Positions 1 through 64,000 of a stretch of 64,000 nt of DNA are shown here, piece by piece; position 1 is the stretch's first letter; the number at the start of each line of letters is the position of its first letter. A model generated the notes under the pieces. The model had not been told where the DNA came from. It searched no databases and worked only from the letters and a program-made list of their open reading frames with translations. A program made the translations under genes and the position numbers. The stretch lies in contig JAKSVU010000003.1 of the NCBI GenBank assembly GCA_024413465.1, forward strand, positions 62,001 to 126,000, in the 5' to 3' direction. Origin of the DNA: Alphaproteobacteria bacterium. Its GTDB lineage: Bacteria > Pseudomonadota > Alphaproteobacteria > CAAGCB01 > CAG-977.

Positions 1-2
1 AT

Positions 3-1412
3 TCATCCAGGCGATTGATTGTAAATATTCCTCCGCGCTATATGAAGTCAATTATTTGTTCGGTTGCATTGCCTGCCTTTTTGCTCGGGCACAATCCGAA
101 AACTTCAATTATATGTGTCAGTTATGCTGATGATTTAGCATCAAAACACGCCAATGATTGCCGCAAAGTCATAACTTCCAAATGGTATCAAGAGCTATTT
201 CCCAATACCAAATTAAGTAATACCAGAAAATCTACGTTTGATTTTGAAACGATAGCCGGTGGAGGACGTTTTTCAACCTCGGTTAACGGAACATTGACCG
301 GTCGCGGTGCGGACTGGATAATCATAGACGATCCCCTCAAACCGATAGATGCCAATTCAGATATTATGCGTGAAAAAGTCAATGAATGGTATCGTTCAAC
401 ACTTTATTCTCGCTTAAATGACAAAGCAAGCGGCAAAATTATGCTGATTATGCAACGTCTGCACGAAAACGATTTAACCGGCTTTTTGTTGGAGCATGAT
501 AAGAATTTCAAGCTTATTAAACTTCCGATTATTGCCGAAGCAGAGGAAAATTGGACGATATATGATCCGATTATCGGTACAAACCGCAAAATCATACGTC
601 ATATAGGCGATTTACTACATCCTGCGCGAGAAAATAGAGAAACAGTCTTGGAATTGCAACAATCTCTCGGTGAATTCGCATTTGCCGGACAATATCAACA
701 AAATCCGGCTCCAATCAGCGGTGGCATCGTAAAAAAAGAATGGTTACATTACTACAATGAAGTACCAAATTTGCAAAAGATCGTTCTTTCTTGGGATACT
801 GCCGGCAAAGAAGGAAGCGACAATGCCTATTCGGCCTGTGTTGTTGTGGGAACCGGATATGACAATAAATATTACCTGTTGGAATGCTCGCGCTATCGTT
901 TAGATTTTCCGAAACTGGTTAATAAAGCTACAGAATTATACATGTCGGTTTACAATGAGTTTTCGGTGCAACCGGAACTTATTATTGAAGATGCCTCATC
1001 CGGTACACAGTTAATACAATGCCTCAGAGGAACCTTTAGCATTAATATTCACGATGTTAAACCTCACCAGGACAAAGTATCCAGAATGCAAGGAACATCC
1101 CTTTTAATTGAACAGGGAAAATTGTTGTTTCCAAACATCGCCGGCGCATGGTATAAAGATTTTGAAGCGGAATTAACAACCTTTCCCAAATCGCGATTTA
1201 AGGATCAATGCGATGCATTGAGCCAGGCAATGGATTTTTTAGCAAACATGCAAACACCAAAAGTTCAGCCTTGCTTAGCAACCGGAAAAGGCTGTTACGT
1301 AAGCGAAAGGAACTATTATTCAAGCGGAGGACATTATTATAGTGTTGGTCATAGAAACATTTATAAAACTCACCCGATGCGAGATCCTAGGAAATTGCGT
1401 AGCGGTTATTAG
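3..1412 (+). CDS. Phage terminase large subunit (5'-partial at window edge)
   Basis: This is the DNA-packaging motor ATPase/nuclease of a tailed phage. The reading frame is open to the left edge, so the start lies outside the window. The N-terminal part has a P-loop-like motif (IPPRYMKS) and a Walker B-like stretch (DWIIIDDPLKP). The C-terminal half has the RNase H-like nuclease pattern: VLSWDTAGK, then an acidic IIEDASSG, then DQCDALSQA near the end. It belongs to the alphaproteobacterial/Mu-like terminase group and is unrelated in sequence to the terminase at 24687. It is followed by a DUF5681 gene and a DUF2924/serine recombinase cassette, so it belongs to a separate element to the left of the tRNA-Lys prophage. 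The Tyr-Met in the P-loop, where His-Gly is usual, is unusual. Confidence 0.85.
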   Translation, partial: SSRRLIVNIPPRYMKSIICSVALPAFLLGHNPKTSIICVSYADDLASKHANDCRKVITSKWYQELFPNTKLSNTRKSTFDFETIAGGGRFSTSVNGTLTGRGADWIIIDDPLKPIDANSDIMREKVNEWYRSTLYSRLNDKASGKIMLIMQRLHENDLTGFLLEHDKNFKLIKLPIIAEAEENWTIYDPIIGTNRKIIRHIGDLLHPARENRETVLELQQSLGEFAFAGQYQQNPAPISGGIVKKEWLHYYNEVPNLQKIVLSWDTAGKEGSDNAYSACVVVGTGYDNKYYLLECSRYRLDFPKLVNKATELYMSVYNEFSVQPELIIEDASSGTQLIQCLRGTFSINIHDVKPHQDKVSRMQGTSLLIEQGKLLFPNIAGAWYKDFEAELTTFPKSRFKDQCDALSQAMDFLANMQTPKVQPCLATGKGCYVSERNYYSSGGHYYSVGHRNIYKTHPMRDPRKLRSGY

Positions 1413-1463
1413 CTTGACTTCTCAATTGTTATAAGCCTTCATGCTGTTGTATGGAGGCTCAAA

Positions 1464-1721
1464 ATGTATAAAAGACCACCGATTGCACATCAATTTCAGA
1501 AAGGAATATCCGGAAATCCGAAAGGTCGACCAAAAATCTCAGATTCTGCACTATTTGAGTTGACTTATGCTTTTTTGCAAGCGTTACTGTCAGCAAGGGA
1601 TAAAGATAAATTATCTCGAGATAAACTCAGCAGAATCAGGGATATTTTAAATGAAGAAGAAAATATACCTACCCAAAAGCGCGGAAGAGCTAAAAAAGCT
1701 CAGTCATCAAAAACAGGCTGA
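1464..1721 (+). CDS. DUF5681 domain protein
   Basis: This 85-residue basic protein has the DUF5681 N-terminal signature: FQKGISGNPKGRPK at about residues 12-25. Members are usually encoded beside phage terminases in alphaproteobacteria and may be DNA-binding, though no function is established. It lies 51 bp after the terminase, and an AUG preceded by GGAGG-like bases (1453-1457) supports the start. Its 3' end overlaps the next gene by 71 bp in another frame. It is shorter than many family members, so it may be a C-terminally truncated copy. Confidence 0.6.
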   Translation: MYKRPPIAHQFQKGISGNPKGRPKISDSALFELTYAFLQALLSARDKDKLSRDKLSRIRDILNEEENIPTQKRGRAKKAQSSKTG

Positions 1722-2109
1722 ATTGTGGGCGCGATATTGTGACAGTCCGTATCAGAGGCAATTCAGAGCGTTATGGTATTATATTGCTTGCGAAAATGCT
1801 AATTTGAAAATTGAACGCAAATTCTTAACCAAACTTGAAAAATATGCCGAAAATCCGGAAGGGTGTATGCTTCACGTTTATAAAACCAAATATACTCTGC
1901 ATGCGGGAACAGAGATTATCAAGACCTTTCGAGGGCAACAATATAAAGTGATGGTGGCGGATACAAACGATTTTATTTATGAGGGCAAACATTATAAAAG
2001 TTTGTCAGCGGTGGCGAAAGAAATCTGCGGCATTAAAGTTTCCGGCTACGATTTTTTCGGCTTAAACAATAAATCAGCACTAAAGGAGGCGGAAAATGGC
2101 AAAAATTAA
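1651..2109 (+). CDS. DUF2924 domain protein
   Basis: This 152-residue protein matches DUF2924. The central HAGTEIIKTFRGQQYKV and the later YEGKHYKSLSAVAKEI and FFGL segments are the family's conserved blocks. DUF2924 genes nearly always precede large serine recombinases in alphaproteobacterial prophages, and that is the case here: the next gene overlaps by 14 bp. A role as a recombination accessory or directionality factor is inferred from this pairing and not shown by the sequence. The start overlaps the end of the DUF5681 gene, which suggests translational coupling. Confidence 0.75.
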   Translation: MKKKIYLPKSAEELKKLSHQKQAELWARYCDSPYQRQFRALWYYIACENANLKIERKFLTKLEKYAENPEGCMLHVYKTKYTLHAGTEIIKTFRGQQYKVMVADTNDFIYEGKHYKSLSAVAKEICGIKVSGYDFFGLNNKSALKEAENGKN

Positions 2110-3691
2110 TTGTGCGGTTTATGTTCGCAAATCTACCGAAAAAGGCTTGGAATTGGAGTTTAACTCCTTGCAGAATCAAGAAGAAGCCTGCCGCAGTTAT
2201 ATTCTCTCTCAAGCCTTTAACAACTGGGAATATTACAAAACCTATACAGATGGCGGCATATCCGGCGGCACCATGGAACGACCGGCTTTAAAGCAAATGC
2301 TTGAAGATATCAGAAAAGGCCTGATACAAACGGTGGTGGTTTATAAAGTTGACCGATTGTCGCGTTCTATTATGGATTTTCACAATATGATGAAAGAGTT
2401 TGATAAATGCGGATGCAGTTTCGTATCTATCACGCAGGCTTTTGATACCTCAACCTCGATGGGCAAGCTAACCTTAAATATGCTGTTATCGTTTGCTCAA
2501 TTTGAGAGGGAAGTTTCGTCCGAACGCGTGCGGGATAAAATCCGTGCCAGCAAAGCCAAAGGTTTATGGACAGGCGGAACACCAAAATTGGGTTACGATT
2601 TGATTGATAAAAAACTGGTAATAAACAAGGTTGAAGCAGAACAAGTACACTATTTATTTGAAAGTTACTTAAAATGCGGTTCATTAAGCGAACTCGAACA
2701 AATTGCCGAATCTAAGAATATAACGCATAAACAATGGATGACCGGCAAGGGTATCTCCAAAGGCGGTAAACCGTTTAAAACATCGGCACTACACCGCTTG
2801 TTGCATGAAAAATTGTATCTTGGCATGATTGAGAATAAACGCACCGGACAAGCTTTCAAAGGACAGCATGAAGCGATTATCAGCAAAGAACTCTGGGAAG
2901 CGGTACAGAGAAAGTTAAAAGAAAACGATGTCAGTGGCAATCATACGCGCTCAAAAAATGATAATCTCTTGACCGGAAAATTATTTGATGCCAATGGCAC
3001 CGCTTTCGTTAACCAAGCAAACAGCAAACGCAAAACCACCAAAAAGCACTATTATGCGGTTAAAGGCCTGTACTTGCCGACCGAACAGATTGATAAATTA
3101 GCTCAAGAGGCGGTGACGGAAATATTGAACGCGGATTTAAGCAAGTTACCAAAGGAAGCGATAATATCTTTGAAACAAATTAACTTCTCGGGTATGGATT
3201 ATTTTGAGCAACACGGTTTTATCCGCAACTTTATCAATAAAGTGATTTACGGCAAAGACAAGCTCACATTCTTCTTTAATGTAGATTGCGGAATGCTGGC
3301 GGCCTACACAAGTGATTATTTAAATCCCAATGCCGAATCTCTGGAATTTATTAACGATGTTGCAAACCGACAGATTATTTATGAAAAAGCCGTCGTGATT
3401 AACCGCGGATTGTCAAGCAATACCTATAATGCCGGAAAAACCGGATTGATGAGCGTCAACGATAACAACCGATTGATTGTTCGTGCCTTTGCCTACGCAT
3501 GGCGATATAAAAAGCTTTACGAAAGCGGTATGCCAACCGATGACATTGCCAAGCAGGAACATATCTCCAAACGCACGATTTATAAATACCTCAACCTTGC
3601 TTACCTATCCCCGAATCTCGTCAATCAACTTTTCTCAGGAATAGTAAACATTCCATTGCAAAAGTTATTTGAGATGGGAGCTAAGGGATAA
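2096..3691 (+). CDS. Large serine recombinase (site-specific integrase)
   Basis: This 531-residue protein catalyses site-specific integration or excision through a serine nucleophile. The N-terminal resolvase domain (about residues 1-150) shows YVRKSTEK, then NSLQNQ (catalytic serine), DGGISGG, VYKVDRLSRS and the LNMLLSFAQFERE segment. A recombinase domain follows (about 165-280, GYDLIDKKL onward), then a C-terminal region with a helix-turn-helix-like end (MPTDDIAKQEHISKRTIYKYL). The zinc-ribbon cysteines typical of many large serine recombinases are not obvious. A GGAGG ribosome-binding site at 2087-2091 supports the start. It probably moved the terminase-bearing element at the left edge. 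The following DNA is much richer in AT, which suggests that the element ends shortly after this gene. Confidence 0.9.
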   Translation: MAKINCAVYVRKSTEKGLELEFNSLQNQEEACRSYILSQAFNNWEYYKTYTDGGISGGTMERPALKQMLEDIRKGLIQTVVVYKVDRLSRSIMDFHNMMKEFDKCGCSFVSITQAFDTSTSMGKLTLNMLLSFAQFEREVSSERVRDKIRASKAKGLWTGGTPKLGYDLIDKKLVINKVEAEQVHYLFESYLKCGSLSELEQIAESKNITHKQWMTGKGISKGGKPFKTSALHRLLHEKLYLGMIENKRTGQAFKGQHEAIISKELWEAVQRKLKENDVSGNHTRSKNDNLLTGKLFDANGTAFVNQANSKRKTTKKHYYAVKGLYLPTEQIDKLAQEAVTEILNADLSKLPKEAIISLKQINFSGMDYFEQHGFIRNFINKVIYGKDKLTFFFNVDCGMLAAYTSDYLNPNAESLEFINDVANRQIIYEKAVVINRGLSSNTYNAGKTGLMSVNDNNRLIVRAFAYAWRYKKLYESGMPTDDIAKQEHISKRTIYKYLNLAYLSPNLVNQLFSGIVNIPLQKLFEMGAKG

Positions 3692-3770
3692 ATATTTATC
3701 CAATAATAATATATAAAATAAATATTGAATTTCAAAATACTTTTCAATTATTATAAATATAATCATAATA

Positions 3771-4181
3771 ATGGTTTATAAGATGACGAAACATAAATAT
3801 ATACATAATACCCAACATAGAGATGGTAATCCCAATAAATCACAATGGATTATAAGCTCTGTAGATGAAGAAAAAATATGGAATAACTCTCCATATTCTA
3901 CAGATTGTCCTTGTTATGGTCTATATATCCAAAACAATAAGCTTGATTACTTAGGCTTTCCTGCAAAAATACCTCCCTCTCCGCTAAAAAAACTATTTAT
4001 AGCAAAATTTTGTAGTTCTTCTAATGGAACATTTATTATTTGGCACGGCTATCCTGCAAATACTACATTAAAAGTACAAGATCGCCCACCAGAAGGATAT
4101 TTAAAGGAATGGATAAATAAAAAATACATTAGTCGAGCACAAGCATTAAAGATTTTGAAAGGAAAAAAATGTTACCTGTAA
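3771..4181 (+). CDS. Hypothetical protein, first gene of an AT-rich pair
   Basis: I do not recognise a characterised family for this 136-residue protein. Visible features are a CPCYGLYI block, a KLFIAKF stretch, and a conserved-looking WHGYPA followed by QDRPPEGYL and a C-terminal KILKGKKC. It overlaps the next gene by 13 bp and was probably translated with it. Base composition is richer in AT than the recombinase genes to the left, which suggests separate acquisition. The start is uncertain: a second AUG lies at 3783 and neither has a convincing ribosome-binding site. It could be the small partner of a two-gene cargo or defence system, but that is only inferred from the pairing and location between two mobile elements. 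Confidence 0.55.
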   Translation: MVYKMTKHKYIHNTQHRDGNPNKSQWIISSVDEEKIWNNSPYSTDCPCYGLYIQNNKLDYLGFPAKIPPSPLKKLFIAKFCSSSNGTFIIWHGYPANTTLKVQDRPPEGYLKEWINKKYISRAQALKILKGKKCYL

Positions 4182-5395
4182 AAATTGTTATTCCTGGTAG
4201 GTTTTATGATTCTTTTATATATAATAAAAAACTACTTTTATGGAACATAAATGGCGATATAATGCAAATTGATTGGGATTTTCTAATTGAGGATTTTTTT
4301 GAAAATTCTGAGAACAAATTTGCATATTTTTGTGCTTTTATACATGGCGATTATTTATATGGAGATAGGTGGAGGTTAATATTTGAGGATCCATTAGTCA
4401 ATAAGGCTATAAAACACAGGTTTGACAGAATAAAAGATGTTACTTTTGATATAAAAAAAATGAGTGAGGATTTAATTAGTATTTGTAGCAATCCATTTCC
4501 TTTTCCTCATTCGGACTGCATTATATATCGAAAATATAAAAAGAATCCTGATTTATATATCTCAACATCAAAAGGTCTTTTAAAATCTCCTTACTATGAA
4601 CATAAAAACGGTAATTTATTTAATACAATAAAAAATAGTATTAAATGTCATGATATTCCCTCTTTCAATATAGATGCACAATCCGATATGATTATTTCTT
4701 CCTGCGGAAATGATGGTGTTTGGGGGTGGTTTGAAGTTGATGATTCTAATTCTGTATCTAATGATTTAAATCTAATGAAATTATCTGCTAATCATTCTAC
4801 TTGGATTAATTGGAGTTTTAGCGATATTTTTTCATCATCTTATTATAATGGAGGATATCTATTAGAAACTTCTTTGAATAGAGAAAACAAAAATGAACAA
4901 TCTTTTTCTATTATTAAGGAATTTGACGCTAATAAACTTTTTGATAAAAGTGGGTTAACATGGGGTGTTGGTGATAAAATATGTTCACTACGAGATGGTG
5001 AAATAAGCATATACCGTTACAAAAGAAATATTAAGAATGATGAGGAAAAATTCACAAAGCTAGAATCTTTCTATGATGAAAGAATATCTTTCAGTAACAT
5101 TATAAAAACAGGTAGTGCTCCATGGGGATATATATTGGAATATAGAACTATGTTATTAATTATTCAAAGTAATGGAGAATTAATTAAGATAGAACATGAA
5201 AATCAAGAAATTGTAAACTGGAGAATATTTACAAGATCTGTTCGCTACTCAAATCAGTTACACGTTATATTTGAAGACAATATATCCATTTATTCTTTTA
5301 ACAATGATTATTTTCAAAACCAATTTGAGAAAAATATTGGTATTAGATTCATTCCAAATTCATTTCAAGGTTATTATAAAATGCATAGATTGTAA
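4169..5395 (+). CDS. Hypothetical protein, second gene of an AT-rich pair
   Basis: This 408-residue protein is not recognised. It has no signal peptide, membrane segment or catalytic motif that I can name. Repeated beta-rich units with aromatic and glycine spacing (for example NDGVWGWFEVDD, SAPWGYILEY) suggest a beta-propeller-like fold. The N-terminus is acidic and aromatic. It is coupled to the upstream gene by a 13-bp overlap. The pair lies between the serine-recombinase element and the left end of the tRNA-Lys prophage, and its codon use is strongly AT-biased. It may be mobile-element cargo; no function can be assigned. Confidence 0.55.
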   Translation: MLPVKIVIPGRFYDSFIYNKKLLLWNINGDIMQIDWDFLIEDFFENSENKFAYFCAFIHGDYLYGDRWRLIFEDPLVNKAIKHRFDRIKDVTFDIKKMSEDLISICSNPFPFPHSDCIIYRKYKKNPDLYISTSKGLLKSPYYEHKNGNLFNTIKNSIKCHDIPSFNIDAQSDMIISSCGNDGVWGWFEVDDSNSVSNDLNLMKLSANHSTWINWSFSDIFSSSYYNGGYLLETSLNRENKNEQSFSIIKEFDANKLFDKSGLTWGVGDKICSLRDGEISIYRYKRNIKNDEEKFTKLESFYDERISFSNIIKTGSAPWGYILEYRTMLLIIQSNGELIKIEHENQEIVNWRIFTRSVRYSNQLHVIFEDNISIYSFNNDYFQNQFEKNIGIRFIPNSFQGYYKMHRL

Positions 5396-5581
5396 TTAAA
5401 ATTTATCGTATAGATTTAAGATTGTAATCTATATTTATTTTTCCTCTCTCAATTGACTCGCCCAAATTCCCCAAAGTATGTAACTGCGGGAAATTTTGCA
5501 TTTTTGCGGTCAATCGGAGCTTACCATAGTCACTTTTCAAGAGTCAACCCCTGCGAAAGCGCCGAAACACCGCGGATACGA

Positions 5582-5610
5582 AAAAAGACGCTTTCATCTA
5601 GCGTCTTTTT
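5582..5610 (-). terminator. Bidirectional terminator, displaced from tRNA-Lys
   Basis: An 11-bp stem (AAAAAGACGCT at 5582-5592 with AGCGTCTTTTT at 5600-5610) encloses a 7-nt loop. It has A and T runs on both sides, so it can work on either strand. It lies just beyond the left copy of the tRNA-Lys 3' end, so before integration it was probably the tRNA terminator on the minus strand. Confidence 0.75.
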
Positions 5611-5622
5611 AATTATTATGGC

Positions 5623-5663
5623 GGGTGATGAGGGATTCGAACCCGCGGCCCGCTGATTAAGAG
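5623..5663. repeat. attL: 41-bp direct repeat of the tRNA-Lys 3' part
   Basis: These 41 bases are identical to 47881-47921 inside the intact tRNA-Lys gene. They cover the T arm, variable loop and anticodon-loop side of the tRNA. The tRNA sequence stops at 5663, so this is a fragment and not a working tRNA. The integrase gene starts 180 bp to the right. This is the normal left junction of an element integrated into a tRNA gene. Confidence 0.9.
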
Positions 5664-5793
5664 GGGCTCCCAAGCAAGGAACTACGATAAACTATTATCA
5701 ACCTTTATTGGCTATTTTATTATAAAAATCAAATATTTATTTCAATTTTAAAAAATATTTTGATACATCATTTTTTATTAAAAAATTTTTCAA

Positions 5794-5815
5794 AGGTTGA
5801 CCAGAGGTTGACCAG
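5794..5815. repeat. Tandem 11-bp repeat upstream of the integrase
   Basis: AGGTTGACCAG occurs twice head to tail (5794-5804 and 5805-5815), 28 bp before the integrase start and 131 bp from attL. Position and tandem form fit arm-type integrase sites or excisionase sites, or an integrase operator. This is inference. Confidence 0.5.
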
Positions 5816-5842
5816 CGACAAAAAATTAGAGGAGTTTTTTTA

Positions 5843-7012
5843 ATGAAAAAAGTTTTGACAGATAAATTTATTAGTTCTTATGAATTATTAGCCAATGAAA
5901 AAAGAATAGAAATTTGTGATGAACGTTGTCCGTATTTACGCGTTCGTATAAGTGAAAATAATAAGAGTTTTATTGTATTGAAGAAAATGCGTGGACAATC
6001 TATTCGAGTGACCATTGGAAAATTTGGAGAAATTGGAATTGATGTTGCTCGTCAAAAGGCTATTGAAATACTAAAACAAATAAATGATGGGATAAATCCG
6101 AACGTTTCCAAGTATGAAATGAATAAGGAAATTACCCTAGATGAACTGTTTAAAGAATTTATGGAACGTTACGCCAAGGTGATGACTACTGAAAAACATT
6201 GGAAGGCGAATCAAAGATATTATGACCGTTTTTTTGAAAAGTTGGGCAAAAAAAGGTTATCTGATATTACGACTAGACAAATAGAATATATTGTTAATAG
6301 TGTTAAAGAAAATAATGGATTATATACTGCTAATCATGTATTGATTTTAATCCGACATTTATACAACAAAGCAATCAAATGGGGATGGAATGGCAAAAAT
6401 CCAACAAATCCCATTTCAAAATTTAAGACGTATGCAAGAGAACGTTTTTTATTACCTGAAGAATTAAAACGTTTGTTTAAAGTTTTGGATGAAGAAAGTA
6501 GTTTGTATTTTAAAACGTTTTTCTATGTCCTTTTGTATACAGGACAACGTTGTGGTAATGTTCGTGAGATGAGATGGGACAATATTAATTTTGATACAGG
6601 AATATGGTATATTCCTATGACCAAGAATGGAACATCAATGAGGGTTCCTTTGGTTGAACAATTATATCCTTTGTTGAAAAATTTAAAAAAGATTACAGGT
6701 TCAAGTGAATGGGTTTTTCCAATGAGAGATCATCCGGAAAATCCGATGAATGAACCAAAACATCATTGGGAAAAGATTCGTATAAAGGCCAAAATAAAAG
6801 ATGTTCGAATACATGATTTGCGTCGCACCTTAGCGACGTGGGAATGTATGTCTGGTGTTAATTTGGCGATAGTATCAAAGACCCTTAATCATAAGAGTTT
6901 ACAGTCAACACAGGTTTATGCAAGAGCTGATACAACAGCAATCAGTCAGGCATTACAAGCTACAGTTAATAATTTTAATCAATTTAGAGACGCTATAGTT
7001 GATGATATTTAA
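5843..7012 (+). CDS. int: Tyrosine-family phage integrase (P4-type)
   Basis: This 389-residue site-specific recombinase integrates and excises the prophage at tRNA-Lys. The N-terminal region (about 1-85) is a DUF4102-like arm-binding domain, followed by a SAM-like core-binding domain (about 90-180) and the catalytic domain. The catalytic set is visible: R236 in TGQRCGNVRE, H324 and R327 in HDLRR, H350 in NHKS, and nucleophile Y359. A GAGGAG ribosome-binding site at 5830-5835 supports the start. The gene lies 180 bp from attL and is followed by a small AlpA-like gene and a terminator, the usual layout for tRNA-integrating prophages and islands. Confidence 0.95.
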   Translation: MKKVLTDKFISSYELLANEKRIEICDERCPYLRVRISENNKSFIVLKKMRGQSIRVTIGKFGEIGIDVARQKAIEILKQINDGINPNVSKYEMNKEITLDELFKEFMERYAKVMTTEKHWKANQRYYDRFFEKLGKKRLSDITTRQIEYIVNSVKENNGLYTANHVLILIRHLYNKAIKWGWNGKNPTNPISKFKTYARERFLLPEELKRLFKVLDEESSLYFKTFFYVLLYTGQRCGNVREMRWDNINFDTGIWYIPMTKNGTSMRVPLVEQLYPLLKNLKKITGSSEWVFPMRDHPENPMNEPKHHWEKIRIKAKIKDVRIHDLRRTLATWECMSGVNLAIVSKTLNHKSLQSTQVYARADTTAISQALQATVNNFNQFRDAIVDDI

Positions 7013-7096
7013 AAATAGCTCACAATGTTTTTTTCTATTTGTCTTTTTTTTTATAAAAACTAAAGTTGTTTATTTTTTTATGAAAGGAATAAAATA

Positions 7097-7318
7097 ATGT
7101 TAGGAAAATTATTATCAAGAAAAGAAGCTTCTGAATACTTGCTTCAAAAGGGAATAAGTCGAACTGTTTCCTCATTAAATAAACTTGCAACTATAGGAGG
7201 GGGGCCGAAGTTTCATAAATTTGGAAATACGAGAGTATACTATTTAGATAATGAACTAGACGAATGGGTTGAATTGATGCTATCAAAAGCACTAAGTTCA
7301 ACAGCAGAGTTGTTATAA
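7097..7318 (+). CDS. AlpA/excisionase-like helix-turn-helix protein
   Basis: This 73-residue protein looks like an AlpA or MerR-type winged helix protein: LLSRKEASEYLLQKG forms the first helices, a PKFHKFGNTRVYY strand pair follows, then an LDEWVE helix. Such proteins next to P4-type integrases act as excisionases or as activators of the integrase gene. A GAAAGGA ribosome-binding site (7081-7087) precedes the AUG. It lies 84 bp after the integrase and just ahead of a terminator, so the two may form one early unit. Confidence 0.75.
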   Translation: MLGKLLSRKEASEYLLQKGISRTVSSLNKLATIGGGPKFHKFGNTRVYYLDNELDEWVELMLSKALSSTAELL

Positions 7319-7341
7319 AAAGGACAATAGAAAAACGAAAG

Positions 7342-7374
7342 GTGGTCACAAGTTGTGACCACTTTAATTTTTTC
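7342..7374 (+). terminator. Rho-independent terminator after the int module
   Basis: A near-perfect palindrome (GTGGTCACAA at 7342-7351 with TTGTGACCAC at 7353-7362) is followed by a T-rich stretch. It would end int/AlpA transcription before the oppositely oriented AbiE genes. Confidence 0.75.
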
Positions 7375-7522
7375 TTAGAAAAAAGAGAGCATTTTGTGAA
7401 ATTTAAAATAAAAATTTCTTATATTCGTTAAAATTTAAGAGTTTTATCCATTTTTGTCTTTTGAAATTTGAATGAATAATTGCTGAAATTTATATGAAAT
7501 TACCATGAAAAATCTTTTGAAG

Positions 7523-8470
7523 TCATTTTTGCGATTTTTTAGCGGATGCAATCTTCCATTCAACCATTGGATGTATGTGGATACGGTCAAGAATGTCCGT
7601 ATCGGAAAACAATTTTTCAGGTGAATAACATTTGTTTGAAAAATCTTGTAGGAATGCTTTTTCTTCATCGGTTAGTATCAGCAAATCTGATAGGTATTCT
7701 TTCACGTTTTTTTTCATCTTTGGTAAATCGATAAATTCCTTGCGATGAATGACAGGCAACAGCATCGTCTTGATTTCATATGGCCTTAACGCGTCAATGG
7801 CTGATAAATCAAATGCTTTTGTGGCTTGGCTATTCAATGCCCGATAAAAGACGACGCACTTCTTCAGCAGTTCTTTTTCTGCGTCGTAAAATACATTTTG
7901 TTGGATCATATTGTGAATGTCGTATAAATCGCGTGGTGCTGTTCTAGATAATAGTGCAACAATTTTACTTGCAAATAATTCGGTTTTTTCTAGTCGGCGG
8001 ACTTCGATGGTTTGCCCTAAAATATCGGTTTTAATCAGTTCAATTGGCAGAATATGTGTTCGCAAAGAATAATTGATTTCAACTTTAATATTGTCTTTGA
8101 CACCGCCACAATTCGTATAAGTAAATACGAAAGAATCTAAAGAGTGTGGAAACTTTGATTTCGGGCTTAAATCGTAGTCGTTCGCACTCATATATTTTTG
8201 CAAAGTCGTTTTAAGACGATCGCGAACGCTCATCATTTCTTCACGTCCGATATTTTGCGTAAAGTCTAAATCTATATCGACCGATAAACGCGGCAAATCG
8301 AAAATCGTCAGGTTAATAGCTGTTCCTCCTTTTAACGCTAGATAGTCTTTTGTCAGCGTGTCCGTATTCAGAAAATTTAAAATTTCCGTCAGCCGAAACA
8401 CCTTTTCCAACGTGTCGCGATTAAAGTTTAGTTCTTCAGCTTTTTGTCCGATAAAATTTTTATGTAACAA
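7523..8470 (-). CDS. AbiEii-type nucleotidyltransferase toxin
   Basis: This 315-residue protein belongs to the AbiEii/AbiGii nucleotidyltransferase-like toxin family. Near the N-terminus it shows the family motifs KGGTAIN (about residues 46-52) and SVDIDLDF (about 62-69), the metal-binding DxD of polymerase-beta-like nucleotidyltransferases. A third block (KTELFASKIVALLSRTAPRDLYDIHNM) is typical of the family. AbiEii toxins cause growth arrest in type IV toxin-antitoxin systems and can abort phage infection. The start codon appears to be TTG, 5 bp after the antitoxin gene, with an AAGGA site upstream. The pair sits in the prophage's left cargo zone and probably protects the lysogen against other phages. 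Confidence 0.85.
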   Translation of the reverse strand: MLHKNFIGQKAEELNFNRDTLEKVFRLTEILNFLNTDTLTKDYLALKGGTAINLTIFDLPRLSVDIDLDFTQNIGREEMMSVRDRLKTTLQKYMSANDYDLSPKSKFPHSLDSFVFTYTNCGGVKDNIKVEINYSLRTHILPIELIKTDILGQTIEVRRLEKTELFASKIVALLSRTAPRDLYDIHNMIQQNVFYDAEKELLKKCVVFYRALNSQATKAFDLSAIDALRPYEIKTMLLPVIHRKEFIDLPKMKKNVKEYLSDLLILTDEEKAFLQDFSNKCYSPEKLFSDTDILDRIHIHPMVEWKIASAKKSQK

Positions 8471-8475
8471 TATCC

Positions 8476-9177
8476 TTATTCCTTAACGTAGAGATTCCAA
8501 CGGTTGTTTAGTGTTGTTCCTTTTCCTAGATAACGGCGGGAAGCGATTTCTTTGTGGCAAAAATCAAAGAATTTATCTGACAATTTTAAATCCGATTGGT
8601 GCTTTTCCAATAGATAGCCTGCCTTTTGATACAGAAATGCTTTGCCGTATAAGGGTAGATATCGCTGTAATTTTTCTTCATCCAATGATGGAATTATATC
8701 TAGACAGGCTTCTAATTCTTCTAAACCACAAATCTTTTCAACAGCATCAATACAGTCTAGAATGGAGCGTTCTAAGTCCGTTACACGCACGCCGTTTTGT
8801 TCTGAAACGCCTTCGGAAATGCTGGTAAAAATTTGATGATACGAAACATCGTCAAAGTCGAACGGCTTGACTTTGCTTTGACTAACAAACGTCATATCAT
8901 AAAAGACCTGATTGGCATATCCGTAAAACTCCAAAGCAGCATGATGTGAAACACATGCTGTCGGGGAAATACAGGATGCGATTTCAAATTTGTTCTTAGT
9001 AGGCTGATGTGTTTCCAAGCTGACAGAAACGTATAAATCTTTTCTGACACGGCGGATCAATCCTTGCTTCAAGGCATCATCTAAATATTTGGAGGCATTC
9101 TTGTTCCAAAGAGCTTCGGCTTGTTTTCTGCCAAAGCATCCTAATGCTAAAAGTTTTTTATAAGAGTCTAAATTCAT
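8476..9177 (-). CDS. AbiEi-type antitoxin / transcriptional regulator
   Basis: This protein of about 233 residues has an N-terminal winged-helix region (LLALGCFGRKQAEALW...DDALKQGLIRRVRKDLYV) and the AbiEi antitoxin core (SCISPTACVSHHAALEFYG, VTDLERSILDCIDAV). AbiEi proteins repress their own operon and neutralise the AbiEii toxin encoded next. I chose the AUG at 9177 because the longer frame from 9213 begins with a low-complexity leader and lacks a ribosome-binding site, whereas GAGA lies about 10 nt before 9177. It is the first gene of the pair, as in other abiE operons. Confidence 0.8.
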   Translation of the reverse strand: MNLDSYKKLLALGCFGRKQAEALWNKNASKYLDDALKQGLIRRVRKDLYVSVSLETHQPTKNKFEIASCISPTACVSHHAALEFYGYANQVFYDMTFVSQSKVKPFDFDDVSYHQIFTSISEGVSEQNGVRVTDLERSILDCIDAVEKICGLEELEACLDIIPSLDEEKLQRYLPLYGKAFLYQKAGYLLEKHQSDLKLSDKFFDFCHKEIASRRYLGKGTTLNNRWNLYVKE

Positions 9178-9213
9178 TTTAATTTTTTCTCGATATATGT
9201 ATATATATAACAT

Positions 9214-9557
9214 AAATCGAGTTCTTTTTGAAATTATTTTTTACTTATTTCTATCAATTTTGTAATTTTTTCACTGATTTACAAGAATTTTTTGAAAATT
9301 GAGTTAAGATAATGAGTTTATTACAAACTCATTTCCATTGATTGTTTATGTCGATAAGAGAGTTCTAACTTAATTTTTTGTTGTTCTTTTTGAGATAAAG
9401 AAAACGTTTGTTGATTTATTTTTGGTGTGGGAGAGAGAGTTTCTCCAAACACTTTTGTGAGATGATCAGCATACCTAAAGAATTCCCAATTATTGCCACT
9501 ATATGTTCAGTTTGATAGTTAAAAACAATAATTGGCTGATTTTAGCCGTTTGTGAAT
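9214..9557. other. Non-coding gap between AbiE and the IS remnant
   Basis: No gene is visible. The stretch is AT-rich and contains one 10-bp inverted repeat (CCAATTATTG at 9486-9495 with CAATAATTGG at 9526-9535). The minus-strand promoter of the AbiE pair should lie at its left end. Confidence 0.4.
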
Positions 9558-9943
9558 ATGTCAATTTACAGTGGAGTAAGAAGCTTAAATAAGGAATTAT
9601 TAGCAGCTTTTTTTGAAAATGCCTTAGAATCAGAAATGGATGATCATTTATAGGCAAATCCTGGAGAAGTAATTGGGCAGAATTATCAACCTATTTTAAA
9701 TATCCAGAGAATATACGAAAAATAATATATACAACGAATTTAATAGAAGGTTTTAATCGACAATTGAGAAAAGTATCCAAAACAAGAAGTGTCTTCCCAA
9801 CAGATGAAAGTTTATTAAAATTGTTGTATTTAGCCACGAAAGATATAACTAAGAAATGGACGGGAATCCGCCCAGATTGGAATAAAATCATAATGCAATT
9901 GGATATTTTTTATGGGGAAAGGATAAGTAAATACTACCTGTAA
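9558..9943 (+). pseudogene. IS256-family transposase remnant
   Basis: Two pieces of an IS256 (Mutator-type) transposase survive. The first (9558-9653) encodes a short N-terminal piece ending in ALESEMDDHL and a stop. The second, in another frame, encodes the C-terminal block WAELSTYFKYPENIRK, IYTTNLIEGFNRQLRK and LLYLATKDITKKW, ending at 9943. Most of the central region, with the DDE acidic residues, is deleted. It is an inactive scar showing past insertion in the cargo zone. Terminal inverted repeats could not be delimited. Confidence 0.85.
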
Positions 9944-9955
9944 AAAAAGGCCGAT

Positions 9956-10030
9956 AAACATAGCGGGAAGCCCTCACTACGTCTGCAGGGCTAACGCCCC
10001 CTGACTTCGTTTAAGCTTCCTGCTATGTTT
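9956..10030. repeat. GC-rich nested palindrome
   Basis: An outer 16-bp inverted repeat with one mismatch (9956-9971 against 10015-10030) encloses an inner one (AGCCCT at 9969-9974 with AGGGCT at 9987-9992). It is clearly richer in GC than its surroundings and starts 12 bp after the IS256 remnant. It may be a folded repeat element or a strong RNA hairpin. No second copy was noticed in the window. Confidence 0.6.
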
Positions 10031-10037
10031 TTAATTG

Positions 10038-10063
10038 GATGACAAATCTGTCATCTTATTTTT
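10038..10063 (+). terminator. Rho-independent terminator
   Basis: A 7-bp stem (GATGACA at 10038-10044, TGTCATC at 10049-10055) with a 4-nt loop is followed by a T-rich run. It follows the IS256 remnant and the nested palindrome. Confidence 0.65.
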
Positions 10064-10568
10064 AACAAAAACTATGTTGGATGAAAAAAAAGTCCACAAT
10101 TCAAATTACACACCCTTATTAAATGTTATGACTGTATTTATTCATCTTATGTAGTCTAGTTAGAATTATGCTTTAGGTTTTGACTGTAGTTAGTTTAGTA
10201 TAGCCTTAAATGTTTTTTATCTTATTGAACCTACGTAATCTTGTAAATAAATTACATAATTTGCGCATAAAGGTATAAAAAACAGCCACCGGACTAGTGT
10301 ATTTAGTTTTTATATATAAACTACAACCAAAATAAAATGCTAAGTCCTATGGTCAATTTTTAAGATGTTGAAAAATTTGACATTGATGTCATAAATTCAA
10401 CTTATATTATGCAAAAACACAAGTAAACCAACCTATATCTAACAGGAATATAAGTTAAATATAAAAAAACAGCTCTAAACAAACGATTTTAGTTTTTACT
10501 GATAACTACATGTAAATTTTAGTTTCGTGCGCGTAGGGCTGAAAAATGATTCTTATTTCTTGTGTTTG
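10064..10568. other. Gap without recognisable genes
   Basis: This AT-rich stretch has many stops in all frames and no convincing coding region or RNA gene. It separates the IS remnant from the minus-strand toxin-antitoxin operon and may be decayed mobile DNA. Confidence 0.4.
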
Positions 10569-10844
10569 CTATTTCTTAAATAAATCAGAGTGCGAACCGA
10601 TATGAACGGCATATAATACTAATTCAGACTTCACTATTTTATAAACTAGCAACAAATCAGGTTTAACATGACATTCACGATAATTTTTATAATTACCACT
10701 TAAAGCATGGTTCTTGTATTTTTTATTTAATATTTTTTCTGCAAGTAAAGTATCTAAAACTAATTTGAGTTCTGCTTTATCTTTTGCATTTTTTATTTTC
10801 TTTACTTCCGTCTTGAATGCAGAAGAAACAACTAAGTCCAACAT
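10569..10844 (-). CDS. YafQ/RelE-type toxin (mRNA interferase)
   Basis: This 91-residue basic protein matches the YafQ branch of the RelE superfamily. Family features are an N-terminal strand and long helix (SSAFKTEVKKIKNAKD), then LNKKYKNHALSGNYKNYRECHVKPDLLLVYKI and a terminal H in VHIGSHSDLFKK. The conserved H, D and C-terminal H/F positions fit the catalytic surface. YafQ toxins cleave mRNA on the ribosome. It lies 3 bp after the antitoxin gene, as expected for a type II toxin-antitoxin operon, and probably stabilises the prophage. Confidence 0.88.
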   Translation of the reverse strand: MLDLVVSSAFKTEVKKIKNAKDKAELKLVLDTLLAEKILNKKYKNHALSGNYKNYRECHVKPDLLLVYKIVKSELVLYAVHIGSHSDLFKK

Positions 10845-10847
10845 TGT

Positions 10848-11117
10848 TTAAAGTCCTAAATCTTCCCACATTTCATCAGTATTTTTATAGTGTGTTAAAT
10901 CTTTTTTAGCTTCAACATCTGCTATAACTTTCGTCAAATATTCATTTGGCTCATATTCTGGTTTTAAAGTTGGCTTAAATGGTATTCCTTTATGAATAAT
11001 AACTTGCATTAAAAACATACGTATTGCTTCATTAAGGCTAATACCTAACTGATTCATAATATTTTCTGCATCTTCTTTAACTTTGCTATCAATTCTAGCT
11101 TGTATAAGTGAATTCAT
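10848..11117 (-). CDS. RelB/DinJ-type antitoxin
   Basis: This 89-residue protein has the ribbon-helix-helix N-terminus of DinJ/RelB antitoxins (LIQARIDSKVKEDAENIMNQLG, then ISLNEAIRMFLMQ). The C-terminal part is acidic and would wrap the toxin. RelB-type proteins repress their own operon, and a palindrome lies directly upstream at 11136-11151. It is the first gene of the pair and is followed after 3 bp by the YafQ-like toxin. A GGAGAAAA ribosome-binding site precedes the AUG. Confidence 0.88.
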   Translation of the reverse strand: MNSLIQARIDSKVKEDAENIMNQLGISLNEAIRMFLMQVIIHKGIPFKPTLKPEYEPNEYLTKVIADVEAKKDLTHYKNTDEMWEDLGL

Positions 11118-11135
11118 TATTTTTCTCCTAAAATA

Positions 11136-11151
11136 TATTATAAATATAATA
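11136..11151 (-). promoter_or_regulatory. Candidate operator of the toxin-antitoxin operon
   Basis: A perfect 7-bp inverted repeat (TATTATA, AA, TATAATA) lies 19 bp before the antitoxin start and includes a TATAAT-like -10 element. RelB-type antitoxins bind such palindromes over their own promoter. Confidence 0.55.
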
Positions 11152-11198
11152 CATTATACATACATTGTCAATACATATTTAGTTGTATCTTAGAAGTT

Positions 11199-11516
11199 TC
11201 AATATTCTTCTGCTAGCATTATAGTCAAAATTCTGTTTGTAACATTAGGATTGCTTGGATCTTCTGATAAATACTCACAATTTAAGTCATAATAGTCAAT
11301 TTTCCAGTAGATTTTATCGCCTTTATAGTCAAAACTACCAAAATCATGCTCACCATAAGGATCGTTTTCTTCATTAAAGTCAGAAAAATCTATAACTTTT
11401 TGCATAATAGCATTTAAATCTTCATCACTTTTAGAAAAAATACCTCTAGTTAGCATAACATGACCATCTGGAAGCTTATGTCTTAATTCATCGTTTAAAG
11501 TTTTAATATCAGCCAT
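11199..11516 (-). CDS. DUF3768 domain protein
   Basis: This 105-residue protein matches DUF3768 along its length: IKTLNDELR at the start, the NDPYGEHDFGSFDY block in the middle, KIYWKIDYYD, and the C-terminal VTNRILTIMLAEEY. The family is common on plasmids and phages of alphaproteobacteria, and its function is unknown. It is the last gene of a minus-strand cluster with the frameshifted 11522-11727 gene and the 11727-11981 gene, with nearly no gaps, so they were probably one operon. Confidence 0.8.
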   Translation of the reverse strand: MADIKTLNDELRHKLPDGHVMLTRGIFSKSDEDLNAIMQKVIDFSDFNEENDPYGEHDFGSFDYKGDKIYWKIDYYDLNCEYLSEDPSNPNVTNRILTIMLAEEY

Positions 11517-11521
11517 AGCTT

Positions 11522-11727
11522 TTACTCCACGTCAAACCAAGACATCACAACAGAGAGTAGGTGATTATAATCTCCACTAGTTGCTTCTGCTATAAAGTTG
11601 TCAATTTCATCCTTTGTTAATCATGTCTGCGCATTGCTCTGGTACATATACCAATTATATTGAAAGCATTACCATCTTGACCGATAATTTCTACTGTTAT
11701 ATTTGGATATTTTATAGAATTAGTCAT
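11522..11727 (-). pseudogene. Small mobile-element gene with a frameshift
   Basis: Reading from 11727 on the minus strand gives a protein starting NSIKYPNITVEIIGQDGNAF, which stops early after 36 codons. Shifting the frame near 11618-11622 continues as LTKDEIDNFIAEATSGDYNHL and ends in SWFDVE at 11522. The two parts join into one plausible protein of about 67 residues, a small family found beside DUF3768 genes. A one-base indel has probably inactivated it. Its start overlaps the stop of the upstream gene by one base (TAATG). Confidence 0.65.
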
Positions 11728-11981
11728 TAGTTTGATCCTTCTGTCAAAAATGTTTTAAATCTGCGAAGAGCTTGTTTAACGGAAGTATGACTTCTTTTAC
11801 CATATGATGATTTTTCACCAGTATTTTCATATAATGGTAGGATTTCTGCTATATTTTGCGCAAGATGTTCAAGAGTGATAGATTCATTACGACATAATCT
11901 TTCAATGCGCATTTCATAATCTAAAGCAGTAGAAGGTTTGTAGTTATTTTCTAATAGCCAATTTTTGAATGAGTTTAACAT
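11727..11981 (-). CDS. Hypothetical protein, SAM-like/core-binding-like
   Basis: This 84-residue protein resembles the SAM-like core-binding domain of tyrosine recombinases: FKNWLLENNYKPSTALDYEMRIERL at the N-terminus and an SVKQALRRFKTFL helix near the end. There is no catalytic domain. It heads a minus-strand cluster with the frameshifted gene and DUF3768. It could be a recombinase fragment or a free-standing DNA-binding protein. AAAGGAAAA precedes the AUG as ribosome-binding site. Confidence 0.6.
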   Translation of the reverse strand: MLNSFKNWLLENNYKPSTALDYEMRIERLCRNESITLEHLAQNIAEILPLYENTGEKSSYGKRSHTSVKQALRRFKTFLTEGSN

Positions 11982-12155
11982 TGTATTTTCCTTTCATAGT
12001 GTTTTTTTCTGTTTACAATTATATTATGTCGTGAAAAAACTCATTCGCGAGCCCCTAAAATTCACCCGTGCGTAACTTTTTTGGTAACATTTTGCTTTTG
12101 CTTGGACAAGAATGATGATTATGGACGGGAAAATAAGGAGAATATAAACTATCAT

Positions 12156-12206
12156 CAAACTAAATATAACCTATATCCGCAAAAAATATAGGTTATATTT
12201 AGTTTG
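12156..12206. repeat. Perfect 21-bp inverted repeat
   Basis: Bases 12156-12176 are the exact reverse complement of 12186-12206, with a 9-nt loop. The structure lies 16 bp past the stop of the minus-strand gene at 12222. It may terminate that gene, although no U-tract follows the stem on that strand. Confidence 0.75.
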
Positions 12207-12221
12207 TTTGTACATAAAAAA

Positions 12222-12620
12222 TTAATCTATTCCCAATGATTTACAGGTAAGTGAAGTCAAAATATCTTTACCCATATCTACAGCAAGATTAATAGAAAAG
12301 TTTTTAATTTTATGAAAAATTCCATCATTCTTAAGTGCTTCCAAAAAATGTAATCCCTGAGATGTTATTCTCAATTTAGCCCTATTAGCAGGAAGTGGTT
12401 TACTATATTGGGGACCAACAAAAAAGCAAGGACCTAATTCTTCAATTAGCTTACTATCTTTTGCTAAAAAGAAATGTCCTATAAATTTATCGTTAAAAGT
12501 GTCAATAGCATTTGTTTTTTCTTGAATTTGCTTAGCAAAAGTATCCAAAAGCATATAAAAGTTTTCGTCATCTGCTAAGGTTTGAAGCATTATTTTTATT
12601 AACTCAAAATCTTGTTTCAT
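12222..12620 (-). CDS. DUF2513-like protein
   Basis: This 132-residue protein resembles DUF2513: FELIKIMLQTLADDEN at the start and a C-terminal RITSQGLHFLEALKNDGIFHKIK block. DUF2513 proteins are small, found on mobile elements and of unknown function, with a winged-helix-like layout. It stands alone on the minus strand ahead of the divergently transcribed hsdR gene, so it might regulate that promoter region. That is only a positional guess. Confidence 0.6.
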   Translation of the reverse strand: MKQDFELIKIMLQTLADDENFYMLLDTFAKQIQEKTNAIDTFNDKFIGHFFLAKDSKLIEELGPCFFVGPQYSKPLPANRAKLRITSQGLHFLEALKNDGIFHKIKNFSINLAVDMGKDILTSLTCKSLGID

Positions 12621-12776
12621 TATATTTATCCTTTAATCCAATATAATCATATATAAAAAGTATTATCAATATAAAATAATTATTTACAACATCTGTATAC
12701 TTAAAAAATATTTTTTTATTGAATCTCAAATAGTTTTATATTAGCCTTATGCATAATATTATAATGGAAATAAAAG

Positions 12777-15257
12777 ATGGCTGGAACTGAAGCTGAAGCA
12801 CGAATTAAAATTAATAAAATGCTAGAAGAAGCCGGATGGCGATTGTGTGATGATACTAATGGTAAGAAAAATGTTGATTTAGAAACTGCTACATTAGTAA
12901 GGCGAAACGAACAAGAACGTAAAGGTGCAATAGATTATCTTTTGTTAGATAGTCATAATTTTCCTTTATGTGTTTTAGAAGCTAAAAAAGAAAGTATTAA
13001 TCCGTTAATGGCTAAAGACCAAGCAAGAGCATATGCTGAAGCACAAGGAATACGTTTTGTAATTTTATCAAATAGTCAAATACACTATCTTTGGGATATT
13101 AAAAGTGGAAATCCTCAAGTTATAACATCTATGCCAACACAAGAATCTCTTGAAAATAAGAAAGAATTTAAGCCTAATCCCCAAAATTTATCTTCTGTTG
13201 ATATCATTCCTGAATATGTAGCTCTTTTGAAAAATCCTCATTTATTGGCTGAGCCTCAATATCAAGACAAAGAAAAAAGAAGTACTTTTTGTTGGGATAA
13301 TGGTTATCGCATTTTAAGATCATATCAAATAGATGCAGTTAAAGCAGTTCAAAAATCAGCAACTACTGGACAAGATAGATTTTTATTAGAGATGGCTACT
13401 GGTTTAGGAAAAACCCTGACAGCTGGAGCTTTGATTCATTTATTTTTGTCGACAGAAAATGCACATCGTGTTTTGTTTTTAGTCGATAGACTTGAATTAG
13501 AAAATCAAGCGAAAAAGAATTTTGATTCATATTTAAATGCATATACTTCAGTTATTTACAAACAAAATAAAACTGACTGGAAAAAGGCACAAATTGTTAT
13601 TACAACAATTCAGAGTTTATTAGTTGATAATAAATACAAGAAACTATTTTCGCCAACAGATTTTGATCTTTTAATATCCGATGAAGCACACAGATGCATA
13701 GGTGGAAACTCTCGTTCTGTTTTCGAGTATTTTATTGGCTATAAATTAGGATTAACTGCAACACCAAAAGATTATATTAAAAATATTGATATTGATAAAC
13801 TTAAAGAACAAGATCCAAAATCATTAGAAAGACGAATTTTACTAGATACATATAAAACATTTGGATGTGAAAGTGGTGAACCAACATTTAGATATTCACT
13901 GCTTGATGGTGTAAAAGGAGGATATTTAATTAATCCTGTTATTGTAGATGCCAGAACAGAAGTAACTACCGATTTATTATCAGAAAAAGGATATGCTGTT
14001 GTTACAACCAATGAAAATGGCGATGAAATTTCAGAATCAATGTATCAAAAAGATTTTGAGAAGAAGTTTTTTTCAGATAGAACAAATGTAGTATTTTGCA
14101 AAACTTTTATGGAAAATGCATTAAAAGATCCTATTTCTGGAGAAATTGGAAAGAGTTTAATATTTTGTGTTAGTCAGAACCACTGTGCTAAAATCACACA
14201 GATATTAAATGAAATTGCTGATAAGATGTATCCAGGAAAATATAATTCTGAATTTGCTGCACAAATAACATCCAATGTTATAGATGCGCAACAATCAACA
14301 ATTGATTTTTCAAATGATAAATTAAATGGTCGTAGTCGTTTTATGGAAGGATATGAAACCAGCAAAACTAGAGTTTGTGTTACTGTAGGGATGATGACTA
14401 CTGGATATGATTGTTCTGATATTTTAAATATTGCTTTAATGCGCCCGGTATTTTCACCAACTGATTTTGTTCAGATTAAAGGGCGAGGCACAAGAAAACA
14501 TACATTCAAATACATAGATGAAAACAAACAAATCATCTCTGTTGAAAAAGAACAATTTAAATTTTTTGATTTCTTTGCTAATTGTCAATATTTTGATGAA
14601 GAATTTAATTATGATGAAGAATTAAAACTTCCCGCTTTAGGATATAAAAACGCAGGCAATGGCGGAGGCGGCATTCCTATTGATGAGATTATTGTAGATG
14701 TGCCAGATATTATTAAAACAATGGACGTTAAAGCTGTTGGTTCAGATGGAATGCGCATTGACAGAGAGTTTTTCCAAAAAACAGAAGAAACTATTAAATC
14801 TGATGTAGATATTAAAACTGCAGTTGATAATGAAAATTGGGATAGAGCAATTGCACTTGTTAAAGAAAAATATGAAAATCAGCCTGATTTATATATGAAT
14901 TTGGAAAAAATTAAAAAATCACAAAATCTTGACCGTAGGATTACTTGGAGAGAGGTTTTAGAAAAGGTATTTGGTTTTATTGATACTTTCAAAAATAAAG
15001 ATGATTTATTAGAAGATGAATGCGATACCTTTATTTCTATTTATAAACCTGAGCCGGAAGTTGTTCCTTTTATTAAGAATTTTATAAAAGCGTATACGGT
15101 AGATGGGCATTTTAGAGAGATAATTGATACAAAAACATTTCCTCAACTTAATTTTTATCCTGGATTTTCCGTAGAAGATTATAAAAATCTTAATGATTAT
15201 AAGAATATATTACCAACATATATTAAGGAAAATATTAACTTAAATACGTATATGTAA
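12777..15257 (+). CDS. hsdR: Type I restriction endonuclease subunit R
   Basis: This 826-residue protein is the motor and nuclease subunit of a type I restriction system, which cuts incoming DNA not methylated at the recognition site. The N-terminal nuclease has D53 (AIDYLLL) and E68-x-K70 (VLEAKK). The SF2 translocase follows with Walker A MATGLGKT (about 206-213), DEAH box (about 302-305), LGLTATP, and late motifs TTGYDCSD and QIKGRGTRKH. A C-terminal helical region from about residue 650 probably docks to the methylase. It is followed 13 bp later by the fused methylase/specificity gene. This is the main defence cargo of the prophage. Confidence 0.93.
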   Translation: MAGTEAEARIKINKMLEEAGWRLCDDTNGKKNVDLETATLVRRNEQERKGAIDYLLLDSHNFPLCVLEAKKESINPLMAKDQARAYAEAQGIRFVILSNSQIHYLWDIKSGNPQVITSMPTQESLENKKEFKPNPQNLSSVDIIPEYVALLKNPHLLAEPQYQDKEKRSTFCWDNGYRILRSYQIDAVKAVQKSATTGQDRFLLEMATGLGKTLTAGALIHLFLSTENAHRVLFLVDRLELENQAKKNFDSYLNAYTSVIYKQNKTDWKKAQIVITTIQSLLVDNKYKKLFSPTDFDLLISDEAHRCIGGNSRSVFEYFIGYKLGLTATPKDYIKNIDIDKLKEQDPKSLERRILLDTYKTFGCESGEPTFRYSLLDGVKGGYLINPVIVDARTEVTTDLLSEKGYAVVTTNENGDEISESMYQKDFEKKFFSDRTNVVFCKTFMENALKDPISGEIGKSLIFCVSQNHCAKITQILNEIADKMYPGKYNSEFAAQITSNVIDAQQSTIDFSNDKLNGRSRFMEGYETSKTRVCVTVGMMTTGYDCSDILNIALMRPVFSPTDFVQIKGRGTRKHTFKYIDENKQIISVEKEQFKFFDFFANCQYFDEEFNYDEELKLPALGYKNAGNGGGGIPIDEIIVDVPDIIKTMDVKAVGSDGMRIDREFFQKTEETIKSDVDIKTAVDNENWDRAIALVKEKYENQPDLYMNLEKIKKSQNLDRRITWREVLEKVFGFIDTFKNKDDLLEDECDTFISIYKPEPEVVPFIKNFIKAYTVDGHFREIIDTKTFPQLNFYPGFSVEDYKNLNDYKNILPTYIKENINLNTYM

Positions 15258-15270
15258 AAGGAAATTCAAT

Positions 15271-17706
15271 ATGTTAGATAAATCTACAAAGACAATTATT
15301 AATAATGCTAGGGATGTTTTAGTTGGAAAAGTTCCTAATCCGCAAAGCCAAGTAGATTTAATAACCATAGCCATGATTTACAAATTTATGGATGATATGG
15401 ATATGCAAAATATTGAATTAGGTGGTAATAGAGTATTTTTTACTGACGATTTAGAGACCTATGCCTGGCGTAATCTTCTTGCTGCAAAATATAATAATTG
15501 GGACAGATTATCGTTATACTCTGAAGCATTAGATAAATTGCAAATTGCTAAACAAATTCCAGAGCTATTCAGAAAAATATTTAAAGGTGCTTTTTTGCCT
15601 TTTAGGGATGGAGCAACTCTAACATTGTTTTTAAAGGAAATTGATCAATTAACGTATGACAATTCAGAAAATTTAGGAAATGCATTTGAATATTTGCTTT
15701 CTGTTATGGGGTCTCAGGGTGATGCCGGGCAATTCAGAACACCGAGACATATTATAGATTTTATCGTAGAAGTTGTAAATCCTAGCAAAACAGACACAAT
15801 TTTGGATCCAGCTTGTGGAACTGCAGGTTTCTTAATATCTGCATATAAACATATATTGGCAAAAGCAAAAGAAACAAACACTCCATTAACACCAGAGCAA
15901 ATGAAAAAGCTTACAGGAAACATTGTAGGATATGATATTTCACCAGATATGGTTAAACTTGCTTCTGTAAATTTATTTTTACATCAATTTGCACAACCTA
16001 AAATATATGAATATGATACATTGACATCAGAAGAACGGTGGTCAGATAAATTTGATGTCATCCTTGCCAACCCACCATTTATGACACCAAAAGGAGGTAT
16101 TCAGCCACATAGTAAGTTTGGGGTAAAAGCCAATCGCGCCGAAGTTTTGTTTGTTGATTATATGATGGAACATCTAAATATTAGAGGTAAAGCCGGTTTT
16201 GTTGTGCCTGAAGGAATTATATTCCAATCAGCAACAGCTTATAAATCGTTGCGTAAAATGATGATTGAAGATGATTATCTTTATGCAGTTGTGAGTTTAC
16301 CTAGTGGCGTATTTAATCCATATTCAGGCGTTAAAACATCTATTTTATTTTTTGATAGAGAACTTGCTAAACAAACTAAAGACATTTTGTTTATAAAGAT
16401 TGATAATGATGGTTATGATTTAGGTGCTCAACGTCGTCAGATTAAAGATAATGATTTACCGGAAGCTATTGAACTTTTGAAATTGTGGCAAAAATCTATT
16501 ACTTCCGGCACAATAGATGAAAAAATAAGCAAATCTAAACGGGTTACTATTGTTTCTAAAGAAAAATTAGCTGAAGATGGAGAATATAACCTTTCAGCTT
16601 CTCGCTACCAAGAAACGCAAGATTTTTCTAACTGCCAGTACGATATGGTAAAACTGATAGAACAATTGGAAAATGTTAAATATACCAACAAGATTCAAAA
16701 ATCGGAATTTCTTGAAAAAGGCTTATATCCTATTGTTGATCAATCAGAGGACTACATAGCAGGATATTGGAATAATCCAGAAGATATTTTTAAAGTAACA
16801 AAACCTGTTGTTATATTTGGTGATCATACGAGAAATATTAAATATGTGGATTTTGATTTTGTTTTGGGAGCTGATGGAGTAAAGATATTATTACCAAATG
16901 ACAAGTGGAATACTAGGTTTTTCTATTATTTATTAAAATCAATAGATATCAGAAATTTAGGGTATTCTCGCCATTTTAAAGAACTAAAGGATAAAGAAAT
17001 CCCTTTACCTCCAATATCGGTTCAAGAAGAGATTGTTAAGGAATTAGATGCTTACCAAGCTATTATAGAGGGCGCTCAAAAAGTCGTAGATAACTGGAAA
17101 CCCACTTTCAAAATCAACCCGAATTGGGAAAAAGTAAAATTGGACGATATATTTATTGAAATTAAAAATGGAAAAAATGTGGAACAATTAGACTCAGATG
17201 GGAAATATAAAGTTAGCAGAATTCAGACTATTTCTGATGGGACTGTTAATTTATCAAAAGTTAAATATACAAATGATGATGTTTCCGAAAAAGATTTTTT
17301 TCAAAAAGGAGATATTTTACTTAGCCATATAAACAGTTTTGAACATTTAGCAAAATCAGCCATTTTTAATTATGATGAGAAAGTTGTACATGGGGTAAAT
17401 CTTATTAGATTTTCGCCAGATAAAACCAAAATTGTTCCAGAATATATGGCGTATTACTTCAAAAAGAACGAATTTATAGATAAAGCAAGAAGTTTTGCGC
17501 AACGAGCTGTTAATCAAGCAAGTATAAAGACAAGTGATCTCAAAAACATTGAAGTATATATACCATCACTTGAAGAACAAAAGGTAATTGTGGCTCAAAT
17601 AGAACAAGAAGAACAATATGTTGAAGCCTGCAAGAAGTTGATAGAACTGAATAAACAAAAAATCTCCAACAAAATCAAATCCATCTGGAACTGTGATGAG
17701 GACTAA
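15271..17706 (+). CDS. hsdM: Fused type I methylase-specificity protein (HsdM-HsdS)
   Basis: This 811-residue protein joins the N6-adenine methylase and the DNA-recognition subunit. The methylase part has an HsdM N-terminal helical domain, the AdoMet motif DPACGTAGF (about 179-187) and the catalytic NPPF (267-270). After about residue 440 two specificity half-domains follow, each a target recognition domain plus a conserved helix: the first ends in IPLPPISVQEEIVKELDAYQ, the second in IEVYIPSLEEQKVIVAQIEQ. Two recognition domains imply a bipartite target. In the usual organisation M and S are separate genes, so the fusion is notable. A ribosome-binding site AAAGGAAA lies before the AUG. Confidence 0.92.
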   Translation: MLDKSTKTIINNARDVLVGKVPNPQSQVDLITIAMIYKFMDDMDMQNIELGGNRVFFTDDLETYAWRNLLAAKYNNWDRLSLYSEALDKLQIAKQIPELFRKIFKGAFLPFRDGATLTLFLKEIDQLTYDNSENLGNAFEYLLSVMGSQGDAGQFRTPRHIIDFIVEVVNPSKTDTILDPACGTAGFLISAYKHILAKAKETNTPLTPEQMKKLTGNIVGYDISPDMVKLASVNLFLHQFAQPKIYEYDTLTSEERWSDKFDVILANPPFMTPKGGIQPHSKFGVKANRAEVLFVDYMMEHLNIRGKAGFVVPEGIIFQSATAYKSLRKMMIEDDYLYAVVSLPSGVFNPYSGVKTSILFFDRELAKQTKDILFIKIDNDGYDLGAQRRQIKDNDLPEAIELLKLWQKSITSGTIDEKISKSKRVTIVSKEKLAEDGEYNLSASRYQETQDFSNCQYDMVKLIEQLENVKYTNKIQKSEFLEKGLYPIVDQSEDYIAGYWNNPEDIFKVTKPVVIFGDHTRNIKYVDFDFVLGADGVKILLPNDKWNTRFFYYLLKSIDIRNLGYSRHFKELKDKEIPLPPISVQEEIVKELDAYQAIIEGAQKVVDNWKPTFKINPNWEKVKLDDIFIEIKNGKNVEQLDSDGKYKVSRIQTISDGTVNLSKVKYTNDDVSEKDFFQKGDILLSHINSFEHLAKSAIFNYDEKVVHGVNLIRFSPDKTKIVPEYMAYYFKKNEFIDKARSFAQRAVNQASIKTSDLKNIEVYIPSLEEQKVIVAQIEQEEQYVEACKKLIELNKQKISNKIKSIWNCDED

Positions 17707-17707
17707 T

Positions 17708-18511
17708 ATGGAAGAAAACAGACGAGCTTTAATTAAAATTGAGTATGAAAATAGTATTCCGGCGAAAGATTTGGCAAATTATTTTATAAGCTTAAATAAT
17801 GAATTTAAGGCTTTTGTCAAGGAAAATAAATACAATGATATTATATCTGATGAACTGGAAATTAAAGAAATTCGCCAAGGTTCAATAGAAATTTATCCTT
17901 TTGTGGAATATGTGGCGGCAGCTTTACCTATATTTGACCAAGCTCAGATTTTTATAGATTTTATTAACGGAGTGGTTACATTTTTAAATTTACTCAAGAA
18001 AGATGATTCAAATATTGATTGTTCTCAAAAGAAATTAGCTAATTATAGCGGCATAAATGGAGTAAACATATCCGGAGATAATAACAAAGTCAATTATATG
18101 GTTGTTAGTGTTAATAATCCTGATGACGTCAAAAAAATTGCTACTATCACTAATGCCGAATCAAAAATAATTGAAAAAAATATTAGAAAGCATCTCAAAA
18201 ACACTAAGACGGTTGAAGAAACATCAAAAAAAGCTGCTATGTTTTATTGGAATTCTGCAAAATTTGATCTTTCAAAACCATCTAATTATAAAGGAATTTG
18301 CAAAGAAATCAGTAATGAAACATACAATGTTACATTTGCAAATGATGAAATAGAACATTTTATGACAGGAGAAAGTCATTTAGGTAAATCTTGGCAATAT
18401 TTAAACTATATCGTTGATATAGAGATGTTAAATGGCAAAAAGAAACCCTACTACAAAATAACAAAAGTCTACGAAAATCAAACGTTCTATGAATCTGATG
18501 ACAATGAATAG
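17708..18511 (+). CDS. Hypothetical protein after the type I system
   Basis: I do not recognise this 267-residue protein. The N-terminal half contains IRQGSIEIYPFVEYVAAALPIFDQAQIFIDF, a hydrophobic stretch that may be a membrane-associated helix, and the middle has a GINGVNISGDNNKVNYMVV strand-rich piece. The C-terminal part from about residue 175 is lysine-rich with beta strands. It starts one base after the methylase stop and so shares the operon. It could be an accessory defence gene such as a regulator or effector, inferred only from position. The next gene overlaps its 3' end by about 23 bp. Confidence 0.6.
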   Translation: MEENRRALIKIEYENSIPAKDLANYFISLNNEFKAFVKENKYNDIISDELEIKEIRQGSIEIYPFVEYVAAALPIFDQAQIFIDFINGVVTFLNLLKKDDSNIDCSQKKLANYSGINGVNISGDNNKVNYMVVSVNNPDDVKKIATITNAESKIIEKNIRKHLKNTKTVEETSKKAAMFYWNSAKFDLSKPSNYKGICKEISNETYNVTFANDEIEHFMTGESHLGKSWQYLNYIVDIEMLNGKKKPYYKITKVYENQTFYESDDNE

Positions 18512-18863
18512 ACATTTATCTTACAAGCTTTCAAAAAAATTTTATGAATTATTCAATAGACCGTATTGTTTTCATAAAAATGAAGTACTTTTTTGTGAAG
18601 AAAGAGAAGTTGGTAGATTTGAAAAAGTCAAGGTTATTGTTAATTCAGATGACCATCAGCCTCTTCATTTTCATATTAAAACGATCAATCCTGAAGGAGA
18701 ATATAGAGTATATTTAGATGAAGATTATAATATCTCAGATATTGAGATTAAATATGGAGAACCTCTTCCTAAAAGGATTGAAAGAACCATAAGATATTGG
18801 TTTAATGAACAAGATGGTAAAAAAGATGTAATTAGAGAACTAAAAAGAACTGGAATTATATAA
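18489..18863 (+). CDS. DUF4160-like small protein
   Basis: This 124-residue protein has a DUF4160-like core, VIVNSDDHQPLHFHIKT, with the histidine-rich D-H-x-P-x-H-x-H pattern typical of that toxin-antitoxin-associated family. The C-terminus (IERTIRYWFNEQDGKKDVIREL) is charged and helical. The start is uncertain: in-frame AUGs at 18489, 18498 and 18504 all overlap the previous gene. It directly abuts the next gene (stop 18863, start 18864), so the two are probably co-translated and may work together. Confidence 0.6.
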   Translation: MNLMTMNRHLSYKLSKKFYELFNRPYCFHKNEVLFCEEREVGRFEKVKVIVNSDDHQPLHFHIKTINPEGEYRVYLDEDYNISDIEIKYGEPLPKRIERTIRYWFNEQDGKKDVIRELKRTGII

Positions 18864-19826
18864 ATGAATTTTCCTGAATATGATTGCGATAACGAAGAAA
18901 TTTTAGAGTTGTTAAGTCATCTTCCGATAACAACAGTAGATGACTATCAATGGATGCAAAAGTATATTGATGATTTACAGTTACATTATGAAAAAGGGGA
19001 GTATGAGCTTGCAGTTATTTCTGCACATATGATTTATATGTTTATAATATATTGCTACATACTCAAAAAAAGGGAATTTGATCTTAAAAAGATTGTATCA
19101 GATTTTCAGTGCGATATAGAACACTGCCCAAAGGTTAAAACTGATATTAATCCGTATATTTATGTCCATAGAAGTGATAAAGAATGTTTTAATTATTTAA
19201 AAATAAAAGAAAAAAAGAAGCAACATATAAGTATTGTAAGCATAAGAGATAGAGTAGCTCATTGCTCGGGAAATATTTTAGAGGAAGTGGATTTTTTAGA
19301 ATATTTGAAAAAATGCATAGATAATATTGTAAATATTAAAAATATAGTATGGGAAGATTTCAGAAGAAGCGATAAATTTAACCAAACATTAAATAATATG
19401 GTAGAGTGGTCAGATATAATTGGCATATTTCTTATATCTCCAAAAGAGTTTAGAGACTTATTTAATGAAAAATGCACAAATGAGATACAAGAAAAATTAT
19501 CAGATATTTCTTTTTGGCAGGATATGATTGATAATACTACTCCAGCTAATTACGGAGTTAATGATTCAGATATATGGATAGAGAATATTACATTAGATTA
19601 TGAAAATATAGATTCTGAGCATATAGAAGGAACATTTGAAGCTGATGTATCTATGGAATTTACTTTTCAAATGGGAGCTTCTAATCCAGAAGATGGCTAT
19701 GAAGAACACTACAGCAAGCAACACCATATAACAGGTTCATTTGATTATGATATTACTTCAGACGAATTTAATATCAAAATGGATGAATTCCCTTCCATTG
19801 ATTTTTATGCTGAATATTTGCCATAA
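18864..19826 (+). CDS. HEPN-like protein with unknown C-terminal domain
   Basis: This 320-residue protein has an N-terminal all-helical region (about 1-150) like a HEPN domain: LAVISAHMIYMFIIYCYILKK, then the R-x4-H motif in IRDRVAHCSGN (about residues 127-132), the catalytic signature of HEPN ribonucleases in defence and toxin proteins. The C-terminal part (about 220-320) is acidic and beta-rich with alternating aromatic residues. It follows the DUF4160-like gene without a gap in the restriction operon. I infer an RNase effector role. The family is not identified. Its 3' end lies against a truncated DUF3987 gene. Confidence 0.6.
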   Translation: MNFPEYDCDNEEILELLSHLPITTVDDYQWMQKYIDDLQLHYEKGEYELAVISAHMIYMFIIYCYILKKREFDLKKIVSDFQCDIEHCPKVKTDINPYIYVHRSDKECFNYLKIKEKKKQHISIVSIRDRVAHCSGNILEEVDFLEYLKKCIDNIVNIKNIVWEDFRRSDKFNQTLNNMVEWSDIIGIFLISPKEFRDLFNEKCTNEIQEKLSDISFWQDMIDNTTPANYGVNDSDIWIENITLDYENIDSEHIEGTFEADVSMEFTFQMGASNPEDGYEEHYSKQHHITGSFDYDITSDEFNIKMDEFPSIDFYAEYLP

Positions 19827-20650
19827 TTTTCTCCTGTATATTACTTATGATGCGCATATGTAATTTGTTTGCAAATATGATTGCATCAAGCATTGTTATG
19901 TCATCTATGCTTGTTGATGTTAATCCAACTTTTGCAAGATGAAGTAAGCCAGCTATTCTCAAAACTTGGCTACCTAGTTTACCAGCCCATTTATCACAAA
20001 TAGAAAATTTCCCATTGTTAATTGAATTACGAGACATATCTCGTCTGAAATTTCTCCAAACACAATCTGCATCACTCGATAGGGTTAGGTAAGTAGGTTC
20101 ATTGGGATTATAAGGAAGTTTTAATAACTCTGTTATTTTATCATTGTAATCAGAGATTATTTGTTGAGGAACAGTTTTGTTTAGATACATTTTAGGTGTA
20201 GTTCTTTGTTCTGGAATACAGTATAGAAACCGTTCAAAAAATCCACGACCATTAAAAGTATTATTCTTTGAAATCTTTTCTAAAAAGTCAGGTTGAACAG
20301 CTAGACAAAAAGTAATGATGGGGGTTAAAGTATAGTTTTGATTCGAACGTCGAACATGAATTCTTCCTCCATCCCATCCTTTTAAAACAACATCAATATT
20401 GCTTCTGCCATTATTATACAATCCTCCTATGACATCGAGAACTCCACCTTCATCAGAGATAATAGAGATTTTATTTTCTTGTTCTTTTAGTGATGTAAGA
20501 AGAGATTCAGAAGTAACATCAGTAAGAATAAGTTCAGGAAGAGCTTTAGGAGGTTTTAAATTAAGTTCCATATTGTTAATTGCTTTCCATTCATCTTTTG
20601 TACTATTTACATTGAGATTCTTTCTGGCATTTTCAATTGCTTTTAAAGCT
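19774..20650 (-). pseudogene. DUF3987 replication-protein remnant
   Basis: The reading frame matches the middle of DUF3987 phage/plasmid primase-helicase-like proteins: LTDVTSESLLTSL, then ISDEGGVLDVIGGLY, WDGGRIHVRR, and the later AGKLGSQVLRIAGLLHLA. The frame is open upstream of the first AUG (20571) to about 20650 with homologous sequence but no start, and the other end runs into the HEPN gene. So it lacks both the N-terminal P-loop region and the C-terminus. It is a replication-gene fragment inverted relative to the phage genes, probably brought in with the cargo. Confidence 0.75.
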
Positions 20651-20651
20651 T

Positions 20652-20770
20652 TTGAGGAACAGGGCCGTAAAGTTTTTAAACTTGTTCCAGAACATAACCT
20701 TAAAGATTTTAACGATTGGCTACAATTTGCGCCAGAACAGGAGGAAAATGTCGATGAAATACCATTTTAA
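20652..20770 (+). pseudogene. Toprim primase C-terminal remnant
   Basis: The plus-strand frame from about 20652 reads FEEQGRKVFKLVPEHNLKDF and then NDWL, the C-terminal pattern of Toprim domains of phage and mobile-element primases, and stops at 20770. Upstream of about 20650 the homology is replaced by the inverted DUF3987 fragment. The rest of the primase is missing, so this marks the right edge of a replacement or insertion in the phage replication module. Confidence 0.65.
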
Positions 20771-21136
20771 TTTTTCATTTTCTCGCGCTCAATGTTCTCT
20801 GCATACTTATCTCCAAAAATCAAACGGGGCGAGAGAAGCATTATTTTTCTGTTCTGACGCAACTTGTAACAATGCCGTTACATTTAAACGTTACGCAAGA
20901 AGTGAGTTTTTTCAATCACTTGGGCGTGGGTGTAACGCTGTAACACCTGTAACGCCAATTTCCTCGTATGCGTACGCGTGTACACGCGCGCGTGTATTCG
21001 CATACATACGTATTTTTATATGTTACATGTGTTACAATGTTACATATATCATTAAACATAAGGGTTTTCCTTGTTTTCGGGGTGTAACACTTTCCGTAAC
21101 ACCGTGTAACAATATTTTATTAGGCGGATATTCAAA
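20771..21136. other. Non-coding segment with candidate replication origin
   Basis: This 366-bp gap has no convincing gene. It holds 12 GTAAC/GTTAC motifs (20866-21110), a 14-bp perfect palindrome (CGCGTGTACACGCG, 20975-20988) flanked by 7-bp inverted repeats (20966-20972 and 20999-21005), and a very AT-rich patch at about 21009-21060. It lies between the primase remnant and the genes leading to the helicase. Confidence 0.55.
20866..21110. repeat. Cluster of 12 GTAAC/GTTAC motifs in four groups of three
   Basis: Copies start at 20866, 20877, 20890; 20932, 20940, 20949; 21022, 21031, 21039; and 21084, 21096, 21106. Group 2 and group 4 are all GTAAC, group 3 all GTTAC, and group 1 is mixed and includes TGTAAC-N6-GTTACA. 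Most neighbours within a group are 8-13 bp apart. About 0.5 copies would be expected by chance in 245 bp. This looks like an array of protein-binding sites, such as iterons. Confidence 0.7.
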
Positions 21137-21628
21137 ATGAGTGAAAAAACAGGAAAATCCTTGATTTCGGAGCAGTTACAGTCCGTTTTGCCGGACGCAG
21201 AAACGGAAATTGAACCGTCTTTGTTTGCGGATTTGGTGCCAGAGCGCGTTTCTGGCGGTAAAGAATATCGTCGTGCAGTTGGTCGGCCCAAAGGTGCATT
21301 GAATAAAGCAACGATGCAGAATAAGGAATACTGCTTGCGTCGTGGGTATATGTCATTTTTAGATATTGTCGGTTCTGCTGCTTCCATGCTTCCAACGGAA
21401 ATTGCTTCCGTTTATGGCGTGGATATTGAAATGGCATCTCGCATCTGGATGTTCTGCGTGGACCAGTACGGACGATACACAGAACGACAAGCTCCAAAAC
21501 AGATTGAAGCTCAGGTCGAACAGAAGGTTGCCGTGGTGAAAAAATACGTCGTTGACGATCAGAACGTGCAAACAATTGAAATGGCAGAAAACCGCGACTT
21601 TCAAAGGGTAGAAAAAGATGATGTCTAA
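21137..21628 (+). CDS. Hypothetical phage protein, possible small terminase or DNA-binding protein
   Basis: This 163-residue protein has a basic RRAVGRPKGALNKAT segment (about 45-59), an AT-hook-like stretch common in phage DNA-binding proteins and some small terminase subunits. A helical region follows (LDIVGSAASMLPTEIASVYGVD, then IEMASRIWMF) and a charged tail. It lies five to seven genes before the large terminase. Its reading frame overlaps the next gene by 11 bp. I cannot separate a small-terminase role from a regulatory one. Confidence 0.55.
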   Translation: MSEKTGKSLISEQLQSVLPDAETEIEPSLFADLVPERVSGGKEYRRAVGRPKGALNKATMQNKEYCLRRGYMSFLDIVGSAASMLPTEIASVYGVDIEMASRIWMFCVDQYGRYTERQAPKQIEAQVEQKVAVVKKYVVDDQNVQTIEMAENRDFQRVEKDDV

Positions 21629-21938
21629 CGCGTCAATGTATAACGTCGCTTTGAAAATGGCAGAACTCTGCGATTTGTTGTCGGTCGGTCATCTGATTTT
21701 TACTCAGCGGACTGATGCTGATGTCAAAACGTTTTGCAATGATTTTGCCGACCTGTGCGCCCCCCCGCCGGCGGTCGATAAAAAATGTCGTAACCCAGAT
21801 ATGGTTTATGCCCAATTTTTGGATTTTATGAGCGTCACCTCTGGAATTTTGTATTGGGTGCAGGGGAACGGCTCGATTTTTTTTAAAAAATTGGGATTGG
21901 GGAATATGTTGTTTGGTTTGGTCGCCAAATTTTTTTAG
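21618..21938 (+). CDS. Hypothetical phage protein
   Basis: I do not recognise this 106-residue protein. The N-terminal part is helical and cysteine-containing, and the C-terminus is hydrophobic and basic (ILYWVQGNGSIFFKKLGLGN). It overlaps the preceding gene by 11 bp and precedes the helicase by 15 bp, so it belongs to the same transcription unit. A second AUG at 21621 is equally possible as start. Confidence 0.5.
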   Translation: MMSNASMYNVALKMAELCDLLSVGHLIFTQRTDADVKTFCNDFADLCAPPPAVDKKCRNPDMVYAQFLDFMSVTSGILYWVQGNGSIFFKKLGLGNMLFGLVAKFF

Positions 21939-21953
21939 AAAGGAAAATTAAAA

Positions 21954-23789
21954 ATGAGTAGTTTAGAAGAAATGAAAAAACAAGATCCATGGAAAAATGA
22001 ATACAAATTGATCGTTCCGGAAAAGAAAAAAACGATCATTGATAATTGGGTGCAGGAGGATTTTGACAATAAAGATAATTCTTATCAAGCGACTGTAAAT
22101 CCAGATGCTTATAAATACGTTGATCGTTGGGGAATGCCTTGCGATGCTCAGGTCATTCCTCTTGGTTCAAAAGGGCGTATGCTTTATTTCTTGAACCAAC
22201 AAAAAGAGTTTATTGAATGTCGAGATAATGAATTGGGAAGTCCTTTCATTAGAAAAATTTTTGGATCACAATGTCCAGAACTTTGGACAATGTTCCCGAA
22301 GTATGGCAAGGATGGAGAGATAAAAACATACACTTCAGATTATGATGCGACTGATGCCCAGAATAAACTTATTCGTGCCTGTACTTTGAAAAATGACGCT
22401 TACGGAATTTTCAATCCTGGTCGTCGTTTGCGCGACGCAGGCGCTTGGATTGATGATGATGGCGAACTGATTTATCATTACGGAGATCACGTTGTTAAAG
22501 TTGGAAACGACGGTGAAACGGAATTTCAACCTGGCGAAGTTGACGGCTATGTTTATGCAGCATCCGAAAAATTAAACAAACCTGCAGAACGCGGATGTAA
22601 AGATTGGAATACGATTAAATACTTTTTTGAAGATTTGCATACATGGAATTGGGTTGACAGTTTTGCTCCAAAATTATTGCTTGGATGGATTGCTGAAAGT
22701 TTTATCGGGGGCGCTCTGGATTGGCGTGGGTGTATTTGGATTAACGGTGATGCAGGGACTGGGAAATCATCTATTACTGAAAAGATGTTGTCTCGCTTGT
22801 TTGGTGATGGGATTTTAACTTCGGCAAACTATACTGAAGCTGCTGTTCGTCAAGTCGTTGGTGCAAAACATTTACCTGTCGCTCTGGATGAATTGGAAGC
22901 CGGAGCAAACTATCAAAAACAAACTGCCTTAATTGAACTAGCTCGTGCTGCTGCTTCCGGATCAAAAGCTTTTCGTGGTGGGCAGGATCACAACGCGACT
23001 GAATTTGAATTAAAATCTTGCTTCGCTTTTTCATCAATCAATCTTCCACCAATGAAACCGCAAGACAGACAGAGAATTGCTATTTTGAATTTGAAAAAAT
23101 TAGAAAACATACGCGAACCGGATATGTCTCCAAATCGTTTAAGAAAAGTCGGGGCAATTATTCAACGCAGAATGTTAGACGGATGGAAACGTCTTCCTGA
23201 TCTTATGGAAGTTTATAGACATGAATTTGAAAAATACACGACAAACGCTCGCGTGATTAAAGTTTACGGAACGATGCTTGCTTGCGGTGATCTTGTTTTA
23301 TACGGAGATTATGACGTGGATCATGCTGAGGAACTTGTCAAAAGTATTTGTGAGTACGTCAATCTTGTCAACGTTGAAGGTGGAACGAACAGCAGTAAAT
23401 GTGTTGAATGGCTCATGTCTTATCAAATCAAAGAATATCAATCAGGAAAAATTACTTCTGTTGGTGAAATTATTAAAAAGATTATTGATGACATGGGCGT
23501 TGAAGAACATAAAGAAGAACGCGAACAGCTTGGACGTTATGGAATTAAGGTTGTTTATGATACATATTTGTTCGTCGCAAATACACACCAAGCATTATCG
23601 ACCATATTCAGAGATAGTGATTGGGTAGGCGTTGCCGGATCTGTTGGCGGATGGGCCGGAGCTTTGCTGAATATAGAAGGTGCGACCAGATCTCCAAAAC
23701 CTGTTCGTTGTGCAGGTGGATTTGTTGGTCGTGGTGTTTTGGTTCCATTGTCTGCTTTGGGAATTACAGGCGGAGACGTTATCGAATGA
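21954..23789 (+). CDS. Phage replicative helicase / primase-associated ATPase
   Basis: This 611-residue protein has a central ATPase with Walker A GDAGTGKS (265-272) and a Walker B-like LPVALDELEAG about 40 residues later, followed by a sensor-like FAFSSINLPP. This layout fits SF3/DUF927-type helicases of phage replication. The N-terminal 200 residues carry no primase motifs that I can identify. Ribosome-binding site AAAGGAAA precedes the AUG. It probably unwinds the phage origin. The motif cluster at 20866-21110 lies 0.85 kb upstream and may be its target. Confidence 0.75.
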   Translation: MSSLEEMKKQDPWKNEYKLIVPEKKKTIIDNWVQEDFDNKDNSYQATVNPDAYKYVDRWGMPCDAQVIPLGSKGRMLYFLNQQKEFIECRDNELGSPFIRKIFGSQCPELWTMFPKYGKDGEIKTYTSDYDATDAQNKLIRACTLKNDAYGIFNPGRRLRDAGAWIDDDGELIYHYGDHVVKVGNDGETEFQPGEVDGYVYAASEKLNKPAERGCKDWNTIKYFFEDLHTWNWVDSFAPKLLLGWIAESFIGGALDWRGCIWINGDAGTGKSSITEKMLSRLFGDGILTSANYTEAAVRQVVGAKHLPVALDELEAGANYQKQTALIELARAAASGSKAFRGGQDHNATEFELKSCFAFSSINLPPMKPQDRQRIAILNLKKLENIREPDMSPNRLRKVGAIIQRRMLDGWKRLPDLMEVYRHEFEKYTTNARVIKVYGTMLACGDLVLYGDYDVDHAEELVKSICEYVNLVNVEGGTNSSKCVEWLMSYQIKEYQSGKITSVGEIIKKIIDDMGVEEHKEEREQLGRYGIKVVYDTYLFVANTHQALSTIFRDSDWVGVAGSVGGWAGALLNIEGATRSPKPVRCAGGFVGRGVLVPLSALGITGGDVIE

Positions 23790-24142
23790 TTGAAAAGTAT
23801 AATAAAGGTCTGTTCGGTAAAGATCCTGTCAAAGCGAGTTGTCGTTTTGCTGCCGGCATGATTTTTAAAAAATACTATACAATTTTAGAGAGCAGTAAAA
23901 AAAGTCCTGAGAGTTACACTCAGGCAAAGCTAAAAATTGACAAAGCTGAGGAAGTCTTAAGTAAGGATGAATTTGATTTGGTTAAAAAGATGTTCTTTTT
24001 AGAATTAAAAACCAAAGAAATTTTGCTTGATAAGGGTGAAAATTTTGAAAAGAAAAACGTTCGCCGTCTTTATCGAGATGTCAAAAAAATTTTGGACAGA
24101 CTAGCGGAGGCATACAAAATCTATGGGAGCGATAAGAGTTAG
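23786..24142 (+). CDS. Hypothetical phage protein, lysine-rich
   Basis: This 118-residue protein is strongly charged and helical (KAEEVLSKDEFDLVKKMFFLELKTKEI). It starts at an ATGA overlap with the helicase stop, so it is translationally coupled. I recognise no family. Its position between helicase and terminase genes fits a DNA-binding or regulatory role, but this is not shown. It overlaps the following small gene by 20 bp. Confidence 0.6.
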   Translation: MIEKYNKGLFGKDPVKASCRFAAGMIFKKYYTILESSKKSPESYTQAKLKIDKAEEVLSKDEFDLVKKMFFLELKTKEILLDKGENFEKKNVRRLYRDVKKILDRLAEAYKIYGSDKS

Positions 24143-24293
24143 AGAAGTTTTTAGAGTGATAGAAATTGGATCGATGATTAACATTAAGATTAACGAAGCA
24201 AATCTGCGTTCCTTAACAGGGGAACAGATTGTTGAATTGATGGATAAGTTAAACAAGACAATCGAAGTTTTAAATAGCGTGTTGGAGGGGTAA
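24123..24293 (+). CDS. Small hypothetical phage protein
   Basis: This 56-residue protein ends in a predicted helix (LTGEQIVELMDKLNKTIEVL). A GGAGG at 24107-24111 lies before the AUG. An internal AUG at 24177 is an alternative start and would give a 38-residue product. It overlaps its upstream neighbour and abuts the next gene, as in compact phage operons. Function unknown. Confidence 0.5.
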   Translation: MGAIRVREVFRVIEIGSMINIKINEANLRSLTGEQIVELMDKLNKTIEVLNSVLEG

Positions 24294-24497
24294 ATGATTA
24301 CAAAAGAGGATATGGAATTAAGAGGGAGTTTATTTGCTAACAGAAATAAGGAAAACGAAAAAGCTCCAGATTTTTACGGTTCTATTTGGATTGAGGGCGT
24401 GAAGTATCGTTTGGCCGGATGGAATTCTTGGGGAAAAAATTCCGGAAAAGAATACGTTCAGTTAAAAGCAGAAATCGATCAGAAGCAAGAAGTATGA
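24294..24497 (+). CDS. Small phage protein, DUF736-like
   Basis: This 67-residue protein has the core FYGSIWIEGVKYRLAGWNSW followed by GKEYVQLKAE. This resembles the small DUF736 fold, a short beta protein found in phages and plasmids. GGAGGGG at 24285-24290 is the ribosome-binding site, and the stop overlaps the start of the next gene (ATGA). Function unknown. Confidence 0.55.
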   Translation: MITKEDMELRGSLFANRNKENEKAPDFYGSIWIEGVKYRLAGWNSWGKNSGKEYVQLKAEIDQKQEV

Positions 24498-24697
24498 GTA
24501 TCAATCAGTATAATGAAATCTTTTTAATAAAAATGATTTCTCAAACGAGCGCTGATAGAAAAGAAAGTTACGTTCCTGTTGTTGATTATTATGCAAATAA
24601 TTTAAGACAGCTTTCAGACAGAGAGAAAAAAGACGTCATTCTTTTATTGCATAACATTGAAAATGAATTAAAGGAAATGTGGGATAATGGAAATTGA
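24494..24697 (+). CDS. Small hypothetical phage protein
   Basis: This 67-residue helical protein (LRQLSDREKKDVILLLHNIENEL) overlaps the previous gene by 4 bp and the terminase gene by 11 bp. Tight coupling to the terminase could mean a packaging role, but there is no recognisable family. Confidence 0.5.
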   Translation: MSINQYNEIFLIKMISQTSADRKESYVPVVDYYANNLRQLSDREKKDVILLLHNIENELKEMWDNGN

Positions 24698-25994
24698 AAT
24701 TCCTAACGGATGGAACCCTCGTCCTCACCAAATGAAAGTTTGGTCTTACATGGAGCGTGGTGGTAAACGAGCTGTTTGTGTTTGGCATCGTCGTGCCGGT
24801 AAAGATAGTTTTTCTTTGAACTGGACCTCAAAGGAAATGGTTGAAAAAGGCGGTGTGTATTGGCACATGCTTCCTACCGGAAAGCAAGCTCGAAAAGTTA
24901 TCTGGAATGGTGTTGATGAAAATAAGCGTCGAATGATAGATCAGGCGTTTCCTCCAGAATTAAGAGTGAGAACTAACGATCAAGAAATGCTGATTGAACT
25001 AACAAACGGCGCTATCTGGCAATGCGTTGGTTCTGACAATTACGACGCCCTTGTGGGTGCGAACCCAGTTGGTGTTATCTTTTCTGAATATTCTTTGACA
25101 GATCCGAGTGCATGGGATTTTATTCGACCTATTCTGGCACAGAATGGAGGATGGGCTATTTTTATTTTTACGCCACGTGGAAAGAATTTTGCGTATGATC
25201 TTTATAAAATGGCCAAAAAAAATCCAAAATGGTTTGCAGAAAAGTTAACCGTTGACGATACAGGTATAATCAGTGAAGAAACTGTCAATGAAGAACGACA
25301 GGCAGGTATGGATGAGGATAGAGTTCAACAAGAATTTTATTGCTCTTTTGATGCTGCTGTTAAGGGGACTTATTATTCGTCATTGTTGCAAGAAGCTGAA
25401 AACGAAGGAAGGATTACAGACGTTCCTTACTTGAGGGACCGTCCTGTTTACACTGCATGGGATTTAGGCATAGGTGATGCAACCGGAATTTGGTTCTGGC
25501 AGACAGATGGAATGAGGTATCACGTTATTGATTACTACGAAGGCAACGACGTCGGATTAAATACATATTTGAAGATTTTGCGCGAAAAGGGATATAACTA
25601 TGCGTCAAAACATATTTTTCCACACGATATTAACGTTCGTGAATTGTCTTCAGGCGATAGTCGTAAAAAAATTTTAGAACGTTCCGGTTTTGGTGTTAAG
25701 GTTTGTCCTCGCGAAAGTGTTGACGAAGGAATTGAAGCTGTTCGTAATATCATTCCACTTTGTTATTTTGACAAGATAAAATGCGATCGTGGGATAAAAG
25801 CTTTGAGTGAATACCATAAAATTTGGAATGATAAGATGAAGGATTATATGCCTAAACCATGTCATGACTGGACTTCGCACGGAGCTGATGCTTTTAGATA
25901 TTTTGCTTTAGCTAACAAAAAAGTTAAAAATAATGGGTTCTTGTCGAGATTTACAAATCGTTCGTCTTATGATCCTCTGGAGGAATACGAATAA
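24687..25994 (+). CDS. Phage terminase large subunit
   Basis: This 435-residue protein is the packaging ATPase and nuclease of the prophage. It has a Walker A-type motif HRRAGKDS (34-41), a Walker B-like VGVIFSEYSLTD (about 127-138) and a coupling motif region FTPRGKN. The C-terminal nuclease shows AWDLGIGDATG, a central HDINV and a late HDWTSHGADAFRY. It starts the head-morphogenesis block, followed by a small zinc-ribbon-like gene, scaffold and capsid. It is unrelated to the terminase fragment at the left window edge, confirming two different phage-derived elements. Confidence 0.93.
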   Translation: MEIEIPNGWNPRPHQMKVWSYMERGGKRAVCVWHRRAGKDSFSLNWTSKEMVEKGGVYWHMLPTGKQARKVIWNGVDENKRRMIDQAFPPELRVRTNDQEMLIELTNGAIWQCVGSDNYDALVGANPVGVIFSEYSLTDPSAWDFIRPILAQNGGWAIFIFTPRGKNFAYDLYKMAKKNPKWFAEKLTVDDTGIISEETVNEERQAGMDEDRVQQEFYCSFDAAVKGTYYSSLLQEAENEGRITDVPYLRDRPVYTAWDLGIGDATGIWFWQTDGMRYHVIDYYEGNDVGLNTYLKILREKGYNYASKHIFPHDINVRELSSGDSRKKILERSGFGVKVCPRESVDEGIEAVRNIIPLCYFDKIKCDRGIKALSEYHKIWNDKMKDYMPKPCHDWTSHGADAFRYFALANKKVKNNGFLSRFTNRSSYDPLEEYE

Positions 25995-26212
25995 TGATAC
26001 ATCATCTTTTTAGAGATTGTCCGTTCTGCGGAAAAAATCATGGAATATCTTTGACAGGCAATCAAGTGATTAGAATAGCTTCCTTTTTGAAGAAACAAGA
26101 AAAATCTATTCAAGATGAATTCCCAGATTTAACGGCAGATCAGCGAGAATTTATTTTAACTGGTATTTGTTCCGAGTGTTGGGATCAAATGGGAAAAGAA
26201 GACGAGAAATGA
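25994..26212 (+). CDS. Hypothetical phage protein with two CxxC-like pairs
   Basis: This 72-residue protein begins with DCPFCGKNHG and ends with CSECWDQ, so four cysteines could bind one zinc ion. Its start overlaps the terminase stop by one base. Small zinc-ribbon proteins often accompany phage packaging genes. No function is known. Confidence 0.6.
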   Translation: MIHHLFRDCPFCGKNHGISLTGNQVIRIASFLKKQEKSIQDEFPDLTADQREFILTGICSECWDQMGKEDEK

Positions 26213-26243
26213 AAATAATTTATAAAAAAAAATAAAATAACGC

Positions 26244-26272
26244 TTGAAAAATGCGACTTTTTAAAGTACATT
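26244..26272 (+). promoter_or_regulatory. Phage promoter of the scaffold/capsid block
   Basis: TTGAAA (26244-26249), a 17-bp spacer, and TACATT (26267-26272) form a sigma70-like promoter. The whole element closely matches that at 38911-38939. A small hairpin (ATGGTC at 26279-26284, GACCAT at 26291-26296) lies at the expected start of transcription, followed by a terminator. Confidence 0.65.
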
Positions 26273-26292
26273 TATGTTATGGTCGAATTAGA

Positions 26293-26314
26293 CCATGTTT
26301 ATTGAAGCGGATGC
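26293..26314. repeat. Left copy of a 22-bp inverted repeat flanking the scaffold gene
   Basis: This sequence is the reverse complement of 27208-27229 with a single mismatch. The two copies bracket the scaffold gene at a distance of about 0.9 kb. The left copy overlaps the leader hairpins. Confidence 0.7.
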
Positions 26315-26335
26315 GGAAGCAGTCCGCCTTTTTTT
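26307..26335 (+). terminator. Leader terminator before the scaffold gene
   Basis: An 8-bp stem with one bulge (GCGGATGC, loop GGAA, GCAgTCCGC) at 26307-26327 is followed by seven Ts after one C. It lies only about 30 nt after the predicted transcription start, so it may act as an attenuator or make a short leader RNA. Confidence 0.65.
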
Positions 26336-26352
26336 GTTACAGGAGATTTTAA

Positions 26353-27144
26353 ATGGACGAAACGGAAAACGGCGTAATTGAAGGTCAAGAACAAGACGGA
26401 TCTGATAACGAAACGGAAGACTGGAAAGATTATATATCTGAAGAACTTCGTGGTGCTGAAGAATTTAATGGAATTAACAGTTTTGATGAATTAGCAACAG
26501 CTTTCATCTCTGCAAAAAAAATGGCTTTACCTCAGGAAACTATTCCAAATGATGAAGCCGGATATGATGCTTTTTTCAAAAAGAACGGTATGCCTGCTGC
26601 GGCAAGCGGCTATTCTTTTCGCCTTTCTGATGACGCAAATGATGATGCAAAAATATTTGCCGATGGAATGAAGGAAGCTGCTTTTGAAGGGAAACTTACT
26701 GATCGTCAATTTACTTCCATGATGAATAAGTTTTATGATATTGCTCAAAATCTCGATAACGAACGTGTTTCAAATATTGAAAAAGAACGTAACGACGTTT
26801 TGAATAAATATGCTCTTGAGCTTGGTGACCAATTTGAGCCACGCATGAGTGATCTTAATCTGATTGTTCATTCGGTTGGTCCTGAGTTTGCGGATCATCT
26901 CGCAAAGATCGGAGCTGGTTTTGATCCTGTTATCATCGAAGGTCTGTTGAAGTTAGGCGATGGTTTTGTTGAAAAAAGAGGTGGACTTGTTCGATCAGAC
27001 GGACAAAGAATTTCAACAAGCAAACAAATCGATCAAAAAATTGAGGAGTTACAATCTGATCCTGCTTATTGTGATCCAAGTAGTCCTAAACATAAATACC
27101 TTATAGACGAGGTTCGAAAATTATTTGAAGTAAAATTTTCTTAA
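26353..27144 (+). CDS. Putative phage scaffolding protein
   Basis: This 263-residue acidic protein (N-terminus rich in E, D, N and Q) is highly charged and helical in the centre (FADGMKEAAFEGKLTDRQFTSM) with a basic C-terminus (KYLIDEVRKLFEVKF). That profile and the position directly before the capsid gene are typical of T7-like scaffolding proteins, which shape the procapsid and leave before DNA filling. Ribosome-binding site AGGAG at 26341-26345. It has its own promoter and terminators at both sides. Confidence 0.75.
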   Translation: MDETENGVIEGQEQDGSDNETEDWKDYISEELRGAEEFNGINSFDELATAFISAKKMALPQETIPNDEAGYDAFFKKNGMPAAASGYSFRLSDDANDDAKIFADGMKEAAFEGKLTDRQFTSMMNKFYDIAQNLDNERVSNIEKERNDVLNKYALELGDQFEPRMSDLNLIVHSVGPEFADHLAKIGAGFDPVIIEGLLKLGDGFVEKRGGLVRSDGQRISTSKQIDQKIEELQSDPAYCDPSSPKHKYLIDEVRKLFEVKFS

Positions 27145-27178
27145 TTTTGTTTATGTTCCTTATAAAAAAGATAACAAC

Positions 27179-27207
27179 GGCCTTGCTTTTAGCAGGGCCT
27201 TTTTTTT
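27179..27207 (+). terminator. Terminator between scaffold and capsid genes
   Basis: A 9-bp GC-rich stem (GGCCTTGCT with AGCAGGGCC, including one G-T pair) and a short T loop are followed by eight Ts. It may reduce readthrough to adjust scaffold and capsid amounts. Confidence 0.8.
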
Positions 27208-27229
27208 GCATCCGTTTCAATAAACATGG
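27208..27229. repeat. Right copy of the 22-bp inverted repeat flanking the scaffold gene
   Basis: It matches the reverse complement of 26293-26314 at 21 of 22 positions and begins immediately after the terminator at 27179-27207. Confidence 0.7.
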
Positions 27230-27270
27230 GCTTTTTCGGTGGGTTTTTAATTCATAGGAGAATTTTTAAT

Positions 27271-28155
27271 ATGAGTACACAAATTACAACCGCATTTGTT
27301 CAACAATATAGTTCAAATGTCCAATTGTTAATGCAACAAAAAGGTTCCGTTTTGGAACAATTTGTTTCCAAAGTTGATGTAAAAGGCGAATATAGATACG
27401 TCGAACAAGTTGGTAAAGCTATCGCTCAATTACGAACAACTCGTCATGGTGACACACCATTGTCAAACACACCTCATTCCAGAAGACGTTTGGAATTAAA
27501 TGACTGGGAATATGCTGACTTAGTTGACGACGAAGATCGTATTCGCACATTGATTGATCCGACATCTGCTTACGTTATGGCTGCTGCAATGGCAATGGGC
27601 CGCGCAAAAGATAAGGAAATTATTGATGCTGTTATGGGTACTGCAAAAGCAGGTAAACAAGGCGGAACAGACGTTTCTTTTGATTCTAACAATATTATTG
27701 CTGATGATAGCAAGGGATTTACTTTTGATAAACTTCGTGAAGCAAAACGCATTTTGGATAAGAATTGCGTTCCAAACGATGGTCGTCGTGTGATCGCTTT
27801 GTCAGCAAATCAATTGAGTGATTTGTTGAGCGAAACAAAAGTTACATCATCTGATTATGCTGCTGCTCAAGCATTGGTTCGTGGTGAAATTACTGAATTT
27901 ATGGGCTTCCGTTTTGTCCAAGTCAACGGTCAACGCGATGCTTCTAACGATTTGTTGGTTGTTTCAAGTTCTGTTCGTAAATGCTTAGCATGGCATCCTG
28001 ACTGCGTCGTGTTAGGTATTGGCCGTGACATCAGCTGTGAAATCAATAAACGTCCTGACAAATCAAACGCAACACAAATTGATTTCAAGATGTCAATCGG
28101 TGCAACACGTTTGGAAGAAGGCGGTTGTGTGGAAATCGACTGCGCAGAATCCTAA
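27271..28155 (+). CDS. Major capsid protein
   Basis: This 294-residue protein forms the phage head. It follows the scaffold gene and has features of the podovirus capsid group: an N-terminal ITTAFVQQYSSNVQLLMQQKGS, a central YADLVDDEDRIRTLIDPTSAYVM and a C-terminal basic and beta-rich region. I chose the AUG at 27271 with TAGGAG ten bases upstream; the frame extends to 27226, but that stretch overlaps the inverted repeat region. The gene is followed by a terminator, common for highly expressed capsid genes. The fold (HK97-like) is inferred. Confidence 0.85.
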   Translation: MSTQITTAFVQQYSSNVQLLMQQKGSVLEQFVSKVDVKGEYRYVEQVGKAIAQLRTTRHGDTPLSNTPHSRRRLELNDWEYADLVDDEDRIRTLIDPTSAYVMAAAMAMGRAKDKEIIDAVMGTAKAGKQGGTDVSFDSNNIIADDSKGFTFDKLREAKRILDKNCVPNDGRRVIALSANQLSDLLSETKVTSSDYAAAQALVRGEITEFMGFRFVQVNGQRDASNDLLVVSSSVRKCLAWHPDCVVLGIGRDISCEINKRPDKSNATQIDFKMSIGATRLEEGGCVEIDCAES

Positions 28156-28171
28156 TCTTATCTGTAACAAA

Positions 28172-28205
28172 GTCCTGCATCAATTTTGGTGCAGGACAAT
28201 TTTTG
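28172..28205 (+). terminator. Terminator after the capsid gene
   Basis: An 8-bp perfect stem (GTCCTGCA at 28172-28179, TGCAGGAC at 28190-28197) with a 10-nt loop is followed by AATTTTT. Confidence 0.75.
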
Positions 28206-28215
28206 GAGACATAAC

Positions 28216-28626
28216 ATGACTGAACATAAAACAGAGATTTTTGAAAAAATGGAAGCGGGTGAAATCGTAAGCGCTCGCGAGTATGGTGCAAACCTTCGTT
28301 TATATCATTCAGAATTTAATTTATCTGATTTGACGGTAGAAAGTGGAGATACAGTTGATTTAATTAAATTACCTGAAAAAGGATTGGTTGTTGCTGCTTT
28401 ATTTGGCAATAACGTTTCTTTAGGAACATCAACCGTAAAAATCGGAACGGCAACTGACGATGATGAGTTCAGAGCGTCTGCTGTAAAAACTTCATTAACG
28501 CCAGAGCTTTGTTTAGCTTCAAATACGAAGTGCGCAGGAAAAACAATCATTATGACTGTTGGAACGGCTGATTTACCAACGTCCGACAACGTTGTTCATT
28601 TTGACGTTTTAGTCGCTGATTTATAA
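28216..28626 (+). CDS. Putative head decoration / minor structural protein
   Basis: This 136-residue protein is beta-rich and weakly acidic (NLSDLTVESGDTVDLIKLPEKG, KIGTATDDDEF). It lies between the capsid gene and the head-tail genes, where podoviruses often encode decoration or minor head proteins. GGAGA before the AUG at 28216 supports the start. No catalytic motif. A strong terminator follows. Confidence 0.6.
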   Translation: MTEHKTEIFEKMEAGEIVSAREYGANLRLYHSEFNLSDLTVESGDTVDLIKLPEKGLVVAALFGNNVSLGTSTVKIGTATDDDEFRASAVKTSLTPELCLASNTKCAGKTIIMTVGTADLPTSDNVVHFDVLVADL

Positions 28627-28643
28627 TTTTTTAAATTGTCACA

Positions 28644-28665
28644 GGGGGCGATTGCCCCCTTTTTT
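28644..28665 (+). terminator. Rho-independent terminator
   Basis: GGGGGC (28644-28649), loop GATT, GCCCCC (28654-28659) and a run of six Ts. Confidence 0.85.
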
Positions 28666-28681
28666 GCCTAAGGACCATAAG

Positions 28682-28921
28682 ATGAATAAAACAACTCAAG
28701 ACTTAATCAATGCTTACAAATCTGTTTTTGATACTCCTTCCGGGGAGAAAGTTTTGAAAAATTTAATCAAATCTGCCGGAATGTTAGACGTTAATCCAAT
28801 TAAGAGAGAAACTGATTTTATGTTCTGGGAAGGAAAAAAAGCAATGGTCTTAGAAATTTTAAGAATTTTAAAAATGAAAGACGATGATGTTATTGCAGTT
28901 ATAGAAAATTCGGAGGAATAA
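28682..28921 (+). CDS. Bbp19-like phage protein
   Basis: This 79-residue protein resembles the small Bbp19 family named after Bordetella phage BPP-1: an N-terminal YKSVFDTPSGEKVLKNLIKSAG and a C-terminal FMFWEGKKAMVLEILRIL helix. The N-terminal segment reads like other members (YxxVFxTPxGxxVL). Bbp19 proteins lie in the head-tail region of podoviruses, with unknown function. BPP-1 also carries a DGR, which makes this relationship interesting. AAGGA upstream of the AUG at 28682. Confidence 0.65.
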   Translation: MNKTTQDLINAYKSVFDTPSGEKVLKNLIKSAGMLDVNPIKRETDFMFWEGKKAMVLEILRILKMKDDDVIAVIENSEE

Positions 28922-28926
28922 AAAAA

Positions 28927-30105
28927 ATGGGATTTGGTAAAGCGGTAAAAAAGGCAGTAAAGAAAGTTACTCATTCTGTCAAAAAAGTTGTTGATAAAGT
29001 AGAAAATAAAGCAGGAAGTCAAGTAAAGAAGGTTGGCAACGTTGTTGCAAATACCGTTAAAGATCCTGGTGGTGCAATAAAAGGCGTTGAAAAACAGGTT
29101 CGACGAGCAAAGGATCATTTTGAAGAAGACGTTGCTGAAAGTAAATTTGGCAAAATGACAGGTTTGAATACCGTCACAAAACAGGCTTTGGCTATTCCAG
29201 AAATGATTGCAGGTTCAGCTAACGCAATTGGCAGAATTGCAAGAGGCGGAGATGTCGGACATAATTTACATGAAGCTTTTAATAAGGCCGTTGACGTTGA
29301 AACTGATGTTTTAAAATCGCCACTTGAAACGGTTAAAGAATATACAAAAAGTGCAGGAATAAAAGAACACGTTACGGATCGTGCTTTGCAACGCTATGAT
29401 AATTTTTCTGAAAATATGAAAGATTTTAACGTCATGGGTGAAATTGGCGGTGAAGTCATGGCTTTGCGGAAAGGTGGTCCATTAAATTATTTAACGTCAA
29501 CTCAGGAATTAGAAACTGCTCATCGTCGTTCTAAAACGAAAACAGCAAAAGCAGTTGGAGCATTGACGACATTGGTTGCGTCTTATGCTGCAGCGGGTGG
29601 TTTTGCTGGTGGTTCTGCAGGTGCAACAGGAACAACAGGATCTACTGGCGCAAGTGCAGCAGGTGCAGGTGCAACAGCTTCTGGAACAACTAGCGCCGGT
29701 GTCGTAGGCGCTTCTACGGCAGGAACTGGTACAACAGCAGTCGGTGCAACTGCTGCAACAACAGGAACTACAGCAGGAGCTTTGAAATCAATAGCTGAGA
29801 CAGCTTTGTTGGGTGGTTCTGCATACATGGGTGTTAAATCATATATGGATATGCAGAAAGCCAAAACGGATGCTAAAAAAGAAAATAACGAAGCTGACGA
29901 AAAAGAAGCAGAAGCAATCGAACAAGCAAATGCTGATTATAAAAATTCCGTCATGGCAAGTTATGCTGACTACGTTTCTAAACAACAAAACGGAAGATAT
30001 AACTTCACAACAAACTCTGGCGGTTTTGGAAATTACGATGAAGACAATATGCTTGGTTGGAATAAAAAGACAGGTGTATTGAATAACAAAAAGCGTTATA
30101 TTTAG
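28927..30105 (+). CDS. Putative virion or ejection protein with Ala/Gly/Thr-rich segment
   Basis: This 392-residue protein has a lysine- and valine-rich N-terminus (about 1-70, helical and amphipathic), a middle part, a low-complexity Gly/Ala/Thr/Ser segment (about 215-290) with repeated GTTG-like units, and a charged coiled region (about 315-345). Such composition is common in podovirus internal or ejection proteins that cross membranes. It starts 5 bp after the Bbp19-like gene and is followed by a small gene and the portal. The role is inferred from place and composition. Confidence 0.6.
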   Translation: MGFGKAVKKAVKKVTHSVKKVVDKVENKAGSQVKKVGNVVANTVKDPGGAIKGVEKQVRRAKDHFEEDVAESKFGKMTGLNTVTKQALAIPEMIAGSANAIGRIARGGDVGHNLHEAFNKAVDVETDVLKSPLETVKEYTKSAGIKEHVTDRALQRYDNFSENMKDFNVMGEIGGEVMALRKGGPLNYLTSTQELETAHRRSKTKTAKAVGALTTLVASYAAAGGFAGGSAGATGTTGSTGASAAGAGATASGTTSAGVVGASTAGTGTTAVGATAATTGTTAGALKSIAETALLGGSAYMGVKSYMDMQKAKTDAKKENNEADEKEAEAIEQANADYKNSVMASYADYVSKQQNGRYNFTTNSGGFGNYDEDNMLGWNKKTGVLNNKKRYI

Positions 30106-30115
30106 TGAGGGTAAA

Positions 30116-30364
30116 ATGTCACATAAAAGCTTAAGAAGTGCAATAAAAAAACGTTATCCAAAAGTTGTCAGCAAAACTGTAGAACCAGTCGAACAACCAA
30201 TTGAACAACCAGTCGAACAACAAGAAGAAAACGTTGAACAAACAACAAATCAATCTGCTAATGAAAACAGATATGTTTTTAATAATGGCGGTGTTCTGGG
30301 GGCTTTTAAATTAAAACCTTTTTCTGGTTTTGGAACATTCGGTGCGTTTAATATCCAAAGATAA
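30116..30364 (+). CDS. Small hypothetical phage protein with EQP repeats
   Basis: This 82-residue protein has a basic N-terminus and three Glu-Gln-Pro units (PVEQPIEQPVEQQ, about residues 22-34), then a Gly/Phe-rich end (GAFKLKPFSGFGTFGAF). Start follows GAGGGTAAA. It lies between the Ala/Gly-rich virion protein and the portal gene. Function unknown. Confidence 0.5.
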   Translation: MSHKSLRSAIKKRYPKVVSKTVEPVEQPIEQPVEQQEENVEQTTNQSANENRYVFNNGGVLGAFKLKPFSGFGTFGAFNIQR

Positions 30365-30378
30365 TCAGGTGAGAAATC

Positions 30379-32025
30379 ATGGTAAGTAAAATTGAATTAG
30401 ATATGGCAAAAGAAGAAGCTGAATTAAAAAAACAGCACGACTTGCAACAAGTTGTAGATTGGGCGCTTGAAAAAAAATTAGCTTTAGAAGACGGCAGAAA
30501 AAATTATGATGAAATATGCCAACAGATTACAGACTATTTTTGCCCCAACCGTGATAACTTTGTTGTTAAGCGTTCTCCCGGTGAGGATAGAACGCGCCGT
30601 ATCTATAATCCTATCGGCATTCAGTGTGTTGAACAAGCAAGCGCAGACTTGTATGGTTTATTGACTGATCCGAGTGGATACTGGTTTGAATTTAATTTTG
30701 AGAACCAGGATTCAATGAGCGATAACATGAAGTATTGGTTGCGTAAGCAGTCGGAGCTTATTTACGAAAAGTTATATGCTCCTGCTGCTCGCGCAGCTCA
30801 AGCTTTGGCGAGATCATACCATGATGACCTTGCTTACGGAACGGACATTATTTACATTGGATGGAATAATGATCGCGCTTGTCCGTTGCTTCAAAACTTA
30901 CGATTGTCTGAATGTTATATTGACGAGGACGATACAGGGCTTGTTGACACACTTATTCGTTGTTATGAATTAAGTGTAAAAAGTATAAAACAGCTTTATC
31001 CGAAAGCAGAATTAAGTTTTGAAATGCTCGAGGACATTAGAAAAAATAAAACGGAAAAGAAATATAAGATCATTCATGCTGTTTTTCCAAGTAGTGAACA
31101 CACAACTAAAATTTCAAAGATGCCTTATACATCTTTGATTTTCACAGAAAAAGACAAGGTTGTTTTGGAAACATCCGGGTATGATGAATTTCCTTTTGCT
31201 GTTTGTCGTTGGGAAACCGCTCCTGGAGAAGTTTACGGACGATCTAAAGCAATGACAGCTAAAGCTGACGTCTTAACATTACAATTAATGACAAAAGAAA
31301 TGCTTGAGAGCGCACAATTGGCAAATCGTCCAATGATGGCAATTAAGCATTCAGAAGAAAGACTTCAAATCCCTCGCATAACTCCGGGTGGATATATGGA
31401 ATACGAGGACGAGCCACCAATTGCTTTTAATGCGGGAAATAATTACAAAGCCGCCGATGACGTCATTCAACGAATTGAAGAACGCGTCAAACATGAATTT
31501 TCATTATATCGCATAAATGATTTACAAGGGACGCATAGAACTCGTGAAGAAATTTTACAGCGTATTAGTGAAGGAACTCGATTATTAGGTCCTGTTGCAG
31601 GACGCCAAATGACAGAAAAACTTGACGTCATTTTATTACGCGTTTTTAATCTTTGCGCCAGAAACGGCGTGTTAGAACCACCACCTGAAGACGTTCCTTT
31701 CTTTGATTTAAAAGTCGTTTATAATTCACCGATCGCAAAGATGATGAAATACGAACGTGCAACTCGTTACGAACAGGCGTTTGCTTCAATGAATGTATTT
31801 TTACAGCTTGATCCAAGCGGGATTGATAACATTTCAACTGACATTATTATGCGTGAAATCAGTTCGATTTATGGCGTTCCTGAACTATTAAGATCAGAGG
31901 AAGAAGTTAAAACGATAAGAGATCAAAGAGCGCAAGCTCAGGCACAGGCACAAAACGTCAATGACGCAATGACAGGATTGCAAATGCAGGGTATGGCAAA
32001 TCAAGTCTTAGGCGAACAACCTTAA
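30379..32025 (+). CDS. Portal protein (head-tail connector, T7-like)
   Basis: This 548-residue protein forms the dodecameric ring at the capsid vertex through which DNA enters and leaves. Its N-terminal part (FCPNRDNF, RIYNPIGIQCVEQASADLYGLLTDPSGYWF) and the central YGRSKAMTAKADVLTLQLMTKEML match the T7 gp8-type head-to-tail connector family. The length is typical (about 520-560). The C-terminal QAQAQAQ stretch is the flexible tail. GGTGAG precedes the start. It is followed by the internal virion proteins, the typical podovirus order. Confidence 0.9.
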   Translation: MVSKIELDMAKEEAELKKQHDLQQVVDWALEKKLALEDGRKNYDEICQQITDYFCPNRDNFVVKRSPGEDRTRRIYNPIGIQCVEQASADLYGLLTDPSGYWFEFNFENQDSMSDNMKYWLRKQSELIYEKLYAPAARAAQALARSYHDDLAYGTDIIYIGWNNDRACPLLQNLRLSECYIDEDDTGLVDTLIRCYELSVKSIKQLYPKAELSFEMLEDIRKNKTEKKYKIIHAVFPSSEHTTKISKMPYTSLIFTEKDKVVLETSGYDEFPFAVCRWETAPGEVYGRSKAMTAKADVLTLQLMTKEMLESAQLANRPMMAIKHSEERLQIPRITPGGYMEYEDEPPIAFNAGNNYKAADDVIQRIEERVKHEFSLYRINDLQGTHRTREEILQRISEGTRLLGPVAGRQMTEKLDVILLRVFNLCARNGVLEPPPEDVPFFDLKVVYNSPIAKMMKYERATRYEQAFASMNVFLQLDPSGIDNISTDIIMREISSIYGVPELLRSEEEVKTIRDQRAQAQAQAQNVNDAMTGLQMQGMANQVLGEQP

Positions 32026-32038
32026 TAAGGAGTTTTAT

Positions 32039-32539
32039 ATGACTGATTATAATAATTACACAGGTTCTGAATGGGCTTTGATGGGAACGTCTTTTTTGGC
32101 GAACGTTATGCAAAACGTTGCTCAAAGCAAGCAAGCTAAAGAAGATTATAAAACAACAATCAAAAATGCTGAAAACACGATTGAGGCGACTGAATATAAT
32201 ATAGGCGTTTCCCGTCGTAATTTTGAAAAGGAAATGGCGACGCAACAAAGCCAACAAGCAACAAGTGGATTGTCTGCTGCTGATTTTAATGACGTCAATC
32301 GTTCTGATGTGATTGCTTTTGAAAAAGATACTTATGCTTTACGCGAGCAAGTCCGCCAACAAATGTTTAGCGATATTCGTCAAGCTATTAAAAATAAGAA
32401 AAATGCCCGCATTGCCTCTGCAAGAGGAAATATCGGTGCTGTTATTGGTGGTTTGACAGGAGCATATTTGGGGGATGCAAAAACAGCGTATGGTTTAATG
32501 ACGGCAGGAAATTACATAGGTAGAGGAACTTCAAGATGA
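32039..32539 (+). CDS. Internal virion protein (gp14-like)
   Basis: This 166-residue protein has an N-terminal helix, a central charged helical region (KTTIKNAENTIEATEYNIGVSRRNF) and a C-terminal Gly/Ala-rich hydrophobic segment (GNIGAVIGGLTGAYLGDAK). Size, profile and location after the portal match the smallest T7-like core/ejection protein, which helps form the DNA channel through the cell envelope. AAGGAG ribosome-binding site. It overlaps the next gene by 4 bp. Confidence 0.65.
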   Translation: MTDYNNYTGSEWALMGTSFLANVMQNVAQSKQAKEDYKTTIKNAENTIEATEYNIGVSRRNFEKEMATQQSQQATSGLSAADFNDVNRSDVIAFEKDTYALREQVRQQMFSDIRQAIKNKKNARIASARGNIGAVIGGLTGAYLGDAKTAYGLMTAGNYIGRGTSR

Positions 32540-34140
32540 GAGTGAGTGCAGGTACTTTTCAAAAAACACCAATTATCAAAAAGCCGGATTATACTGAAGC
32601 AAACAGAATGAATGAAACCGCAAAAGGTTTGTCTGCAGCAGTCAACGTCCTTGATGATCTTGTCCAGAAAAATCAGCAATTAAAAGCAAGTGCAGATATG
32701 GCACAAGTCCAAAAAGAAATGAGTTCCTGGATTGATGATGAATACAACAAAGGAAATTATGCAGGGCTTCCTGATCGTTTTAATCAAGAACTTGATAAAA
32801 GAATATCATCACTTAGAGGACAAGGTGGTTATTACACTGAGACTATTGATAATCATAAAGATATTTTAAAAGCACAACTTTATGACAAAGTCAGTAACAC
32901 TGTTGTCAATGGAATGATGATTGAGAATAAGGAAAATGCTCAAAAATTGATTGATGGGACATTGTCATATATCCGTGAAAACAGATCTGAACTGGAAAAC
33001 AAAACAGCAGAATTGGAAACAACGCTAAAACAAAAGTACTATATGTCTCCTGCAGATCGTTCTAAGACAATCGAGGAAATGAAACAACAACTTGCTTTGA
33101 CAGTTATTGATGAAGATCTAAGAAGTGATCCTGCTGTTGCCGTCAAAGATATTCGAAATGGAAGATATAATGGTTATCTTAATGCTATTCAACAAAATAC
33201 GTATTTATCAAAAGCTGAAAAATTATCTCAGCAAAAATCAAGTATTGACACTTATGCAATGCTTTATTCTCAATTTAAAAACGATGACGGAAGTTTCAAT
33301 TATACTGATGCTGTTCAATTTTTAAGAAAACCAGAAAACCAAGAAAAACTCGGTTTAACAGGTGATAGTGCTAACAAGGTTGCAGATATGCTCTATTCAC
33401 AATTTAACCAAGACAACGAAATGAGAGAAAAGAACAGATCAGTTGCTGCAACAACTGAATTGGATAATGCGTGGGATTTGTTTTTTAATGGAAATTCTGC
33501 AGAAGCAATCAATCTTATTGCAAATTCAGAAAACATCAAAGGCGAAACTAAAAACGCTATGATCGAACGAATGAAAAATAATACAGCTCAAACAGGACTT
33601 GAAACACAAAACTTAATGCAACAAATTGCCAAACGAGAAATAAACTCTGATGAGGAAATTTTGGATCTTTTGGCACAAAATAAGATTTCTTATGAAACCG
33701 CGAACAGAGGTAGAGAATTGCTAAAAAATAGAGATGCAAAAGCTCACGCTTTGTTGGATAACGGAATTGAACAAATCAATAAAGTTTTTGGAACCGGTTT
33801 AATGGGGAAATTAACACCTCTTGAAGCAGCACAGAAACAAAAAGCAATTGGAACGTTGACGGATCTTTACAATGAAATGATTAAATCTGGAGCGACTTAT
33901 CAGGATATGCAAAAAGTTTTCACGCCAGAAAATATTGAAAAAGTTCGTCAACAAAACGCCGTTGAAATGAAAGACGCGATCAACTCTAAAATTGAAACGA
34001 TTAAATATCAGAAAAATTCTGCAAATACAACGGCCGTTGAAGAATTGCAGAATATACCAAATCAAATCAGATTAAGACGTCTTGCTCAAAGAAAAGCAGG
34101 AGAAAGCATTGATGATTATTTAAAAAGGACAGAAAAATAA
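32536..34140 (+). CDS. Internal virion protein (gp15-like)
   Basis: This 534-residue protein is almost wholly helical and charged, with coiled-coil-like stretches (about 35-65, 130-175 and 420-500). It lies between the gp14-like and the giant polyvalent protein, as gp15 does in T7-like phages, where it joins the ejected core that forms a periplasmic tube. No catalytic motif was seen. Overlap of one base with the next gene (TAATGG) suggests coupling. Confidence 0.65.
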   Translation: MRVSAGTFQKTPIIKKPDYTEANRMNETAKGLSAAVNVLDDLVQKNQQLKASADMAQVQKEMSSWIDDEYNKGNYAGLPDRFNQELDKRISSLRGQGGYYTETIDNHKDILKAQLYDKVSNTVVNGMMIENKENAQKLIDGTLSYIRENRSELENKTAELETTLKQKYYMSPADRSKTIEEMKQQLALTVIDEDLRSDPAVAVKDIRNGRYNGYLNAIQQNTYLSKAEKLSQQKSSIDTYAMLYSQFKNDDGSFNYTDAVQFLRKPENQEKLGLTGDSANKVADMLYSQFNQDNEMREKNRSVAATTELDNAWDLFFNGNSAEAINLIANSENIKGETKNAMIERMKNNTAQTGLETQNLMQQIAKREINSDEEILDLLAQNKISYETANRGRELLKNRDAKAHALLDNGIEQINKVFGTGLMGKLTPLEAAQKQKAIGTLTDLYNEMIKSGATYQDMQKVFTPENIEKVRQQNAVEMKDAINSKIETIKYQKNSANTTAVEELQNIPNQIRLRRLAQRKAGESIDDYLKRTEK

Positions 34141-37100
34141 TGGAATACCAAGATTTAATTGAAGCTGGATTTTCAGAAGACGAAGTCAAAAATTATTATC
34201 AAGAAAAATTATCAAATGCCGGATTTACAAATACAGAAATAAATCAATATATTTATGAAAAAAGCGGAAAAGAATTAAAATCTTTGGAAGGTGATGAGCA
34301 AAGTGAAAGTGTTAAGAACGTTGCTCAAGAAGTTGCTGACGTTTCTTTTAAACGCGCTGTTGAACTAGGTTGGCAAAAATCTGTTACAGGAATGGTTGCA
34401 AGGCAAAAACTTCCTGATGAATTATCTGAAGCAGAACAAAAAGGAATGTCTATTTGGGACAAAGCTGTTTCCGGTGCAACTACTGCGCTTGCAGATATTC
34501 CAGTTTATTTGATGAATGCTAAGGTTGGATCTGCTACAGGTGCTGCAACTGGTTTTCTTGTTGGTGGTCCTGGTGGTGCTGCAATTGGAGCAGGTATTGG
34601 TGGAGCAGCAGGTGCTTTCGGGATAACAGACGCTATGCGTCAAGCTTTGATTGATGGTTATACGAAAGGCGAAGTTAAGACACCTGCTGAATTTTTAGAG
34701 CGAGTGCAAAATCAAGCTGTCGCTTTTGTAAAAGGTTCTACAGTTGGAGTTGCATTAAAAGGAATTTCTCCTGTCGCCAAAAATGCAGAGGAATTTATTG
34801 CATCCACTTTTAAAAATTCTTTTGGTAAATATGTTTCAAAAACAGTTCCTTTTTTAGCAGAGACAGGAACGTTGACTGCGGTTGGTTCTGGTGTTGAAGG
34901 TCAAATCCCATCTGCATCAGATTTTGCTGAAACAGCTCTTGTTATAGGAGCAAATAAATTTTTTGGTTTTATTCCAAGTGAAGTAAGTAAAAAACTTTCT
35001 GACGAACAGTTGAATAATAACGTCAAGATTTTTGAAAAAAAATTGATGGATCATTATGCCAAAACAGGAGAACATCCATACGACGTTCTGAAACAAGCAG
35101 AAGAAAATCCTGCGATTTTAGATAAATTATTTGCAGAAGAAAAACCAAGTAAATTTGAAATAAAAATTCTAAACTTAACAGAACATTTTAAACATTTTGA
35201 AGGAATGGATAGATATCAAATAAAAACTGAAATTGAAAAGGAATTGAACAAAATAATAGATTTAGAAATAAAAACAGGAACAAATCCTTTTCTTGTCAAA
35301 ATTACAGAAGAAAACAAACCTCATGTAATTAGATCAAATGTTAATTTACATGGTAATCAAAATAGAAGACATAAAGCCGCTTTGAGTATAATTGAAAGAA
35401 TTATTGAAAATTCTGAATATGTAGATAAAGGTGAAAACGAGAGAGTGGATTTATCCCATAATGTAAATCCTGATACATTAAAACATAAAGAAAATGTTGA
35501 GCTTTATAAATATTTTCACACTAAAATAAAGATTGGAAATGAAAATTATATAGTTGAGTTAGCAACTGAAAAAATGAAAAAAGGAAGTGAAAACGTATTT
35601 AATCTTTATAATGTTAAATTATTTAGGGATAACCTGCACAATCTAACAGACGTTATCCCTAATGATAGGATTACACAAAAAAATAATCCTGTCAATAATG
35701 AAAGTTACCAGACAGATCAAAAAATGCCTGAAAACAAAAATTCTCAGGTTGCTCCAGAAGGTGAGGTTCGGGCTTCTGATGCTGTTAAAATTTCAACTGC
35801 TTTTAAAAACATGGCTGAAAAAATAAAAGTTCCTGTCCGTTATGGTAAAATAAAAGGTACTTCAAATGTTTTGGGGCAGTATTATCCAGATAAAGAAATG
35901 ATTAGAGTTCGTTATGCTAACGATATTGAAACACTTTCTCATGAAGTTGGACATCATTTAGAAAAAATAATGTTCGGTGATATTGGTGCAGAACAAACAA
36001 AAAGTTTCCAGAGTGAACTTGAAAAAATTGCGACAAAAACAAATATGCGTGACAAAGAAAGAGGAAATAGAGCAGAAGGTTTTGCAGAATTTATATCATG
36101 GTTTGTTGCAAATCCTCAAAAGGCAAAAGAACTCTGTCCAAAGTTTTACGAGTATTTTGACGACAGAATGAAATTCGAGATGCCGGAACAATATGATTTG
36201 CTTATGGAAACAAGGGATACAATTACAAAATACGTCGAACAACCTGACGTTATGAAGGTTCTATCTAAAATTTCCGTTGGAGAAAAAGAACAAAAAGCTC
36301 CAATCGATTTTAAAGAAAAGCTTATTCAAAACTTTTATGATGACATTTATCCTTTGAAAAAAATAACAGAGGATTTGGGGATTGATCCATTTTCTCATCA
36401 AAGTCCTTATTTGCAAGCAAGGATGTTGCGCGGAGGAATTGAAGCTAAGGCATCTTATGGATTAAAAGAAGATCAGATCGGTTATGACGGGCAAGTTGTC
36501 GGTCCTTCTTTGGCAAAAATATTGGAACCTGTTAAAGGATCTCTTTTATCTAAAGGAAAATTAAACAAAGATACTTTGCGTGCATATATGGTTTCGAGAA
36601 GGGCATTAGAAAAAGAAGTTCAGGGAATTAAAACAGGAATTGATATTAAAGCCGCAATGAATACCGTTAAAGAATACAACGATCAATATAAAGACATTGC
36701 AAATGCTTTGGCTGAATTTGCTAAAAATGATCTAAAGTTGCTTGTCGATAGCGGTCTTTTGTCGAAAGAAAGTTACAACAACATAACTGCAAAAAACGAA
36801 TTTTATGTTCCAATGAATAGAGTTATGGATATTGATATTGAAGGTGGAATTGGTGGTAAGCGATTAAAACCATCAAATCCAATCAAAAAAATGAAAGGAT
36901 CAACGAGAGATATTATTGATCCGCTAGAAAGTATTATAAGAAATCACATAAACATTGTTGCTCAAGCTGAACGAAATCGTGTCGCTAAATCAATTGCAGA
37001 TTTATCGAAAATAAAAGGTTCCGGTAAATACGTTTTTGAAGTTAAAAAAAATAGCGAAATGATAAAAATTCCAAACGGAATGGATTTGTATAAAGAAGAT

Positions 37101-38903
37101 GCTTTTGGAAATTTTGAGCAAGTAAATGATTTTTGGATCCAGACTGACAAAGTAAACGATAAAACACAGATGATTGCGTATAAAGATGGAAAAGCTAAAG
37201 TTTATGAGATTACTCTAGAAATTGCAGCAATCGTTACAAATATGTCTGGTAAAGGCGCAACTATTCTTTCAAAGGTTTTAGGCGCTCCTGCTCAAAGTTT
37301 AAGACTTGGAGCGACTGCTTGGAATAGTACGTTTGCGTTTAAAAACTTTATTCGTGATACACAACTTGCTTTATTGACAACAAAAGGCGGTTATAAACCT
37401 TGGAAGGATATTATTCCAAACGTAATTTCAATGATAAAGAACGATGAATATTACAAAGCGTATAAACGCTCTGGAGCTTCAATGATTACTTTTGTCAATA
37501 CAAACCGAAACGTTTTGCAAGGGACTTTGGATGACCTTTTGTCAACTGGGTATTTTGATGACATTAGAAACTGCATTGATACGAAAGATTACGTCAAACT
37601 CGTTCAAAAAGGGGTTCTTAATCCAGTTATTAACGGATTGTCATGGATGGGCGATAAATCTGAAACACTTACGCGTTTTGGTGAATTTAAAGCGTCTATG
37701 AAAGGAAAAGAATTTACCTACGAAAATATAGAAAAAGCAGGATTTAACGCTCGAGAAATTACATTAGATTTTGCAAAAGGTGGAACTACTGTTAAAGCAA
37801 TAAACACCTATGCTGCATTTTTTAATGCGAATGTTTTGGGAACAGTTAAAGCAATAAATGCTATTAAAGAAAATCCTGTCAGAGCTGTTCGCATCATGGG
37901 GACGCTTGGTGTTATTGGAGCTTTGGCTAATTGGGATTTTGATAAATGGGACGTTAAGGATGAAATTAAAGAAACTTTAGAAGTTGTCAGAAATACAAAC
38001 TACACATTGTCATTGCCTTATCGAGATAAAGAAACAGGTATTGAAGACAGATACGTTTTGCGCATACCAAAAGCACAGCAGATCGGTTGGATTGCGACTG
38101 CTGCTGAAAATATAACTTACGCAGGGCTTGCAAAATTAAATGGAAAAGATAGAGATGATTTTATTTTAAGTCTTGCAAAAGCAGGGTTTGACGAATTTAA
38201 TATAGTTCCAAATATTAACTTCGCTCAAATGCCTTTTGAATTGATGGCAAATTATTCTAGTTATACAGGTCGCCCAATTGTCCCTGCGAGCATGGAAGGG
38301 ATACTTCCTGAATATCAATATAAAGATGATACGAGTGAAATTAGTAAATTTACTTCAAAGACGCTTGCAAATATTTTTGGAGATGGGAATTCTGTTTCAC
38401 CGATCAAAATTGATTATGCTGTTCGTGGTTGGACAGGCGGTTTTGGACAAGGTGTTTTGAAGTTTGCAGATAAAGTCGGACAAGCAATTGGTTTGTTTGA
38501 AGCTGACAAAATTGAAAAAAAATTAGATAATTCTGCATTTTTTAGAGCTTTTGTATCTCGTGTTCCTTCTGCAAACTCTGAAAGTATAAATAAGTTTTTT
38601 GAAAATGCAAAAAGAGCAAAAGAAAAAGTTAAAACATTCAAGTATCAATTAAAAAGAATGGATCTTGGAGTTGTAGAACAAAAAGATTATTGGCTTGCTT
38701 TTGAGGGTTTTGAAAAAATTGAAAGTGCTATCAATGAATTGTCTGGCGTTGCTGCACAAGTTGAAATGAGTGAAGCTTCTAAAAATGAAAAGCGTAGAAA
38801 TCTGGATCAAATATATTATTCAATGATTGAACTTTCGCGAGAAGCAAACGATGCTTATAAAAAGATGGAAGCTATTTCAAAACAAATGAAAAAGAAAAAA
38901 TAA
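34140..38903 (+). CDS. Giant polyvalent internal virion protein with zincin domain (gp16-like)
   Basis: This 1587-residue protein is probably ejected with the DNA. N-terminal helical part, then a Gly/Ala-rich hydrophobic segment (about 120-165). An LPD3-like domain may cover about 340-500 (NRRHKAALSIIERII and YIVELATEKMK). A zincin metallopeptidase motif HEVGHH lies at 601-606. From about 770 to 1010 the segment resembles LPD38 (MVSRRALEKEVQGI, NEFYVPMNRVMD), a domain of polyvalent phage proteins. The C-terminus is coiled. It follows the gp14/gp15-like genes, so it takes the place of the T7 core lysozyme gp16, with a peptidase instead of a lytic transglycosylase. Domain boundaries are rough. 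Confidence 0.75.
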   Translation: MEYQDLIEAGFSEDEVKNYYQEKLSNAGFTNTEINQYIYEKSGKELKSLEGDEQSESVKNVAQEVADVSFKRAVELGWQKSVTGMVARQKLPDELSEAEQKGMSIWDKAVSGATTALADIPVYLMNAKVGSATGAATGFLVGGPGGAAIGAGIGGAAGAFGITDAMRQALIDGYTKGEVKTPAEFLERVQNQAVAFVKGSTVGVALKGISPVAKNAEEFIASTFKNSFGKYVSKTVPFLAETGTLTAVGSGVEGQIPSASDFAETALVIGANKFFGFIPSEVSKKLSDEQLNNNVKIFEKKLMDHYAKTGEHPYDVLKQAEENPAILDKLFAEEKPSKFEIKILNLTEHFKHFEGMDRYQIKTEIEKELNKIIDLEIKTGTNPFLVKITEENKPHVIRSNVNLHGNQNRRHKAALSIIERIIENSEYVDKGENERVDLSHNVNPDTLKHKENVELYKYFHTKIKIGNENYIVELATEKMKKGSENVFNLYNVKLFRDNLHNLTDVIPNDRITQKNNPVNNESYQTDQKMPENKNSQVAPEGEVRASDAVKISTAFKNMAEKIKVPVRYGKIKGTSNVLGQYYPDKEMIRVRYANDIETLSHEVGHHLEKIMFGDIGAEQTKSFQSELEKIATKTNMRDKERGNRAEGFAEFISWFVANPQKAKELCPKFYEYFDDRMKFEMPEQYDLLMETRDTITKYVEQPDVMKVLSKISVGEKEQKAPIDFKEKLIQNFYDDIYPLKKITEDLGIDPFSHQSPYLQARMLRGGIEAKASYGLKEDQIGYDGQVVGPSLAKILEPVKGSLLSKGKLNKDTLRAYMVSRRALEKEVQGIKTGIDIKAAMNTVKEYNDQYKDIANALAEFAKNDLKLLVDSGLLSKESYNNITAKNEFYVPMNRVMDIDIEGGIGGKRLKPSNPIKKMKGSTRDIIDPLESIIRNHINIVAQAERNRVAKSIADLSKIKGSGKYVFEVKKNSEMIKIPNGMDLYKEDAFGNFEQVNDFWIQTDKVNDKTQMIAYKDGKAKVYEITLEIAAIVTNMSGKGATILSKVLGAPAQSLRLGATAWNSTFAFKNFIRDTQLALLTTKGGYKPWKDIIPNVISMIKNDEYYKAYKRSGASMITFVNTNRNVLQGTLDDLLSTGYFDDIRNCIDTKDYVKLVQKGVLNPVINGLSWMGDKSETLTRFGEFKASMKGKEFTYENIEKAGFNAREITLDFAKGGTTVKAINTYAAFFNANVLGTVKAINAIKENPVRAVRIMGTLGVIGALANWDFDKWDVKDEIKETLEVVRNTNYTLSLPYRDKETGIEDRYVLRIPKAQQIGWIATAAENITYAGLAKLNGKDRDDFILSLAKAGFDEFNIVPNINFAQMPFELMANYSSYTGRPIVPASMEGILPEYQYKDDTSEISKFTSKTLANIFGDGNSVSPIKIDYAVRGWTGGFGQGVLKFADKVGQAIGLFEADKIEKKLDNSAFFRAFVSRVPSANSESINKFFENAKRAKEKVKTFKYQLKRMDLGVVEQKDYWLAFEGFEKIESAINELSGVAAQVEMSEASKNEKRRNLDQIYYSMIELSREANDAYKKMEAISKQMKKKK

Positions 38904-38910
38904 AAACTGC

Positions 38911-38939
38911 TTGAAAAAAGCGTCTTTTTCAAGTATGTT
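38911..38939 (+). promoter_or_regulatory. Phage promoter of the tail block
   Basis: TTGAAA (38911-38916), a 17-bp spacer and TATGTT (38934-38939), nearly the same sequence as 26244-26272. A 7-bp hairpin (ATACTAA at 38946-38952, TTAGTAT at 38961-38967) begins at the expected transcription start. Confidence 0.65.
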
Positions 38940-38986
38940 TATTATATACTAAGACAAGTATTAGTATGTCAATTTTAGCTATTTAA

Positions 38987-39012
38987 GGCAGTTCTTCGGA
39001 GCTGCCTTTTTT
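38987..39012 (+). terminator. Leader terminator before the tail genes
   Basis: An 8-bp stem with a TTCG tetraloop (GGCAGTTC, TTCG, GAGCTGCC, one G-T pair) and six Ts. It lies about 40 nt after the predicted start, the same layout as at 26307-26335. Confidence 0.75.
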
Positions 39013-39034
39013 GTTTGGTAAAAAGGGATATAAA

Positions 39035-39571
39035 ATGAACAAAACAGACGTTTTGAACAAAGCTTTGATATTGTTAGGGCAAGGTGTAATTATTGAACCG
39101 AGCGCTGAAGTTATTATCAACAAAGTATATGATAATGTAAAAGAACGTTTGTTGCGTTCTCATCCTTGGTCGTGCGCATTAAAAGACTATGTTCTTGATC
39201 ATGTTAACGACGTTCCGCCGTTTAAATTTAATTATATGTTTGTTGTTCCTTCTGATTGCTTGCGTGTTATCGCTAACTTTCAGGAAAACACAATTGCTGT
39301 TCGTAAAGGAAGATACCTTTATTCAGACGAACCTGTTTTAAAATTTGTTGGAATTTCAAATATTGAAGAAGCTTTTATGTCGAGTGAGGTTATTAGCTTA
39401 CTTGCTTATGACTTGGCGATTGAGACATGTATGGCTTACACAAGTGATAAAAATTTGAAGGAGCAATTAAGGACAGAACGTGAGATTATGTTAGCTCGCG
39501 CAAAAATGAATGACGTTAAAGAAAGTTCAGAAACTGAAGTTGAATATAATTGTGGATGGGGGCTTCGATAA
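39035..39571 (+). CDS. Tail tubular protein A (gp11-like adaptor)
   Basis: This 178-residue protein matches the T7 gp11 adaptor family: an N-terminal NKALILLGQ, the RLLRSHPWSCAL block that is characteristic of these proteins, and a helical C-terminus (LAYDLAIETCMAY). It forms the ring between portal and nozzle. I chose the AUG at 39035 with AAGGGA upstream instead of the longer TTG frame. It abuts the nozzle gene. Confidence 0.85.
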   Translation: MNKTDVLNKALILLGQGVIIEPSAEVIINKVYDNVKERLLRSHPWSCALKDYVLDHVNDVPPFKFNYMFVVPSDCLRVIANFQENTIAVRKGRYLYSDEPVLKFVGISNIEEAFMSSEVISLLAYDLAIETCMAYTSDKNLKEQLRTEREIMLARAKMNDVKESSETEVEYNCGWGLR

Positions 39572-41520
39572 TGGCTGTCGTTAGTTGTATTAAATATCTG
39601 AACGGTGGTTTATTTTCTGACTTTTTGAAAGCCAGAGACGAATATAATTCCTCATGCAGACAGCTTAAAAATTTCATTCCTAGCGTTCAAGGTCCTATTG
39701 TAAGGAGAGGTGGAACAAAATATCTTGGAGATTGTACAGGCGCTGTTCGTTTAGAGGAATTCGTTTTTGATCCAGAACAAAAGTACCTTTTGGTTTTTTA
39801 TACAACAAAAATTGATATTCTTTACAATGATGCTTTATTTCAAAGTGTTCCAATTTCTTATTCTGAAGATGATATTCCGAACTTGTATATTACACAGGTT
39901 CAAGACGTTATGTATATTGCTCACGCAAACTATCCTTTGAAACAACTTGTTAGATCTGCAAGTGGTGGTGTTGTTACTTTTTCAATTACAGACGTTCAAA
40001 TGATAAACGGTCCTTACATGAATGAAAATATCACAGCAACAACGTTTACTTTTAATTCAAATCAAGTCACTTCAAGCACGTCTTTATTTACCGCAAACGA
40101 CGTTGGTCGTTGGATACACATGGAAGTTGTTGAAAGTGGAACAATTAAATCTTGGGATTGTAAAATATCTACGTTTACAAGTGATACAAAAGTAAGCGTT
40201 ACAGATGTTACCGGAACAACGTCAACTGCTGCGACTAAATTGTGGAGAATGTCTCCTTTTTCTGCAAGTAACGGCTATCCTGAAGCTGTTTGTTTGCATC
40301 AAGAGCGTTTATTTTTAGCAAAGAGTGGTTCTGTTTATGCCGGACAGCAGTCAGCAGGGACAGATTTTCGAATTAAAAAAGAAGACGGAACAGTCCTTGA
40401 TACTCACGGTTTTTCTTGCGATTTATCGAATGAAAAGTCTGGTGAAATATATTGGTTAAATTCTGCCGGAGGAATGTTATTAGTTGGATGTATGAACCAA
40501 ATAAATGCTGTTACTTCAAATGCTATGGGATATGCAATCACACCTTCAAATAAGAAAGCAATTAAGGCCTTTGAATATGGAACATGCTCAACAAAAGCAA
40601 TCGCTGTTGACGATAACGCTATTTTTGTTGATATTTTTCGCAGAACAATTCAAGGAATTAAGTACTCAACTGTTTATGAGGAATTTTCAAAAGACAGTTT
40701 AACGGCTTTTAATGAAGACATTACACTCGGAAAGATAAAGGAAATAGCTTATCAATCTCGCAAAATACCTATTTTATGGTGCGTTAAAAAAAGCGGTCAA
40801 GTTATCGGTTGTACGATATCAATGAAGGATAAGGTTGTTGCTTGGTTCGAAAATGATTTTGGAGGAAAAGTCATTAGTATTGCAACAATGCCAAATCTTG
40901 ATGAAGAACGTGACGATGTTTATTTTTTGGTAGAAAGAGAAATTAACGGAGATACTAAAACATATCTTGAAGGATTGACTTCTGGATTGCGAGATGGTGA
41001 AGTATCAGCAGAAAATGCTTTTTTTGTTGATTGTGGTTTTGAGTTAGATAGTCCGACAGAAGTAAAACAAATTACAGGATTAGATCATTTAGAAGGAAAG
41101 TCTGTCAAGGTTCTTGCAGATGGTGCTGTACATCCAGATAGAGTTGTTGAAAATGGAACGATTGATTTACAGTTCGGCGCAAAACACATCATTGTTGGAA
41201 TTGGATATGAAAGTATATTACAGCCAGCAACGATCATTCCTGCTGAAGGAACAGAACGATCAGAAAAACATATTTCTGGAATAGAATTAATGCTGCAAAA
41301 AACACTTGGCGGAAAAGTCGGTGTTGCAAACAATATGAAAATTATGCCAATGCGTTTTGCAAATATGGATATGGATAAAGCGGTTGGTTTATTTACAGGC
41401 AATTATAAAGTTGCAAGTGGTGGTGTGTGGTCCAAAGACGCAGACGTTGTTATTATTCAGGACGAACCATTGCCTATGACAGTTCAAGCAATATATCTAA
41501 CTATGGAGGTAGCAAGATGA
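39571..41520 (+). CDS. Tail tubular protein B (gp12-like nozzle)
   Basis: This 649-residue protein corresponds to the T7 gp12 nozzle. Its N-terminus carries the typical LNGGLFSDFLKARDEY and LKNFIPSVQGPIVRRGG, shared by podovirus nozzle proteins of the gut-phage type; the remainder is beta-rich. GGGGG precedes the AUG at 39571. It overlaps the start of the tail-fibre gene by 4 bp (ATGA), showing coupled expression of the tail. Confidence 0.85.
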   Translation: MAVVSCIKYLNGGLFSDFLKARDEYNSSCRQLKNFIPSVQGPIVRRGGTKYLGDCTGAVRLEEFVFDPEQKYLLVFYTTKIDILYNDALFQSVPISYSEDDIPNLYITQVQDVMYIAHANYPLKQLVRSASGGVVTFSITDVQMINGPYMNENITATTFTFNSNQVTSSTSLFTANDVGRWIHMEVVESGTIKSWDCKISTFTSDTKVSVTDVTGTTSTAATKLWRMSPFSASNGYPEAVCLHQERLFLAKSGSVYAGQQSAGTDFRIKKEDGTVLDTHGFSCDLSNEKSGEIYWLNSAGGMLLVGCMNQINAVTSNAMGYAITPSNKKAIKAFEYGTCSTKAIAVDDNAIFVDIFRRTIQGIKYSTVYEEFSKDSLTAFNEDITLGKIKEIAYQSRKIPILWCVKKSGQVIGCTISMKDKVVAWFENDFGGKVISIATMPNLDEERDDVYFLVEREINGDTKTYLEGLTSGLRDGEVSAENAFFVDCGFELDSPTEVKQITGLDHLEGKSVKVLADGAVHPDRVVENGTIDLQFGAKHIIVGIGYESILQPATIIPAEGTERSEKHISGIELMLQKTLGGKVGVANNMKIMPMRFANMDMDKAVGLFTGNYKVASGGVWSKDADVVIIQDEPLPMTVQAIYLTMEVAR

Positions 41521-44222
41521 CGATTTCAACGTCAACGAATAAAATAGAAGTGGTTTGTTCCGGCGAAACAAAAACTTTTAATTTCCCTTATTATTTTTTG
41601 GAACAAACAGATTTAAAAGTTTATATCAAAGTTGGTGATAATCCAAAACAACTTTTAACAAAAGATGTCGATTATAGTATTAGTGGAACTCCTGAAGATC
41701 CTGCAAGCCTTCGTGTGTATAAAAACGGAGCAGATGTTATTTTAACAAATTTCCCAACCGCAGGAACTCAATTAATCGTTATACGTAACGTTGAATTTAC
41801 TCAATTAACAGATTATGTGGAAAATGATAAGTTTCCTGCAGAGCTTCACGAACAGGCATTAGATAAATTGACAATGCTTTTGCAGCAATTGAAGGAAACG
41901 TTAGACAGAGCTGTTGCTGTTGATATTTTTTCAGATGTATCTCCAGAACAATTAGTTGAAGCCGTTGAACGTGTTTATAGATCAATAGACAATATTGATA
42001 TTAATGCAAATAACATCGAAAGCATAAATACAAATGCTGACATTGAGGCAGAAATACAAGATACAGCATCAATCAAAAACGAAATTGTTGTTTTATCAGA
42101 AATAAAAACAAAAATTGAAAATCTATCAGACCATTCTGAAGAATTAGAAGCAATTTATAACAATATTTCTGAAATTTTAGAAGCTGTTGGTATAAAAGAA
42201 GATATTGTTAAGGTTTCCGGAATAAAAGAAAAAGTTTCTGCCGTTGCTGATAATGAAGATAATATCAATGCGGTTTCTAACGATCTTGAAAGTATTAAGG
42301 ATTGCGCGGAAGATCTTGATAATATCAATGCTGCTCCAAGTGCTGCTTCTAGTGCGCAAGACAGTAAAAACAAATCTTTTATTTGGGCAGAAGGAACAGA
42401 CGAGCAAGTCCAAGGTTTAGGTGGTGAACATTCTGCTAAAGGTTGGGCTGCGCAAGCACAATCTGTTTTACCAGATCAAACAAATCACGAAGGTGACACG
42501 CTTGTGACAGATGGAACCTTGGCTAGTTGGAGCAGGCCTGCTGTTAGCTTTTATAATGTCTCTATTAAATACAAACAAAACGATGTTGTTTTGACTGCTG
42601 ATAGTACAGGACTTTCTATGTATAGATCACTGCAAAACGATAATATAGGTCATGGTTTAGATGAAGCAAATTTTTGGAAAAAAGAGGATTTAGGGGGTGT
42701 TGGTATGGAACCATCTCATATTATAAATAGTTCAATAAAAGTTGTTGGTAATACTGTTAAGCTAAAATGGACAGATCCTGCTGACACTTTCAATAAAAAT
42801 GGACAATTGATGTGTTCTTGGAAAGGAACTCGTGTTGTTAAAAAACAAGGAAGTTATCCAAAAGACGAATGGGATGGAACTCTTGTTGTTGACGAGACTG
42901 TCAGAAATACATATCAAAACACTGAATACGAAGATACACAGGAAAATGCAGATCAGTGGTGTTATAAAGCTTTTCCGTATTCTGCACACGATGTGTATTG
43001 TCGTCACTCACGGAATAATTTTGGCGTTTATATCTTTGCTTATTGTTGGGATATGAATAATCCAGATCCAAATACTTGCATTACATATCCAGAGGATGCA
43101 GATAATGCAAATTTTGAAAAAGCTTATCAAAACTGGACGACTGATATTTTCACTTACGGCGGTTGGAAAAATGCTCCGTTCTTCCCAAAAGCTTGCGCAT
43201 TAAGTCCAGATGGAACAGTTGCTTACTATTTAGATCCAAATGATTATACTAAAAAAGCAGATGGAAGTGCATCTGATGTTTTAACAGCAGCGTCTCAACA
43301 TGATTACAACTTTATGATGGAATGGGACACGATTTATCGTAAGAAGTACACGGATGGGGCAAAGGTTTATTGCTATTTTTCAAATAAAAAATTAGATGAT
43401 AGTTATGAATGTTGGAGTACAAAACTTGCTGACGGAAGTTATGCAGATCATTTTTACACAAGTATATTCCAATGCGCTCTAGTCAGCTCAAAACTTCGCT
43501 CAATTTGTTGTACAACTACAACAACAACTGTACCTCCAAATCAAATGACTGCTTATGCGACAACAGGCGGTGCTGCAAATGAAAGAAATTACGCATCAGC
43601 AAACGGCGTTGGTTGGGATATCGGATGCGCATCAGACAGTGATTTAATCATAGATCTGTTCCTTTTAATGTTTAAAAACACAAACTCTCAAGCTGTTTTA
43701 GGAACTTCTCCATCATCTACAACTGCGTTAACATTGCATAATGGACGTTGTTTAAAAGACGGTCTATTCCATGGTAGAAATGGCGCTCATAACGCTATGT
43801 TTGGTATGGAAAATTGGTTCTCTCACAGATGGAACAGGGAAGTTGGTGTTATCAATAAGAACGGCACATATTTCGTTAAACACACTTATTCAACGATAGA
43901 TGGATCAACTGCAGAAGGATACAATCTTGACGGAACTGGTTATAAAAACACAGGGATTTCAGTGCCTGCTGCATCGCAATCGTACATTGTAAGTGAAGAA
44001 GTGTATGACGGAAGTTTCTTGCCTAAGTCTGTAACTGGTGGTTCTGCAACAACATACACTTGTGATGGAATGTGGTCGAACAACGGACAGATTGACGTTC
44101 TTCTCCGTGGCGGTGATGTGGACGGCGGTACTCTTGCCGGTGTTCTTTGCTTCTACGTTGCCGACCTTGCTTCTATCTCGTACTGGGCCGTCGGCGCGTC
44201 GCTTTCGTATCACTCGAGATAG
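41517..44222 (+). CDS. Tail fibre / receptor-binding protein, DGR target
   Basis: This 901-residue protein should be the tail fibre that binds the host. The N-terminus (about 1-135) resembles the T7 gp17 virion-binding domain (FNFPYYFLEQTDLKVYI, then AELHEQALDKLTMLLQQL). Heptad-like coiled coil covers about 150-280. A large C-terminal region ends in a C-type-lectin-like variable tip: residues 861-896 (RGGDVDGG, LCFYVADLAS, SYWAVGAS) are encoded by the VR. GGAGGT at 41505-41510 supports the AUG at 41517. Compared with its template, 13 residues differ, mostly asparagine changed to D, G, Y, A, I or V. The lectin fold is inferred from the family of DGR targets. Confidence 0.88.
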   Translation: MTISTSTNKIEVVCSGETKTFNFPYYFLEQTDLKVYIKVGDNPKQLLTKDVDYSISGTPEDPASLRVYKNGADVILTNFPTAGTQLIVIRNVEFTQLTDYVENDKFPAELHEQALDKLTMLLQQLKETLDRAVAVDIFSDVSPEQLVEAVERVYRSIDNIDINANNIESINTNADIEAEIQDTASIKNEIVVLSEIKTKIENLSDHSEELEAIYNNISEILEAVGIKEDIVKVSGIKEKVSAVADNEDNINAVSNDLESIKDCAEDLDNINAAPSAASSAQDSKNKSFIWAEGTDEQVQGLGGEHSAKGWAAQAQSVLPDQTNHEGDTLVTDGTLASWSRPAVSFYNVSIKYKQNDVVLTADSTGLSMYRSLQNDNIGHGLDEANFWKKEDLGGVGMEPSHIINSSIKVVGNTVKLKWTDPADTFNKNGQLMCSWKGTRVVKKQGSYPKDEWDGTLVVDETVRNTYQNTEYEDTQENADQWCYKAFPYSAHDVYCRHSRNNFGVYIFAYCWDMNNPDPNTCITYPEDADNANFEKAYQNWTTDIFTYGGWKNAPFFPKACALSPDGTVAYYLDPNDYTKKADGSASDVLTAASQHDYNFMMEWDTIYRKKYTDGAKVYCYFSNKKLDDSYECWSTKLADGSYADHFYTSIFQCALVSSKLRSICCTTTTTTVPPNQMTAYATTGGAANERNYASANGVGWDIGCASDSDLIIDLFLLMFKNTNSQAVLGTSPSSTTALTLHNGRCLKDGLFHGRNGAHNAMFGMENWFSHRWNREVGVINKNGTYFVKHTYSTIDGSTAEGYNLDGTGYKNTGISVPAASQSYIVSEEVYDGSFLPKSVTGGSATTYTCDGMWSNNGQIDVLLRGGDVDGGTLAGVLCFYVADLASISYWAVGASLSYHSR
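44097..44206 (+). repeat. DGR variable repeat (VR)
   Basis: These 110 bases at the 3' end of the fibre gene align without gaps to the TR at 44399-44508. There are 20 substitutions, all at positions where the template has A (20 of its 27 adenines). No G, C or T of the template differs. The 3' end is the GC-rich CGGCGCGTCGC, the likely initiation-of-homology (IMH) segment, after which the sequences diverge. Thirteen codons change in meaning and two changes are silent. Confidence 0.97.
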
Positions 44223-44228
44223 GGTTTT

Positions 44229-44250
44229 AAAGGGGAATACCTTCCCCTTT
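44229..44250 (+). terminator. Hairpin just after the VR (DGR hairpin or terminator)
   Basis: A 9-bp perfect stem (AAAGGGGAA, loop TACC, TTCCCCTTT) starts 22 bp after the end of the VR and 6 bp after the fibre stop codon. DGR targets often have such a hairpin/cruciform downstream of the IMH that promotes retrohoming. It could also end transcription, though only four Ts follow. Confidence 0.7.
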
Positions 44251-44398
44251 TGCATCAACAATGTAATCTGTATGATGTTAAAAAAAATGTAGTTCGATGA
44301 AACTTGGCTTAGTCGAATGAGGATTACAGAAAAAAGGGATTACCAGAGCGAAAGCTCGTGTCCGATTGGAAAATAGAAGCACGACTTAAAATCGTGGG

Positions 44399-44508
44399 GT
44401 TCTTATCCGTGGCGGTAATGTGAACAACGGTACTATTGCCGGTGTACTTTGCTTCAACGTTAACAACCTAGCTTCTAACTCGAACTGGAACAACGGCGCG
44501 TCGCAATC
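44399..44508 (+). ncRNA. DGR template repeat (TR), part of the template RNA
   Basis: This is the donor copy for mutagenic retrohoming, 302 bp after the VR and 118 bp before the RT start. In the VR frame it encodes ten asparagines (AAC/AAT codons), the codons that give the widest range when adenines are replaced. Hairpins just upstream (GAGC-GAAA-GCTC at 44346-44357 and CACGA/TCGTG at 44380-44396) and downstream (TTATGG/CCATAA at 44553-44578) suggest a structured RNA that reaches into the RT gene. Limits of the RNA are unknown. Confidence 0.93.
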
Positions 44509-44626
44509 CATTGCGTTTTATACGTTTCTTCAAAGCTCTGGTTTTTCCTTGCTTATGGATAGCAAAAATTCGCCATAACGAGATACTGTGAGTAACATAG
44601 TTGAAAGTGGTATAGGCATTGGAAAG

Positions 44627-45697
44627 ATGAAAAGATACGGATTTCTTTTTGAGAAAATTGTAGATTTAGAAAATATCAAAAAAGCTATATTGAGAGCTGC
44701 TAGAGGTAAAAGAAAAAAGCACTCTGTTCAAGTAGCTCTTGAAGATATTGATAAAACAGCAATTCAAATCCAAAGTTGGCTCGTTAGCGGAGAATGGCAA
44801 CCTCCTCGTTATCATAAAGCAAAAATTATAAATGATGGAATTCAATTAAAAAAACGTATCATTGTTTGCCCTGAGTTTGTCAGAGAACAATGTGTCCATC
44901 ATGCAATAATGAATGTCGTTTATCCTCTTTTTCAAAAAAGATTTTACGAACTATCTTGTGGAAGCGTCAGAGGACGAGGAACACATTCTGCACAAAAATG
45001 GATTTCAAAGCAAATCAGGAATAAGAAAAGTATAAAATATTATACAAAACTCGATATTCAAAAATTCTTCCAAAACATACACCCTAGTTTTGTTTTTAAA
45101 GAATTAAGAAAAGTTATAAAAGACAAAAGAGTTTTGATTTTATTTTCGAGGATTTTAAGATCAAACACTGTTAACCAAAATGGAATAAAATATAAACATG
45201 GTATTTTAATTGGTTTTTATACCAGTCCATTTTTTGCAAATGTCATGTTGAACGCTTTGGATCATAAAAGTAAAGAGGAACAGCGAGTAAAATATTACAT
45301 TAGATACATGGATGATATATTAATTCTTGGTTCAAATAAAAGAAAAATAAAAAAATACGTATATTGGGCTAAAGTTTTTTTAAATAAAATCAAACTTTCG
45401 GTCAAAAAAAATCAAATTCACTCTGTAAAAATTTTTGAATTTTTGGGTTATATTTTTAGAAAAGACAAAACAACTTTATCTGAAAAATTATTTTTAAAAA
45501 GCAAACGTTGTTTTAAGAAAATATACAAATACAAGCATCTTTCATTATATCAGAGCAGAAAAGTTCTATCTTATTGCGGTTATTTTAAAAGCTGCAATAT
45601 GACTTACGCTTTTAAAAAATATATTAGTCCGTACGTTTCCGTCGCAGCTTGTAAAAAGATAATTCAACGAAATGATTTAAAAGGAGTTTTACAATGA
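44627..45697 (+). CDS. DGR reverse transcriptase
   Basis: This 356-residue reverse transcriptase copies the TR RNA with errors at adenines. The N-terminus (MKRYGFLFEKIVDLENIKKA) is the usual beginning of DGR RTs, which favours the AUG at 44627 over the GTG at 44588. Palm motifs are visible: first catalytic Asp in KLDIQKFFQNI (D143), motif 4 IGFYTSP (195-201) and YMDD (227-230), then KIFEFLGYIF. It lacks a maturase or nuclease domain, as expected for DGR and unlike group II intron enzymes. Motif 4 has SP where DGR enzymes usually have SQ. It lies after the TR and is followed by a 4-bp overlap with a membrane-protein gene. Confidence 0.95.
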   Translation: MKRYGFLFEKIVDLENIKKAILRAARGKRKKHSVQVALEDIDKTAIQIQSWLVSGEWQPPRYHKAKIINDGIQLKKRIIVCPEFVREQCVHHAIMNVVYPLFQKRFYELSCGSVRGRGTHSAQKWISKQIRNKKSIKYYTKLDIQKFFQNIHPSFVFKELRKVIKDKRVLILFSRILRSNTVNQNGIKYKHGILIGFYTSPFFANVMLNALDHKSKEEQRVKYYIRYMDDILILGSNKRKIKKYVYWAKVFLNKIKLSVKKNQIHSVKIFEFLGYIFRKDKTTLSEKLFLKSKRCFKKIYKYKHLSLYQSRKVLSYCGYFKSCNMTYAFKKYISPYVSVAACKKIIQRNDLKGVLQ

Positions 45698-46227
45698 AAA
45701 AAAGAAGTTTACTTGGTTTTCTTATACTCCCATTTGTTTTTATATGGCGCGCATGGTTTGGAGGAAGTTTTGGATATTGTTGGAGATGGGTTAAGTATCT
45801 TGTAGGCATAGCAATTGTTCTGGCTATGTATTATATAAAAGACATTCTCGATTGGAATAATTGGCGTATGTATGCCGTGTGTATATCGTTTATGATATTT
45901 TGGGCATTATCACATGGTATGTGGTTTAAATATTGGGACCACAGTTCAGACGCCGAGGACAGACACCCCTTATTTGTTAAGTTTGTTATGTGGTTGTGTG
46001 GTGGTCCAGAGCAATCAAGATCGTTCTGGGGAAACTTCATTGGAATGACAGTTCGTTACACATTGACCGCTATTTTAGTTGCTGTTTTAATTCCTAATCT
46101 ATGGTTCTGTTTTGCCGGATTAATTGTTGGTGTTAGTTATATACCTGCAGGATTAGCTCATAATACAAAGATTGGCGAGTACATTGCAGGGCCATGTGTT
46201 TTTACTTTGTTATTTTTTTGCATATAA
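45694..46227 (+). CDS. Phage membrane protein
   Basis: This 177-residue protein has four to five hydrophobic helices (residues about 5-20, 35-55, 60-78, 110-135 and 138-175) with a polar loop (KYWDHSSDAEDRHP) between them. I recognise no family. It overlaps the RT by 4 bp and precedes the lysis genes, so it may be a lysis or superinfection-exclusion membrane protein. This is inference. It does not resemble Avd, the usual DGR accessory, which is soluble and helical. Confidence 0.6.
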   Translation: MKKRSLLGFLILPFVFIWRAWFGGSFGYCWRWVKYLVGIAIVLAMYYIKDILDWNNWRMYAVCISFMIFWALSHGMWFKYWDHSSDAEDRHPLFVKFVMWLCGGPEQSRSFWGNFIGMTVRYTLTAILVAVLIPNLWFCFAGLIVGVSYIPAGLAHNTKIGEYIAGPCVFTLLFFCI

Positions 46228-46236
46228 AGGTGTGGC

Positions 46237-46410
46237 ATGACTGAACAAGAACAAAATAAACTAGATTTTTTTAAATGCAAAGTTTTTGATCTTATCAAAA
46301 ATTTGTTTGATTGCGGGGACATTACATATATCGGTCTTTGTGAAGCATATAAAAGGGGAATTATTACAGAAGGGCAATTTAATACAATTATGTTGGGGGA
46401 TGTAAAATGA
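46237..46410 (+). CDS. Small hypothetical phage protein
   Basis: This 57-residue soluble protein (FFKCKVFDLIKNLFDCGDIT, then CEAYKRGIITEGQF) follows a TGTGG-like site and overlaps the next gene by 4 bp (ATGA). It belongs to the lysis operon by position. Function unknown. Confidence 0.55.
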   Translation: MTEQEQNKLDFFKCKVFDLIKNLFDCGDITYIGLCEAYKRGIITEGQFNTIMLGDVK

Positions 46411-46571
46411 AACAAATAAAAGAGGTGAGTATTATTGGTGCTGGGCTGTCTGCTCCAGAATGGTTAAGTTATGTCAATGCTTATTTGGCGTTTGGGATAG
46501 CTATATGTTCGTTTATATATGCAATCTTACGAGTTTATTATCTGGTGAAAAATAAAGGAAAAAATTCATGA
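46407..46571 (+). CDS. Putative holin-like small membrane protein
   Basis: This 54-residue protein has one long hydrophobic helix (VNAYLAFGIAICSFIYAILRV, about residues 23-43) and a basic end (KNKGKNS). Single-helix proteins directly before an endolysin are often holins or pinholins. It overlaps both neighbours by 4 bp. GAAGGGC and GGGGG-type bases precede the AUG. Confidence 0.55.
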   Translation: MKQIKEVSIIGAGLSAPEWLSYVNAYLAFGIAICSFIYAILRVYYLVKNKGKNS

Positions 46572-46945
46572 GTAGAATTTGGCAAGGTGAAAATTCGAAA
46601 TTTTTTACATTTTCAGAATTTACCTGTAAATGCGGATGTGGCCTTTGCAGGATGGACAGAAACTTTATAGATAAAATAAACACTCTTAGGGAGAGTTGTA
46701 ATTTTCCTTTTATCATAACAAGTGGTTTTAGATGCCCAGATTGCAACGAAAAGGCAGGTGGTGCTGTTAATAGCGGTCACTTACTAGGCCTTGCCGCAGA
46801 CATCTTAATAACTGATGATTTAAAACGAGGAATGTTAATCAAAAATGCAATATATTTTGGGTTTCAGAGAATTGGAATTGCTAAAAATTTTATTCATCTT
46901 GACTTAAAACCAACAGAAAACGAAATAACTATTTGGACTTATTAA
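46568..46945 (+). CDS. Endolysin, peptidase M15-type
   Basis: This 125-residue peptidoglycan peptidase has the M15A zinc site: H71 and D78 in SGHLLGLAADI, and H110 in FIHLDL. The upstream SGFRCP and a cysteine-rich N-terminal CKCGCGLC are also typical of phage M15 enzymes. It cuts peptide cross-links of the cell wall at lysis. No signal peptide is visible, so it needs the holin for export. It overlaps the holin-like gene by 4 bp. AAAGGA is the ribosome-binding site. Confidence 0.88.
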   Translation: MSRIWQGENSKFFTFSEFTCKCGCGLCRMDRNFIDKINTLRESCNFPFIITSGFRCPDCNEKAGGAVNSGHLLGLAADILITDDLKRGMLIKNAIYFGFQRIGIAKNFIHLDLKPTENEITIWTY

Positions 46946-46958
46946 AGGAGAAAATTGA

Positions 46959-47132
46959 ATGAAAACATGGTTTAAAAATTTTTTAAAAATTTTTGTTAGC
47001 AAAAAATTTTTGGTTGGACTTATTGTATTGTTATGTGGTTGCCTTGGTTTTGAAATATCCTTGCAAGACCAATCAAATATAAGTGTTATTGTATGTGATA
47101 TGCTTGGCGAATGGATTAGTGGATGCAAATAA
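46959..47132 (+). CDS. Small membrane protein of the lysis cassette
   Basis: This 57-residue protein has a basic N-terminus (KNFLKIFVSKK) and one hydrophobic helix (FLVGLIVLLCGCLGF). AAAGGAG lies before the AUG. It may be a second holin or antiholin. Its stop overlaps the next start by one base. Confidence 0.55.
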   Translation: MKTWFKNFLKIFVSKKFLVGLIVLLCGCLGFEISLQDQSNISVIVCDMLGEWISGCK

Positions 47133-47245
47133 TGGGTTCAATTTTGGTTTTATTAATCGCCTGCTGCATATTTTTATGTGGATATTTTGCAGGATGGATT
47201 ATTCGCGATAACAAAATCGATACAGAAAAAGAAAGTGATTTTTAA
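47132..47245 (+). CDS. Very small membrane protein
   Basis: This 37-residue peptide is mostly one hydrophobic helix (GSILVLLIACCIFLCGYFAG) with an acidic tail. It is coupled to the previous gene (TAATG). It may be a lysis accessory. Support is only its hydrophobic profile and coupling. Confidence 0.4.
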   Translation: MGSILVLLIACCIFLCGYFAGWIIRDNKIDTEKESDF

Positions 47246-47287
47246 GTATATTTTTTAAGAAAAATCTAAACTTAAAAGAGGAATAAA

Positions 47288-47470
47288 ATGAATAAGTATG
47301 ATGAAGTAAACTTACAAGATGACGAACGACAACCTTGTGAGATTTGGACAAGAGTTATGGGATATTTTCGTCCTGTTTCTAATTTTAATAAAGGTAAAAA
47401 ATCTGAATTTTTTGAAAGAGTTTATTTTAGTCAAAAGGTTATGGTGGATAGAACAAAAAATGAAAATTGA
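47288..47470 (+). CDS. Stand-alone NrdD-like glycyl-radical domain
   Basis: This 60-residue protein resembles the C-terminal end of anaerobic ribonucleotide reductase (NrdD): CEIWTRVMGYFRPVSNFNKG, in which RVxGY surrounds the glycine that carries the radical in full-length enzymes. There is no catalytic barrel here. Some phages and bacteria have such short proteins, like YfiD for pyruvate formate-lyase, which may replace a damaged radical domain. AAGAGGA precedes the AUG. It overlaps the spanin gene. A repair or spare-part role is inferred, not shown. Confidence 0.65.
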   Translation: MNKYDEVNLQDDERQPCEIWTRVMGYFRPVSNFNKGKKSEFFERVYFSQKVMVDRTKNEN

Positions 47471-47663
47471 AGTTATTCTTGGAATTATAACGGCTGTTTT
47501 GATAGCTGTTGGAAATTTTTTATCGTACAAACTAGGGAAAACAAAAGGAAATGTTGATAAAGACAAAAAACAAGAGGAAGCTGTTTTGCTTGCTAACAGC
47601 GCGCGGAACTCTTTACGCGATAGTTCTACTTCTGAGCGCGTGCAGCAGAAATTTAGTAGGTGA
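47460..47663 (+). CDS. Inner-membrane spanin-like protein (Rz-type)
   Basis: This 67-residue protein has an N-terminal membrane anchor (VILGIITAVLIAVGNFL) and a charged periplasmic part, the form of an i-spanin though shorter than lambda Rz. It overlaps the NrdD-like gene at its start, and an o-spanin-like lipoprotein gene begins inside it. Spanins join the inner and outer membrane in the last lysis step in Gram-negative hosts. Confidence 0.65.
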   Translation: MKIEVILGIITAVLIAVGNFLSYKLGKTKGNVDKDKKQEEAVLLANSARNSLRDSSTSERVQQKFSR

Positions 47664-47787
47664 TTTTTGCGCAATTTATGAACCAGTATATTACGATGTC
47701 GAAAGAGATACTGCAGAAACAATATATTTTATCAATCGCAATAATGTAGTCTGGGAAGAACTTTGCGAAAAAAGCATGAAAAAATAG
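47551..47787 (+). CDS. Outer-membrane spanin lipoprotein (Rz1-type)
   Basis: This 78-residue protein has a basic N-terminus and a lipobox LLSAC with Cys31, so the mature lipoprotein would be 48 residues. The mature sequence (SRNLVGDFCAIYEPVYYD and NRNNVVWEELC) is like Rz1-type proteins of phages. It starts inside the Rz-like gene in another frame and extends past it, the classic overlapping spanin arrangement. Supports a Gram-negative host. Confidence 0.75.
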   Translation: MLIKTKNKRKLFCLLTARGTLYAIVLLLSACSRNLVGDFCAIYEPVYYDVERDTAETIYFINRNNVVWEELCEKSMKK

Positions 47788-47849
47788 AAATGTCGACGTT
47801 GTCTAACGCGTTATACATTTTTGCCAAAAATAGACAAAAAGAAAAATAA

Positions 47850-47873
47850 AAAACCGCATAAAACTGCGGTTTT
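47850..47873. terminator. Bidirectional terminator at the right prophage end
   Basis: A 9-bp stem (AAAACCGCA at 47850-47858, TGCGGTTTT at 47865-47873) with a 6-nt loop. On the minus strand it ends the rebuilt tRNA-Lys transcript, replacing the displaced host terminator at 5582-5610; on the plus strand it ends the lysis operon. Confidence 0.8.
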
Positions 47874-47876
47874 GAA

Positions 47877-47952
<76 letters not shown>

Positions 47953-47966
47953 ACTGAACAAAACTC

Positions 47967-47995
47967 CTTATACCCCTATATTTTTTCCTTTTCAA
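47967..47995 (-). promoter_or_regulatory. Promoter of tRNA-Lys
   Basis: On the minus strand TTGAAA (47995-47990), a 17-bp spacer and TATAAG (47972-47967) lie 15 bp before the tRNA. It is host DNA outside the prophage. Confidence 0.7.
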
Positions 47996-48063
47996 GTTTT
48001 TTATTTATTTTTTGTAAAAAATAGTGTAAAATAAATCGTCTTAGAATGGATTGAGGTGCTTTT

Positions 48064-48780
48064 ATGGCTTTTGATATGAATGAATTTTCGCCTGATATGT
48101 CAGAACGGCAAATGATATTGGCGTCTCTTGACGTAGAAGAAAAATATCGTGAGATGTTGGAACAATACGTTTTGCAAAGAATGGAAATGATTGCAACAAC
48201 GGCTTATGGAGAATCTGTTGATTTTGCTCCAAATTTTTATTCTTTTGCTAAAAATTTTGAAACGAGTAAAAATAAGACCTTAGCAGATTTAAGTCAAAAA
48301 GCTTTGAAAAAGATTGAACCATTTTTAAAAAAATATGATGAAGAAAATGGGTTAGATAAGTTACCTGAAACGGAACAAATTTTAGATAATTTTAAAGTTT
48401 TGGAAAAATACGATTCTTTTGATCCTTTTGAAAATGATAATGGTGAATGGATTTATCCTCAATTCCAAAAAACTTGTCGGATTTTACAAAAAATTGAAAT
48501 AACGGATGATAATGATAAGGTGGATGCTCAGGCAACAAAAGATTTTTGGGAATCTTTCGTTGAAACGACAAAATTGAAGACATATACCTATTTAATGACT
48601 TCAGCTGAACATATTACGTTGCAAACCTATTGTGATAGATTACAATTTGAAATGGATACCGGCTTAATTATGATTTTTACTGCTGATATTGCTGCAAAAA
48701 ATGCTGATTTAAAACGTGAAACACCTGAAAAAATTAAACAAGACATTGATGAATTATTCCAAAAATTGGAGGCAGAATAA
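48064..48780 (+). CDS. Hypothetical protein
   Basis: This 238-residue soluble protein is acidic and helical with no signal peptide or known motif (MSERQMILASLDVEEKYREM at the start). It is the first host gene beyond the prophage and overlaps the next gene by one base (TAATGG), so the two form an operon that ends at a terminator at 49871. GAGGTGC precedes the AUG. No family is recognised. Confidence 0.65.
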   Translation: MAFDMNEFSPDMSERQMILASLDVEEKYREMLEQYVLQRMEMIATTAYGESVDFAPNFYSFAKNFETSKNKTLADLSQKALKKIEPFLKKYDEENGLDKLPETEQILDNFKVLEKYDSFDPFENDNGEWIYPQFQKTCRILQKIEITDDNDKVDAQATKDFWESFVETTKLKTYTYLMTSAEHITLQTYCDRLQFEMDTGLIMIFTADIAAKNADLKRETPEKIKQDIDELFQKLEAE

Positions 48781-49865
48781 TGGCATACGAATACGTAGAA
48801 AAAAATGGAAAAATTCAACTTAGACAAAGTTCTGCTGCCAGTTTCTTTGCTCAGGCAACGCAATCTTGTATGTCTCTTGAAGAACGTATAGATCAGATTG
48901 AAGATAAAATTTTGGATAGCAATCCAGTTACAAAAAAGATTCATGAAAAAATCAAAGCTGTCGATGAAAAAATATCGAATATGAAATATGGAAACGTTTA
49001 TTCCAAATTCAAAAAGATGGCTCAAGGGATGGGGCGTTTATTGATTGCAAAAGAGATTGGTGTTGCTGCTGTTGCGGGATTATGTGTTTATAATTTTGCA
49101 CGCAATATGAAACCAATGTTCTATGATGCAGAAAAGGCTCGTCAAAATTACGAATGTGAAGATATAAGCGACTATATGGTCAAAAATAAATCAAAATCTG
49201 CTCGTACAATTGCTAAAGCAACTTTGGGGGCAGTTGCCGCTTCCTGTGGTTTAGGGGATGCTTATATGGCGCGTGAAGTCGCAAGAACAGGTGTAGCTTC
49301 CATCGTTGCTTGGCCAGAATTGAAAAATATATATAAAACAGCAAAAGATTTTGTTACGCAAAAAGCTTCATGGCGTGATTTTACAGCAGCTTGTGCTTTG
49401 TTTGGTACAACCGTTGCAGCATATGCATATGGAAGTGGTGTATGGAATACTGCAGACGTGGATACGGCTGGTGTCGATACGCATACGGACGTAAGTGGTG
49501 GTCATACAGATTCATCTTCAACTGACGTTGTGGGAAAAGCAGATGGTTCAGCTTCTTTGTCTGATGCAAAGAAAAAAGAAAAGAAAGAACAAGTCGATAT
49601 ACCTGCTCCAACGTATGATCTTAATCCAAGTGAAAAAACGATTGTTATGCCGTTACAATCTGCGATTAAAAAATTTGAAAATTATTTTCCAACAGATAAA
49701 GAAGATACAATTGATTATGAAGATGTGAAAAATGGTGGAAAAAAATCACCTTCTTTGCAAAGTTCTATTGCTCAACAAACAGAGTTGCCAACACGACGAC
49801 ACGTTCCTTATCGCACTCGAAAAGCATTTGATGCTGCTGTGAAAAAGGCACAAATAAGCAGATAA
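48780..49865 (+). CDS. Hypothetical protein with hydrophobic segments
   Basis: This 361-residue protein has a coiled N-terminal part (EERIDQIEDKILDSNPVTKK), two hydrophobic stretches (about 82-100 and 140-160, GVAAVAGLCVYNFA and TLGAVAASCGLG), then a Thr/Ser/Asp-rich low-complexity region (about 225-265) and a basic C-terminus. It may be membrane-linked or a secreted effector-like protein; neither is shown. It is coupled to 48064-48780 and is the last gene of that operon. Confidence 0.6.
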   Translation: MAYEYVEKNGKIQLRQSSAASFFAQATQSCMSLEERIDQIEDKILDSNPVTKKIHEKIKAVDEKISNMKYGNVYSKFKKMAQGMGRLLIAKEIGVAAVAGLCVYNFARNMKPMFYDAEKARQNYECEDISDYMVKNKSKSARTIAKATLGAVAASCGLGDAYMAREVARTGVASIVAWPELKNIYKTAKDFVTQKASWRDFTAACALFGTTVAAYAYGSGVWNTADVDTAGVDTHTDVSGGHTDSSSTDVVGKADGSASLSDAKKKEKKEQVDIPAPTYDLNPSEKTIVMPLQSAIKKFENYFPTDKEDTIDYEDVKNGGKKSPSLQSSIAQQTELPTRRHVPYRTRKAFDAAVKKAQISR

Positions 49866-49870
49866 AATAA

Positions 49871-49894
49871 AAACCCCTTGATTAGGGGTTTTTT
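49871..49894 (+). terminator. Rho-independent terminator
   Basis: AAACCCCT (49871-49878), a 5-nt loop and AGGGGTTT (49884-49891) followed by Ts. It ends the two-gene hypothetical operon before the ABC exporter genes. Confidence 0.85.
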
Positions 49895-49908
49895 ATAAGG
49901 GGTTTGTT

Positions 49909-51636
49909 ATGTCAAAAAAATCTGGATTTAGAAAATTGTTTCCCTATTTAGGTGAATATAAAAAGTATGCCATACTTTCCCCATTATTTGTTACTTGTGA
50001 AGTCGTTTGTGAAATTTTAATTCCTTTTTTGATTGCTCAATTATTAGATAAATGTTTAGCAGGGGAATGGGGCATAAATTTAAAAACACTAATTATTGAA
50101 CTATTTGCACTATGTTTATGTGCTTTGGTAAGTGGTGTGTTGGCTGGCAGATTGACTGCTTTGGCAGGGGCTGGTTTTGCTAAAAATTTACGCAATAAAT
50201 GTTTTAGTTGTGTTCAAAATTATTCTTTTTCAAATTTAGATGAAGTTTCTATTCCTTCGATTATCACACGATTAACTTCAGATATCACGATGGTTCAAAA
50301 CGTATTTATGCTGATTATTCGGTCAATGTTGTTTTCTCCATTGAAGATTGTCTGTTCTATTTTTATGGCGTTTAAAATTCATGCAGAATTATCGCTGATT
50401 TTTATTTTGTATTTTCTTGTTTTAGGGACGTGTTTGTTTTTTATTTCCAAAAAAACAACGAAATTATTTATGATTTTTATGAATAAAGTTGATGGTCTTA
50501 ATTCAGCTTTACAAGAAATTTTAATTGCTATTCGAATTGTTAAGTCGTTTGTTCGTGAAAAATACGAAAAAAATAAATTTTGTGAAACAGTACAAGAATT
50601 AAAGAATTCTCAAATTAGGACTGATAAATTAATTTCACTAAATGAGCCAATTATCATTTTTTTCTTGGAAAGTGGCGTTATCAGTATTTTATTTTTTGGT
50701 GGAAAATTGATCTTATCCCAACAATTAACGCCAGGTGAATTGGTTTGTTTTCTTACCTATATTTTTAATATTTTGATTGCAACAAATATGATATCAATGT
50801 TGCTAAATGCCTATTTTAGAACAAGAGTTTGTGCAGAACGCATTAATGAAATTCTTGAAAAGGAGCCTACGCTGATTGATAATCCAAAAAGTAAGGTTCA
50901 AATGGATGATGGATCAGTTGTTTTTTCAAAAGTTGATTTCGGGTACGTTCAAGATCGCAAGGTTTTGGATGATGTTTCTTTTGAAATTAAATCAGGTGAA
51001 ATGATTGGAATTATCGGTCAGACTGGTTCAGGGAAATCCTCTTTGGTGATGTTATTGCCTCGTTTGTATGATATATTTTCAGGTGAAATCAAAATAGGGG
51101 GACATAATATCAAAGAGTATTCTTTGAATTATTTGCGAAATAACGTTTCAATTGCTTTGCAAAATAATACCTTGTTTTCAGGAACGATTGAAGAAAATTT
51201 GCGATGGGGAAATTTGACTGCTTCAAAAGAAGAACTTGATCGCGTTTGTCAAATGGCTTGTGCTGATGAGTTTATTTCAAAAATGCCTAAAGGTTTTCAA
51301 ACGGATCTTGGTCAAGGGGGCGTCAATTTATCAGGAGGGCAAAAACAAAGATTATGTATTGCTCGAGCATTGTTAAAAAAATCGAAAATCATTATTTTTG
51401 ATGATTCAACAAGTGCCGTTGATAATATGACTGATCGTAAAATCAGAGACGAATTAAAACAGATTGATTCAACAAAAATTATTATTACTCAAAGAATAAT
51501 TTCTGTTTTAAATGCTGATAAAATTCTTGTTTTAAATAATGGTAAGGTTGATGCTTTTGATACACCTGAAAATTTAATGAAATATAATGCAATTTATCAG
51601 GATATGTACCAAACACAATTGGGAGGCGTTCAATGA
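49909..51636 (+). CDS. ABC exporter subunit with degenerate ATPase site
   Basis: This 575-residue half-transporter has six membrane helices (about 1-310) and an ATP-binding domain (about 335-575). Walker A is GQTGSGKSS and the signature LSGGQKQ is canonical. Walker B ends in DD (IIIFDDSTSAVD), where the catalytic glutamate is usual, and the H-loop has Q (IITQRIIS) instead of H. Such a degenerate partner is typical of heterodimeric exporters, for example BmrCD or TM287/288. The start follows AAGGGG after a terminator. Overlap of 4 bp with the next subunit shows they work together. Substrate unknown; drug or lipid export is possible. Confidence 0.88.
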   Translation: MSKKSGFRKLFPYLGEYKKYAILSPLFVTCEVVCEILIPFLIAQLLDKCLAGEWGINLKTLIIELFALCLCALVSGVLAGRLTALAGAGFAKNLRNKCFSCVQNYSFSNLDEVSIPSIITRLTSDITMVQNVFMLIIRSMLFSPLKIVCSIFMAFKIHAELSLIFILYFLVLGTCLFFISKKTTKLFMIFMNKVDGLNSALQEILIAIRIVKSFVREKYEKNKFCETVQELKNSQIRTDKLISLNEPIIIFFLESGVISILFFGGKLILSQQLTPGELVCFLTYIFNILIATNMISMLLNAYFRTRVCAERINEILEKEPTLIDNPKSKVQMDDGSVVFSKVDFGYVQDRKVLDDVSFEIKSGEMIGIIGQTGSGKSSLVMLLPRLYDIFSGEIKIGGHNIKEYSLNYLRNNVSIALQNNTLFSGTIEENLRWGNLTASKEELDRVCQMACADEFISKMPKGFQTDLGQGGVNLSGGQKQRLCIARALLKKSKIIIFDDSTSAVDNMTDRKIRDELKQIDSTKIIITQRIISVLNADKILVLNNGKVDAFDTPENLMKYNAIYQDMYQTQLGGVQ

Positions 51637-53531
51637 GTAAAATTAAAACGCCACACGTTCTCACTCGACATGCCCCTGGTGAAAAACCCAAGGATTTAAA
51701 AAAGACGTTAAAAAGGTTGGTTGGATACGTCTTAGAACGAAAATTTCATTTTGTACTTTTGTTATTAATTGTATGTATTGTTGGTAGTGCTGAATTAGCT
51801 ATCTTAGGATTGCAAAAACCGCTTATTAACGGGTGCATTTTACCATTGATGAAACAGAATCATCCAGATTTAACCCAATTTTATCACTATATTTATTGTA
51901 TGATTGGATTGATGCTTCTTGGGACGATTTTGGCTTGGATTCAAGCGAAAATACGAATACAGATAGTCAATCGAGTTTTTGAAAAAATCAGGAACGAGAT
52001 GTTTGCCAAATTTGAAAGATTACCAATAATTTTCTTTGATAAACATCAATACGGTGAAATTATGAGCTTGTTTACAAATGACGTTGATACGCTGTTAGCT
52101 CTTCACCTGTTTCCACGGTTTTGTATGGCTATATTGACGATAGTCATTATTTTTACAAGTATGATTGTTCTTTCTCCTGTTTTAACAGTATTCGTTTCCG
52201 TTGTTTTGTGTTTAATTTTTTTAATAATTAAGTTGATTATGAAGCAGTCTAGACGTTTTTATCAGCAACAACAAGAATCAATTGGGCACGTCAATGGATA
52301 TATTGAAGAAATTATTTCAGGGGCAAAAGTTGTCAAGGTTTTTTGTCGTGAGCCAGCTGTTGAAAAAGAATTTGATCAAAAAGTAGATACTTTATTTAAA
52401 GATGCGTCATCTGCAATTACTTGTTCAACCGTTTTAATGCCTTGTGTTGGAAATTTATCTTATTTTTTGATTATCTTAACGGGGATTGTTGGTGGATTTT
52501 TACTTTCCATTGGCAAAATGGATTTTGGCTCACTGGCTGTTTTTATTCAGTTTACAAGACTTTTAACTAGACCTATTGCAGAATTATCTACTCAATGTAA
52601 TGAAATGTTATCGGCTTTGGCTGGTTCAGAACGTATTTTTAAATTCTTGGATGAAACGGATGAAATTGATAATGGTTACGTTCGTTTGGTGAACGTTGAA
52701 AATGATAAATCGGGAAATATAGTTGAAACAGAGAAATTAACAAATCAATGGGCTTGGAAACATCCTCATCATGATGGAACAACTACTTATACAAAATTAT
52801 CTGGAAACGTTGTTTTTGAAAACGTCAATTTTGGGTATATTCCAGAAAAACAGGTTTTATTTGATTTTAATTTAGAAGCTCAAGCAGGAACAAAAGTCGC
52901 TTTTGTTGGTTCAACTGGTGCTGGTAAGACGACTATTACAAATTTGATTAATAAATTTTATTTACTGCATAGTGGTAAAATTAGGTATGATGGTATCAAT
53001 ATCAATAAAATTAAGCAGGCTGATCTTAGAAAATCGATGGCGATGGTTTTACAGGATACACATTTATTTACCGGTTCTGTGATGAATAATATCAAGTATG
53101 GTAATTTGAATGCAACTGATGATGATGTTATTCACGTGGCAAAAATGGCTTGTGCAGATGATTTTATTCAAAAATTACCAAAGGGATATGATACTGTTTT
53201 GACAGCAGACGGAGGAAATTTAAGTCAAGGACAACGACAGCTGTTGTCTATTGCAAGAGCAATGTTGGCAAATCCACCTGTTTTGATTTTAGATGAGGCT
53301 ACTTCCTGTGTTGATACCAGAACGGAAGCTTTGATTGAAAAAGCGATGAATAATTTGATGAAGGGACGGACTGTTTTTGTGATTGCACACCGATTGTCGA
53401 CTGTTCGAAATGCAGATAAAATTGTCGTGATAGAGCAAGGAAAAATTATTGAAACAGGAAATCATGATGAATTAATGGCTTTGAAAAATAAATACTATGA
53501 TTTATATACGGGTGCATATGAATTAAGTTAA
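51633..53531 (+). CDS. ABC exporter subunit with canonical ATPase motifs
   Basis: This 632-residue half-transporter is the partner of the gene before it. The membrane domain covers about 30-340 and the nucleotide-binding domain about 385-632. Walker A is GSTGAGKTT, Walker B LILDEATSCVD has the catalytic glutamate, and the H-loop is VIAHRLSTV. The signature is LSQGQ instead of LSGGQ, which fits the rule that the degenerate site of a heterodimer joins an unusual Walker B with an unusual signature. A short insertion at about 355-385 (HPHHDG) is present between the domains. Probable MsbA/MdlB-like lipid or drug exporter. Confidence 0.9.
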   Translation: MSKIKTPHVLTRHAPGEKPKDLKKTLKRLVGYVLERKFHFVLLLLIVCIVGSAELAILGLQKPLINGCILPLMKQNHPDLTQFYHYIYCMIGLMLLGTILAWIQAKIRIQIVNRVFEKIRNEMFAKFERLPIIFFDKHQYGEIMSLFTNDVDTLLALHLFPRFCMAILTIVIIFTSMIVLSPVLTVFVSVVLCLIFLIIKLIMKQSRRFYQQQQESIGHVNGYIEEIISGAKVVKVFCREPAVEKEFDQKVDTLFKDASSAITCSTVLMPCVGNLSYFLIILTGIVGGFLLSIGKMDFGSLAVFIQFTRLLTRPIAELSTQCNEMLSALAGSERIFKFLDETDEIDNGYVRLVNVENDKSGNIVETEKLTNQWAWKHPHHDGTTTYTKLSGNVVFENVNFGYIPEKQVLFDFNLEAQAGTKVAFVGSTGAGKTTITNLINKFYLLHSGKIRYDGININKIKQADLRKSMAMVLQDTHLFTGSVMNNIKYGNLNATDDDVIHVAKMACADDFIQKLPKGYDTVLTADGGNLSQGQRQLLSIARAMLANPPVLILDEATSCVDTRTEALIEKAMNNLMKGRTVFVIAHRLSTVRNADKIVVIEQGKIIETGNHDELMALKNKYYDLYTGAYELS

Positions 53532-53550
53532 GTTTTTGGGGAATAAAAAT

Positions 53551-54390
53551 ATGAAAAATAAGAACGTCATTGGAGCTTTATGGATGATTGCTTCCGTTGT
53601 GTTATTTCAAGCGATGTACACAACGGTTAAATATTGTGGTGTTCAGTTGTCAGCTATACAAATGACTTTCGTTCGGAGTTGGTTTCAAATGTTGATTTTA
53701 ATGCCGTTACTTTTTAAGTATGGCTTTCACATTATGAAAACAAAACAATACAAAAATTATACCTTTCGGTTGTTTTTTGGTGTTTCAAATATCGTTTCAA
53801 GTTTTTATGCTTTTTCAAAAATTCAAATGGCAACTGCAACAGCGTTATCATTTACAAGTCCGTTATTTAATATCATCATGGCTTATCTGATTTTACGAGA
53901 AAAAGCAGGTATCAATAAAACGGTAGCAACTTGTTTAGGTTTTGTCGGAACGCTAATTGTATTAAATCCAAGCGTTGGAATTTCTGTTCCTGAATTAAGT
54001 GCTTTGTTGGCTGCATTTACGTTGGCAGTGACCTATATTTACGTTCAAAAATTATCACATACAGAACATCCTGTTGCTATGTTGATGTATTTTGGTATAG
54101 CTTGCTTCGTTTTGACAATATATCCCGCAATCACTCATTGGACGCCAATGTCAGCTCAAACGTATTTCCACGTTTTTATGATTGCGTTGGAATCAACTGT
54201 AGCTCAGTATTGCGTTATTCAGGCATATAAAATTGCTAAAACGACTGTTGTTTCTCCTTTGAATTATCTGCAAATTCCTATTTCTGCATTGATAGGTTAT
54301 TTTATGTACCAGGAAACGATAGATATGCGTTTTGTGATAGGCGTATTGATTATTTTAATCACTAGCTTTTACGTCGTTCAGAAAAAGTAA
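53551..54390 (+). CDS. EamA/DMT-family transporter
   Basis: This 279-residue membrane protein has about ten hydrophobic helices in two repeated EamA halves (first about 5-140, second about 145-275). Typical motifs are FVRSWFQML in the first half, LSFTSPLFNIIMAYLIL before the middle and SPLNYLQIPISALIGYFMYQE in the second. DMT transporters carry amino acids or other small metabolites. I chose the AUG at 53551 with GGGGA before it; a TTG start at 53536 is possible. It lies 19 bp after the ABC exporter, so it may share its operon. Confidence 0.88.
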   Translation: MKNKNVIGALWMIASVVLFQAMYTTVKYCGVQLSAIQMTFVRSWFQMLILMPLLFKYGFHIMKTKQYKNYTFRLFFGVSNIVSSFYAFSKIQMATATALSFTSPLFNIIMAYLILREKAGINKTVATCLGFVGTLIVLNPSVGISVPELSALLAAFTLAVTYIYVQKLSHTEHPVAMLMYFGIACFVLTIYPAITHWTPMSAQTYFHVFMIALESTVAQYCVIQAYKIAKTTVVSPLNYLQIPISALIGYFMYQETIDMRFVIGVLIILITSFYVVQKK

Positions 54391-54469
54391 TTAAATTTCA
54401 AATGATGTTGTACGATTAATTAAATAAGCTACATAAAATAATCAGAATCATGACTCAATACTTTATAGA

Positions 54470-54937
54470 TTAGGCTGTGATGTCTGCAAAAGTTGCGTTG
54501 ATAAGGGATGCAAGTTTTTCTGGATTGACAGCTATTGTCACACCAACTTTCCCCCCACTAACGCAAAATTCATCAAACAAAATGGCTGTTTCATCGATGA
54601 CAGTCTGAAATTGTTTTTTCATACCGACAGGAGAACAGCCTCCATGAATATATCCTGTCGTTGGTAAAAGGGCTTTCAATGGAATCATATCAACTTTTTT
54701 GACACCCGCTGCTTTTGCTGCTTTTTTTAAATCTAAATCAGCATTTGCAGGAACGACAAAGACGTGATAATCGCGTGGAGATGATTGACAAACAAGTGTT
54801 TTAAATATTTGTTCTGGAGGACGATTTAAAAATTGAGCAACAGACAAAGCATCAACGCCTTTTGAAGAATCATATTCAAAAGCTTGATAATCAATTTTTG
54901 CAGATTCTAAAATCCGCATAACGTTTGTTTTATTCAT
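54470..54937 (-). CDS. ybaK: Cys-tRNA(Pro)/Cys-tRNA(Cys) deacylase YbaK/EbsC
   Basis: This 155-residue protein belongs to the YbaK/ProX-like editing domain. Evidence: FKTLVCQSSPRDYHVFVVPA, the conserved lysines in LDLKKAAKAAG, and the glycine-rich GYIHGGCSPVGMKK block that forms the active pocket, then a late SGGKVG. It hydrolyses cysteine wrongly attached to tRNA-Pro, acting in the cytoplasm. The length is typical. Its AUG overlaps the stop of the upstream gene by one base (TAATG), so it is co-transcribed with the metallopeptidase-like gene. Confidence 0.93.
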   Translation of the reverse strand: MNKTNVMRILESAKIDYQAFEYDSSKGVDALSVAQFLNRPPEQIFKTLVCQSSPRDYHVFVVPANADLDLKKAAKAAGVKKVDMIPLKALLPTTGYIHGGCSPVGMKKQFQTVIDETAILFDEFCVSGGKVGVTIAVNPEKLASLINATFADITA

Positions 54938-55857
54938 TATCTTTGAGCTTGTTTGTCTAACAATTTTGTTCTGATTGTCGTTTGTTTTTTAGGAGGAACA
55001 ATCGTTCCATCCGGTTTTTCTGTGTAAAAATTATCAGCTGATACAGTTGCATTTTTACTGAACAGCTTGAACATATTTCTGATGTTGAAACGTTCAATAG
55101 AAGCAGCTTGTTTAACTAAATCTTCTGGTAAAGTCGTTGCTTCTTTTGATTTGAAAAAGGCAGGTTCAATATAGTTAAAATCTGGGTACAAATCGACAGG
55201 TGATGGATTTTTTGTAAAAGCTTTTCTGTTGAATAAGCTCAAGGATGCTGATTCAACAACACGTTGATCATATTTATTGACGTAATCTTTATCCTTGTAC
55301 CAAGCTTTGAACGCTGAATTCTTAGCTAAATCCAAATTATCATTTTTTTTCATTGAAAATCTGTAAGCATTAAATATTTTGCTATGGGCTTCTTCAAAAG
55401 CAGAACTAGCATACAAAGCAGCACCCCCAATGGTTGGAATATAGTCTGGATTAGACCGACGATTTTGGATATATAACCCCATTTCATAGGCAACGGCAGC
55501 TTGAACAGCCATAGCATCAGCTTCCCCTGCACGTTCAATGGCAATATTTGAAAAAATAGTATTTTCAGTTTCGCGATTAAGGACTTGTTTTGAATGTTGA
55601 ATTTCATGAATCAAAGTTGTTGCTAAAACATGATCCGATACATCTTGGTTTAAGATAACTGTTTTCAAATTTGGAACGTACATTCCATTGAAATTTCCCA
55701 AAGAATCAAAGTTGATTTCAATGTTGTTTTTTTCAGCATCTTCGAGGACTTTTTTTCCTGTAGGAGACGTTGTTTTAATTAACTCTTTTAATTTTTCTAA
55801 ACGAACTGCATTTTCATCAGTTGTTTTTCCAAATTCTTGTTGAAGCAAACTTGCCAT
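54937..55857 (-). CDS. Putative zincin metallopeptidase
   Basis: This 306-residue protein has an HExxH motif in LATTLIHEIQHSKQVL (about residues 82-97) and a downstream glutamate-containing ERAGEADAMAV that could be the third zinc ligand region. The layout resembles the DUF6782 family of putative metallopeptidases. No signal peptide or membrane helix, so it acts in the cytoplasm or is secreted by another route. The C-terminal half is rich in aromatic and basic residues. It is translated together with ybaK. Substrate unknown. Confidence 0.65.
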   Translation of the reverse strand: MASLLQQEFGKTTDENAVRLEKLKELIKTTSPTGKKVLEDAEKNNIEINFDSLGNFNGMYVPNLKTVILNQDVSDHVLATTLIHEIQHSKQVLNRETENTIFSNIAIERAGEADAMAVQAAVAYEMGLYIQNRRSNPDYIPTIGGAALYASSAFEEAHSKIFNAYRFSMKKNDNLDLAKNSAFKAWYKDKDYVNKYDQRVVESASLSLFNRKAFTKNPSPVDLYPDFNYIEPAFFKSKEATTLPEDLVKQAASIERFNIRNMFKLFSKNATVSADNFYTEKPDGTIVPPKKQTTIRTKLLDKQAQR

Positions 55858-55920
55858 TCAATAATTCCCATTTAAGTGAGTCTTATCTACTCTAAAAACG
55901 TTTGATTTTCAAGACATTCT

Positions 55921-57204
55921 TTACTTTTTTGATATGCCTTCTTCTATCGCTTTGATTCTATTATACATTCCAGGATGATTATAATTCAGAAATTCAATAA
56001 CAGGATGAGGATTAACGTTAATTAATTCTTCGTTACTGATTGTTTTGAAGGTTGTAATCATTTCTGTTCCATAACCGTTTTTAATAGCTTCGCGGTCTGC
56101 TTCATATTCTTCCTGTCTGGAACGATAATTGTCAAACGTTGAGAATATGAAAAATAAAGGAATGACGATGTTTGAATATATAAGGAAATACAAGTAATAG
56201 TTATTTTTTGTTAAATCAAAAGAGGCATTTATCCAATGATTAATTGTAAATAAAACTTTTGGATCATGTAAAACGTAAGTGAATAAAACGACAATACCAG
56301 CAATCGTTGCCCAGACGATGTAGTTGAGCAAATTCTTTTTATGTTTTAAATGTCCAATTTCATGAGATAAGACTGCCAATAATTCGCGGTGAGAGTTTTC
56401 ATTCATAAAATTATCAGCAATACCGAATTCTTTGTAGAATAATAATTTCATCAAAAAAGCATTTTTCTTAACAGATTTTTTTGATTCATTATACACGTTA
56501 ATTGCTTTAATTTTCTTTTTTAATTTGCCCAATAAGTTCAAAATTTCCGTTTTCAATTCACCTTCTGGCATAGGGGTAAATTTATAAATCAAACGAATGG
56601 CAAATAAAGAAATAAACTGTAATAGAACGTAAATGACAAAGACGATTGATAAGATAATGATACAAATCTTGAGAGTTCCTTCCCAATCGACTGTAAAATG
56701 ATTTGTCCATTTAGGAATATTTTCGCCAAAATAAACGGTAAGCGCGAATAAACCACCAACAATAACGGTACCAAATATCAGTGAAATAACTTCATCTTTG
56801 ATAAATTCTTTTAAATCTTTTTTGTTTAATTCATATTTAGTTTCAAGAGTGAAAACATTGTAATAATCAAAAGGGACTTTAATGATAAAAGCTAAAATTG
56901 TTAGCAGAACGAAAGTCCATAAAGTTAAGGAATAAATTCCGTCACATTTTAATTCCATCATTTTGTAGAAGGGGGAATAGATAATCGCAATATCAATTCC
57001 CATGGATAAAATACTTTCAAAAAAATACAAATTTTTTTTGTCAGAGGAGTAGGCAATAAATTTGTTATATCTGTCAGTATCGTAGATATCTGCGACTTGT
57101 TTAGGTAAAGGTTTTTTACGTTGAATAGTCTCGATTTTTGCGAGAACACCATCATAAATCAATTTGATAGCAAGCATTATAACGAGAAATAAACATGCTG
57201 ACAT
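55921..57204 (-). CDS. M48-family membrane metallopeptidase (Ste24/CAAX protease-like)
   Basis: This 427-residue membrane protease has several helices (about 1-20, 60-110, 150-175, 190-215, 295-320 and 340-365) and the zinc motif HEIGH in ELLAVLSHEIGHLKHKK, with the third ligand in EYEADREAIKNGYG. Together with the FTLETKYELNKKD block near residue 130 this is typical of Ste24/CAAX prenyl protease 1-like M48A enzymes. In bacteria they probably take part in membrane-protein quality control. I chose the AUG at 57204 with AAGGA upstream; the frame extends to 57282 inside the SulP gene. It starts 12 bp after SulP. Confidence 0.88.
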   Translation of the reverse strand: MSACLFLVIMLAIKLIYDGVLAKIETIQRKKPLPKQVADIYDTDRYNKFIAYSSDKKNLYFFESILSMGIDIAIIYSPFYKMMELKCDGIYSLTLWTFVLLTILAFIIKVPFDYYNVFTLETKYELNKKDLKEFIKDEVISLIFGTVIVGGLFALTVYFGENIPKWTNHFTVDWEGTLKICIIILSIVFVIYVLLQFISLFAIRLIYKFTPMPEGELKTEILNLLGKLKKKIKAINVYNESKKSVKKNAFLMKLLFYKEFGIADNFMNENSHRELLAVLSHEIGHLKHKKNLLNYIVWATIAGIVVLFTYVLHDPKVLFTINHWINASFDLTKNNYYLYFLIYSNIVIPLFFIFSTFDNYRSRQEEYEADREAIKNGYGTEMITTFKTISNEELINVNPHPVIEFLNYNHPGMYNRIKAIEEGISKK

Positions 57205-57215
57205 TTTAAAAATCC

Positions 57216-58910
57216 TTATTCTTCTACACCAATAAATTCTTTTGCTAATGTTAAAGCTTGATTGAAACTTGGAGACCACCAAACATTTTTATTCAAGCGG
57301 TTTTTAACAATTTCGGTTTTCAATACTTTTCGTGGTTGAGAACGGTAGTTGCTGATAATGACGCGAGCATTGTTTTGACGGCTTTTCTTGATAAAATCCG
57401 TTAAAATGTTCACAGCCGTTGCATCCATCATTGGAACACCACCCATACGCAAAATAATGACTTTTGGTGGGTCTGGAATTGTATCAAAAAAGGCAGTTAA
57501 ACGAGATGCTGCTCCAAAGAAAAGCGGTCCATTAATATGGAATGCTGCCACACCTTCTGGTAGGTTGAAAGCCCAATCTTTTGCATTTAAACCTTCGTGA
57601 CCGCGTTCATCTGTGAGTTTTGCATCACTTTCAACAGCAAAGCTGATAGACATACGGTGCATGAAGATCAAGCAAGCCATAATAAATCCGACTTCGATTG
57701 CGGTGTTTAAATCTACAAATATGGTCAACAAGAATGTCACAATCATTGTAAGTCTATCTCCGTTTTGGGCAGACATTAATAAACGTATCCGGTCGAAACC
57801 ACTCATATTCCAAGAAACAATAACGAGTACTGCTGCCAAGCTGGCAAGTGGAATAAATGAAGCTAATTTTGACAAGAAAAGCATGAATAATAACATAACG
57901 ACAGCATGGATCATTCCTGCAAGTGAGGAATAAGCTCCAGATCTAATGTTAGTTGCTGTTCTAGCGATAGCTCCTGTTGCAGGAATACCACCAAAAATGA
58001 CAGACATGAAGTTGCCAATACCTTCGGCAACAAGTTCGCAGTTTGATAAAGAACGGTCACCTGTCATCCCATCTGCAACCACAGCTGAAAGAAGAGATTC
58101 AATACCTGCTAAGAAAGCAATGGTGAAAGCACTTGGAAGTAATTCAGAAATCATATTCCAAGACCAAGCAGGAAAAGATGGTTTTGGTAAGTTTGATGGA
58201 ATACCACCAAATTTTGTTCCAATAGTATCAACTGGTAAATTTAACCCTGCAACCATGACGGAACCAACAATAACACCAATCAAAAATAATGGCCAGTAGG
58301 GACGGAATTTACGGATGAGAACCATAATGAGTAAAGTGATCATTGCGACAATCGTTGAGGCGTGATCAAAGGATGATGCTGCTTTGAAATAAGCAACCCA
58401 TTTGTCAAAAAAATCTGCAGGAACAGAGGTCATTTGTAAACCAAAAAGATCTTTGATTTGACTTGAAAAAATAATCACAGCAATCCCTGCGGTAAAGCCT
58501 GTAACGACAGGATAAGGAATGTATTTAATCATTGAGCCAAGTTTGAAAAAACCAGCTACGATTAGAATAATTCCAGCCATCATTGTGGCAACAGCTAATC
58601 CATCATATCCATGTTGGTTGATAATGTTATAAATGACGACAACGAACGCACCTGTTGGACCTCCAACTTGGAAACGAGATCCCCCCATCAAAGAAATTAA
58701 AAATCCAGCAATAATGGCTGTAAATAGACCTTTATCTGGACCAACTCCTGAAGCAATAGCTAAAGCCATAGACAATGGCAAAGCAACGATGGCTACGGTA
58801 ATCCCTGCAACAACATCTTTTTTGAGACAGGATAACGTGTATTTATCTGAATGCAACGTTCTGAAAAATTTAGGAATAAAACTTTGAAAATATTCTAAAT
58901 ATTTAATCAC
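57216..58910 (-). CDS. SulP-family anion permease with STAS domain
   Basis: This 564-residue protein carries a SulP/SLC26 membrane domain (about 1-430) with the typical DVVAGITVAIVALPLSMALA early segment and LTAFFDT-containing STAS domain (about 450-555) that includes the conserved MMDATAVNILTD loop. SulP proteins transport sulfate, bicarbonate or dicarboxylates; the substrate cannot be told here. It is the first gene of a minus-strand unit with the M48 peptidase. Confidence 0.93.
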   Translation of the reverse strand: MIKYLEYFQSFIPKFFRTLHSDKYTLSCLKKDVVAGITVAIVALPLSMALAIASGVGPDKGLFTAIIAGFLISLMGGSRFQVGGPTGAFVVVIYNIINQHGYDGLAVATMMAGIILIVAGFFKLGSMIKYIPYPVVTGFTAGIAVIIFSSQIKDLFGLQMTSVPADFFDKWVAYFKAASSFDHASTIVAMITLLIMVLIRKFRPYWPLFLIGVIVGSVMVAGLNLPVDTIGTKFGGIPSNLPKPSFPAWSWNMISELLPSAFTIAFLAGIESLLSAVVADGMTGDRSLSNCELVAEGIGNFMSVIFGGIPATGAIARTATNIRSGAYSSLAGMIHAVVMLLFMLFLSKLASFIPLASLAAVLVIVSWNMSGFDRIRLLMSAQNGDRLTMIVTFLLTIFVDLNTAIEVGFIMACLIFMHRMSISFAVESDAKLTDERGHEGLNAKDWAFNLPEGVAAFHINGPLFFGAASRLTAFFDTIPDPPKVIILRMGGVPMMDATAVNILTDFIKKSRQNNARVIISNYRSQPRKVLKTEIVKNRLNKNVWWSPSFNQALTLAKEFIGVEE

Positions 58911-58988
58911 TTAAGTACCCTTTGGTTATTGTGTTGGGTCAGTATACATTTCTTTCATTAAAAAAAAGTGAATCAAAAGTTAAATTTA

Positions 58989-59017
58989 TTGATTTTTTTC
59001 GCAATTTTAGATAAAAT
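58989..59017 (+). promoter_or_regulatory. Promoter of the 59049-61801 operon
   Basis: TTGATT (58989-58994), a 17-bp spacer and TAAAAT (59012-59017) lie 31 bp before the AUG at 59049, with AAGGA as ribosome-binding site between. Confidence 0.65.
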
Positions 59018-59048
59018 TATCGCAAGTAAAGATAAGGATATTTTTAAT

Positions 59049-59816
59049 ATGGCTGAACAGGAATGTTTATTAACCTTATATTTGGATACACCAAAACCAA
59101 TGATGTTGCCGTTTCGTGATTTTGCGAAACATAATCAATTGGCATCTTGGGCATGTACTCAATCACTTGATCCAGTTGCTTTGACAGGGCATGCTTTTAT
59201 TGGCTTGTCAGATGAAACTGGAATTGAAAAACGTTTTGGTTATACGGGGCAAGATTTAAATCCCATCAAAATGATTAAAGGTAATCCAGGGGAAGTATGT
59301 GAAGAGGATGCAAGATCTCCTTACAATGAAGCAATCGTTTGGCGCATCAGTCATGATCAGTATGATAAAGCAATGGCTGAAATTCAACGCCAAAAAAAAG
59401 ATCCGGGAACTTATAAATTATTTGAGCGGAATTGTGCTACGTTTGCTACTGACGTTTTAAAAAGTGCTGAGGTGCCAGAAATCCCAGAAGACAAGTTTGC
59501 TTTAAGTCCACATGGGCTTGTTATGAAAAAACGCATTATGCAAGCAAAACGCCAATGGGAAATTTTGAAATTTAAAACTAAAAATATAATTCATGGTCTT
59601 TTCGGTGAAAAGAAAGTTCCAAACAAAGAATTATTAGATTCATTGCGTTCAAAACCTTGTCCAATTTCTTTGAATACGGCAATGAAAAAATTTAAATCTG
59701 AAGATAGACAAGTTTCGCATGAATTTTTCAGAAATCGTGGTGATGAATCAAAAATGGTTATGCCAACCTTACACCCCTTCGATATTATGAAATTAACAGA
59801 AAAGATGTCTAGATAG
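59049..59816 (+). CDS. Papain-like (permuted NlpC/P60-type) fold protein
   Basis: This 255-residue protein has GHAFIGLSDETG (about residues 50-61) and, about 75 residues later, ERNCATFATDVLKSA. The H-before-C order and the N-C-x-x-F/Y pattern fit permuted papain-like cysteine peptidases or acyltransferases. No signal peptide is visible. I chose the AUG at 59049 because a promoter and ribosome-binding site lie just upstream, whereas the longer frame starts inside the promoter region. It overlaps the next gene (TAGTG). Function unknown. Confidence 0.65.
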   Translation: MAEQECLLTLYLDTPKPMMLPFRDFAKHNQLASWACTQSLDPVALTGHAFIGLSDETGIEKRFGYTGQDLNPIKMIKGNPGEVCEEDARSPYNEAIVWRISHDQYDKAMAEIQRQKKDPGTYKLFERNCATFATDVLKSAEVPEIPEDKFALSPHGLVMKKRIMQAKRQWEILKFKTKNIIHGLFGEKKVPNKELLDSLRSKPCPISLNTAMKKFKSEDRQVSHEFFRNRGDESKMVMPTLHPFDIMKLTEKMSR

Positions 59817-61801
59817 TGAGTGAAGGTACAATTTCTTTTCCGAAGTTTGTTTTACCGCCAGTTTCATTGGCGTCTAATACCGTTTACGTACCCGAAGTTC
59901 CCGTTGAGTTATCTTCTTTGCCTTTTGCAACTGTCTTACCCGCAGTTTTAAAACCTACGGATGATTTGCCGATTTTATCAATTACTTTGGAAACAGGGGA
60001 ACAAATTGAAATTCCTGTTAATGTGGCTTTTAAATCTAAAGAGCCAGTTCCTTTAACTATCAGAACTCTTCCGCCAGAAAATGGTCGAGGTTTTGCTTTT
60101 AAGATTATTAGTCAAATCGCAAATTTAGGGGTGAAAACGCCTTCTGCTTTTACGACTACACAAACGACAACTCCGAGTGTAAAAACACAACAAACACAAA
60201 AAGTTCAACCAAACGTTGCGCAGGCATATACCCCACAAACAAATGATGACGTTAAAACAGGTCGTATTGAAAAAAAAGCATTCACACCTATAAAAATGTC
60301 AGCTTTCGTTATCAAATCTGTTCCAGCTCCATTAACAAATTTATTGCCTGAATTATCAAGTCATTCAAAAGCTCAAGCAGGAATGAAACTAGATGTTGAA
60401 GTTATTCCAATTGATAAGGATGAATATATTGCATCGTTAAATCAGTCGGAACAGGAAAATTTTATTCAAGCAGAAAATGAAAAAGTATCGGTTCAAAATC
60501 AACAACAACCAGTCAGAAATATGCCTAAAAATAGTTTTGTTCAAAATGGGCAACAACAATTAAGAACACAACAGTCTCAATTTGGAAACGTTGAAAATCG
60601 ATCTGGTCAAAAACTTGATATTAGTTTATCACCAGGTGCAAAAGCTGATTTTAATCCAATCAAAGATGATGTTTTTTTGATGTTAAAATCTTTAACACCA
60701 GCTGGACAGGAAGGAGAAATGAATTATGATTTACCTCCTCGTCAAAATCAATCTAATCAAATGATGCGTGGTGATGCTGAACAAGTATTAAAAACAGGAA
60801 CAGAACAAGTTAAACAAAAAATGACTTCAGAAGTTGTATCTTCTGTCAAAATTCAAAATCAGACAGCAAAAACTCCTGTTTCTTCCAATATTCAAAACAC
60901 TACACCCGTAATAAATAATACTTTGTTTGAAAGTCAAAAAACTTATCAAGGGTTGATTTATCGTCCAACAGAACAATGTGTTCCTTTGATTGCAACCAAA
61001 GCAGGGGTGATGGTAATAGATGCTCATATAGCTTTGCCTCATTTAACACCTGTTCAAATTGTTGTTAAAGACGTTATTTCACCGCAAATTATTCCAGATT
61101 TACCAGATATTGATATGCCAACACCATTTAAAAATACGTGGTCAGTTTTAACACAAGCATTGTCAATTATGGAAAAAAATGATTCCTTCCAAGCCGAAGG
61201 GATGAAAGTCGTTTTACCTCAAATTAGTCCTCGTTTACCTGTTTTAATGATGAATTTTATTCAGGCAAGTGAAAATAATTTGCCATTTTCTGCTTGGTTT
61301 GGTCAAGCGAACGTAGATTTGTTGAAAAGTATTCCAGGTGGTGATGCTGTTTTGCGTCGTTTGGAAAAGGATTTTTCATCTGGTACGAAAAAAGCAATAG
61401 ATAAACAAAATGCTGTTTGGAAAGGTTGGGATATTCCCTTTTTGTCAGGTAATATTGTTGAACCAGTTTCCTTATATTTACAACGACCGAATGGGGGATA
61501 TGATCCAACGAAGAAAGAAAAAATTCATCCAGCAGGCGTGCGTTTTGTGATTGATTTATCCTTGTCAAAATTGGGTAAAATCCAAATGGAAGGTTTATCA
61601 AATCGTCAAAATAAATCCTTTGATTTAACTTTGCGTTATGAAAAAAAATTGCCGGATGATTTTGAAGCTCACGTTCAGAAAATATTTACACAGGTTTTAA
61701 CAGCCTTTGAATATTCTGGGAAAATGGGGATGAAACAGACGAGTGATTTCATAGAGTTTTCACCGGAACAGAAAGAATTTACGCCAGGAACGTGGGCATA
61801 A
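59816..61801 (+). CDS. FliK-like hypothetical protein
   Basis: This 661-residue protein starts with GTG overlapping the stop of the previous gene. The N-terminal and middle parts are Gln/Thr/Pro-rich and low in order (about 120-380), and the C-terminal 130 residues are folded: GVRFVIDLSLSKLGKIQMEG followed by SFDLTLRYEKKLPDDF. This end resembles the C-terminus of flagellar hook-length control protein FliK and related alphaproteobacterial proteins. No flagellar genes are in the window, so a hook-length role remains a guess. Confidence 0.6.
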   Translation: MSEGTISFPKFVLPPVSLASNTVYVPEVPVELSSLPFATVLPAVLKPTDDLPILSITLETGEQIEIPVNVAFKSKEPVPLTIRTLPPENGRGFAFKIISQIANLGVKTPSAFTTTQTTTPSVKTQQTQKVQPNVAQAYTPQTNDDVKTGRIEKKAFTPIKMSAFVIKSVPAPLTNLLPELSSHSKAQAGMKLDVEVIPIDKDEYIASLNQSEQENFIQAENEKVSVQNQQQPVRNMPKNSFVQNGQQQLRTQQSQFGNVENRSGQKLDISLSPGAKADFNPIKDDVFLMLKSLTPAGQEGEMNYDLPPRQNQSNQMMRGDAEQVLKTGTEQVKQKMTSEVVSSVKIQNQTAKTPVSSNIQNTTPVINNTLFESQKTYQGLIYRPTEQCVPLIATKAGVMVIDAHIALPHLTPVQIVVKDVISPQIIPDLPDIDMPTPFKNTWSVLTQALSIMEKNDSFQAEGMKVVLPQISPRLPVLMMNFIQASENNLPFSAWFGQANVDLLKSIPGGDAVLRRLEKDFSSGTKKAIDKQNAVWKGWDIPFLSGNIVEPVSLYLQRPNGGYDPTKKEKIHPAGVRFVIDLSLSKLGKIQMEGLSNRQNKSFDLTLRYEKKLPDDFEAHVQKIFTQVLTAFEYSGKMGMKQTSDFIEFSPEQKEFTPGTWA

Positions 61802-61825
61802 CTATTGTTTTTGAAAGGATGATTT

Positions 61826-62650
61826 ATGTTATATATTGGAGCTCATTTATCTGCCAGTAAAGGTTTTCTTGATATGGGAAAAACGGCAGTTGAAATAGGG
61901 GCAAATACCTTTCAATTTTTTACCAGAAATCCTCGTGGTGGTGCTGCAAAGCCGATTGATAAAGCTGATGTTGAAGCTTATTTGAAATTCGCAACAGAAC
62001 ATCATTTTGGCAAAATTTTAGCTCATGCTCCATATACGCTAAATGCTGCTGCAAAAGAAGATAGCATTTGGGATTTTGCCTTACAGACGATGGCAGATGA
62101 TTTAAAACGCATGGAATTTGTGCCAAACAATTATTATAATTTTCATCCAGGTTCTCATGTCGGACAAGGAATAGACGTTGGTATTGAAAAAATAGTCAAA
62201 TTATTGAATAAAATTTTGAAACCGGAACAGACAACAACTGTTTTATTAGAAACAATGGCAGGAAAAGGATCTGAGGTTGGTTCTAAATTTGAAGAACTTC
62301 GTCGGATTATTGATGGGGTAAATTTGTCAGATAAGATGGGTGTTTGTTTAGATACTTGTCACGTTTATGATGCAGGATATGATATTTTAAATCATTTAGA
62401 AGACGTGTTAGAACAATTTGATAAAATTATTGGACTAAACAGATTAAAAACTTTACACATTAATGATACAAAAAATCCGTATGAATCACATAAAGATCGT
62501 CATGAAAAAATCGGTCAAGGATTTTTAGGAACAAAAGCTTTTGAACAAATTATTCATCATCCGGTTTTAAGCAAATTGCCAATGTTCCTTGAAACACCAA
62601 ATGAAATCGAAGGATATGCTGACGAAATCAAATTGATTAAGTCAATGTAA
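61826..62650 (+). CDS. nfo: Endonuclease IV (AP endonuclease)
   Basis: This 274-residue enzyme cuts DNA at abasic sites in base-excision repair and uses three zinc ions. The family pattern is complete: [12 protein letters not shown] at the start, [10 protein letters not shown], the [11 protein letters not shown] block, [28 protein letters not shown], the late [10 protein letters not shown] and HRHEKIGQG-type region ([10 protein letters not shown]), and a terminal FLETPNE. The AUG follows GAAAGGATG. It is 24 bp after the FliK-like gene and may be co-transcribed. Confidence 0.97.
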
Positions 62651-62668
62651 TTGTCAATAAAGGTGAAA

Positions 62669-63022
62669 TTAGTCTTCGCTGTAAGCTGGAACGAGAACTG
62701 GTTTATCCCAACATTCAAAATCTGCACGACGGAAATTATGTCTGTTTGATAAAACAGCATTGACCATTACGGTATCTTTACCGCGAGTAGAACAGAATTT
62801 TTTTGCATGAGCTCCAATTTGAGATAACGTAATATGCTTATCGTTATACTCGTATGAAATCTGTCTATTATTTACTTTTGCAACGCGAATATCAGCTGTT
62901 TTGAAAATCAATAAATCTGAATCAACTTCAGTTTGTAAGTTAGGAGGTAAGTCATTTGGATAGTCAGGATTTGATTGACAACCACAAATTAAAAAAAGGG
63001 GAATTAAAAATAATCTCTTCAT
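62669..63022 (-). CDS. Putative lipoprotein
   Basis: This 117-residue protein has an N-terminal signal with lipobox (LIPLFLICGCQSN, Cys15), so it should be anchored in a membrane. The mature part has ITLSQIGAHAKKFCSTRGKDTVMV and one further cysteine pair. No family recognised. It overlaps the gene upstream by 4 bp and is convergent with nfo. Confidence 0.7.
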   Translation of the reverse strand: MKRLFLIPLFLICGCQSNPDYPNDLPPNLQTEVDSDLLIFKTADIRVAKVNNRQISYEYNDKHITLSQIGAHAKKFCSTRGKDTVMVNAVLSNRHNFRRADFECWDKPVLVPAYSED

Positions 63023-63522
63023 TTTTGTTCTTTCTGTTTTACAACCGAAGCATTAAGTTCAGCAGATAATTGTTTTAATTGTTTTAGACGTTCTTGTCTT
63101 TTTTGACGGTTTATTTGATCTTTTGACATTTTTTCTTTTTTACTTTCAACTAATTTCTTTTCAAGAACAGGAATACCTGTTTTTCTATCAAGTTCATAAG
63201 TTAAAATTTTATCCCCGTTTTGTTCTAAAATATCAAAAAAGATAGATTCACCTTTTACTTTAAAGGATTTTTCATCCAAAATAACACCATGATTTTTGAA
63301 ACGTTCATTGAAAAATTGAGTAACCTTTTTTTTCACACTTTCATCATCATGTTTTTTTGTAACAACGTCATGTTCATCACGGTCATAATATAAATTACCA
63401 TATTCACCGATGGAAGAACATCCCCCCATAGATAAATCATTGCCGTCATACCCACCTTTTGTACACCAAGCATGTGCATTTGTGGAAATAAATAACATAA
63501 ATAAAACTGCGTATTTAATCAT
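63019..63522 (-). CDS. Putative exported protein
   Basis: This 167-residue protein has a clear signal peptide (YAVLFMLFISTNAHAWC, cleavage likely after AHA). Two cysteines follow at about 20 and 35, then a charged central part, and the end is a Lys/Gln-rich coiled region (about 125-167). It is the first gene of a two-gene operon with the lipoprotein, so both probably act in the periplasm. Function unknown. Confidence 0.7.
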   Translation of the reverse strand: MIKYAVLFMLFISTNAHAWCTKGGYDGNDLSMGGCSSIGEYGNLYYDRDEHDVVTKKHDDESVKKKVTQFFNERFKNHGVILDEKSFKVKGESIFFDILEQNGDKILTYELDRKTGIPVLEKKLVESKKEKMSKDQINRQKRQERLKQLKQLSAELNASVVKQKEQK

Positions 63523-63643
63523 AAAGGGCTCATCAATTTAAAATTGAACTCATCTTAATGTATTTTCAGCAGAATTGCAATCGTTCATAAATTTTTTTGA
63601 TTTTTGATTTAAATCGTGTATTTTAAAAAAAAAGGTTAAATGA

Positions 63644-64000
63644 ATGGACTTTATTAAATCAATTTTATATTACCCCTTTTTACATCAACCTATGTGGGTA
63701 TGGTGGATGTTTTTTGGCGTGATGTGTGTAATTTTATTTCTTGATTTAGGTATTTTGGAAAAAAGATCACGAGAAATTACCGCTAAAAAAAGTTTTTTGT
63801 TGTTTTTGATTTATGCAGGAATTACCTGTTTATACGCAGGATGGATGGGATGGCATTTTTCTCCACAAATGGCTCAAAATTTTTTGATGGGTTATATCGT
63901 AGAAATGGGCTTGTCTATTGATAACGTTTTTGTATTTGGGCTCGTTTTTTCGTATTTGAATATTCCAAAAAGATTGCAACATCGCGTTTTGTTCTGGGGA
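63644..64000 (+). CDS. TerC/Alx-family membrane protein (3'-partial)
   Basis: The first 119 residues of a TerC-type protein are visible before the window ends. Evidence: LFLDLGILEKRSREITAKKS, a tryptophan-rich helix (YAGWMGWHFSP), and the family signature VEMGLSIDNVFVFGLVFSYLNIP with acidic residues in the membrane. TerC/Alx proteins export metal ions such as manganese. AAAGG precedes the AUG at 63644. Confidence 0.9.
   Translation, partial: MDFIKSILYYPFLHQPMWVWWMFFGVMCVILFLDLGILEKRSREITAKKSFLLFLIYAGITCLYAGWMGWHFSPQMAQNFLMGYIVEMGLSIDNVFVFGLVFSYLNIPKRLQHRVLFWG

Follow-up and report, generated by a model that had tools for sequence, protein, structure and literature searches.

The window, the whole stretch of DNA that was analysed, comprises 64,000 nt from an Alphaproteobacteria bacterium (CAAGCB01; CAG-977), taken from the forward strand of contig JAKSVU010000003.1 (62,001-126,000) in assembly GCA_024413465.1; the coordinates below are window positions. 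The assembly is 2.03 Mb long and 97%-complete. A 42.3-kb prophage occupies 5623-47921, its edges marked by 41-bp direct repeats (5623-5663 and 47881-47921, spacing 42,258 bp) that lie within tRNA-Lys(CTT). An integrase gene (5843-7012) adjoins the left repeat, and terminase, capsid, head-tail connector and tail genes are found between the two. Possible defence cargo is present in two places: an AbiEii-type nucleotidyltransferase with a neighbour without identity (7523-9213, reverse strand), and type I restriction-modification genes (12777-17706, forward strand). Within the virion gene block, 34140-38903 encodes a 1587-aa product that matches only PHROGs of unknown function. The same prophage carries a diversity-generating retroelement (DGR), whose fibre gene, repeats, RNA helices and reverse transcriptase (RT), described next, are all on the forward strand; the nearest relatives are in gut Alphaproteobacteria.

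The target of the DGR is a tail fibre gene (41517-44222). Its reading frame opens at GTG 41427, homology begins at ATG 41517 (residue 31 of the long ORF), and the stop codon is at 44220-44222. In PHROG and PDB, residues 31-164 of the long ORF have matches among the N-terminal parts of phage fibres and to a tailspike (a T7-type fibre anchor), while the C-terminal 400 residues match tail proteins; judged by these matches, the fibre is modular. The C-terminal 412 residues, modelled with AlphaFold (pLDDT 79, with blocks down to 56 near the tip; pTM 0.86), matched the DGR variable protein of Thermus aquaticus, TaqVP, with E 4e-8 and probability 1.00; the next fold matches, to Mtd variants and formylglycine-generating-enzyme folds, were below significance. 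The domain that carries the variable repeat is accordingly modelled, with lower confidence in parts of the tip, as a predicted fold like that of a DGR variable protein (C-type lectin-type).

The variable repeat (VR, 44097-44206) is the 3′ end of the fibre gene, and the template repeat (TR, 44399-44508), which has 27 adenines, lies outside any gene. Aligned without gaps over 110 columns, they agree at 90 and differ at 20. Every difference is opposite a template A (20 of the 27 adenines) and none is at the 83 T, C or G positions; the substitutions are A>G in 8 cases, A>T in 8 and A>C in 4. Were 20 mismatches placed at random, all would fall on the 27 adenines with a probability of ~2e-16. The likeness of the repeats ends abruptly on either side, and a search of the 2.03-Mb host assembly with the TR returned itself and one VR only. 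Relative to the template translation 13 residues of the fibre tip are altered, mostly at AAC (Asn) codons; no adenine change in the mutable codons can make a stop codon, and from these codons we compute ~1.9e14 possible different fibre tips. An earlier note on this DNA had placed the gapless repeats here, counted the adenine differences and thirteen changed residues, taken the VR as the fibre 3′ end and seen a YMDD RT after the TR. Realignment, recount and translation comparison returned the same coordinates and values, and the position of the fibre stop and the YMDD-bearing ORF downstream of the TR bear out the remainder.

Beginning 22 bases after the VR is an inverted repeat, AAAGGGGAA/TTCCCCTTT (44229-44250). 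It is a candidate for a stem-loop of the sort that aids homing in BPP-1 (PMC12875486), or for a terminator; on inspection, similar G-rich/C-rich stems follow the VR in relatives.

The RT gene (44627-45697) encodes the YMDD motif and was identified by homology and by its place in a tree. Its start is probably ATG 44627 rather than GTG 44588, because homology begins at MKRYGF. The product matches phrog_1423; among solved structures, 8ub7, which we take to be the BPP-1 DGR enzyme, is its best relative in sequence. Curated models scored below their cut-offs (NCBIfam group II, 114.6 of 300 bits; Drt3a, 52.6 of 200; retron St85, 43.1 of 235), and the PADLOC matches are RT matches that have no curated cut-offs. 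A tree of 129 RTs, with group II introns as its root (quick search, SH-aLRT support only), puts the window RT among the DGR RTs and apart from those introns. There the window RT forms a 6-row clade with five alphaproteobacterial-type RTs (support 100), nested in a 49-row clade (support 99) that comes mostly from gut phages and prophages of Firmicutes, including Arawn, FP_Epona and LBR48; the BPP-1 RT is in a separate group. Comparison with DGR RT profiles had been proposed in the earlier note as a check on the RT, with membership of the DGR clade as the expectation, and both the tree and the best solved relative bear it out. A 177-aa gene (45694-46227), rich in hydrophobic stretches and without library matches, overlaps the RT stop (ATGA).

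Domain 4 of DGR RTs typically reads (I/V/L)GxxxSQ, in about 90% of DGRs, and was once proposed as the cause of adenine restriction; SP in this domain has been reported as a rare variant that might be an error (PMC3521204). The window RT lacks SQ and has IGFYTSP, the SP being common to its five nearest relatives and one other locus. Six SP loci have a detectable TR/VR pair (the window, L003, L083, L084, L085 and L086), and there 86/87 mismatches are at adenines, a count in which L084 and L086 are non-independent. These repeat comparisons argue that the glutamine of SQ is unneeded for adenine specificity; and as SP-bearing DGRs show adenine exchanges, the motif is no ground for excluding the window RT from the DGRs.

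TR and RT gene are 118 bases apart in the window. Almost throughout the clade the spacer here is similar, with UUCC, a 4-5-bp hairpin, AAAAU and a stem-loop with AGUA and GAAA. The corresponding features in the window are a hairpin, TTGCT/AGCAA, with an AAAAT-like sequence after it (44549-44565), and a second stem-loop (ATACT...GGTAT, with the conserved AGTA and GAAA; 44583-44613), both supported by covariation and by the covariance models R1 and R2. Across 26 sequences the two spacer helices have 93.4% of cells paired, against 61.8% when shuffled and at most 45% when slid, and 89 double-sided changes against 29 when shuffled. Model R1 picked out 49 clade loci, all where the spacer should be, with no hit at any other site below E = 0.8, and a covariance model made without the alphaproteobacterial-type sequences also recovers the window (42.9 bits, E 1.3e-6). 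An Rfam search of the locus gave no match, and this family is absent from Rfam.

The strand ending in UUCC pairs with a GGGA... strand upstream of the TR, and the template is therefore closed by a helix, P1, whose 5′ strand (GGGATTACCAGAGC, 44336-44349) and 3′ strand in the spacer (GCTCTGGTTTTTCC, 44535-44548) are supported by pairing and covariation. When partners were swapped between loci, the own partner beat all swapped ones in 14/22 loci, the window included; most of the other eight are from one group with nearly the same sequence. In 18 hand-registered loci, leaving out four alphaproteobacterial-type loci with bulged helices, 88.9% of P1 cells are paired, compared with at most 77% in 1000 row shuffles. 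The window P1 is present in the minimum free energy fold, the overall fold being not unusually stable (global z-score -0.69, an uninformative value). A swap test of the TR 3′ end against the spacer end had the own partner best in 1/21 loci, the window itself, and we propose no priming duplex there. P1 may be a general DGR feature, because P1-like pairs are visible by eye in several Avd-bearing DGRs; a free duplex scan of such DGRs, with the own partner best in 2/23, was too noisy to score. On these alignments the marker of the clade is the form of the spacer.

No Avd was found in the window, searched over its whole length in six frames with an HMM of 47 Avds. The same HMM found Avd in 0/60 loci within the clade and in 98/104 outside it. 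For most loci the searched sequence reached no farther than about 6 kb from the RT, and the 60 are the tree members plus a small number of near-identical or partial loci that were included for their similarity. Pfam bAvd had no match in the 97%-complete host assembly and matched 4/4 control records. Avd is essential in BPP-1 (PMC12875486), and F. prausnitzii phages, FP_Epona among them, have been noted before to lack it (PMC5883640). What appears new here, from the sequences compared, is that the absence follows one clade cleanly; the clade itself may have been described earlier. The same DGR architecture recurs in over 100 loci. With its RT in the clade, no Avd and the shared spacer RNA, the window element belongs to an Avd-less gut-phage DGR clade, for which doing without Avd is, on this survey, normal; the Avd of a BPP-1-type DGR is absent. 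The earlier note's "complete" DGR thus stands as a DGR, by its repeats, RT tree and target fold, and does not stand as complete in the BPP-1 sense.

Some members of the clade have several templates. In Bacilli-type gut prophages (L005/L006:4583-5864, L087:5305-5871, L088:4893-5864 and L090:332-741), several TR-like units lie between the VR and the RT, each with its own P1 5′ strand (GGGAYTTGRTGTGT), and share one spacer. The VRs of L005, L006 and L087 match a unit not adjoining the spacer, with 10/10, 8/8 and 11/11 mismatches at A, and that of L088 is a chimera of two units, either half differing only at adenines. A Bdellovibrionaceae genome (L121:7096-8909) has six TR-like copies in a row after a DGR RT.

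Evidence on activity comes from relatives. No second copy of the window phage was found; its RT is absent from 11 other genomes of the genus, family and order, and a search with the fibre gave no viral contigs, in collections from some of which near-identical records are possibly missing. Among clade members and other DGRs with identical or near-identical TRs, many template adenines are sites of VR difference and other positions hardly ever are. A near relative (L084/L086) has two 13,077-bp copies on a single contig, with 11 differing bases between them, every one in the VR and 10 at TR adenines; whether the copies are separate prophages or variants of a phage that the assembly has joined, the variation is confined to the VR. 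The adenine-specific mutagenic retrohoming read from the repeats in the earlier note is supported by near-identical relatives, whose VR variation is almost confined to adenines, the window phage itself being a single copy. Because no second isolate of this phage was found, we infer the activity of the window DGR from its relatives and from its intact parts, and consider it probably active.

A DGR now dead in this prophage, its VR a fossil of past mutagenesis, would agree with the single genome, in which there is no direct sign of current activity, and with the unusual motif in RT domain 4. However, the RT is open with YMDD, the fibre gene is open, the RNA helices are intact and not one non-adenine TR/VR mismatch has accumulated; SP also occurs in relatives whose VR varies. 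We consider a dead element improbable. We give somewhat more room to a DGR whose substitute for Avd is an accessory protein that has escaped recognition, such as the product of a phage gene adjoining the RT, though on balance we doubt it. The essential role of Avd in BPP-1 (PMC12875486) points that way, as does the small protein suggested in its stead for the Avd-less F. prausnitzii phages (PMC5883640), and in many clade members a small gene starts at the RT 3′ end; in the window the 177-aa gene overlaps the RT stop. Yet what follows the RT varies from subgroup to subgroup, the window and the clade at large have no small gene family in common near the RT, and the 177-aa protein is without a library match. 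The repeats might instead have arisen by chance or by ordinary duplication next to an unrelated RT (from a group II intron, a retron or a defence system), with no DGR involved. In favour of this reading, general RT profiles, the group II intron model among them, do match, all under cut-off. Against it are the adenine pattern, too improbable by chance, the grouping of the RT with DGRs, the match of the target to a solved DGR variable protein and the recurrence of the architecture; its probability is negligible, and the RT tree and recurrent TR/VR architecture rule it out.

We are highly confident that the element is a prophage-borne DGR of the Avd-less type working broadly as follows, an ordinary DGR in the sense of a known kind of system, from its Avd-less branch. 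That it is aimed at the prophage tail fibre, as first claimed, agrees with the RT tree, the predicted target fold and the VR variation in relatives. RNA over the TR and its flanks would fold, the 5′ flank pairing with the spacer across the template, as the covariation supports. By homology to BPP-1, the RT would bind this RNA and, once cDNA synthesis was primed, copy the TR and misincorporate opposite adenines. The TR/VR patterns here and in relatives suggest that the mutated cDNA then replaces the VR at the fibre 3′ end by homing, leaving the TR unchanged, and the outcome, by homology and predicted fold, would be phages with different fibre tips and presumably different receptor binding, hence an effect on receptor choice. 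No Avd would be involved, and we propose that the RNA fold and the RT of the clade probably do its job. Our judgement is evenly divided on a broader proposition, that this is a monophyletic DGR lineage with Avd-free adenine-mutagenic retrohoming, carried out by the RT and a template-clasping covarying RNA, and with the SQ glutamine dispensable in the alphaproteobacterial branch.

Nowhere in prokaryotes is programmed, targeted hypermutation seen more clearly than in DGRs, whose prototype depends on Avd. Because a large gut-phage lineage without Avd shares a compact, structure-conserving RNA, the role of Avd and its replacement become directly testable in a two-component system of RNA and RT. 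The SP motif of the alphaproteobacterial branch is a natural test of the published hypothesis on adenine specificity.

Compared with known systems, the element resembles that of BPP-1 (mtd, TR, avd, brt; NC_005357) in having a receptor-binding gene with the VR at its 3′ end, a YMDD RT after the TR, a C-type lectin target and TR/VR mismatches at adenines only (19/19 in BPP-1). It differs in that BPP-1 has Avd between VR and TR and an RT of another group, 25% identical to that of the window, and is not found by spacer model R1. The Faecalibacterium phage FP_Epona (MG711462) shares the RT clade, the lack of Avd (PMC5883640), a homologous target C-terminus and adenine mismatches (13/13), whereas its RT is 30% identical with an SQ motif, its host is of the Firmicutes and its spacer is missed by R1. 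Butyrivibrio phage Arawn (NC_048848) is of the same clade, with 31% identity in the C-terminal half of the fibre and a related spacer RNA, its RT being 35% identical and having SQ. Its TR/VR pair (L165:4492-6146) is 111 bp long, 9/9 mismatches falling at A, and the VR gene carries a tail-protein annotation; the RT was suggested to be a prophage-immunity gene and not described as part of a DGR (PMC7372960). Closest are the gut alphaproteobacterial loci L083, L084/L086 and L085 and the viral contigs L003 and L004, which make up the 6-row clade with the window. These have RTs 46-50% identical to its own, the SP motif, no Avd and, where the locus sequence includes the VR gene, homologous fibres, but they are from different phages, with a bulged P1 in several and other genes after the RT.
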